Shown: piece after piece, positions 1 through 29,095 of the stretch
Position numbering within the stretch: position 1 is the first letter of the stretch
How the letters are laid out: the number at the start of each line of letters is the position of its first letter
Assembly: GCA_028290305.1 (NCBI GenBank)
Contig: JAQGKC010000173.1
Location: forward strand, 1-29,095
Source of the DNA: Bradyrhizobium sp.
GTDB lineage: Bacteria; Pseudomonadota; Alphaproteobacteria; Rhizobiales; Xanthobacteraceae
DNA length: 29,095 nucleotides
Direction of reading: 5' to 3'
Program-made: the position numbers and the translations under genes
Notes under the pieces: model-generated
The model's input: only the letters and a program-made list of their open reading frames with translations
Databases searched by the model: none
Told to the model about the DNA's origin: nothing

Positions 1-1053
1 GAGATGCCCTTCCCTGCTGATCCAGGCGATCGAACCGCCGCCGGTGCCGATGGTCTCGATGTCGATCATCGGTATCCGCACCGGAAACGGACCGACCGAT
101 CCGCCATTGGTGACCTGCGGCTTGCCGCCCTCGATCAGGCAAAGGTCGGTCGAGGTGCCGCCGGCATCCAGCGTCACCAGATCCGGAAAACCCGCAATTT
201 CTGCAATGACCGCGCTGCCGAGCGCCCCGGCCGCCGGGCCCGACAGCGCCGTGGTAATCGGCTTGCGCACCACCTGCTCGGCGCTGGCGACGCCGCCGCT
301 CGACTGCATCACCAGAAACGGTTTGTCCTGCAACCCGGCGCCAAGTTCCTGATGCACCCGCTTGAGATAGCGTTCCATATGCGGCTTGACGAAAGCGTCC
401 ACCAGTGTCGTTACCGCGCGTTCGTATTCGCGATATTCAGGAAGCACCACGCAGGACAGTGACAATGTCGCGTCCGGATATTCCTCGGCGACGATTTCGG
501 CGGCGCGGCGCTCATGCGTATCATTTGCGTAGGAATGCAGCAGGCAGATGCCGATGGCGCGGATGCCATGCGCGCGAAAATACCGCGCCGCCTGGCGAAT
601 GCTCGCCTCATCGAGCGAACGCAATTCGTGGCCGCGGAAATCCAGCCGGCCGCCGACCTCGCGGACGAATTGAAGCGGCACGATGCGATCGGGCTTGACC
701 CAGAAATAGGAATTTCCGTAGCCCTCCGGGACCGACTGCCGGGCGATCTCGAGAATGTGCCGGAAGCCGGCATTGACGATCAGGCCGAGCGAATTGATTT
801 CGCCCTGCAGCAGCGCGTTGGTCGCAACCGTTGTTCCATGGGCGAGGCCTGCGACATCGTTGGTGGTAGCGCCGGCGGCGTCGAGAATTTCATTGACGCC
901 GCGCAACAGGCCGACCGCCGGATTAGCCGGCGTGCTCGCAACTTTGGTGACTTGCGTAGCGCCGGAAACGATATCGACCGACACGATGTCGGTGAACGTT
1001 CCGCCGGTATCGATACCGATGCGAAAGCGCGCGGCAGGCGATTGAGATGACAT
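1..1053 (-). CDS. hyuA: Hydantoinase A / 5-oxoprolinase family protein, N-terminal 351 residues (cut by window edge)
   Basis: This is the N-terminal half of an ATP-dependent hydantoinase/oxoprolinase subunit A. The family uses ATP to open hydantoin or 5-oxoproline rings, usually together with a HyuB partner. The actin-like ATP-binding motif GIDTGGTFTD lies at residues 13-22. HGTTVATNALL follows near residue 67, and a second phosphate motif GGTSTDLCL is near residues 298-306. The family is usually about 690-720 residues, so roughly half the gene lies left of position 1. The frame is open to the edge with no stop. I chose the ATG at 1053-1051, with translation MSSQSPAARFRIG. It is the last visible gene of the minus-strand operon, 129 bp downstream of the LysR gene. 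With the CodA-like deaminase upstream it could act on N-methylhydantoin or a related ring, which is inference. The family call is firm; the substrate is unknown. Confidence 0.9.
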   Translation of the reverse strand, partial: MSSQSPAARFRIGIDTGGTFTDIVSVDIVSGATQVTKVASTPANPAVGLLRGVNEILDAAGATTNDVAGLAHGTTVATNALLQGEINSLGLIVNAGFRHILEIARQSVPEGYGNSYFWVKPDRIVPLQFVREVGGRLDFRGHELRSLDEASIRQAARYFRAHGIRAIGICLLHSYANDTHERRAAEIVAEEYPDATLSLSCVVLPEYREYERAVTTLVDAFVKPHMERYLKRVHQELGAGLQDKPFLVMQSSGGVASAEQVVRKPITTALSGPAAGALGSAVIAEIAGFPDLVTLDAGGTSTDLCLIEGGKPQVTNGGSVGPFPVRIPMIDIETIGTGGGSIAWISREGHL

Positions 1054-1182
1054 GCTTCTACCATCCGCTGACAGAAACGAGCGCGTATCAGCCAGCGCCG
1101 TCTCGGGGACGGCAGGATGGTTCGGACGCTTGGTGCAAGTCAAAAGCCGATTATCGATGGCACTATCGGAAAATCCGATCAA

Positions 1183-2076
1183 CTAAGCCTTGAGCATCTC
1201 TCGCAATTTCAGCAACGCGGCTTCCTTGCGTCGCGACAATGGCTCGCGCCGCCGGAACAGGCTGAATGCGACATTGCGTGCCGGCGTTATCGACAGCGCT
1301 TTCAATAATCCCAGAGCGACTTCGTTTTCGGCGCAGGCCCGCGGAACGATGGCAATCCCGCCCCCGGATTGCACAATCATTTTCATGGTCTCGATATTGT
1401 CGACGACCGCAAGAATGTTGGGCCGGATTCCGAGGTTGGTGAACAGCGAGAACACCACCTGGCCATATCCCACCGTCAGTTCGCTCATGATGAAGGGCTC
1501 GGCAAGCAGGCGTCCGATATCGACGGGCTGCTTTGAACGCGCCAGCGCATGCTTCGGATGCGTGATCAAGGCCATCTCGGCGTCGATCAGGCGGTCGAAT
1601 ATCAGTCCGGCCGGCAATCGATCGGGATCCGATTCGATCGCGATGCCTGCGTCGATCTTCTCTTCATGAAGTTCATTGAAGATATTCCTGGTCGGCGCGG
1701 TCACGATGTCCAGCCGCACGCCTGGAAGATCGTTTTTGAGATCGGCAAACATGCGCGGAATGAATATCTGGGCCATGCCCGATCCCATGCCGATCATGAG
1801 CGTATCGGAAAGCGTGCCGCGCAATCTTCGGGCGGTGTCCGACAGACTGAGCAGATCGCCCATCACCCGCTCGGATTCATACAAAAAAGTACTGCCGCGG
1901 TCGGTGGATTCGATGCCGCCCGATGTCCGGCGAAACAGCTCAAAACCAATTTCTTCTTCAAGCAGCTTGACCTGCTCGCTGACGGCGGACTGCGAAATGT
2001 TAAGCCGCTTCGCGGCCTTGGTGAAGCTGCGCTCCTTGGCGACCGAAAGGGCGTAACGCAGTTGCCGGAAATCCAA
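1183..2076 (-). CDS. LysR-type transcriptional regulator
   Basis: A 297-residue LysR-family regulator of normal length. Residues 2-60 form the winged helix-turn-helix (DFRQLRYALSVAKERSFTKAAKRLNISQSAVSEQVKLLEEEIG). Residues from about 90 form the periplasmic-binding-like effector domain. The reading frame begins with TTG at 2076-2074. The preceding gene's stop codon (TAA, 2091-2089) is in the same frame just upstream, so no earlier start is possible. AAAGGG, 8 nt upstream of the TTG, is a reasonable ribosome binding site. Only 12 bp separate it from the amidohydrolase upstream, so it is co-transcribed inside the catabolic operon rather than divergent from it, which is unusual for LysR regulators. 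Its effector is unknown; a catabolic intermediate of the operon is the natural guess. Confidence 0.92.
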   Translation of the reverse strand: MDFRQLRYALSVAKERSFTKAAKRLNISQSAVSEQVKLLEEEIGFELFRRTSGGIESTDRGSTFLYESERVMGDLLSLSDTARRLRGTLSDTLMIGMGSGMAQIFIPRMFADLKNDLPGVRLDIVTAPTRNIFNELHEEKIDAGIAIESDPDRLPAGLIFDRLIDAEMALITHPKHALARSKQPVDIGRLLAEPFIMSELTVGYGQVVFSLFTNLGIRPNILAVVDNIETMKMIVQSGGGIAIVPRACAENEVALGLLKALSITPARNVAFSLFRRREPLSRRKEAALLKLREMLKA

Positions 2077-2088
2077 GTTCGATGCCCT

Positions 2089-3357
2089 TTATGTGACCGA
2101 TGCCCTCGGGATATCGAAGTAACGGCGCATCACCAAGCTGGATTCGGCGATCAGTTTTCCTTTTCGGATTACCCAGCGGCGCGGAGACCTCGTGGCGAAC
2201 GCCTCGCGCGCATCGCGCGCGTCGAGCACGACCAGATCCGCCACGCTGCCGACCGCGACGCGAAAATCCGGAACGCGTAAGGCCTTTGCACCATTGACGG
2301 TTACCATGTCCATCACGGTGAGAATTTCGGCCGGCTGGCTCATATGCGACGCGTGGCACAGCAAAAATGCAATTTCAAGCGGATCGTTCTGGCCGAAGGG
2401 ATAGAAGGTATCGTGCACGCAGTCCTGACCGCAGGCGACGTTGACGCCCGCCGCCAGCAGTTCCTTGACCTGCGTGACGCCGCGACGTTTCGGATAATCG
2501 TCGAGGCGGCCCTGGAGCATCAGGTTGGTAGCGGGATTGGCGATCATATTGACGTTGGCTTCGTGCAAGCGATTGATGACATGATCGGCATAGTCCCTTG
2601 GATAACTCGCCAGCGCGCAGGTGTGGCCCGCGGTGACCCGCCCCTGCCAACCATTGGCGATCGTCAGTTCAGCAACCACTTCCAGGGTCCGCGCCATTGG
2701 ATTGTCGGTCTCATCGACATGCATGTCGATGTCGGCGTCGAACTGCCTGGCGATGTCGAAGACAATCTCGATATGCCGCCGGCTGTCCTCCGGCGATGCC
2801 TCGTTGAAGGGCATGCCACCGACGATATCAACGCCGCGTTTCATTACCTCCCGCATCAGTGCTTCGGTGCCCGGCGATTTGACAATGCCTTCCTGCGGAA
2901 ATGCGACGATCTGGATATCGATCAAGTCGCGAAATCGGTCGCGGGCGCGGATCAGACCTTCGGCCGGCCGCGTGCTGCCGATCGGATCGACATCGACGTG
3001 AGTCCGCAGCCGGGAAATGCCGTTCTCAAGGGCGCGCTCAAGGACGCGCGATGCGCGATCGGCAATTTCCTCCACGGTGTAATTCCGCTTGATCTCCCAT
3101 AAGATCTCGATCGCCTCGGTGAGCGTCCCCGAGACATTGAACGGTGCGCGTTCCGAGATCAGCGCCTTGTCGAGGTGGATGTGCGGCTCGACAAAGCCCG
3201 GCACGGCCATTCGACCCTCCGCATCAAGTATCAGCGTGGGCGCCGACGAGATCGGCACTCGGTCGATATCGACAAAATAACCGTTCGATATGCCCAGATC
3301 GCAAAGATCTTGTGTGCCCCACAAAGCGACGTTCTTGACCAGGATATCCAATGCCAT
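2089..3357 (-). CDS. Cytosine deaminase (CodA)-like amidohydrolase
   Basis: A 422-residue metal-dependent amidohydrolase of the cytosine deaminase branch; E. coli CodA is about 427 residues. Visible family marks are the metal motif HIHLDKA (H59, H61), HVDETDN (CodA has HCDEIDD), GHTCALASY, NLMLQGRxDDYPKRRGVT (very close to CodA's LQGRFDTYPKRRGIT) and GQDCVHDTFYPFG with the conserved metal Asp. The fold therefore hydrolyses a C-N bond on an amino-substituted ring. Members include cytosine deaminase, creatinine deaminase, isopropylammelide hydrolase (AtzC) and isoguanine deaminase, and sequence alone does not separate these. The neighbours (hydantoinase A downstream; DUF1989 proteins and a guanidine riboswitch upstream) favour a cyclic guanidino substrate such as creatinine. 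That is inference. No strong ribosome binding site is seen before the ATG at 3357. It sits 32 bp after the third DUF1989 gene. Confidence 0.85.
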   Translation of the reverse strand: MALDILVKNVALWGTQDLCDLGISNGYFVDIDRVPISSAPTLILDAEGRMAVPGFVEPHIHLDKALISERAPFNVSGTLTEAIEILWEIKRNYTVEEIADRASRVLERALENGISRLRTHVDVDPIGSTRPAEGLIRARDRFRDLIDIQIVAFPQEGIVKSPGTEALMREVMKRGVDIVGGMPFNEASPEDSRRHIEIVFDIARQFDADIDMHVDETDNPMARTLEVVAELTIANGWQGRVTAGHTCALASYPRDYADHVINRLHEANVNMIANPATNLMLQGRLDDYPKRRGVTQVKELLAAGVNVACGQDCVHDTFYPFGQNDPLEIAFLLCHASHMSQPAEILTVMDMVTVNGAKALRVPDFRVAVGSVADLVVLDARDAREAFATRSPRRWVIRKGKLIAESSLVMRRYFDIPRASVT

Positions 3358-3389
3358 CTGACTGAACCGCGGTTAAACCTAAACCTGAT

Positions 3390-4040
3390 CTATGAACGGG
3401 GATCCCATATCGCCACGCGTATTGGGGTCGGATTGAAGCCATTACAGGGATTGTTCACCTGAGGGCAATTGGAGATGACGAACAACACGTCCATATCAGC
3501 GGTGATGTCGACGTAGTTTCTGGGGCCCGAGATGCCATCGACGACCGTAAAGGCTCCGGAGGGATCGATCGGCACGTTCATGAAGAAGTTCAGGTTTGCG
3601 ACGATGTCACGCTTAGTCAATCCGTGCTTCGACAATTCGAGAATGAAATTCTCTCGACAGGCGTGCTGATACTTCGTGGCTTCCCCGAAGCGGACTGCAT
3701 TGCTTTCGCACGAACAGCAGCCTGCCGACGTGTCGTGGCGTCCGCAGGAATCGGCGGTAATGCGTGCCATCACCCGTCCTTTGTTCGAGACCAATTGCGT
3801 TCCGAGTTCGATATAGGCCGATCCCTGAACACGCAGCGTGTCCTGCGAACTGTATCGCTCTGCCGGATCGTCAGCGCAATAGAGCAGCGCGTCAACGGCC
3901 TGTTGCCCCTCGCTATCGATGATCCGCAAAGTTTGCCCCTTGCTCAGCACGCGGGACCAGGGCCGCTCCGCCGGTATGTCGTGGAGGTACACGGCGTCGG
4001 AGATATCTGGAATAGACAACGGAGTTGCGAGACTGGTCAT
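3390..4040 (-). CDS. DUF1989 protein, urea carboxylase-associated type (CgdB-like, Cys-rich site retained)
   Basis: A 216-residue DUF1989 protein. DUF1989 pairs formerly called urea-carboxylase-associated proteins are known to form carboxyguanidine deiminase (CgdAB), which acts after guanidine carboxylase. This copy is the most canonical of the three here. It has GQTLRIIDSEGQQAVDALLY, AERYSSQDTLRVQ, DSCGRHDTSAGCCSCESN (Cys and His clustered as expected for a metal site), NLNFFMNVPIDPSG and ISNCPQVNNPCNGFNPTPIRV. The start is set at ATG 4040-4038 because AAAGGAGAGG lies just upstream. A longer frame from 4082 would overlap the previous gene and lacks such a site. It lies 13 bp after the UAAP1-like paralogue and 32 bp before the CodA-like gene. 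Its substrate here is uncertain because no carboxylase gene is visible. Confidence 0.88.
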   Translation of the reverse strand: MTSLATPLSIPDISDAVYLHDIPAERPWSRVLSKGQTLRIIDSEGQQAVDALLYCADDPAERYSSQDTLRVQGSAYIELGTQLVSNKGRVMARITADSCGRHDTSAGCCSCESNAVRFGEATKYQHACRENFILELSKHGLTKRDIVANLNFFMNVPIDPSGAFTVVDGISGPRNYVDITADMDVLFVISNCPQVNNPCNGFNPTPIRVAIWDPRS

Positions 4041-4053
4041 TGAAGCCTCTCCT

Positions 4054-4872
4054 TTAGGCGTAAAGCCGATCCGTGAATTCAAAGGCGCGGACGATTTCCG
4101 GTGACGTGGTCCTGCAGGGGTCGTCTTGTTCCGGCGGCGGCGCGCGGTGCCTGGTCAACGTGACCGGTCCAGAAGCAGCCGGCCGCGCGGGATCGAGCGG
4201 ATGAGAACAATTCGACAGCACCAGCGCGAGATTCATTTCTGCGCGCAGGTCGACGAAATCGCCCGGCCGTTTCCGCCCCGCACTCCAGAGGAAGCGCCCT
4301 TTTGCATCGAGCGAGACGGGTGCAAAAAATGTGACACACGGTGGTATATCCCTGAGGCCGAGCCCGATCTTGGCCGCAGCCGCCAGGAAATTCTCCTGGG
4401 TATTGCGCGTCGTTGCGCCGAATGCGGAAAGCGTCGAGGCAGGCGTGGAGCCTCCTACCAAAAGGTCATGGGCGCCACTGGTATCCTCGACCAGCGACAG
4501 GAACACGCGTCCCATGTCCGACAGGATGACGCGGCCCTTCGAGATCGCGGCGCTCCATTGGACTTTGACGGTGTCGGCGCAATTGATCCGCTCCGATGGC
4601 TCTTCCTCGCGCCAGCCGATCAGCGAGACGCTGGAGCGACCGGAATCGTCAACGATCCGAAGCGCCTCGCCGCGTCGCAATCGAACCGTTGCGTACCAGC
4701 CGGCAGGGACCTGCTCGCGGCTGATGACTGTCTCCGGCGCGATCGGTGCGCCATCAAGGGCTGTCGCTTCAGGCAGGCCCTTTGGCGTCACTTCCTGTCC
4801 CGCGGCCCGGAGTTCTTCGTAGCGTCGCCGATTGGCCTCGGAAATTTCCTGTTTCGTCTGTGCAGCCATCAT
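4054..4872 (-). CDS. DUF1989 protein, UAAP1 / CgdA-like, metal-site cysteines absent
   Basis: A 272-residue DUF1989 protein resembling urea-amidolyase-associated protein 1. The N-terminal extension (residues 1-50, ISEANRRRYEELRAAGQEV) precedes the domain. Domain marks are RRGEALRIVDDSGRSSVSLIGW, PSERINCADTVKVQW, LSDMGRVFLSLVEDTSGAHD, GDFVDLRAEMNLALVLSNCSHPLDP. Where the CgdB-like neighbour has SCGRHD...CCSC, this copy has TSGAHDLLVGGS, so the putative metal cysteines are missing. That is what one would expect of a partner subunit rather than the catalytic one. It has a longer polar C-terminal tail than the other two. Tandem ATG codons at 4872 and 4869 are preceded by GGAG at good spacing. It overlaps nothing and is the middle of three tandem paralogues. 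The heterodimer role is known for the family; assigning it here is inference. Confidence 0.85.
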   Translation of the reverse strand: MMAAQTKQEISEANRRRYEELRAAGQEVTPKGLPEATALDGAPIAPETVISREQVPAGWYATVRLRRGEALRIVDDSGRSSVSLIGWREEEPSERINCADTVKVQWSAAISKGRVILSDMGRVFLSLVEDTSGAHDLLVGGSTPASTLSAFGATTRNTQENFLAAAAKIGLGLRDIPPCVTFFAPVSLDAKGRFLWSAGRKRPGDFVDLRAEMNLALVLSNCSHPLDPARPAASGPVTLTRHRAPPPEQDDPCRTTSPEIVRAFEFTDRLYA

Positions 4873-4899
4873 GCTTTCACTCCAACCCCCGAACGTTGT

Positions 4900-5502
4900 T
4901 CAACCGACGGTAAAATGCGCCTCGACGGGCTTTCCCGCCTTGCCGTTGATCGGCAGGATATCCTGCGGACACGCGGAAAATGCGATCACCAGATCCATCT
5001 CGGCCCGCAGGCGAACATAGCCTCCAGGCACAGGCCGCGGCGGCGCCGCGAAGCCAAGTGTGCCGTCAGGGGACCAGGGAATATTCATGAACAGATTAAG
5101 AGGGCTTGGCACTTCCGTCGGAGCGAGGCCGAGTTCAGCCATTCCAGCAAAGAGATTATCCGTGCAGTTATCGTGATAGCTCTCCACGCCAAGAAAAGTG
5201 TAGCGGTAGCGGTCGCAGGCTGCGATCAGCGTGTCGTGGATTCCGCCGGAGGTATCTTCGGTCAATGTCAGGATCGGCCGGCGCCTGTTGGTCCGCAGGA
5301 CATCGCCAGGCCTGGGAACCAGATGCAGGCTGTGCGCGCGCGTATGCTCATTCGACATGAATTCGCTGAGGTCTTCGCGGTTGAAAGCCCAGGTATCGAC
5401 CACCTGCTCGCCATGGGTGTTGATGACGGTGACTGTTTGACCGGCTGAAACAAGGGCGGCCTTGCCGCGCCTCGCCGGAATTTCGATTGCGTGATGCGTC
5501 AT
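4900..5502 (-). CDS. DUF1989 protein, stand-alone urea carboxylase-associated type
   Basis: A 200-residue DUF1989 protein, the first of three in transcription order. Marks are IPARRGKAALVSAGQTVTVINTHGEQVVDTWAFN, EFMSNEHTRA, LTEDTSGGIHDTLIAACDRYRY, YHDNCTDNLFAGMAELGL, PSPLNLFMNIPWSPDG and GYVRLRAEMDLVIAFSACPQDILPING. It is distinct from both the CgdA-like and CgdB-like neighbours and keeps a cysteine pattern (AACDRY, NCTDN) of its own. So the three genes are not recent duplicates of each other. ATG 5502-5500 is preceded by GAGG about 8 nt upstream, and the gene starts 9 bp after the RidA stop. This subtype commonly occurs alone near amino-acid or guanidino-compound genes; its reaction is not established as far as I know. 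Confidence 0.85.
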   Translation of the reverse strand: MTHHAIEIPARRGKAALVSAGQTVTVINTHGEQVVDTWAFNREDLSEFMSNEHTRAHSLHLVPRPGDVLRTNRRRPILTLTEDTSGGIHDTLIAACDRYRYTFLGVESYHDNCTDNLFAGMAELGLAPTEVPSPLNLFMNIPWSPDGTLGFAAPPRPVPGGYVRLRAEMDLVIAFSACPQDILPINGKAGKPVEAHFTVG

Positions 5503-5511
5503 GTTAATGCC

Positions 5512-5904
5512 TCACGGTCTGAAGGCGATCATGTCGATCTCGACAATCCCGCCCCGGGCTAGCGCCGTCACGCCCACCGTGGTTCGGGCCGGACGCTTGC
5601 CATCGGAGAAATAGCTCGAGAAGATTTCATTCATCTTCGCGTAGTCGCCGTTGAAGTCGGTCAGGAAAATGCGTACGCAAACGACATTCGCAAATGTAAG
5701 CCCGCACCCTCTGAGCACCCGGGCGAGGTTGTCCATCACCTTGTGCGTCTGGGCCTCGATGCCGGTCGGAATCGGGAGAGAATCGTCATCCGGATCGGTG
5801 GCGAGTTGTCCCGTCACGAAAATGAATGGCCCGGCTTCGACGGCATGGCTGTAGGGCGTGACCGGCTTCGGCGCATCGGGCAAAAGATGAAAGATCGGCT
5901 GCAT
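5512..5904 (-). CDS. RidA family (YjgF/YER057c/UK114) enamine/imine deaminase
   Basis: A 130-residue RidA-family protein. RidA proteins are small trimeric enzymes that hydrolyse reactive enamine/imine intermediates, releasing ammonia. Typical blocks are PYSHAVEAGPFIFVTGQLATDP near residues 16-37, GIEAQTHKVMDNLARVLRGCGLTFANVVCVRIFLTDFNGDYAKMNEIF in the middle, and RPARTTVGVTALARGGIVEIDMIAF at the C terminus, including the conserved Arg (PARTTV) that binds the substrate carboxylate. The start at 5904 (MQPIFHLLPD) gives the normal length. The frame remains open further upstream to 6093, but that would overlap the ABC ATPase gene. It is 22 bp after the ATPase and 9 bp before the first DUF1989 gene. 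Its likely job is clearing an imine formed by one of the operon's deaminating enzymes, which is inference. Confidence 0.92.
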   Translation of the reverse strand: MQPIFHLLPDAPKPVTPYSHAVEAGPFIFVTGQLATDPDDDSLPIPTGIEAQTHKVMDNLARVLRGCGLTFANVVCVRIFLTDFNGDYAKMNEIFSSYFSDGKRPARTTVGVTALARGGIVEIDMIAFRP

Positions 5905-5926
5905 GGTGTACGTCCCTAGGTTGTTC

Positions 5927-6712
5927 TCAGCGCCTGACGGTAGCGGTGTCGCCGGCATAACGCTGGAGAAACTGGCGTGCGCGTTCAGTCTCGGGATTGG
6001 AGAAAAATCGATCCGGCGATCCGGTTTCGACGGCTCGCCCGCGATCGAGAAACAGCACCCGCGTCGCCGCTTCGCGCGCAAATCCCATTTCATGGGTGAC
6101 GATCACCATCGTCATGCCTTCGCGGGCCAGATCCCGCATCACAACCAGTACTTCGCCGACGAGTTCCGGATCGAGTGCGCTGGTGGGTTCGTCGAACAGC
6201 AAAAGATCCGGACGCGTCGCGAGCGCCCGCGCGATGCCGACCCGTTGTTTCTGTCCACCCGACAGCCGCGCCGGAAAGGCATCGCGCTTCTCGCTGAGCC
6301 CGACCTTCGAAAGCAGAGCAAGCGCTTCGTCGCGGACTTCGGCCTTCGGCCGCTTTTGCACCTGGACTGGCGCTTCCATCAGATTTTGTAGCACCGTGAG
6401 GTGGGGCCATAGCGCAAAATGCTGAAATACCATGCCGATGCGCGTTCTGATCCGCGACAGGTCGCGATCGCTCATGACAATGCCGGCGTTATTGATGCCG
6501 ACCCGCTCGCCATTCAGGTAGATTTGCCCGGCGTCAGGCCGCTCGAGCCAATTGATACAGCGCAACAATGTCGACTTGCCCGAGCCCGACGGTCCAAGCA
6601 CGCAGATCGTCTCGCCCTTATCGACCTGGAAGCTGACGTCGGAGAGCACTTCGACATCGCCAAATCGCTTCGACACTCCGGCCACATCGAGAACCTTGTT
6701 GAATTCCGCCAT
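5927..6712 (-). CDS. Polar amino acid-type ABC transporter ATP-binding protein
   Basis: A 261-residue ATPase of the HisP/GlnQ class. It shows Walker A GPSGSGKST near residues 39-47, Q-loop MVFQHFALWPHLTVLQN, signature LSGGQKQRVGIARALA, Walker B LLFDEPTSALDPE and switch His in VIVTHEMGFAREAATRV. It energises the importer formed with the two permeases and binding protein encoded immediately upstream. It begins 9 bp after the second permease gene. The C terminus (ETGSPDRFFSNPETERARQFLQRY) is typical of this class, which transports amino acids, opines and related cationic compounds. The riboswitch upstream suggests that the substrate may be guanidine or a guanidino compound, which would be a different importer type from the NitT/TauT-like systems usually linked to guanidine. 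Confidence 0.95.
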   Translation of the reverse strand: MAEFNKVLDVAGVSKRFGDVEVLSDVSFQVDKGETICVLGPSGSGKSTLLRCINWLERPDAGQIYLNGERVGINNAGIVMSDRDLSRIRTRIGMVFQHFALWPHLTVLQNLMEAPVQVQKRPKAEVRDEALALLSKVGLSEKRDAFPARLSGGQKQRVGIARALATRPDLLLFDEPTSALDPELVGEVLVVMRDLAREGMTMVIVTHEMGFAREAATRVLFLDRGRAVETGSPDRFFSNPETERARQFLQRYAGDTATVRR

Positions 6713-6721
6713 CGCTCGCCC

Positions 6722-7378
6722 CTATCGACGCGCTTCGGCGACGCGGCCGATCGAACTCACCCCGGCCTCGATCACGAGACAGAGGCCCCAATACAGAAAC
6801 ACGGCCGTGATGAAGGCCGCGAATGGAACGTAATGCCGCGACTGGATGGAACTCGCAGCATGCGTGAGTTCCGGAATCGCGATAATGGTCAGGAAGGCGC
6901 TGTCCTTGATGATCTGAATCATCTGATTACCGATCACGGGGCCCGCCGATAGCAGCAGCGGCGGCAGAATGATGCGGCGAAACAGCTTAATCTCCGAAAA
7001 GCCGAAGGCGATGCCGGCCTCGATCGGTTCGCGCGGCTGCACAACCCAGGCGCCGCGCAGAATCTCCGCCATATAAGCGGCATTGTAGATGATCAGCGCT
7101 GCAAGCCCCGAGGTCCAGTTGTCCAGCCTGACGCCGAGTGATGGGAGGCCGTAATAAACGATATAGGCGAACAGCAGAAACGGGACACATCGCATACCAT
7201 CGACAAATGTTCGTGCGGCGCCGGAAACAGCCTGATGTTTCGACATCAGTGCCGGCGTCAGGATGAACCCCAGTAAAAGCGCCGCAATGGCTGATAGCGC
7301 CGATAATATCGTGGTATTGGCGAGCCCGCTCAGAAGCAGCGCGCGTTCGCTCCAGACGATGCCGAAGTCATGGATCAT
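6722..7378 (-). CDS. Polar amino acid-type ABC transporter permease
   Basis: A 218-residue inner-membrane permease of the HisM/GlnP class with about five predicted membrane spans. The hydrophobic runs start near residues 12, 50, 75, 90 and 185. The ATPase-coupling EAA loop is visible as EILRGAWVVQPREPIEAGIAFGFSEIKLFRRIILPPLL. The start codon overlaps the end of the preceding permease gene by 4 nt (positions 7375-7378), a sign of translational coupling. The two permeases are divergent in sequence, so the importer is probably a heterodimer in the membrane. The C terminus (FLYWGLCLVIEAGVSSIGRVAEARR) is normal. Confidence 0.93.
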   Translation of the reverse strand: MIHDFGIVWSERALLLSGLANTTILSALSAIAALLLGFILTPALMSKHQAVSGAARTFVDGMRCVPFLLFAYIVYYGLPSLGVRLDNWTSGLAALIIYNAAYMAEILRGAWVVQPREPIEAGIAFGFSEIKLFRRIILPPLLLSAGPVIGNQMIQIIKDSAFLTIIAIPELTHAASSIQSRHYVPFAAFITAVFLYWGLCLVIEAGVSSIGRVAEARR

Positions 7379-8022
7379 GCGGCAACCTCGGCCGCGACCT
7401 GGCGCCGTTCGATCCAGCGCTGCAGCGACACCAGCGCAAAGACGATCGGCGCGTAGAGCGCCACCGCCACCAGAAATGGCGGCAGCGGCTCGTAGGTTTG
7501 GGCGCCGATCCTTACCGCGGCGCGCGTGATGTCGACGACGCCTACGACCGCGAGGACCGGCGTGACCTTGATGAGCAATGACATTTCATTGACCAGACCG
7601 GGAAGGCTGACGCGCACGATCTGCGGCAAAACGATCCTGCGAAAGCGTTGCCCGGCGCGCATACCGACCGACTGCGCTGCCTCGTATTGGTCCTTTGGAA
7701 AATTCACCAGCGCGGACCGCCAAACCTCACAGTTGAAGGCCGAAGTGTTCATGACCAGCGCGAGGATCGCCGCCGAGATCGGATTGATCGGCACTCCGAT
7801 ATTGGGAAGGGCGAAAAACAGCAGCAATAAAAGCGTGACCAGCGGCGTCGCCCGCAGCACGCTGACGTAAAGCGTCACGATGCGGGCAACGACTGGAATA
7901 TTGGCCCAGCGGAGCAGCGCGAGACCAAGTCCGATCGGCAGCCCGATCAGGATGCCGATAACTGACAGCGTTACCGTCACTATGGCACCCTGAAAGATGG
8001 CTGCGATGTCGCCGCCGCTCAT
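7375..8022 (-). CDS. Polar amino acid-type ABC transporter permease
   Basis: A 215-residue permease of the same class as its downstream partner. The start region carries membrane segments (AIVTVTLSVIGILIGLPIGLGLALL). The conserved EAA loop appears as CEVWRSALVNFPKDQYEAAQSVGMRAGQRFRRIVLPQIVRVSLPGLVNEM. The gene begins 27 bp after the binding-protein stop and overlaps the next permease start by 4 nt. With the binding protein and ATPase it makes a complete four-gene importer. The substrate cannot be read from the sequence. Confidence 0.93.
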   Translation of the reverse strand: MSGGDIAAIFQGAIVTVTLSVIGILIGLPIGLGLALLRWANIPVVARIVTLYVSVLRATPLVTLLLLLFFALPNIGVPINPISAAILALVMNTSAFNCEVWRSALVNFPKDQYEAAQSVGMRAGQRFRRIVLPQIVRVSLPGLVNEMSLLIKVTPVLAVVGVVDITRAAVRIGAQTYEPLPPFLVAVALYAPIVFALVSLQRWIERRQVAAEVAA

Positions 8023-8049
8023 GACAGACCGGTTCCGGCAAACCGGCCG

Positions 8050-8907
8050 TTAGAATTCCGGCTCAAACGTCACCGGCAGATTCGGAAACGCCTCGCCAAA
8101 CCATTTCTTTTGCAGTTCGGCGAACCTGCCGCTCGCCTTCTCCTTGGCGATGAACTCATTCAAGAAGGCAAGCAACTCCGTATTGCCCTTTGCAACGGCC
8201 CAGGCGGGGAACGATTTTCCGGAGACCGCCTGACCGACTTCGAACACGGCCGGTTTTTCGGCCACAAGCGTCTGCAGGTTGATGACGGTGTTGACGACGT
8301 AATCGACACGGCCAAGCGCCAGATCCTGATAGGCTTCGGGATAGGACGTGTATTCGACGACCTTGCCGAGCTTGCCGCCATCCTTCTCCAGCATGGCCCC
8401 GAGTTCAGGAAGACGGGCGAGCAGCGCGCTGCCGGCCTGGACCCCGACGGTCTTTCCGCTCAAATCCTTGATCGAGGAAATGGACTTGTCGTCCTTTCGC
8501 TTTACATAATAATGCGTCGCGTCGGCGATCGGGCTTGTGAAATCAAGCGATTGCTTGCGTTCCTTTGTAATGATCGCAGCGGTGATGGCGACATCATACT
8601 TGCCCGTGCTGACACCGGCCAGAATGCCGGTCCACGGCAGGATCTCCTGTTTGATCTCGAACGGCGCGTATTTGCGGAGGTCTTCGATCAACTCGTTATC
8701 GAAGCCTGTCGGCTTGCCATCCTTGACGAATTCGAACGGGCGGAAATCGTCCTCCGTCGCAACGATGAGACCGCGCTTCTTGATTTCATCGAGGCTGGCG
8801 GCCTTTGCATTTCCGAGCAGCATCGGCGTGGCAAACAACGCTGCCAGCAGGCCAAGCGTCAGGCGTCGCGACAGGGAATTGGGCTGGGCGAACGAATATT
8901 GTGTCAT
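8050..8907 (-). CDS. Periplasmic substrate-binding protein, family 3, of the polar amino acid-type ABC importer
   Basis: A 285-residue binding protein. The start is placed at ATG 8907-8905 because GGAGGAAG lies at ideal distance upstream; the frame is open further to 8952 without such a site. A Sec signal peptide is clear: basic SLSRRLTLGL, then a hydrophobic core, then AKA-ASLDEI near residue 37. The mature part follows the SBP_bac_3 pattern (LDEIKKRGLIVATEDDFRPFEFVKDGKPTGFDNELIEDL, GKYDVAITAAIITKERKQSLDFTSPI, DLSGKTVGVQAGS, LGRVDYVVN). It should capture the importer's substrate in the periplasm. In this family an Arg plus an Asp normally hold an amino-acid carboxylate and amine. The block corresponding to the usual Arg reads TKERKQSLDF, so the ligand may be amino-acid-like or a guanidino acid rather than free guanidine. 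That is inference. It is 81 bp downstream of the nitroreductase gene. Confidence 0.93.
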   Translation of the reverse strand: MTQYSFAQPNSLSRRLTLGLLAALFATPMLLGNAKAASLDEIKKRGLIVATEDDFRPFEFVKDGKPTGFDNELIEDLRKYAPFEIKQEILPWTGILAGVSTGKYDVAITAAIITKERKQSLDFTSPIADATHYYVKRKDDKSISSIKDLSGKTVGVQAGSALLARLPELGAMLEKDGGKLGKVVEYTSYPEAYQDLALGRVDYVVNTVINLQTLVAEKPAVFEVGQAVSGKSFPAWAVAKGNTELLAFLNEFIAKEKASGRFAELQKKWFGEAFPNLPVTFEPEF

Positions 8908-8988
8908 AATGAATCTTCCTCCGTTGGGGTGATGGCATGTCGTGGCCTGCAAAGAAGATGGTGACGTGTCGCGCTTGCGTGGTCCTTT

Positions 8989-9822
8989 TCAATCGAAGCT
9001 GAATCCGTGTGAACGCAGATAAGGTGAGAATGCCGCACCTTCGGCCTTGGCCGCCTGCCGCGCCTTGTCTTCCGACCAGCCATAAAACGCCGCGTCGCCG
9101 AACTCCGCGTTGGAACGCTGCTGCTCCCTGGGAATGGCGTGCAGCGCATCGCGACGGCGGTCGTAATCGTCGATGGCTTGGGGAAGCGCGCTATCGTCGT
9201 ATCGATCGCGGTGCGTCGTCGCGAGACGCGGCAAGCGCAAGCTGACGTGGCCCTCGGCCTGCGGATAGCCGAGGCAAAGTCCTGCGACCGGAAAAACCAG
9301 ATCGGGCAATCCGAGAATTTCCGCGACCTTGTCGATCTCATTGCGAATGACGCTGATGGGACAGACACCGAGCCCTGCGGATTCCGCGCACAGGATCATG
9401 GTCTGCATGGCCAGGGCGGCATCAACGCTGGCGTTGAAAAAACCCTCCAGCGTACCGTTGCGAACGGGCTTTCCACGCAACTCACCGATACGTTGCAGTC
9501 GCCTCGCGTCTCCGAGAAAAACGAAGAACGCTGGCGAAAGCCCGATCCAGGGCATGCTCGGGAACAATTTGCCGATCGCAGCGCGCTGCGTTGGATCGTC
9601 GACCCGCAAAATCGATGCCTGCTGGAAATCCGACTTGGCCGAAGTGCTCAGGGCCGCGGCGACGAGCAGATCCAGCAGGTCATCGCTCGGAACAGCATCG
9701 CTGTAACGGCGCACGGTCTTCCGCGAGATAACCCGGCGGATAAAATCGTTGTCGGCAACGCCCTCGCCGGATGGGCCGCCATCGCCAAAGCGCCGCTCGA
9801 TTACGTCTGCATAGGCCGACAT
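8989..9822 (-). CDS. Nitroreductase family FMN-dependent oxidoreductase
   Basis: A 277-residue nitroreductase-fold flavoprotein. FMN-binding signatures are seen: ISRKTVRRYSDAVPSDDLLDLLVAAALSTSAKSDFQ near residues 31-66, AALAMQTMILCAESAGLGVCPIS in the middle and PVAGLCLGYP after it. It has the longer C-terminal tail of the NfsA/Frp-like branch, so it is not the short RutE type. It is the first large gene after the guanidine riboswitch. Its ATG (9822-9820) overlaps the stop codon of a possible 29-codon leader ORF as TGATG, and no strong ribosome binding site of its own is visible. NAD(P)H-dependent reduction of a nitro, N-oxide or quinone-like substrate is the family activity. A role on an oxidised guanidino compound is an untested idea from context. 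Confidence 0.9.
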   Translation of the reverse strand: MSAYADVIERRFGDGGPSGEGVADNDFIRRVISRKTVRRYSDAVPSDDLLDLLVAAALSTSAKSDFQQASILRVDDPTQRAAIGKLFPSMPWIGLSPAFFVFLGDARRLQRIGELRGKPVRNGTLEGFFNASVDAALAMQTMILCAESAGLGVCPISVIRNEIDKVAEILGLPDLVFPVAGLCLGYPQAEGHVSLRLPRLATTHRDRYDDSALPQAIDDYDRRRDALHAIPREQQRSNAEFGDAAFYGWSEDKARQAAKAEGAAFSPYLRSHGFSFD

Positions 9823-9911
9823 CAGTTCGAACCCCGGCTAGGTCCGCGGATCGAGGGCTTAATCGTCGCGTAGACAATCAGGGTAAGCGTTCGGAAATTC
9901 GAGACGTCCAT
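9822..9911 (-). CDS. Possible 29-residue leader peptide between riboswitch and nitroreductase
   Basis: A short frame (MDVSNFRTLTLIVYATIKPS then IRGPSRGSN) starts at ATG 9911-9909 and is preceded by GTGGAG at about 7 nt. Its TGA stop (9824-9822) overlaps the nitroreductase ATG as TGATG. The peptide has a short hydrophobic stretch (LTLIVYATI) and no recognised domain. Its position downstream of the aptamer with a good ribosome binding site suggests that it could couple riboswitch-controlled initiation to translation of the nitroreductase. It could equally be a chance frame. Confidence 0.35.
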   Translation of the reverse strand: MDVSNFRTLTLIVYATIKPSIRGPSRGSN

Positions 9912-9941
9912 CGCCAACTCCACTCAAGGTTCATAACCCCT

Positions 9942-9974
9942 GGAATTGGCATAGACCTGAGCGACGCCAATTCC
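9942..9974 (-). promoter_or_regulatory. Hairpin following the riboswitch aptamer (candidate expression platform)
   Basis: On the minus strand GGAATTGGC (9974-9966) pairs perfectly with GCCAATTCC (9950-9942) around a 15-nt loop. Beyond an A-A mismatch the CC/GG flank would compete with the 3' strand of aptamer helix P1 (TAGCCA, 9980-9975). AGGTCT in the loop can alternatively pair with AGACCT at the aptamer's 3' end. No U-tract follows, so an intrinsic terminator is not evident. Control of translation or of Rho access is more likely. Confidence 0.5.
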
Positions 9975-10083
9975 TGGCTACTGAGGTCTCCCGGGATTTT
10001 ATCCCGCCGTGCCCTGTGCAGATTTCTCCTGCTCAGGCGGCAGCTCTTGGACCAGCCATCAAACGGATGCGGAACCCTAGCCA
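9975..10083 (-). promoter_or_regulatory. Guanidine-I (ykkC-type) riboswitch aptamer
   Basis: Read on the minus strand, the leader contains the hallmark ykkC blocks in order: CTAGGGTTCCG (10080-10070), CTGGTCCAAGAG just after it, and ACGGCGGGATAAAATCCCGG then GAGACC (about 10010-9985). Closing helix P1 is visible as TGGCTA (10083-10078) with TAGCCA (9980-9975). This RNA class binds free guanidinium and turns on genes for guanidine export or degradation. The aptamer begins about 11 nt after the predicted sigma-54 start point. Two positions differ from the consensus I recall: A for G in CUGGUCCGAGAG, and U for G in AUAAAAGCCCGGG. Related ykkC subtypes bind ppGpp or PRPP, but the downstream DUF1989 and importer genes favour guanidine. 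Confidence 0.9.
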
Positions 10084-10104
10084 CCAACTCAATGACAAAG
10101 TTGG

Positions 10105-10121
10105 AGCAAGGGACATGCCAG
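10105..10121 (-). promoter_or_regulatory. Sigma-54 (RpoN) promoter of the guanidine-riboswitch operon
   Basis: On the minus strand CTGGCATGTCCCTTGCT (10121-10105) matches YTGGCACG-N4-TTGCW with a single change. The invariant GG (10119, 10118) and GC (10107, 10106) have the exact -24/-12 spacing. Transcription should start near 10094, just ahead of the guanidine aptamer. Sigma-54 use implies activation by an enhancer-binding protein such as NtrC under nitrogen limitation. No such activator gene is present in the window. Confidence 0.75.
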
Positions 10122-10162
10122 ACCAAGCGGCCAACACCGCCGGCAGCTTTTTCTCTCGCAGC

Positions 10163-10228
10163 TTCCCCGCATTCAATTGTGACTATTCGGTCAAGTACCT
10201 AGGCCAAGTACCTAGGCATTGCGGGGAA
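10163..10228. repeat. Inverted repeat enclosing a 13-bp tandem duplication, candidate upstream activating region
   Basis: TTCCCCGCA (10163-10171) and its exact complement TGCGGGGAA (10220-10228) flank two perfect head-to-tail copies of CAAGTACCTAGGC (10192-10204 and 10205-10217), each holding the palindrome CCTAGG. The block lies 69 to 134 bp upstream of the predicted sigma-54 start at 10094, the usual distance for enhancer-binding protein sites. It does not match the NtrC consensus well. Confidence 0.45.
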
Positions 10229-10265
10229 ATCGCCCTCTCCGCCTGGTCCATCGGCGGACAATAAA

Positions 10266-10283
10266 TGCGAAGACTACTTCGCA
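10266..10283. promoter_or_regulatory. MarR-type palindrome, second copy of the operator near marR
   Basis: TGCGAAG-ACTA-CTTCGCA is a perfect 7+7 palindrome with a 4-bp centre. Extended by AT on the right it matches the palindrome at 10948-10967 at 17 of 20 positions (TRCGAAGNNTACTTCGCAAT). It lies downstream of the marR gene and about 180 bp upstream of the predicted start of the minus-strand operon. The same regulator could therefore touch both operons. Confidence 0.55.
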
Positions 10284-10387
10284 ATGCGGGATGTCTTTGC
10301 GACCACTGCCGGCGTCGGTTTTGTAGACCTGCCGCTTTTGGGGCACGGTGCACAGATTGTAGTCGTTCGACCGCCTGCCGTGATCCG

Positions 10388-10873
10388 TCAATCGGGAACC
10401 GCCGCGGCTTCCTCTCGATGAGAGCTTGCCGTCACAATCTTCTGCATCATGACAATCAATCGCTTTTGGTCTGCCTTACTCAGATCGGCCACCGTCTCAC
10501 GGTGAGCGGCGCGTGCCGACGCTTCCATTTGCCGGACCAATGTCGCGCCGGCCTTTGTCAGCCGGCACATCTGTGCCCGGCGATCCCGGTGATGGATGGA
10601 GCGCTCGATAAAGTTACGTGATTGCAAGCGCTTAAGTGCACCGGTCGTCGTTGTGCGGTCGAGCGCGACGTCTGCCGCTAAAGTGGTCTGATCGGCATTT
10701 CCGCGCTCCGCCAAGGCGGAGAGAAGGCTATACTGCAGTGGCGTAACCGCAAAAGCAGCGCATTTCTTCTGAAAAAGCGCGACGTGAATTTGATGCAGCC
10801 GCCGGATCAGAAATCCCGGCCGTTGTTCGAGCGGCCAGGAATTGCCGCTCTTTTGCACTGGTTTCTTCGCCAT
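10388..10873 (-). CDS. MarR family transcriptional regulator
   Basis: A 161-residue MarR-family winged-helix dimer. After a short basic N terminus (MAKKPVQKSGNSW) come the dimerisation helix (PGFLIRRLHQIHVALFQKKCAAFAVTPLQYSLLSAL), the recognition segment (QTTLAADVALDRTTTTGALKRLQSRNFIER) and the wing (HHRDRRAQMCRLTKAG), then the C-terminal helices. The start at 10873 gives a compact protein; an in-frame ATG at 10918 would add 15 residues. It is divergent from the amidohydrolase/molybdenum hydroxylase operon. Matching palindromes sit on both sides of the gene (10266-10283 and 10948-10967), so it probably regulates its own transcription and the neighbouring operon. A small aromatic or heterocyclic ligand is usual for the family; which one is unknown. 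Confidence 0.92.
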   Translation of the reverse strand: MAKKPVQKSGNSWPLEQRPGFLIRRLHQIHVALFQKKCAAFAVTPLQYSLLSALAERGNADQTTLAADVALDRTTTTGALKRLQSRNFIERSIHHRDRRAQMCRLTKAGATLVRQMEASARAAHRETVADLSKADQKRLIVMMQKIVTASSHREEAAAVPD

Positions 10874-10922
10874 CTTCGACCACTCTGTCCTTGTCCGTGC
10901 TGCATGAATTTGTTGCAATCCA

Positions 10923-10938
10923 TGGCACGGTTGTTGCT
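10923..10938 (+). promoter_or_regulatory. Sigma-54 (RpoN) promoter of the amidohydrolase-molybdenum hydroxylase operon
   Basis: TGGCACGGTTGTTGCT fully matches the core TGGCACG-N4-TTGCW, with GG at 10924-10925 and GC at 10936-10937 in exact -24/-12 register. The predicted start is near 10949, 79 bp before the ATG at 11028. The start point abuts the palindrome at 10950-10963, so a MarR dimer bound there would block it. Confidence 0.78.
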
Positions 10939-10947
10939 ATATTAAAA

Positions 10948-10967
10948 TACGAAGTATACTTCGCAAT
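10948..10967. promoter_or_regulatory. Candidate MarR operator at the divergent marR/amidohydrolase promoters
   Basis: CGAAGTATACTTCG (10950-10963) is a perfect 14-bp palindrome; the extended block TACGAAGTATACTTCGCAAT is shared with the site at 10266. It covers the predicted +1 of the sigma-54 promoter. On the other strand it falls between TTGCGA (10967-10962) and an AT-rich stretch that could be the -35 and -10 of marR. One bound dimer could silence both directions. Confidence 0.6.
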
Positions 10968-11027
10968 TAGCTGGCGGCTACGATACGCTACCTATAGCGC
11001 GCTAACTATCAGGAGAGGAGATCGACC

Positions 11028-12305
11028 ATGTCTGTAAGCCCCACATTTGACCTGCTTCTGCGCGGGGGTCGTGTCATAGATCCGGCGGCAGGCATCGACG
11101 GCATCAAAGACGTCGCCATTCGCAACAACAAGATCGCCGCCGTTCAGTCCGATATTTTGCCGACGAGCGCCCGAGAGGTCCTGGACGTTACGGGAAAGAT
11201 CGTTCTCCCCGGACTGATCGACACCCATGCGCATGTCTATCAATATGTGACAGGCCGCTTCGGCATGAACGCCGACATGGTGGGCGTCCAATCCGGGGTT
11301 ACGACCCTGGTCGATCAGGGCGGACCTTCCTGCATGACCTTGCCGGGCTTCCGGCATTTCATTGCCGAGAAAGCGCAGTCGCGGACGTATGCATTTCTGT
11401 CGGCGTATCTCGTGGGTGGTTTGGAAGGTCATTATTACCCCAATCTTTATAGCCCGGACTGCGTCGATATCGATGCCACCGTGAAAGCGGCGACCGCCAA
11501 TCATGATCTGGTGCGCGGCATCAAGGCTCATGCCGAAATCGGCGGCTTCGCACGCTGGGGCATTCGCGTCATCGAGATGGCCGCCGAGATCGGACGTCGC
11601 GCGGGCCTTCCGGTCTATGTGCATTTCGGACAACTCTGGGGTTTGCCGGAAAGCGGCACCAACGGTGAAGACGTCGATACGATTCTGGAACGGGTGATCC
11701 CGGTGCTTCGTTCCGGCGATGTGCTGGCTCATCCGTTCACGCGGCATCCCGGCGGCTTCGTCAATCGTGAAGGCGAAGTACACCCGGTGATCCAGGCGGC
11801 GCTCGACCGCGGACTGCGGATCGATGTCGGCCATGGCAGCCACTTCTCGTATCGTCTCGCGCGCAAGGCGATTGCCGCCGGTATTATTCCGACCACGCTG
11901 GGAGCAGATATCCACGGTTACAACACCCACGTGCCGGCGCCTGCTGGAACGCCGGACGAGCATGTCGATGACGAAAATCATCCCTTCGCAAGTCAGGCGA
12001 AATTCAGCCTGGTGCAGGCGATGAGTTCGATGATGGCACTGGGTCTTACCCTGGAGCAGGTAGTGCCGATGGTGACTTCGCGTCCAGCCGAGATGTTGGG
12101 GCTTTCGGATACCATCGGCACGTTGCGGCCCGGCATGGATGCCGACGTCTCCGTGCTCACGGAGAAGCCCGGCCGTTACGTTCTGCGTGACAACGAAAAG
12201 ACGGAAGTGGTCGCGGATAGTCTGTTGCAGCCGGTATTTTGCTTGCGTGCAGGCGTGCGCCATGATGCCGTCGCTCCCATCCTGCCACGGGCGGTGGCCG
12301 CTTAA
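11028..12305 (+). CDS. Amidohydrolase/deacetylase family metallohydrolase (dihydroorotase-like)
   Basis: A 425-residue amidohydrolase-superfamily enzyme of the group annotated as amidohydrolase/deacetylase metallohydrolases. The metal motif is HAHVYQY (GLIDTHAHV near residue 67). GIKAHAEIGG supplies the lysine expected to be carboxylated and bridge two metals. HFGQLWG and AHPFTRHPGGF give further histidines, and GHGSHFSYRLARKA and LGADIHGYN contain the catalytic region. The family hydrolyses cyclic amides, N-acyl groups or related bonds, and several members are promiscuous. AGGAGAGGAG lies 7-16 nt before the ATG. It is the first gene of the operon and is followed 34 bp later by the molybdenum hydroxylase. 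This fits ring opening of the hydroxylated heterocycle, which is inference. Confidence 0.87.
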   Translation: MSVSPTFDLLLRGGRVIDPAAGIDGIKDVAIRNNKIAAVQSDILPTSAREVLDVTGKIVLPGLIDTHAHVYQYVTGRFGMNADMVGVQSGVTTLVDQGGPSCMTLPGFRHFIAEKAQSRTYAFLSAYLVGGLEGHYYPNLYSPDCVDIDATVKAATANHDLVRGIKAHAEIGGFARWGIRVIEMAAEIGRRAGLPVYVHFGQLWGLPESGTNGEDVDTILERVIPVLRSGDVLAHPFTRHPGGFVNREGEVHPVIQAALDRGLRIDVGHGSHFSYRLARKAIAAGIIPTTLGADIHGYNTHVPAPAGTPDEHVDDENHPFASQAKFSLVQAMSSMMALGLTLEQVVPMVTSRPAEMLGLSDTIGTLRPGMDADVSVLTEKPGRYVLRDNEKTEVVADSLLQPVFCLRAGVRHDAVAPILPRAVAA

Positions 12306-12339
12306 CCGCGCACGGCAGATTCATAGGGACACGGCGTTA

Positions 12340-14727
12340 ATGTCTCACGTTGAAAGCGATCGTCCTGCGGGTGCGGCGGCCGGCTCCGGACAAGGGGTCG
12401 GAGCGCGGCTGCTGCGCAAGGAAGACGATCGCTTGATGCGCGGACGCGGCCAGTATGTGGCCGATATCCGTCTCGCAGGCCTGCAAGACGTCGCCTTCGT
12501 CCGCAGCCCGCTGGCGCATGCCCGGATAAGGGCCATCCATGTGCCGGAGCGTTATCGTGACGTCGTGTTTACGGCCGCCGATCTGACCGGGGTCAAGCCG
12601 ATCCGTGCCGTATCCGGCCTGCCCGGCTTCAAGATATCGGAGCAACCTGTCCTCGCGACTGGCAAGGTGCGCCACGTCGGAGAACTCGTCGCCATGTGCG
12701 TGGCGCCGACGCGGGCGGAAGCCGAAGATATCGCGGCCTCGGTGACGCTGGACCTCGAAGAACTGCCGGCCGTCTACGATATGCTCAAGGCGCGTGACGA
12801 AGAGACAGCCCTCGTCCATGAGCATTGGGGCGACAATGTCTTTCTCGAAAGCGCCTTCGAGGTCGATATCACGCCGGCATTCGATGCGCCCATCAAGGTG
12901 ACGCGCGAAATCTCGACCGCGCGTCAATGCATGTCCCCTCTCGAGGGGCGCGGTGTCGTCGCCACCTTCGATCACCGCCTCGACCAGCTTACGCTTTATA
13001 CCGGCGCTCAGATGCCGCATATCGTTCGCAACGGGCTGTCCGATTGTCTGGGTATGGAGCAGGGTCAAATCCGGATCGTATCCCCTGATATCGGTGGAGG
13101 ATTTGGTCACAAGGGAATTTTGCTGCCGGAAGAGGTCTGCCTCTCCTGGCTTGCGATGCACAAAGGCTACACTGTGCGCTGGATCGAAGACCGGCGCGAG
13201 CATCTGACGGCGAGCGCCAATTGCCGCGAGCACTACTACAAGATCACCGTCTATGCCGATCGCGATGGCCGATTGCGCGGGATCGACTGCGAGGCGACCG
13301 TCGATTCCGGGGCCTACTCGTCGTATCCTTTTTCCGCCTGTCTTGAGGCCGCACAGGTCGCGAGCATCCTGCCGGGGCCCTACAAAATGCCGGCGTATCG
13401 CTGCCGAACCTTCTCGGTCGCGACCAATAAATGTCCGATCCTGCCCTATCGCGGCGTGGCCCGCACCGGCGTCTGCTTTGCGCTGGAAATCATGCTGGAT
13501 GCCGTCGCGGTCGTAGCCGGGATCGAACCCGGCGAGGTTCGGCTGCGCAATCTGATAGATTTGAACGACATGCCGTTCGACAACATCACCAAAAAGCATT
13601 TCGACAGCGGCGACTATCCGCAAGCCATGCAGCGCGCGCTTGCCGCGATCGATGTCGCGGCGGTGCGGACCCGTCAACACACCCAGGAACCGGATGGACG
13701 GCTGATCGGTGTCGGCCTCTCGATCTATTGCGAGCAGGCCGCGCACGGCACCTCGGTGTATGCCGGCTGGGGCATTCCCATGGTGCCCGGACACGAGCAG
13801 GCCAATGCGCGCATGACGCCGGACGGCGGGCTCGAAATCCGCGTCGGTGTGCATTCGCACGGCCAGGGGCTCGAGACCACGCTAGCTCAAGTCGCCTACG
13901 AAATTCTCGGGATCGATACGGCGAAGGTACGTGTCGTGCATGGCGATACCGCGCTCACTCCCTATTCAACGGGCACCTGGGGTTCGCGTTCAATGGTGAT
14001 GGCCGGCGGCGCGGTGGCAACCGCTTGCATCGAGATCGGCGAACGCGCGAAACATATCGGCGCCAAACTTCTTCAACTTGATCCGGCGATGGTTAGCTTG
14101 CGCGATGGCCGTGTGTGTGGACCAACCAGCAGCATCGGTCTCTCGGAAATCGCACACACCTGGCATCGGCGTCCGCAGGATCTGCCGCCTGATGTCAATC
14201 CGGGAGGGCTGGAGTCAACCAGCGGCTACAAGCCGCAGCGCGACAGCGGCACCTTCAGTTATGCGGCTCACGCCGTTACCGTCGCGGTCGATCCGGATCT
14301 CGGCGAGGTCGAAATCCTCGACTACGTCATTGTCGAGGACGGCGGCGTGCTGGTTAACCCAATGATCGTTGACGGCCAGATTTTTGGCGGTCTTGCGCAA
14401 GGCATTGGCACGGCCCTCTACGAGGAAATGCCGTTCGACGCCGCCGGACAACCGCTCGCGACGACGCTTGCCGACTATTTGCTGCCGGGTCCGACGGAAG
14501 TACCCGAGCCTCGTCTCGATCATATGGAAACGCCCTCGCCTTACACGATGTTCGGCGTCAAGGGCATCGGAGAGGGCGGCGCCATCGCTCCGCCAGCTGC
14601 CATCGCCAACGCTGTAAACGACGCGCTGCGCCCGCTTGGGGTTGAATTGCTGCATTCGCCGATTTCGCCGCGCCGGATCGTCGAGGCTGTTCTGGCGGCA
14701 CGTGAAGCGGAAAGATCGGCCGCATGA
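12340..14727 (+). CDS. Molybdenum hydroxylase large subunit (xanthine dehydrogenase/CoxL family)
   Basis: A 795-residue molybdopterin-binding large subunit of the xanthine oxidase family. These enzymes hydroxylate N-heterocycles or aldehydes using water. Visible marks are GVGARLLRKEDDRLMRGRGQYVAD at the N terminus, IGGGFGHKG at residues 251-259, PYRGVARTG at 369-377, GQGLETTLAQVAYEILGI, the dense Mo-cofactor block around GTWGSRSMVMAGGA, and the catalytic glutamate in GIGEGG (E745). The residue block at 369-377 resembles AYRGAGR of form II enzymes and lacks the Cys of true CO dehydrogenase (AYxCSFR), so CO is not the substrate. The frame is open back to 12139, but ATG 12340 (MSHVESDRPAG) has AGGGA upstream and follows the previous gene. 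Its stop overlaps the next start as ATGA. Confidence 0.93.
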   Translation: MSHVESDRPAGAAAGSGQGVGARLLRKEDDRLMRGRGQYVADIRLAGLQDVAFVRSPLAHARIRAIHVPERYRDVVFTAADLTGVKPIRAVSGLPGFKISEQPVLATGKVRHVGELVAMCVAPTRAEAEDIAASVTLDLEELPAVYDMLKARDEETALVHEHWGDNVFLESAFEVDITPAFDAPIKVTREISTARQCMSPLEGRGVVATFDHRLDQLTLYTGAQMPHIVRNGLSDCLGMEQGQIRIVSPDIGGGFGHKGILLPEEVCLSWLAMHKGYTVRWIEDRREHLTASANCREHYYKITVYADRDGRLRGIDCEATVDSGAYSSYPFSACLEAAQVASILPGPYKMPAYRCRTFSVATNKCPILPYRGVARTGVCFALEIMLDAVAVVAGIEPGEVRLRNLIDLNDMPFDNITKKHFDSGDYPQAMQRALAAIDVAAVRTRQHTQEPDGRLIGVGLSIYCEQAAHGTSVYAGWGIPMVPGHEQANARMTPDGGLEIRVGVHSHGQGLETTLAQVAYEILGIDTAKVRVVHGDTALTPYSTGTWGSRSMVMAGGAVATACIEIGERAKHIGAKLLQLDPAMVSLRDGRVCGPTSSIGLSEIAHTWHRRPQDLPPDVNPGGLESTSGYKPQRDSGTFSYAAHAVTVAVDPDLGEVEILDYVIVEDGGVLVNPMIVDGQIFGGLAQGIGTALYEEMPFDAAGQPLATTLADYLLPGPTEVPEPRLDHMETPSPYTMFGVKGIGEGGAIAPPAAIANAVNDALRPLGVELLHSPISPRRIVEAVLAAREAERSAA

Positions 14728-15560
14728 AAGCGGCCGCGTTCGCCTACCAACGTCCCGCCGATGTGAATGCTGCGCTGGCCTTGATGGCTGGTACGGACGG
14801 CGTCACCAAGATAATCGCCGGAGGGCAATCACTCGGCCCGATGCTCAACCTGCGGCTGGTCGAGCCGGACCTGATCATCGATATCGCAGGGCTTTCTGAA
14901 CTGAAGCAGGCAGAACGCAGCGGCGATGAACTCATCATCGGGGCCTGCGTCACCCATGGCGACATTGAAGACGGGCGAATACCGGATGTAACCCGTGGCG
15001 CCATGCAGCGCGTTGCGGGCGCCATCGCCTACAGGGCCGTTCGCAATCGCGGCACGATCGGCGGCTCGCTCAGTCACGCCGATCCCGCTGCGGACTGGGT
15101 GTCGGCGCTGTCGGCGCTGGGGGCAAAGGTCACGCTGCGCAGTCTTGCAGGGAATCGTCATCTTGCGATCGAGGATTTTGTCACCGGCGCGCTCGAATCC
15201 GCACTCCGGACCGACGAGATCGTCGAGGCCGTGCGCGTGCCGGTCATGACGGCGTCGGCAAAATGGGGATACGCCAAAGCCTGCCGCAAGACGGGAGAAT
15301 TTGCCCACGCGATTGCCGCGGTGCTGATCGACCCGGAATCGGCGACGGCACGCGCAGTGATTGGTGCTGTCGAAGCAACTCCGATCGTTCTTGGCGACGC
15401 CACGGCGCTTTTCGGCGGGCGAGTTACAGGTGACTTCAAACGGCAATTCGACCCACGCGCAGCCGACGCAATCCTGATGAAAGCGGGCATAGCCAACGCA
15501 GCCGACCGGAACATTCATGTCGCGGTGCTTCGCCGGGCGATCAACGAGGCTGTCGCGTGA
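14724..15560 (+). CDS. Molybdenum hydroxylase FAD-binding medium subunit (CoxM/CutM-like)
   Basis: A 278-residue FAD-binding subunit. The two flavin motifs are intact: AGGQSLGPMLNLRLVEPDLIIDI near residues 35-57 and RNRGTIGGSLSHADPAADW near residues 108-126. The C-terminal CODH-C type domain follows (KTGEFAHAIAAVLIDP onward). The start ATG overlaps the large-subunit stop by 4 nt, and its stop overlaps the small-subunit GTG start, so the three subunits are translationally coupled. It passes electrons from the iron-sulfur subunit to NAD+ or another acceptor. The gene order large-medium-small differs from the medium-small-large order of classic cox genes. Confidence 0.94.
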   Translation: MKAAAFAYQRPADVNAALALMAGTDGVTKIIAGGQSLGPMLNLRLVEPDLIIDIAGLSELKQAERSGDELIIGACVTHGDIEDGRIPDVTRGAMQRVAGAIAYRAVRNRGTIGGSLSHADPAADWVSALSALGAKVTLRSLAGNRHLAIEDFVTGALESALRTDEIVEAVRVPVMTASAKWGYAKACRKTGEFAHAIAAVLIDPESATARAVIGAVEATPIVLGDATALFGGRVTGDFKRQFDPRAADAILMKAGIANAADRNIHVAVLRRAINEAVA

Positions 15561-16747
15561 CCACAGTCGCACTCACTGTGAACGCGCGCGCCGTCAGTGC
15601 TTCGGTGGAACCGCGCACCCATCTCGCTGATTTTTTGCGCGACGGTCTCAATCTGACCGGCACCCATCTCGGTTGCGAGCACGGCGTATGCGGGGCATGC
15701 ACGTTGCTGCTTGACGATATGCCGGCGCGTTCCTGCATTACTTACGCGGTCGCCTGCGATGGAGCACGAATAACCACGATCGAGGGACTCGATGATGATG
15801 AAATCACCACCGAGCTTCGCGCGGCCTTTACGCGCGAACATGCCCTGCAATGCGGATATTGCACGCCGGGGATGCTGATCTCGGCGCGCGACCTCGTGCT
15901 TCGCCTGCCAGAGGCTGACGAACGTAGTATTCGCATCGGATTGAGCGGCAATCTCTGCCGCTGCACCGGATATGTCGGTATCGTGCGGGCGGTGCGTTCC
16001 GTGATCGACCAAAGGCGCCAGCGGGAGGTGAAGCCGGTTCCCGGCGGAGGTCGCACGACTCTCGGTCCTGTGGGGTCCGGCAATGGCACGAGTGCTTCCA
16101 CTTTGAATGCTGAAACGCCGGCCGCGAAAGAAGTGCGATACGAAGACAACGGCGCGACGGCGGTCCCGGACTTCACGCCCGAGAAGGTTTTTACGGATCA
16201 TTTTACTGTCGCCTATCCGCCCGACCGGGTCTTCGGCATGCTAGGCGATGTCGCACAGGTCGCCGCCTGCCTTCCCGGCGCATCGCTGACCGGCGTGCCG
16301 ACGCCGGAACGCGTGGAAGGCATGATCCGCGTAAATCTCGGTCCGATTTCAGCAAATTTTCGAGGGGCCGCGCGTATCGAGCGCGACTTTGAAAATTTAT
16401 CTGGCCGGATCATCGGAATCGGCAACGATCAGCGCAGCCGGTCTTCCACACAGGGCGAGATCCGCTATCGCCTCTTACCAACAGAACAAGGCGCGGCAAC
16501 GCGCGTCGAGCTCTCGATCGGTTACAGCCTCAGGGGGATACTGGCGCAGATCGCACGCGAAGGATTGGTACGCGATCTGGCCGCCCGGCTGACTGCCGAC
16601 TTTGCGCGCAACCTCGATCGCCATCTTTCAGGCGCCGCGCCAGACGGATCGGCGGAGACATCGCAAAACCTGAATGGTGTTTCTTTGCTGATTGGCCTTT
16701 TGCGCACGCGTGCGCAGAAAGTCCTTCAACGCGTCTTTCGCCGATAA
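15557..16747 (+). CDS. Molybdenum hydroxylase 2Fe-2S small subunit fused to a CoxG-like SRPBCC domain
   Basis: A 396-residue fusion. Residues 1-155 are a complete two-cluster iron-sulfur subunit: plant-type cluster Cys 40, 45, 48 and 60 (GCEHGVCGACT), then Cys 99, 102, 134 and 136 (CGYCTPGM and NLCRCTGY). Residues 156-205 form a Pro/Gly/Thr-rich linker. Residues about 208-355 form a CoxG/SRPBCC domain (FTVAYPPDRVFGMLGDVAQVAACLPGAS, LGPISANFRGAARIERDF, RVELSIGYSLRGILAQIAREGLVRDLAARLTADFARNL). The C-terminal tail (GVSLLIGLLRTRAQKVLQRVF) looks amphipathic. CoxG proteins are thought to anchor or help mature the hydroxylase at the membrane. Start is GTG at 15557, overlapping the previous stop. Ordinary small subunits are about 160 residues, so the fusion is a real gain. 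Confidence 0.93.
   Translation: MTTVALTVNARAVSASVEPRTHLADFLRDGLNLTGTHLGCEHGVCGACTLLLDDMPARSCITYAVACDGARITTIEGLDDDEITTELRAAFTREHALQCGYCTPGMLISARDLVLRLPEADERSIRIGLSGNLCRCTGYVGIVRAVRSVIDQRRQREVKPVPGGGRTTLGPVGSGNGTSASTLNAETPAAKEVRYEDNGATAVPDFTPEKVFTDHFTVAYPPDRVFGMLGDVAQVAACLPGASLTGVPTPERVEGMIRVNLGPISANFRGAARIERDFENLSGRIIGIGNDQRSRSSTQGEIRYRLLPTEQGAATRVELSIGYSLRGILAQIAREGLVRDLAARLTADFARNLDRHLSGAAPDGSAETSQNLNGVSLLIGLLRTRAQKVLQRVFRR
16701..16716. repeat. 16-bp perfect palindrome upstream of the permease sigma-54 promoter
   Basis: TGCGCACGCGTGCGCA is a perfect palindrome inside the last codons of the small-subunit fusion gene. It lies about 70-85 bp upstream of the predicted start point at 16786, where an enhancer-binding protein would bind. 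It has the outer TGC/GCA form of NtrC sites but not their full consensus, and coding constraint may explain it. Confidence 0.3.
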
Positions 16748-16759
16748 CGAAAGCAACAC

Positions 16760-16775
16760 TGGTACGATTCTTGCT
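16760..16775 (+). promoter_or_regulatory. Sigma-54 (RpoN) promoter of the NCS1 permease gene
   Basis: TGGTACGATTCTTGCT, preceded by C, matches YTGGYACG-N4-TTGCW. GG at 16761-16762 and GC at 16773-16774 are in exact -24/-12 spacing. Transcription should start near 16786, 31 bp before the permease ATG. It lies in a 69-bp intergenic gap, so it is not hidden in coding sequence. Confidence 0.78.
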
Positions 16776-16816
16776 CAGTCTATGTCGCGAACCGTCTTTT
16801 TGTTGCGGAGGGCGTC

Positions 16817-18235
16817 ATGACGAATTCCGAACTGCGTGCCGATATTCACAGCATAGAACCTATCCCTGATGCCGATCGGGATTCGACCGGTCCGCAGCAG
16901 ATGTGGATTTGGGCCGGGGCGAACATCGCGCCGGTCAATTGGGCACTTGGCGCACTCGGCATCATTCTCAAGCTCAGCCTGTGGGAGACCATTTGGGTCA
17001 TCGTCATAGGCAATCTATTCGGTTGCGCCATCTTTGCGGCCTTCACCGTGATGGGTCACAAGACCGGGGTCAACCAGATGGTGCTGAGCCGCTCGGCCTT
17101 CGGCCGCCGCGGCGCGTACCTGCCGAGCCTGCTGATGTTCCTGATGACGCTGGGCTGGATCGGCGTGAACACCTACTTCCCGGTCAAGATATCGATGGCC
17201 ATTCTCGGTCAGTTTGGAATACCGGACTCGCTGGTGGTGACTTTCATCGTCATCACCGTTGTGATGGTGATACAGGTCGTCATCGGGATCTACGGCTTCT
17301 ACGCGATCCGCACCTTCGAGAAGTACACGGTGCCGGTGACTGTCGCCATCATGGTGCTGATGAGCGTTCTCGCCTGGAGCCAGCCGGGGGTCGTCAATTG
17401 GAACCTGGCCAGCACCCTTCCGCCCGGCGCTCACCTCGCGATGTTGACGCTGCTGATGTCGGCGATCGGGGTGGGCTGGGGAATTTCCTGGGTCACCTGG
17501 GCGTCGGACTATTCGCGCTTCGTGCCGCGCAGCGTCTCTTCGACATCCGTCTTCTGGTACAGCTATATCGGGATGTACGTACCGTCGGTGTGGCTTGCCG
17601 TCCTCGGCGCGACAATCGCCAGCGTCACGCTGGATACCGATCCAGCCAAGATGGTCAGTGCAGTATTCGGTGGCGTGGCGAGCCTCCTGGTGCTGCTGAT
17701 GGTCCTGCACGGCCCGATCGCGACCAATATCCTGAACGTATATTCGGCGGCGCTGGCAGCACTCAGCATGGGCGTCCGGCTGTCGCGGACGGCGCTGGCG
17801 CTGATCGTTGGCGTCGCCGGTTACCTGGTCACGATCTACTTCATCTTCGCGCCTTCGTTCGCCAAGGCATTCGACAACTGGATGATCAGTCTGCTGTTGT
17901 GGATGAGCCCCTGGGCAGGCGTCGTGATGGCCGACTTCTTTATCAAGCGGAAGGGCCAGATCGATGTCGCCGAACTCTACCGTTCGCCGGAAACGAGCGC
18001 CTATGGCGACATCAACTGGAACGGCACGATCGCGTTTTTCGCCGGACTGATCGCCGGCTGGTCGGTGCAGGATGGGCTCGTTCCGGCGCTGCAGGGGCCG
18101 ATCTCCGGACTTCTGGGCGGGGCGGACCTTAGCTGGCTGTTCGGGATTGTCGTCTCCGGAGCCGTGTATCTGGTTCTCGATCGGCGAACCGTGGCCGCGC
18201 CTGCAATCGCCGTAACCGGGGTTGCCCGAAAGTGA
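16817..18235 (+). CDS. NCS1 family nucleobase/cytosine-type permease
   Basis: A 472-residue NCS1 transporter with about twelve membrane spans. NCS1 proteins are cation-coupled symporters for cytosine, uracil, hydantoins, allantoin and related heterocycles. Family marks are GPQQMWIWAGANIAPVNWALGALG near residues 25-48 (first helix), MGHKTGVNQMVLSRSAFGRRGAYLPS, LGWIGVNTY, WGISWVTWASDYSRFVP, ATNILNVYSAALAALSMGVRLSR and the cytoplasmic end block WMSPWAGVVMADFFIKRKG. GGAGG precedes the ATG. It has its own sigma-54 element and a strong terminator, so it can be transcribed alone. The neighbouring hydroxylase and amidohydrolase suggest it imports their substrate. Which ring compound it carries cannot be decided from sequence. 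Confidence 0.94.
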   Translation: MTNSELRADIHSIEPIPDADRDSTGPQQMWIWAGANIAPVNWALGALGIILKLSLWETIWVIVIGNLFGCAIFAAFTVMGHKTGVNQMVLSRSAFGRRGAYLPSLLMFLMTLGWIGVNTYFPVKISMAILGQFGIPDSLVVTFIVITVVMVIQVVIGIYGFYAIRTFEKYTVPVTVAIMVLMSVLAWSQPGVVNWNLASTLPPGAHLAMLTLLMSAIGVGWGISWVTWASDYSRFVPRSVSSTSVFWYSYIGMYVPSVWLAVLGATIASVTLDTDPAKMVSAVFGGVASLLVLLMVLHGPIATNILNVYSAALAALSMGVRLSRTALALIVGVAGYLVTIYFIFAPSFAKAFDNWMISLLLWMSPWAGVVMADFFIKRKGQIDVAELYRSPETSAYGDINWNGTIAFFAGLIAGWSVQDGLVPALQGPISGLLGGADLSWLFGIVVSGAVYLVLDRRTVAAPAIAVTGVARK

Positions 18236-18241
18236 TCCACG

Positions 18242-18278
18242 ATGGCGCGCGGTGAAAATCGTGCGCCATGGAATTTTT
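18242..18278 (+). terminator. Intrinsic terminator after the NCS1 permease
   Basis: A 12-bp stem (18242-18253 with 18258-18269, including two G-U pairs) closes a GAAA tetraloop and is followed by GGAATTTTT. It begins 7 bp after the permease stop. It should limit read-through into the downstream liv genes. Confidence 0.8.
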
Positions 18279-18351
18279 GACCGATAGCAGGGGTTTGTGA
18301 GGGAGGGCGCGGTCGTGCCACGAATTGCTGCAAATCCAAAAAAGGGACGCG

Positions 18352-19515
18352 ATGCCTGATATATCCTGGAAGACCCCGATCATTGCTGTGGCTGCCATCT
18401 GCCTGTCTGCGGCCATCGCACATGAAGCGAGAGCGGACGCCGCAAGCTGCCCGTCGCCAATCCCGTTCGGTCTGACGACGGCGCTGACCGGCAATCTGGC
18501 ATTGCTCGGCACGCAGGCGCGCAATGGCGTCGAATTCGCGGTCGATGAAATCAATGCCAACGGCGGCATCGCCGGCAAGAAGCTGGCGCTGGCGACGGAA
18601 GACACCGGCGCATCCAGCACCGACGCGCTGAATGCGATGAATCGCATTCTCGAAGGCAAGCCGCTTGTTATCTTCGGGTCGATGATCAGCCCGCACGTGT
18701 TCGCCCAGACCGAAGTCGTTACCAAATCGGAAACACCCTTTCTGGTCGGCGCGACCAATGCAAAAGTAACGGCGCAAGGCAGCAAGTGGCTGTTCCGGAC
18801 CCACGTCCACGACGGACAACTCGCCGATCTGATTCCGGAATATCTGGTGAAATCGCTCGGCAAGGGCAAGCCCGGCATCATGGCGGTGGCCGACGATTAC
18901 GGCCTCGGCGCTTCCAAGGGCATTCAGGCTTCGCTCGCCAGGCTCAAGGTAGCGCCGGTCGCGGTGACTTCCTACGCGCCATCCGACAAGGACATGACTG
19001 CACAACTGCTCGAGATCAAGGACAAGGATGCCGACAGCCTGATCCTGTTCGGCCGCCCCGCCGATGTGGCGCTCGTCATGAAGCAAATGAGCGATCTCGG
19101 CATCAAGCTGACCACGATCGGTAATGCCAGCGTCGTAGCGCAGACCACGCTCAACAATTTGTCGGCCGCGGAGGCCGACGGCGGCTATGCCATCGGCGGC
19201 ATGATTCCGCAGACGTCGTCGGACTCAAAAATCCTGGATTGGTCGAAGCGCGTGCAGGAAAAATATAAGGTGCCCGCCGATAATTTCACCGTGTCGTATT
19301 ACGACACCGTCTACATGCTGAAGTCGATCATCGAGAAGGTCGGTTGCGACAAACCGGCGATCCGCGATGCGCTGGCCGCCACCAAGGACTGGAAGGGCAT
19401 GCTCATCAGCTATCAGGCCGATGCACAAGGCGATCTCGCCCATACGCTCGGCATCTATCGCAACAAGGGCAAGACCCCGGAACTGGCCGGTCCAATCAAA
19501 GAAAGCGGATACTGA
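18352..19515 (+). CDS. Branched-chain amino acid-type ABC transporter substrate-binding protein (LivK-like)
   Basis: A 387-residue periplasmic binding protein of the LivJ/K (peripla_BP_6) class. A signal peptide is clear: ISWKTPIIAVAAICLSAAIA then HEARA-DAAS near residue 28. The mature domain has PFGLTTALTGNLALLGTQARNGVEFAVDEINANGGIAGKKLAL, then TEDTGASSTDALNAMNRIL, and SPHVFAQTEVVTKSETPFLVGATNAKVT. ATG 18352 has AAAAGGGAC upstream; a TTG in frame at 18325 is less likely. It starts the complete livKHMGF set. Despite the name, such importers in this bacterial group carry many amides, aromatic acids and heterocycles. No convincing promoter is visible in the 74 bp between the terminator and this gene. 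Confidence 0.93.
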   Translation: MPDISWKTPIIAVAAICLSAAIAHEARADAASCPSPIPFGLTTALTGNLALLGTQARNGVEFAVDEINANGGIAGKKLALATEDTGASSTDALNAMNRILEGKPLVIFGSMISPHVFAQTEVVTKSETPFLVGATNAKVTAQGSKWLFRTHVHDGQLADLIPEYLVKSLGKGKPGIMAVADDYGLGASKGIQASLARLKVAPVAVTSYAPSDKDMTAQLLEIKDKDADSLILFGRPADVALVMKQMSDLGIKLTTIGNASVVAQTTLNNLSAAEADGGYAIGGMIPQTSSDSKILDWSKRVQEKYKVPADNFTVSYYDTVYMLKSIIEKVGCDKPAIRDALAATKDWKGMLISYQADAQGDLAHTLGIYRNKGKTPELAGPIKESGY

Positions 19516-19522
19516 TCCCTTC

Positions 19523-20389
19523 ATGGGTCAGCTTGTCGTCAACGGCCTGGCGCTCGGAAGCATCTACGCGCTGGTGGCGCTTGGATTGCTGATGATCTTC
19601 AACACCGTGCAGATCGTCAACTTCGCACAAGGCCAGCTACTGATGCTCGGTGCTTTCATCGGCATCAGTTGCGCCGTGACTCATGAGTTGCCGGTCGCGA
19701 TGGCCTGGGCGATCACCATAGTGGCGATGGCGCTGGTCGGCATCGTGTTCATGGTGCTGGTCTACTTTCCATTGCGCGGTCGGCCGGCTTTTCTGGTCAT
19801 CCTGACGACGATCTCGATGGGTATCGTGCTGGAAAATCTCGCGTTGATCGTTTGGGGGCCGCTACCGGTCTCGTTGCCCTCTCCGGTCCATGGCCCGCCG
19901 CTACGTTTCGCCGGCGTCGTCATTTCGATGCATCAGCTCTTCATCTTCGCGACGCTTGCCGTGATCCTGTTCCTGCAATTTTTCTTCCTGACCAAAACCC
20001 GGTTCGGAATCCTGATGCAGGCGACCGCGCAGGACCTGCACACCGCACGGCTGGTCGGCATTCCCGTGAACCGCACCATTGCGGTAGCCTTTGCGTTCGG
20101 GGCTGTCTTGTCGGGAATCGCGGGGCTGCTGGTGGCACCGATTTTCCTCGCCGAACCGACCATGGGCGGAAGTCTTGGTTTGAAAGGATTCGTTGTCAGT
20201 GTGATCGGCGGTTTCGGCAATCTGCCGGGCGCGGTGATCGGCGGATTGTTCCTCGGCCTGATCGAGACTTTTGGCGCGCGATACATCTCGTCCAACTTTC
20301 GCGACGCTTACGCCTTCATTGTCATGATCGCCGTTCTGGTCGCATGGCCGCGTGGCCTGTTCGGCGAGAAGAGCAGCGAGAAGGTTTGA
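19523..20389 (+). CDS. Branched-chain amino acid-type ABC transporter permease (LivH-like)
   Basis: A 288-residue inner-membrane permease with about eight hydrophobic segments. The conserved beginning VNGLALGSIYALVALGLLMIFNTVQIVNFAQGQLLMLGAF is typical of LivH. The ATPase-coupling region appears as FGILMQATAQDLHTARLVGIPVNRTIAVAFAFGAVLSGIAGLL, followed by GFVVSVIGGFGNLPGAVIGGLFLGLIE. The start was set to ATG 19523 because it gives the normal LivH N terminus, 7 bp after the binding-protein stop. Earlier in-frame starts lie inside that gene. Confidence 0.94.
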   Translation: MGQLVVNGLALGSIYALVALGLLMIFNTVQIVNFAQGQLLMLGAFIGISCAVTHELPVAMAWAITIVAMALVGIVFMVLVYFPLRGRPAFLVILTTISMGIVLENLALIVWGPLPVSLPSPVHGPPLRFAGVVISMHQLFIFATLAVILFLQFFFLTKTRFGILMQATAQDLHTARLVGIPVNRTIAVAFAFGAVLSGIAGLLVAPIFLAEPTMGGSLGLKGFVVSVIGGFGNLPGAVIGGLFLGLIETFGARYISSNFRDAYAFIVMIAVLVAWPRGLFGEKSSEKV

Positions 20390-20390
20390 G

Positions 20391-21326
20391 ATGAAGATCT
20401 GGCCCATTCTCGCGGCGAGCGCCGCCGCGGTTTTAGCGGTTCCAGCCATTACTCATGACGGCTACATCATCCAGTTGCTGAACATCGCCATTCTCAACGC
20501 CATTGTCGTGCTCGGCCTGAATTTTGTGACCGGCTGGACCGGCCAGATCAATTTCGGACAGGCCGCGTTCTATGGGATTGGCGCCTATACCACGGCCATC
20601 GCAACCAAAGCCGGCCTGCCCTGGATCACGACACCATTCCTGTCCGTCATCATCGTAATTGTCGCAAGCCTCATGCTTGGTCTGCCGACGATGCGCCTGC
20701 GCACCTACTATCTGGCCATGACCACCATCGGCTTCGGCGAAATTATCAGGCTGATTATCGTGCATTGGGAGCCGGTGACCGGGGGCACGTCCGGTCTGCG
20801 GTCGATTCCCGGCGTCAGCGTGTTCGGCTTTGGACCGCAGGGACAGATACAACATTACTATCTGTTGATCGCGATGCTGGCGCTGGCGGCTTTAATCGCA
20901 GCGCGTATTCGCCATTCGGCTCTCGGCCGCGCCATGATCGCGACCAAGGACAGCGAGATCGCGGCGGAGCAAAGCGGCGTCGATACCACCCGAATTAAGC
21001 TGCTCGCCTTCATGATCGGCGCTGTTTATGCCGGGCTGGCGGGATGTCTCTACGCGTCCTCGATCCGTTTCATCAGCCCCGACAGTTTTTCCGGAATCCA
21101 GGCGATCCTGCTGATGACCATGCTGATCGTCGGCGGCATGGGCTCAATCGCCGGCTGCGTCATCGGCGCAGTGGCCCTGACGATTCTGCCCGAGGCGTTG
21201 CGGTTCCTCGGTCAGTGGTATCTCGTGCTCTATGGCCTCGGCGTGATCGTCGTGATTGTGCTGGCACCGGGAGGCCTGGCCTCGCTCGCTTCGCCAATGC
21301 AGCTACGCCGGGCAGGCGCACCTTGA
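20391..21326 (+). CDS. Branched-chain amino acid-type ABC transporter permease (LivM-like)
   Basis: A 311-residue permease pairing with the LivH-like subunit. Marks include NAIVVLGLNFVTGWTGQINFGQAAFYGIGAYTTAI near residues 35-70, GLPTMRLRTYYLAMTTIGFGEIIRLIIVHWEPVTGGTSGLRSIPG, and the coupling loop SALGRAMIATKDSEIAAEQSGVDTTRIKLLAFMIGAVYAGLAGCLY. The start at ATG 20391 follows the previous stop by 1 bp, with GAGAAGG upstream. Its stop codon overlaps the TTG start of the next gene. Confidence 0.94.
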   Translation: MKIWPILAASAAAVLAVPAITHDGYIIQLLNIAILNAIVVLGLNFVTGWTGQINFGQAAFYGIGAYTTAIATKAGLPWITTPFLSVIIVIVASLMLGLPTMRLRTYYLAMTTIGFGEIIRLIIVHWEPVTGGTSGLRSIPGVSVFGFGPQGQIQHYYLLIAMLALAALIAARIRHSALGRAMIATKDSEIAAEQSGVDTTRIKLLAFMIGAVYAGLAGCLYASSIRFISPDSFSGIQAILLMTMLIVGGMGSIAGCVIGAVALTILPEALRFLGQWYLVLYGLGVIVVIVLAPGGLASLASPMQLRRAGAP

Positions 21327-22102
21327 CCTCGGATCCAATCATTTCCGCGCGAGGCGTGACGCGGCGGTTTGGCGGCCTCGTCGCGCTTGATGGCATCGAC
21401 CTCGACGTGCCCCGGGGCGTTGTGCAAGCCATCATCGGTCCAAATGGCTCCGGCAAGACTACACTGCTCAACGCGCTGAGCGGCGCTTCGCATGCCGACG
21501 CTGGCTCCATTCGCATCGGCGGCAACGAGATCTTCCGTCTCAAGCCACATCGCATTGCGCGGCTCGGTCTGGCCCGAACATTCCAGAACATCCGGGTCTT
21601 TGAAAATCTGAGCGTGGTCGAAAACGTAAAAGTCGCGGCGGCCTGCAACACGCCGACGTCGCTTTTCAACATCGTCACATCGAATGCGCGGCAAAGGCAC
21701 AGCGAAGCCGAGATCGATCGCAGCTCGCGTGAGGCGCTGGAGATTGTGGGCCTTGCCGGCCGGGCGAACGATCGCGCCACGCAATTGCCCTACGCGCAGC
21801 AGCGATTACTGGAGATCGCGCGGGCGCTGGCGCCGAAGCCGAATGTTCTGCTGCTCGACGAGCCGGCCGCGGGCATGAACATGACCGAAAGCATGACGCT
21901 GCTGGATACCATCGCAAGGCTCAAGAACAGCGGCATCACCATTCTGCTGGTCGAACATAACGTCCGGCTGGTGATGGGCATCAGCGACCGCGTCACGGTG
22001 CTCGATTTCGGCAAGAAGATCGCGGAAGGCGCGCCTTCCGAGATTCAGCGCAATCCCCTCGTAATCGAAGCCTATCTCGGCAGGCGGCACCGGCATGCTT
22101 AA
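21323..22102 (+). CDS. Branched-chain amino acid-type ABC transporter ATP-binding protein (LivG-like)
   Basis: A 259-residue ATPase. Walker A is GPNGSGKTT, the Q-loop region is ARTFQNIRVFENLSVVENV, the signature is the LivG-style PYAQQRLLEIARALA, Walker B is VLLLDEPAAGMN and the switch His is in LLVEHNVRLVM. The best start is TTG at 21323 (MTSDPIISARGVTRRFGG), overlapping the LivM stop as TTGA. No closer ATG gives a full Walker A domain. The last 8 bp overlap the LivF gene, so expression is tightly coupled. Confidence 0.92.
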   Translation: MTSDPIISARGVTRRFGGLVALDGIDLDVPRGVVQAIIGPNGSGKTTLLNALSGASHADAGSIRIGGNEIFRLKPHRIARLGLARTFQNIRVFENLSVVENVKVAAACNTPTSLFNIVTSNARQRHSEAEIDRSSREALEIVGLAGRANDRATQLPYAQQRLLEIARALAPKPNVLLLDEPAAGMNMTESMTLLDTIARLKNSGITILLVEHNVRLVMGISDRVTVLDFGKKIAEGAPSEIQRNPLVIEAYLGRRHRHA

Positions 22103-22805
22103 GATCGATAACTTAAGGGTATCCTACGGCCACATCGAGGTACTGAGGGGCATTTCGTTCAGCGTCGAGATGGGCGAGATCGTCGCATTGATCGGCGGCA
22201 ACGGCGCCGGCAAGACCACGACGCTTAGCACGATCTCCGGGCTGGTGCGTCCGACCTCGGGCACCATCTCCTGGAAGGGCGAGAACATTCAAAACGCCGC
22301 GGTCGAAGCTATCGTCGGCTCGGGCCTCGCCCATTGCCCCGAAGGCCGGCGTATTTTTCCGGGCCTCACCGTGCTGGAAAATCTCGTCACCGGCACCGCG
22401 TCGCGTTCTTACAGAAAGCGCGAGATCGATGAAGATCTCGCGCTGGTGTTCGATTTGTTTCCGCGTCTCAAAGAACGGCTGAAGCAAGGCGGCTGGTCGC
22501 TATCCGGCGGCGAGCAGCAGATGCTGGCGATCGGCCGTGCCTTGATGAGCCGTCCGAGCCTGTTGATGCTGGATGAGCCCTCGCTCGGCCTCGCGCCGAT
22601 CGTGATTGAGCAGGTGTTCGATCGAATCCTGGAACTCAACAAACGTACCGGTCTCGGCGTGCTGCTGGTCGAGCAGAATTCCGCCATGGCCCTGGAAATC
22701 GCAAGCCGCGCGTTCGTGCTGGAAACTGGGACGATTGCCTTGTCCGGACCGTCGGCGGTTCTCGCTGAGGATCCGCGCATCCGCGAGGCCTATCTCGGCG
22801 GCTGA
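22095..22805 (+). CDS. Branched-chain amino acid-type ABC transporter ATP-binding protein (LivF-like)
   Basis: A 236-residue ATPase, last gene of livKHMGF. Visible motifs are Walker A GGNGAGKTT, LAHCPEGRRIFPGLTVLENL, signature LSGGEQQMLAIGRALMS, Walker B LLMLDEPSLGLAP and switch LLVEQNSAMALEIASRAFVLETG. Length and motif order are normal for LivF. It converges on the ferredoxin-NADP+ reductase gene with only 15 bp between the stops, and no hairpin terminator is evident in that gap. Confidence 0.95.
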   Translation: MLKIDNLRVSYGHIEVLRGISFSVEMGEIVALIGGNGAGKTTTLSTISGLVRPTSGTISWKGENIQNAAVEAIVGSGLAHCPEGRRIFPGLTVLENLVTGTASRSYRKREIDEDLALVFDLFPRLKERLKQGGWSLSGGEQQMLAIGRALMSRPSLLMLDEPSLGLAPIVIEQVFDRILELNKRTGLGVLLVEQNSAMALEIASRAFVLETGTIALSGPSAVLAEDPRIREAYLGG

Positions 22806-22820
22806 ATCCGCCCGGCCTCT

Positions 22821-23594
22821 TTAGCGCTCCGCGAATGCCTTTTCGACCACGAACTGGCCGGGCTCCCCGTGATTGCCTTCGGTGAAGCCCTTGCCGAGCA
22901 GCAGCGCTCTGGTGTCGTGAACCAAAGCGGGACTGCCGCAGATCATGACGCGATCATGCTCAGCTTCAAGTGGCGCGACACCTGCATCGCGAAACAGCTT
23001 TCCTGAGGTCATCAGGTCCGTGATCCGGCCACGGTTGCGGAACGGGTCGCGCGTCACGGTCGGATAGTAGATCAACTGGTTGCGCACCAATTCGCCGATC
23101 AATTCGTCGTTCGGCAACTTTTCGGTAATCATCTCGCCATAGGCGAGTTCGGCGACGCGGCGACAGCCGTGCAGCAGCACCACCTTTTCGAAACGCTCAT
23201 ACGTCTCCGGGTCCTTGATCACGCTGAGGAACGGCGCAAGCCCTGTGCCGGTCCCGATCAAATAGAGATTGCGGCCGTCTTCGAGATTGTCGATCACCAG
23301 CGTCCCGGTCGCCTTGCGGCTGACGATAATCTCGTCGCCTTGCCTCAGATGCTGGAGACGCGAGGTCAGCGGCCCGTCCGGCACCTTGATCGAAAAGAAT
23401 TCAAGCCGATCCTCGTAATTGGCGCTGGCGACGCTGTAGGCGCGCAGCAGCGGTTTCTCGCCGACCTTCAGGCCGATCATCGTGAATTCGCCGTTCCGGA
23501 AGCGGAACGATGGATCGCGGGTCGTCGTGAAACTGAACAGCGTGTCGGTCCAGTGATGAACGCTGAGAACGCTTTCCTGGTTGAAGTTGCTCAT
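22821..23594 (-). CDS. fpr: Ferredoxin-NADP+ reductase
   Basis: A 257-residue flavoprotein of the bacterial subclass I FPR group, exchanging electrons between NADP(H) and ferredoxin or flavodoxin. The FAD motif RAYSVAS (residues about 50-56), the pyrophosphate motif GTGTGLAPFLSVI, the CGSP NADP-binding motif and the C-terminal extension VVEKAFAER are all present. The start is set at ATG 23594 (MSNFNQESVLSVHHW), which gives the usual family length. The frame is open back to 23690 but crosses a 22-bp palindrome. It is divergent from the enamidase gene. It could supply reduced ferredoxin to a 6-hydroxynicotinate reductase-type enzyme, although housekeeping roles in oxidative stress are also common. 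Confidence 0.93.
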   Translation of the reverse strand: MSNFNQESVLSVHHWTDTLFSFTTTRDPSFRFRNGEFTMIGLKVGEKPLLRAYSVASANYEDRLEFFSIKVPDGPLTSRLQHLRQGDEIIVSRKATGTLVIDNLEDGRNLYLIGTGTGLAPFLSVIKDPETYERFEKVVLLHGCRRVAELAYGEMITEKLPNDELIGELVRNQLIYYPTVTRDPFRNRGRITDLMTSGKLFRDAGVAPLEAEHDRVMICGSPALVHDTRALLLGKGFTEGNHGEPGQFVVEKAFAER

Positions 23595-23644
23595 ACCATT
23601 TGGTCCAAAAAAATGCCGGAAAAGGCCGATGATTGCATAAGCCA

Positions 23645-23666
23645 ATTCATTTGTATACAAATGAAT
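23645..23666. promoter_or_regulatory. 22-bp perfect palindrome in the fpr-enamidase divergent promoter region
   Basis: ATTCATTTGTA followed by its exact complement TACAAATGAAT makes a perfect 22-bp palindrome midway between the two divergent genes. The size and the TTTGTATACAAA core are typical of MarR-family operators, and a MarR gene lies 1.4 kb downstream at 25041. A possible -35 TTGCAT (23633-23638) with TACAAA 17 bp later overlaps it in the enamidase direction, so binding should repress. Confidence 0.65.
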
Positions 23667-23746
23667 AATCCAACTTGATCCCGGCGTCAAGGCGGGCTCA
23701 AGTTATTGCCTATGATCGAAGGCACTGCGCAGAAGGGAATAGATCC

Positions 23747-24943
23747 ATGGCCCACGATGAGCCTCAGGCAGCCGGCCCGACCAAACTGGTGATCCGCAAT
23801 ATCGGCCTGCTGCTGAGCGGCGCGATGGAAAAGCCGATCCTGGACGCCGACACTATCGTCACCGAAAACGGCAAGATCACGGGAATCGGTCGCGCCAAGG
23901 ATGTTGATGCGGAAGGCGCCACGACCATTGTCGATGCCAATGGAACAACGGTCACACCCGGCCTGATCGACAGCCATGTGCATCCCGTCGCCGGCGACTG
24001 GACGCCACGGCAAAATCAGAGCGGCTGGATCGACAGCTTTTTGCACGGCGGCGTCACCACCATGATCTCGGCGGGCGAGGTGCATATGCCCGGTCGCCCC
24101 CGCGACGTCGTCGGGCTGAAAGCGATGGCGATTTTCGCGCAGCGCGCGTTCTGGACGCTGCGTCCCGGCGGCGTGAAGGTTCATGCCGGCGCACCGGTCA
24201 TCGAAACCGAGATGGTCGAGGAGGACTTCAAGGAATTGGCCGCGGCCGGCGTCAAGCTGCTCGGCGAAGTCGGTCTCGGCGGCGTCAAGGATGGACCGAC
24301 TGCGCGCAAGATGGTGGGGTGGGCGCGCAAATACGGCATTCAGAGCACGATCCACACCGGTGGTCCGTCGATTCCGGGCTCCGGCCTGATCGACAAGGAC
24401 GTGGTGCTGGAAGCCGACACCGATGTGATCGGCCACATCAACGGCGGTCACACCGCCCTGCCCGACGACCAGATCCGCTGTATCTGCGAAGGCTGCAAGC
24501 GCGGCCTTGAACTGGTTCACAACGGCAACGAGCGCTCGGCTCTCTATACTTTGCGGATTGCGCGCGAGATGGGCGATCTCAGCCGTGTCATTCTCGGCAC
24601 CGATTCACCGGCCGGCTCCGGCGTGCAGCCGCTGGGCATTCTGCGCATGGTGTCGCTGCTGTCGTCACTCGGCGACGTGCCCGCGGAACTCGCGTTCTGC
24701 TTCGCAACCGGCAACACCGCACGCATGCGTGCGCTGGATTGCGGCATTATCGAAGTCGGGCGCTCAGCCGACTTCGTCATCATGGACAAGGCGCAGCATT
24801 CCGCCGGCAAGAACATCCTCGACAGCGTTCAGCTCGGCGATCTGCCCGGCATCGGCATGACCATTATCGACGGCATCGTGCGCACCCAACGCAGCCGCAA
24901 CACGCCGCCGGCCGGCAAAATGCCGGAAATAGCGAATCATTAG
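23747..24943 (+). CDS. Enamidase-like amidohydrolase
   Basis: A 398-residue amidohydrolase strongly resembling enamidase (Ena) of Eubacterium barkeri. That enzyme hydrolyses 6-oxo-1,4,5,6-tetrahydronicotinate to 2-formylglutarate and ammonia in nicotinate fermentation. From memory of that protein, shared blocks are TVTPGLIDSHVHPVAGDW (metal His 77 and 79), PRQ...SFLHGGVTTMISAG, PGRPRD, GVKVHAGA, LLGEVGLGGVK (bridging Glu), HTGGPSIPGSG, DVIGHINGGHTA, GTDSPAGSGVQPLGILR and SRNTPPAGK. The start is ATG 23747, with AAGGGA about 9 nt upstream. The ring substrate is probably a reduced pyridine such as the nicotinate intermediate, but related lactams are possible. The rest of that pathway is not in the window. 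Confidence 0.88.
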   Translation: MAHDEPQAAGPTKLVIRNIGLLLSGAMEKPILDADTIVTENGKITGIGRAKDVDAEGATTIVDANGTTVTPGLIDSHVHPVAGDWTPRQNQSGWIDSFLHGGVTTMISAGEVHMPGRPRDVVGLKAMAIFAQRAFWTLRPGGVKVHAGAPVIETEMVEEDFKELAAAGVKLLGEVGLGGVKDGPTARKMVGWARKYGIQSTIHTGGPSIPGSGLIDKDVVLEADTDVIGHINGGHTALPDDQIRCICEGCKRGLELVHNGNERSALYTLRIAREMGDLSRVILGTDSPAGSGVQPLGILRMVSLLSSLGDVPAELAFCFATGNTARMRALDCGIIEVGRSADFVIMDKAQHSAGKNILDSVQLGDLPGIGMTIIDGIVRTQRSRNTPPAGKMPEIANH

Positions 24944-25006
24944 AGTTCTTTTCAGGCAACTGGCTTTGATCCATCCATGCCCTAGCCATATCCAAACAAG
25001 ACGTAG

Positions 25007-25029
25007 ATGGCCGGGACGAGCCCGGCCAT
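25007..25029 (-). terminator. Hairpin between convergent enamidase and marR genes
   Basis: ATGGCCGGG (25007-25015) pairs perfectly with CCCGGCCAT (25021-25029) around a 5-nt loop. It lies between the two convergent stop codons. On the minus strand it is followed by a moderately T-rich run (CTTGTTTGG), but there is no strong U-tract in either direction. A bidirectional terminator is plausible. Confidence 0.5.
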
Positions 25030-25040
25030 GACGAGTTGCA

Positions 25041-25496
25041 TCACCGCAGCTTGCTAAGCAGCGTCAGCAAGGTTTCGCGTTCCTTCGCATCGAGCGGCGC
25101 GAGCGTCTCCTTGGTGATCGCGAGCGCATTTGGCGCGGCCTTCTCGGCCATCTGCTGACCCGCACGCGTCAGGCTAACCAGCAAGCGGCGGCCATCTTCG
25201 GGGTCGGGACTGGTTTCGGTCAGGCCGCGGGCGGTGAGCCGATCGATCACCCCTTTGATGGTGGCGACATCCATCGCCGTCAGTCGTCCGAGCTGGTTCT
25301 GCGAGCACGGTCCGATTTCCGTGAGTTTGGCCAGCGCCGCCCATTGCGCCGATGTCAGATTGATGCCGATTTCCCGGCTGAAAATCGTGGCGTGGCGCTG
25401 CCACACCTGACGCAGGATAAAGCCGATCTGCTCTTCAAGAATGTAGGATGGCCGCGCAGGCTTGACGCTCCGTTTCGGCGAAGCAGTTCTGGTCAT
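25041..25496 (-). CDS. MarR family transcriptional regulator
   Basis: A 151-residue MarR-family regulator. A basic N terminus (MTRTASPKRSVKPARPSY) precedes EEQIGFILRQVWQRHATIFSREIGINLTSAQWAALAKL, the recognition segment (SQNQLGRLTAMDVATIKGVIDRLTARGLTETS) and the wing (PDPEDGRRLLVSLTRAGQQ). The pattern is similar to MarR regulators of aromatic and pyridine catabolism such as NicR/BpsR; this similarity is a judgement from the sequence. ATG 25496 is preferred. A GTG at 25535 overlapping the LivF stop is possible but lacks a ribosome binding site. It is the last gene of the minus-strand liv operon and the best candidate to bind the 23645-23666 palindrome. Confidence 0.9.
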   Translation of the reverse strand: MTRTASPKRSVKPARPSYILEEQIGFILRQVWQRHATIFSREIGINLTSAQWAALAKLTEIGPCSQNQLGRLTAMDVATIKGVIDRLTARGLTETSPDPEDGRRLLVSLTRAGQQMAEKAAPNALAITKETLAPLDAKERETLLTLLSKLR

Positions 25497-25531
25497 GTGC
25501 GTTTCCCGCCCCTTTTTTCCGACGCCGTTGA

Positions 25532-26236
25532 TCACAGTGCCAGATGCGCGTCGCGAATATCCGGGCGGGCATCAAGCTCGCTCATGGTCCCGCTGAAGCA
25601 GATGCGGCCGCGCTCGATGATATAGGCGCGGTCGGAGATCAGCCTGGCGAAATGCAGGTTCTGTTCGGAGACGACGATGCTGACGCCTTCTTTTTTCATG
25701 ATCAGGATCGCATCGACCATCTGCTCCACGATCTTCGGCGACAGCCCCTCCGACGGCTCATCAAGCAGCACCAGCGAGGGATTTCCCATCAAGGTCCGTG
25801 CGATCGTCAGCATCTGCTGCTCGCCGCCGCTCATGCGCCCGCCCGGGCGTCCGCGCATTTCGCCGAGATTTGGAAACAGCGTGAACAGCTTGTCCTTGGT
25901 CCAGTGTGGCGCGTTCGGCCTGATCGGCTGACGGCCGACCTCCAGATTTTCTTCAACCGTCAGATCCGTGAAGATGCGACGCTCTTCCGGTACATAGCCG
26001 AGCCCACCCCGTACGATCGCGTGGGTCGGCAGATCCGAAACATCCGTGCCCTCGAACACGATTAGCCCCGTGCGTTGCGCGACCAGACCGACGATAGAGC
26101 GAAAGGTGGTGGACTTGCCGGCACCATTGCGTCCGAGCAGGGCCACCACCTCGCCGTCGCCGACCTCGAGCGCGATGTCGAACAGGATATGAGCGGGGCC
26201 ATAATGACTGTTGAGGTCCTGAACACTGAGCTTCAT
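25532..26236 (-). CDS. Branched-chain amino acid-type ABC transporter ATP-binding protein (LivF-like, second system)
   Basis: A 234-residue LivF-type ATPase. Motifs are Walker A GRNGAGKST, LGYVPEERRIFTDLTVEENL, signature MSGGEQQMLTIARTLMG, Walker B LVLLDEPSEGLSP and switch IVVSEQNLHFARLISDRAYIIERG. It overlaps the LivG-like stop by 4 nt and lies 35 bp upstream of the marR start. It differs clearly from the LivF of the plus-strand set, so the two systems are separate importers rather than a recent duplication. Confidence 0.94.
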   Translation of the reverse strand: MKLSVQDLNSHYGPAHILFDIALEVGDGEVVALLGRNGAGKSTTFRSIVGLVAQRTGLIVFEGTDVSDLPTHAIVRGGLGYVPEERRIFTDLTVEENLEVGRQPIRPNAPHWTKDKLFTLFPNLGEMRGRPGGRMSGGEQQMLTIARTLMGNPSLVLLDEPSEGLSPKIVEQMVDAILIMKKEGVSIVVSEQNLHFARLISDRAYIIERGRICFSGTMSELDARPDIRDAHLAL

Positions 26237-27024
26237 GCAGGCGTCCCCTCACGATGACGGACGTCGTAGACCAGGCCCTCGCCGAGATAGATGGCGCGAA
26301 CCTGCGGATTGCGCCGGACTTCCTCGGGTGAGCCCTCCGCGATCAAGGTGCCGCGATTGAGCACGAGAATGCGATCGGCATGTTCGAACACCACATCCAT
26401 GTCGTGTTCGGTGAAGAGGACGCCGATCGATTGCTCTCGGGCAATTTTTGCGGTGAGCCGCATCAGTTCGATGCGCTCGCGCGGCGCCATGCCGGCGGTC
26501 GGCTCGTCCATCAGCAGAAGTTTCGGTTGGTTGGCGAGCGCGATCGCGAGTTCCAGCCGCTTGAGATCGCCGTAGGCGAGTTCGCCGCACGGACGTTCCG
26601 TGTAGCCGCTCATACCGACCAGATCGAGCAGGCGGCCGGCTTCCGCTTGCGCGAACCGTGGCGTCGAGACCCAGAGGTTGAACAATTGCCGGTCATACGA
26701 GGCCAACGCGACCTGAATGTTTTCGCGTACCGTCATGGTCGGGAACGTCGCCGTGATCTGAAAAGTACGCCCGACGCCTAGCCGCCAGATCGCGCGTGGC
26801 TTTTTGCCAGCGGTATCCAAGCCGAGCAAATTGATGCGCCCGCTGTCGGGGACGTTCTGCCCGTTGAGCATATCAAAGCACGTGCTCTTGCCGGCGCCAT
26901 TGGGGCCGATCAGCGCGAGAATTTCGCCGGCCTTCAGCGCGAACGTCACGCCGCGCACTGCGTGGACGCCGCCATAGGATTTGCTCAGGCCTTCGACTGA
27001 CAGCAGCGTGGGAGCGATGCTCAT
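26233..27024 (-). CDS. Branched-chain amino acid-type ABC transporter ATP-binding protein (LivG-like, second system)
   Basis: A 263-residue LivG-type ATPase. Motifs are Walker A GPNGAGKST, VGRTFQITATFPTMTVRENIQVAL, signature LAYGDLKRLELAIALA, Walker B LLLMDEPTAGMAP and switch FTEHDMDVVFEHADRILVL. The start is ATG 27024 (MSIAPTLLSVEGLSKSYGG), overlapping the permease stop as ATGA. The longer frame back to 27195 is inside the permease gene. Its signature DLKRLELA replaces the usual QQRRLEIA, a variation seen in this family. Confidence 0.93.
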   Translation of the reverse strand: MSIAPTLLSVEGLSKSYGGVHAVRGVTFALKAGEILALIGPNGAGKSTCFDMLNGQNVPDSGRINLLGLDTAGKKPRAIWRLGVGRTFQITATFPTMTVRENIQVALASYDRQLFNLWVSTPRFAQAEAGRLLDLVGMSGYTERPCGELAYGDLKRLELAIALANQPKLLLMDEPTAGMAPRERIELMRLTAKIAREQSIGVLFTEHDMDVVFEHADRILVLNRGTLIAEGSPEEVRRNPQVRAIYLGEGLVYDVRHREGTPA

Positions 27025-28907
27025 TCGGCGGTCTCGATCCGGGACGTGAGGGATGCGGACTTTGGCAATTCGGGCCGGCGGCGATTCCTGATCGTCTCCA
27101 GCATCCCGACAATGCCCTTCGGAAAGGCGACCACGATCAGAACGATGACGCCGCCAAGCACCAGCTTGGACAAATCGGTCTGGCTCACGAGCCAAATGCT
27201 GAGCGCCTTGTAGACGATGGCGCCGACGACGGCGCCGGAAACCGTCTCGACACCGCCGAGCAGCACCATGACCAGCGCATCGACCGACAGTGAGATGCCG
27301 AGGCTGTCAGGAAAGACGCTGCCCTTGAGATACGCGAACAGCCCGCCGGCAATGCCTGCAACGGTGCCGGCGATCACGAAGGCGGTCCACTGGATACGTT
27401 TGCCGTCGATTCCAATCGCTTCGCCGCGCAGGGGCGAATCGCGTGTCGCCCGCAGCGCGTAACCGAACGGAGAGAATACGATGATCCGGAGCGCAGCAAC
27501 CGATAGCGCGGCAATACCAATTGAAAGCCAGTAGAAACTCGCAGGCCCGGACGCCCACTTCTCCGGCCAGACGCCAAGGATGCCGTTGTCGCCGCCGGTC
27601 ACCGCGACCCACTGGAACGCGATCGACCACACGATCTGCGCAAACGCCAGCGTCAACATCGCGAAGTACACGCCAGACAGTTGAACCGCGAAGAACCCGA
27701 ACACCGCCGCACCCAGAAGGCCGAGCAGCGGGCCGAACAACAGACACAAGATCATCGGCAGGCCGGCCATCTTGGCGAGAAAGGCGACGCCATAGGCACC
27801 GAGCCCGAAATAGGCTGCGTGGCCGAACGAGGCGAGCCCGCCGACCGACATCAGGAAATGCAGGCTGGCGGCGAAGATCACGAAGATCGCAATCTCAGAG
27901 CCCACCGTGAGCGCGTAATTGCCGCCGATCAGCGGCAGCGCCGCTGCCAGCACCAGGGCGGCGATCGCGGCAAGGCGTTCATTCGCAGTCAGCGGCCGCC
28001 AGGGATTGACGGTCAGCCCCGGCGTGCGGCGTGTGGGCGCCTCAGGCTTCCCGAACAGGCCCCATGGCCGCACGATCAGCACCGCAGCCATCACCAGGAA
28101 CACCAGGATGATGGATATTTTCGGAAAGACCAAAATGCCGAACGCGTTCAATTCGGAAACCAGCACCGCCGCCACAAAGGCGCCGATGATGCTGCCGAGA
28201 CCGCCGATCACCACCACCACGAACACGTCGACGATGATGCGAAGATCCATGGCGTGATGCACCGCGTCGCGCGGAATCTGCAACGCACCGCCGAGCGCCG
28301 CCAGGAAAACCCCTACCGCGAATACGCTGGTGAACAGCCATTTCTGATTGACGCCGAGCGCCGCCACCATGTCGCGGTCCTGCGTTGCCGCGCGCACCAG
28401 AACACCCCAGCGCGTTCGCTGGAACAATAGCCACAGCACCCCGAGCACGACGGGTCCGAGCGCGATCAGAAAAAGATCGTAGGTCGGAACATTCTGGCCG
28501 AAAAAATCGACCGCACCTTTAAATCCGGGAGCCCGGCGGCCCAACAGGTCGCTTGGCCCCCAGATCAGGACCACCAGATCCTCGACCATCAGCGTCAAGC
28601 CGAACGTCGCCAGCAACTGAAACAATTCAGGCGAATGATAGATCCGCCGCAGCAGGATCATCTCAACCAGCACGCCGACCGCCGCAACGACCAGCGCCGC
28701 GGCGACGATGCCGCCCCAAAAACCGATCGCGCCGGAAAATCGCTCGGTCAGCGTAAACGCCACATAAGCGCCAAGCATATAGAATGCACCGTGCGCAAAA
28801 TTGACGATCCGCGTCACGCCAAAGATGATCGACAGGCCCGACGCCACGAGAAACAGCGACGCCGCGCTCGCAAGACCGGTCAGGAACTGGACGAAATAAA
28901 AGGCCAT
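27021..28907 (-). CDS. Fused LivH-LivM branched-chain amino acid-type ABC transporter permease
   Basis: A single 628-residue permease carrying both membrane subunits. Residues 1-280 are LivH-like (SLFLVASGLSIIFGVTRIVNFAHGAFYMLGAYVAFTL, WGVLVRAATQDRDMVAALGVNQKWLFTSVFAVGVFLAALGGAL, VVVVIGGLGSIIGAFVAAVLVSELNAFG). Residues about 280-310 are a Pro/Arg linker (FGKPEAPTRRTPGLTVNPWRP). Residues 310-600 are LivM-like (FLMSVGGLASFGHAAYFGLGAYGVAFL, LSGVYFAMLTLAFAQIVWSIAFQWVAVTGGDNGILGVWPE, GYALRATRDSPLRGEAIGIDGKRIQW). The basic tail ends in SASLTSRIETAE. Start ATG is at 28907. A binding protein should complete the importer but none is in the window beside it; it may lie beyond 29095. Confidence 0.94.
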   Translation of the reverse strand: MAFYFVQFLTGLASAASLFLVASGLSIIFGVTRIVNFAHGAFYMLGAYVAFTLTERFSGAIGFWGGIVAAALVVAAVGVLVEMILLRRIYHSPELFQLLATFGLTLMVEDLVVLIWGPSDLLGRRAPGFKGAVDFFGQNVPTYDLFLIALGPVVLGVLWLLFQRTRWGVLVRAATQDRDMVAALGVNQKWLFTSVFAVGVFLAALGGALQIPRDAVHHAMDLRIIVDVFVVVVIGGLGSIIGAFVAAVLVSELNAFGILVFPKISIILVFLVMAAVLIVRPWGLFGKPEAPTRRTPGLTVNPWRPLTANERLAAIAALVLAAALPLIGGNYALTVGSEIAIFVIFAASLHFLMSVGGLASFGHAAYFGLGAYGVAFLAKMAGLPMILCLLFGPLLGLLGAAVFGFFAVQLSGVYFAMLTLAFAQIVWSIAFQWVAVTGGDNGILGVWPEKWASGPASFYWLSIGIAALSVAALRIIVFSPFGYALRATRDSPLRGEAIGIDGKRIQWTAFVIAGTVAGIAGGLFAYLKGSVFPDSLGISLSVDALVMVLLGGVETVSGAVVGAIVYKALSIWLVSQTDLSKLVLGGVIVLIVVAFPKGIVGMLETIRNRRRPELPKSASLTSRIETAE

Positions 28908-28944
28908 TTGTGGTCCGCGCTAGCGCATTTTTGGGTTCATTGCC

Positions 28945-28985
28945 GTCATCCTTCGAGACGGCGCTTCGCGCCTCCTCAGGATGAG
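28945..28985. repeat. Palindromic intergenic repeat, Bradyrhizobium-type
   Basis: An imperfect hairpin-forming unit: CATCCT (28947-28952) with AGGATG (28978-28983), GAG with CTC further in, and the core GGCGC-TTC-GCGCC (28960-28972). The wording GTCATCCTTCGAGACGGCGC is common between genes in Bradyrhizobium and relatives, as I remember it. It lies 40 bp upstream of the fused permease and may move transcription or mRNA stability. Confidence 0.65.
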
Positions 28986-28995
28986 GTCCTTTCTT

Positions 28996-29095
28996 ACCTC
29001 TCCCCGCTTGCGGGGAGAGGTCGGAATTCGCGATCGCGAATTTCGGGTGTGGGGGACTATCCGCGAGTCCGAATTTGGCGAGAGAGCCCCTCACC
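28996..29095. repeat. Second palindromic intergenic repeat, cut by window edge
   Basis: An 11-bp perfect stem with a CTTG loop (28996-29006 with 29011-29021; CCTCTCCCCG and its complement) is followed by the 18-bp palindrome AATTCGCGATCGCGAATT (29025-29042) and then by GTGTGGGGGACTATCCGCGA. This composite is a frequent intergenic element of the Bradyrhizobium/Rhodopseudomonas group, from memory. It continues past position 29095. Confidence 0.65.

Follow-up and report, generated by a model that had tools for sequence, protein, structure and literature searches.

A conserved Bradyrhizobium operon headed by a guanidine-I riboswitch carries a CgdA/CgdB-type gene pair with no guanidine carboxylase found

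We analyzed a stretch of 29,095 nucleotides from Bradyrhizobium sp. (contig JAQGKC010000173.1, assembly GCA_028290305.1), referred to below as the window. A cmscan search of the window returned a single Rfam match above cut-off, the guanidine-I riboswitch (RF00442), which covered the full model (positions 1-107) with 75.5 bits against a gathering score of 63 and an E-value of 5.8e-12. A sequence-only reading of this DNA had proposed a guanidine-I riboswitch at 9975-10094 and suggested a covariance-model search; that search was positive at 9986-10091 on the minus strand, within 11 bases of the proposed extent. An Rfam scan at permissive thresholds gave, besides the riboswitch, one sub-threshold sRNA match near it, and a tRNA search of the window found none. 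The same reading had listed nitroreductase, importer, RidA, three DUF1989 proteins, a CodA-like protein, LysR, and HyuA in that order, and Pfam matches confirmed the series. The features of the locus are as follows.

12139..16747, plus strand: divergent molybdenum hydroxylase of three subunits (CoxL, PF02738/PF20256; CoxM, PF00941; a CoxS-CoxG fusion, PF01799/PF06240)
11028..12305, plus strand: divergent cyclic amidohydrolase, AHyd1 (NF006689, 429.6 against a cut-off of 371)
10923..10938, plus strand: second sigma54-type site, a pattern match that precedes the divergent amidohydrolase
10388..10918, minus strand: MarR regulator upstream of the riboswitch (PF01047), found in 10/10 Bradyrhizobium loci (L001-L010)
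10105..10120, minus strand: putative sigma54 (-24/-12) type promoter TGGCATGTCCCTTGCT, matching the pattern TGGCAYRNNNNTTGCW, 29 nt 5' of the aptamer
9986..10091, minus strand: guanidine-I riboswitch aptamer (RF00442, 75.5 bits, GA 63)
9966-9974, minus strand: competitor strand GGAATTGGC, which can pair with the same strand of the hairpin
9914..9950, minus strand: conserved hairpin GCCAATTCC...GGAGTTGGC (RNAalifold consensus of 9 leaders), which can occlude the leader-ORF Shine-Dalgarno
9822..9911, minus strand: leader ORF of 29 codons, with a stop codon overlapping the start of the nitroreductase (TGATG)
8989..9822, minus strand: nitroreductase (NTR), NfsA/NfrA-like (PF00881; PDB relatives NfrA and NfsA)
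8050..8952, minus strand: importer substrate-binding protein of the polar-amino-acid type (PF00497, SBP_bac_3)
7375..8022, minus strand: importer permease 1 (PF00528, BPD_transp_1)
6722..7378, minus strand: importer permease 2 (PF00528, BPD_transp_1)
5927..6712, minus strand: importer ATPase (PF00005)
5512..5904, minus strand: RidA, imine/enamine deaminase family (PF01042; TIGR00004 over cut-off; contains RPARTTVGV)
4900..5502, minus strand: third DUF1989 protein (DUFa), not of the UAAP1 or UAAP2 type (PF09347; nearest PDB entry 3oru)
4054..4872, minus strand: UAAP1, the CgdA-type subunit (TIGR03425, 251.8 bits, cut-off 205.95)
3390..4082, minus strand: UAAP2, the CgdB-type metal-binding subunit (TIGR03424, 305.4 bits, cut-off 284.7)
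2089..3357, minus strand: CodA-like amidohydrolase of a window-specific operon tail (PF07969)
1183..2076, minus strand: LysR regulator of the window-specific tail (PF00126, PF03466)
1..1182, minus strand: HyuA-type hydantoinase/oxoprolinase subunit, truncated at the edge of the window (PF05378, PF01968)

The nitroreductase matched the NCBIfam NfsA model below its cut-off, and its nearest relatives in the genome scan were Bradyrhizobium proteins of up to 90% identity. The substrate-binding protein had no NCBIfam model above cut-off, and similarity search gave only general amino-acid binders as its relatives. For the nitroreductase and importer together, NCBIfam, PDB, and similarity searches gave no specific characterized relative. 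DUFa, encoded by the first DUF1989 gene of the operon, scored below the cut-offs of both UAAP1 and UAAP2.

To place the operon among its relatives, we searched 265 genomes of the genus Bradyrhizobium for the riboswitch and found at least 73 matches spread over 67 genomes (over cut-off in 52), with search filters that miss some weak matches; 73 regions were sorted by their neighbors. Class A (29 loci) combined an importer, UAAP1, UAAP2, and a guanidine carboxylase. Class B/other comprised 17 loci, 14 of them with an arginase-family guanidinase gene seen; of the rest, L129 and L172 were cut by contig ends and L165 preceded an OprB-like porin. Class C, 8 loci in 8/265 genomes, had the array of the window: a sigma54-like promoter, the riboswitch, a leader ORF, the nitroreductase, the polar-amino-acid importer, RidA, and three DUF1989 proteins, with the riboswitch directly 5' of the operon in 8/8 loci. 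Class D held 19 loci below cut-off (47-58 bits), and at the one scanned, L153, the first gene encoded an EamA-like transporter. When genome contigs were scanned with the nitroreductase, 80 loci were kept, and L001-L004 and L007 had riboswitch, NTR, importer, RidA, DUFa, UAAP1, and UAAP2 in the order of the window. The operon genes were also present at L008-L010 (Bradyrhizobium) and at L011 (Reyranella, lacking DUFa), with no riboswitch above cut-off at the operon head; at the NTR operon of L013 (Raskinella), a pattern search likewise found none. Loci L012, L014, L015, and L016 were cut off or arranged differently and were excluded from class C. We assign the window operon to a conserved class of predicted guanidine-I-controlled operons.

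The window contains a complete aptamer. Its 3' core CACGGCGGGAUAAAAUCCCGGGAGA is closely similar to the core in guanidine operons of classes A and B and differs in minor ways, for example by G to U at AAAAUCCC. Class C aptamers scored lower than those of class A/B (71-83 against 85-97 bits), and 8/9 members had a G to A change after CUGGUCC. Unlike those in the class A/B comparison set, the class C riboswitch is coupled to a leader ORF.

This leader ORF and the sigma54-like promoter had been overlooked in the sequence-only reading. The pattern TGGCAYRNNNNTTGCW, which we take to be the sigma54 promoter consensus, matched twice in the window, against 0.02 matches expected (0.15 by a cruder shuffle). 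Pattern search placed a sigma54-like site 29-30 nt before the aptamer in 9/9 class C leaders and, examined within 120 nt of the aptamer, in 16/16 class B leaders (14 of these loci with a guanidinase gene seen), 0/29 class A leaders, and 0/19 class D leaders. A site of this kind also stood 5' of the nitroreductase in 9/9 riboswitch-less loci examined. The second site, on the divergent side, occurred in 3/10 loci examined (the window, L001, and L002 only). A short leader ORF was present in 9/9 class C leaders, 28-43 codons long and poorly conserved in sequence, with an invariant Shine-Dalgarno GGAGTTGG (9/9). Its stop overlapped the nitroreductase start by exactly one base in 7/9; in L142 the stop lay one base before the start, and in L148 the overlap was 10 bases.

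The strand GCCAATTCC can pair with the Shine-Dalgarno or with the upstream GGAATTGGC, and the two duplexes had equal energies (-13.3). Covariation in the hairpin was nearly nil, because the alignment columns of the 9 leaders hardly vary. When the window leader was folded, the sequestor hairpin persisted even with the aptamer pairs enforced, and no switch was visible; free single-sequence folds differed among the 9 leaders: 4 formed the sequestor, 2 an alternative hairpin, 1 the aptamer pairing, and 2 mixed structures. A translational switch that exchanges the pairings of GCCAATTCC is a plausible mechanism.

The sequence-only reading had noted the lack of a guanidine carboxylase, and our scans of the window proteins agreed, finding none among the proteins covered. 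Nor did these scans return a PF00491 protein, as expected of a guanidinase operon, or a 2-OG/Fe(II) dioxygenase Pfam match, as in an MgdH/MgdL operon. Two of the three DUF1989 proteins did exceed the cut-offs of TIGR03425 and TIGR03424, as in a guanidine carboxylase operon, and UAAP1 and UAAP2 correspond to the carboxyguanidine deiminase subunits CgdA and CgdB. CgdA and CgdB are described as two clades of PF09347 in PMC11410670, which cites Schneider et al. 2020. In the known pathway guanidine is converted to carboxyguanidine, then to allophanate and ammonia, with the carboxylase acting first (PMC12186494, PMC12508155), and CgdAB is described as its second enzyme. The DUF1989 proteins had been read as a sign of a different pathway; two of them instead match the core of the carboxylase route. 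The surprise is their presence without the carboxylase.

We therefore examined how closely the carboxylase accompanies the pair. UAAP1 was detected in 44/265 genomes: 14 had the window type (72-86% identity), 29 the canonical type (54-58%), and one, G110, a remnant of 126 residues (69% identity). The 29 genomes with canonical UAAP1 were the same 29 genomes that carry class A. The carboxylase model TIGR02712 was over cut-off in 29/265 genomes, 28 of class A plus G096; the class A genome G238, whose carboxylase appeared as two separate matches, was absent from these. No class C genome (0/8) had TIGR02712 over cut-off, in assemblies whose completeness is unreported (G007 measures 3.8 Mb). The carboxylase gene lay directly behind UAAP2 in 29 of the 37 riboswitch loci with UAAP1, the other 8 being class C. 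It did so as well in 33/33 loci outside the genus (L208-L240), which comprise 14/14 class-level matches besides G001 and 19/42 family-level UAAP1 matches, so that it adjoined all 62 canonical CgdAB loci examined (29 + 33). Behind UAAP2 of the 17 class C-type loci (L141-L148, L198-L200, L203, L204, L008, L011, L013, and the window), the stretches fetched contained the carboxylase in 0/17.

Our view of the window's own genome covers these 29,095 bases, and an ordinary carboxylase pathway could use a carboxylase encoded elsewhere in that genome. The CgdA and CgdB matches over cut-off fit such a pathway, as does allophanate hydrolase, which Pfam did not find in the window operon and which was over cut-off elsewhere in the genome in 7/8 class C relatives. 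Allophanate hydrolase did not discriminate, being present in 18/19 genomes. We nevertheless consider an ordinary pathway very unlikely, given that a full-length carboxylase was found in 0/8 riboswitch-bearing relatives and that window-type CgdAB forms a distinct clade altered beside a zinc cysteine (below). For the same reason (0/8 relatives) we rejected a carboxylase just left of the window as a general explanation. The only carboxylase over cut-off among the 14 genomes with window-type CgdAB, that of G096, was 52% identical to the guanidine carboxylase query, had no UAAP match within the 19 kb fetched, and carried the urea-type residue (N, against D in the three guanidine carboxylases aligned); we rejected it as a counter-example. 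The N/D rule for urea- and guanidine-type carboxylases is taken from the methods of PMC11410670. Barely credible, finally, is a supply of carboxyguanidine by a split carboxylase made of a separate biotin carboxylase and KipI/KipA-like proteins. Such clusters occurred in G009, G010, G053, and G076, but also in the class A genome G134, and were not seen in G001-G004 and G051 among the matches listed; we rejected this enzyme as a general substitute.

We built a tree of UAAP proteins from the 17 class C-type pairs and 42 carboxylase-linked pairs (9/29 class A loci and 33 others), leaving out DUFa and the G110 remnant. The class C UAAP1 and UAAP2 sequences each formed a 100/100 clade, on stems of 0.53 and 0.27, respectively, and both clades were nested in groups starred in the tree (97/98 and 100/98) with 29 carboxylase-linked rows among their members; no star marks the exact sister group, and a long-branch warning applies at L221. 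A single nested clade on a long stem suggests one probable separation of the pair from the carboxylase, followed by divergence.

We calculated dN/dS for 7/9 core genes, with nine pairs each. The mean was 0.12 for UAAP1 and 0.07 for UAAP2, like the 0.07-0.12 of the other genes tested, and by this measure both genes are under purifying selection. This bears on the possibility that window-type CgdAB genes are what is left of a canonical operon since lost, the riboswitch sensing guanidine only on behalf of nitroreductase and importer. Decay does happen, as the truncated UAAP1 beside UAAP2 in G110 illustrates, but the low dN/dS values, frames that are open without internal stops in 14 genomes, and an operon position that is fixed even outside the genus make leftovers highly improbable.

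In UAAP2, C123, C142, C206, and H140 were invariant in all 17 class C-type and 42 carboxylase-linked rows. The DUF1989 domain of Tdm, trimethylamine N-oxide demethylase, has three zinc cysteines (PMC12560246), and by a motif correspondence with Tdm, matched by eye, C123, C142, and C206 are the predicted zinc ligands. Tdm shares the DUF1989 fold and, by motif, these cysteines; it differs in being a single chain fused to a GcvT domain and in catalyzing another reaction. The surroundings of this putative metal site were not conserved between the two groups. Residue 122, adjoining C123, was C in 17/17 class C-type rows and A in 42/42 carboxylase-linked rows (A122C), and the changes T65A, T129A, and H134E were present in 17/17 class C-type rows, with the canonical residue in 41/42 of the others. 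The full alignment of UAAP1 had no strictly fixed difference between the groups; a His to Cys change noticed in an early alignment of few sequences missed this criterion in the full set and was set aside.

Among the 265 genomes, NTR orthologues were close in 16 (78-90% identity) and distant in two (48-50%). The close group consisted of the 8 class C genomes, 6 with UAAP1/2 and no riboswitch, and 2 with neither. The six that keep UAAP1/2 in a riboswitch-less operon (G008, G009, G010, G095, G096, and G226) formed one clade (100/100), and all had a class B riboswitch locus; in G008 that locus is cut by the contig end before a guanidinase, and its assembly contained no guanidinase. Guanidinase genomes that keep window-type CgdAB numbered six (G009, G010, G051, G095, G096, and G226), five of which form one clade. 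The NTR operons of G005 and G006 lacked both riboswitch and UAAP1/2, and these are the two NTR genomes with a guanidine carboxylase, each owning a class A locus. G005 and G006 were not sisters in a tree of five concatenated operon proteins, so two events are needed. By eye, their leaders retained aptamer relics with the middle deleted, and that of G006 also kept the sequestor hairpin and leader ORF. UAAP1/2 and guanidine carboxylase were inversely associated at Fisher p 0.008, and so were riboswitch and another catabolic guanidine operon at Fisher p 0.0014 with G008 counted as having one, both for related genomes and few events. Seven of the 8 class C genomes lacked another guanidine-I catabolic operon; the eighth, G051, had a guanidinase operon in addition to its riboswitch NTR operon. 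G110, with a guanidinase and no NTR operon, had the truncated UAAP1 beside UAAP2, indicating that the pair can decay where guanidinase is present.

This pattern suggests that canonical CgdAB can replace the window-type pair and that guanidinase does not. The substrate of window-type CgdAB would then resemble carboxyguanidine more than guanidine. The riboswitch seems to have been dropped where another operon keeps guanidine low, with G051 as the exception. The loss pattern rests on two genomes and one clade, and the decayed pair in G110, a guanidinase genome, speaks against this reading.

The same data bear on whether window-type CgdAB could hydrolyze guanidine directly, yielding urea and ammonia. 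This would add a third route in bacteria to carboxylation and the nickel guanidinase, and the riboswitch of the operon would control guanidine degradation. Consistent with this are the scarcity of other guanidine-I catabolic operons in class C (7/8; p 0.0014), the changes adjoining the zinc cysteine in UAAP2, the decayed pair in the guanidinase genome G110, and the guanidinase search itself: a close match was found in 1/8 class C genomes (G051), none in G001-G004 and G007, and only arginase-family proteins of 33-37% in G053 and G076. We consider direct hydrolysis unlikely, however, because six genomes with a close guanidinase keep window-type CgdAB while the two with canonical CgdAB and the carboxylase lack it, because the importer type differs from that of class A and B operons, and because NTR, RidA, and DUFa would be left without a role.

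CodA, LysR, and HyuA, which the sequence-only reading had counted in its gene order, followed UAAP2 on the same strand in the window only, among the loci examined; L013 had a 30% identical LysR behind UAAP2 on the opposite strand, and L145 and L147 had CodA-like genes (34-35%) about 11 kb behind the riboswitch. The conserved partners, on the other side of the riboswitch, were instead MarR and the divergent amidohydrolase and molybdenum hydroxylase. The amidohydrolase was conserved at L001-L007, L009, and L010 (L008 is cut) and the molybdenum hydroxylase in 8/10 of L001-L010. All three occurred together in L001-L004, L006, L007, L009, and L010, at 59-93% identity to the window, and L005 had MarR and the amidohydrolase without the molybdenum hydroxylase. 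Outside these loci, a betaproteobacterial bin (L012) had the amidohydrolase and molybdenum hydroxylase at 62-65%, placed at a greater distance, the Reyranella locus had only the amidohydrolase of this module (45%), neither gene was seen at the Raskinella locus, and in L016 (Hyphomicrobiales) the NTR gene adjoined a molybdenum hydroxylase in another arrangement. Across Bradyrhizobium the genes that recur thus encode a molybdenum hydroxylase, a cyclic amidohydrolase, the nitroreductase, the importer, RidA, and DUF1989 proteins. This set suggests catabolism of a guanidine-bearing N-heterocycle, whose ring opening would yield an acyl- or carboxy-guanidine directly. The divergent module may also belong to a separate pathway.

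The importer and nitroreductase could alternatively point to hydroxyguanidine, derived from canavanine, as the real substrate and signal. The importer would bring in canavanine or a relative, and either window-type CgdAB would deiminate hydroxyguanidine and NTR reduce the N-hydroxy product, or NTR would make guanidine from hydroxyguanidine. In a reporter, hydroxyguanidine elicited a response from a guanidine-I riboswitch (PMC10018355); the importer is of the polar-amino-acid type, and the nitroreductase is the first gene. However, no PLP lyase was found among the window genes scanned, and the literature on guanidine and hydroxyguanidine, among the matches listed and as far as their accessible text goes, named no nitroreductase with such activity. 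This scheme looks rather unlikely.

Since the CgdAB pair is kept and no carboxylase was found, window-type CgdAB probably works on a guanidine compound formed by a route other than guanidine carboxylase. Our preferred reading, which we rate about as likely as not, is more specific: CgdAB was uncoupled from the carboxylase and taken into a pathway that handles a guanidino compound and needs no carboxylase. The earlier proposal of a pathway other than the carboxylase route thus survives in part: no carboxylase was over cut-off in 8/8 relatives, which is a different reason from the gene content (DUF1989, CodA, LysR, HyuA) given for it. As that reading put it, the operon may release guanidine or only sense it. 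With molybdenum hydroxylase and cyclic amidohydrolase adjoining the operon divergently, the substrate of window-type CgdAB is perhaps a heterocycle-derived guanidino compound. Guanidine and glyoxal are breakdown products of reduced 2-nitroimidazoles, and a compound of the 2-aminoimidazole or 2-nitroimidazole type would explain why nitroreductase, molybdenum hydroxylase, cyclic amidohydrolase, and RidA occur side by side.

Riboswitch, gene set, conservation, the lack of a carboxylase found in relatives, clade structure, changes at the zinc-cysteine neighbor, sigma54-like promoter, and leader ORF are all read from sequence; from them we infer substrate, window-type CgdAB reaction, guanidine source, and switching mechanism as follows. 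Transcription would start from a sigma54-type (nitrogen-limitation) promoter, and the riboswitch may act on translation through the hairpin masking the leader-ORF Shine-Dalgarno, the leader ORF itself being coupled to the nitroreductase start. The importer would take up the guanidino compound, and nitroreductase, RidA, and DUFa would dismantle it to an N-acyl- or N-carboxy-guanidine, perhaps joined by the divergent molybdenum hydroxylase and cyclic amidohydrolase. Window-type CgdAB would then remove ammonia without prior ATP-dependent carboxylation, and the inducer would be free guanidine, leaked or co-released. We tentatively propose a further bacterial guanidino route with neither carboxylase nor guanidinase, in which window-type CgdAB, its zinc site remodelled, acts on acyl- or carboxy-guanidine derived from a guanidine-bearing heterocycle by reduction, oxidation, and ring opening, and in which the riboswitch responds, when nitrogen is limiting, to the guanidine released; this whole chain is possible rather than likely.

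Among the closest known systems, the guanidine carboxylase operon (gca-cgdAB-atzF) shares the guanidine-I switch, an ABC importer, and the CgdA/CgdB pair. The window operon differs from it in having neither carboxylase nor allophanate hydrolase, in its polar-amino-acid-type importer, in the extra NTR, RidA, and DUF1989 genes, and in a sigma54-like site, of which 29/29 class A leaders were free. The guanidinase (GdmH) operon of class B resembles it in having a sigma54-like site before the guanidine-I aptamer (16/16 loci; 28-29 nt away in the four inspected) and differs in its enzyme, an arginase-family protein, none of which was among the window proteins scanned. The mgdH/mgdL operon of Vreelandella is likewise a guanidine-riboswitch operon extended for a substituted guanidine before CgdAB, but it retains gca and atzF and relies on a 2-OG dioxygenase together with a lyase (PMC12508155). 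The window operon has nitroreductase and RidA instead, and no carboxylase. Judged by titles and the beginnings of abstracts, the papers listed on guanidine riboswitches, CgdAB, DUF1989, nitroreductase, and hydroxyguanidine contained no carboxylase-free CgdAB operon; papers on guanidine or canavanine use may hold an earlier description.

A conserved, selected CgdAB clade with no carboxylase found indicates that DUF1989 deiminases may also act on other substrates. In genome surveys the presence of CgdAB by itself is no proof of the carboxylase pathway. The origin of guanidine in bacteria is named as an open question in PMC12186494, and one candidate source is a riboswitch-controlled pathway that includes no known guanidine-consuming enzyme. 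Being small and conserved in culturable Bradyrhizobium, the operon lends itself to direct tests of substrate and reaction. Nitroreductase relatives of less than 60% identity (L017-L080) mostly lay outside this operon, and their clustered neighbors recurred within groups and differed between groups.

We compared guanidine-I leaders of class B, mostly guanidinase loci, with those of class A, in which the riboswitch accompanies an importer, UAAP1/UAAP2 and guanidine carboxylase. A sigma54-type promoter was present no more than 120 nt upstream of the aptamer in all 16 class B leaders (L125-L132, L134, L136, L138, L166, L172, L179, L192 and L194), whereas none of the 29 class A leaders from the same genus had one there. 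At two further loci, L201 and L202, what remains upstream of the nitroreductase was judged by eye to be deletion relics of the aptamer, with the sigma54-type site retained.

In genome G051, the riboswitches of L165 and L138 are divergent and lie approximately 300 bases apart. One (98.1 bits) precedes an OprB-like porin, possibly an outer-membrane porin for guanidine, and the other precedes an importer-guanidinase operon.

Nineteen Bradyrhizobium loci (L149-L164 and L195-L197) carry a uniform guanidine-I-like RNA that scores 47-58 bits, below threshold, and that may be a ykkC variant for a different ligand. Its core is altered, L153 having CACCCGAGGGACAAAAGCCCAGAGGAG instead of CACGGCGGGAUAAAAGCCCGGGAGA. 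In L153, the single locus of the 19 scanned for the first gene behind the RNA, that gene encodes an EamA-family transporter, and the only other match in its Rfam scan was at chance level.

The guanidinase-class genome G110 contains a remnant of the class C UAAP1/UAAP2 pair (L241, about 7300-8400), in which UAAP2 (86% identity) retains an open frame and adjoins a truncated UAAP1; a close NTR (nitroreductase) was not found in this genome.

In the window, the molybdenum hydroxylase genes are followed 3' by:

16817-24943, + strand, NCS1-type permease, branched-chain-type ABC importer and second amidohydrolase

NCS1 and the first importer genes are common to the window and its Bradyrhizobium relatives L001 and L002.
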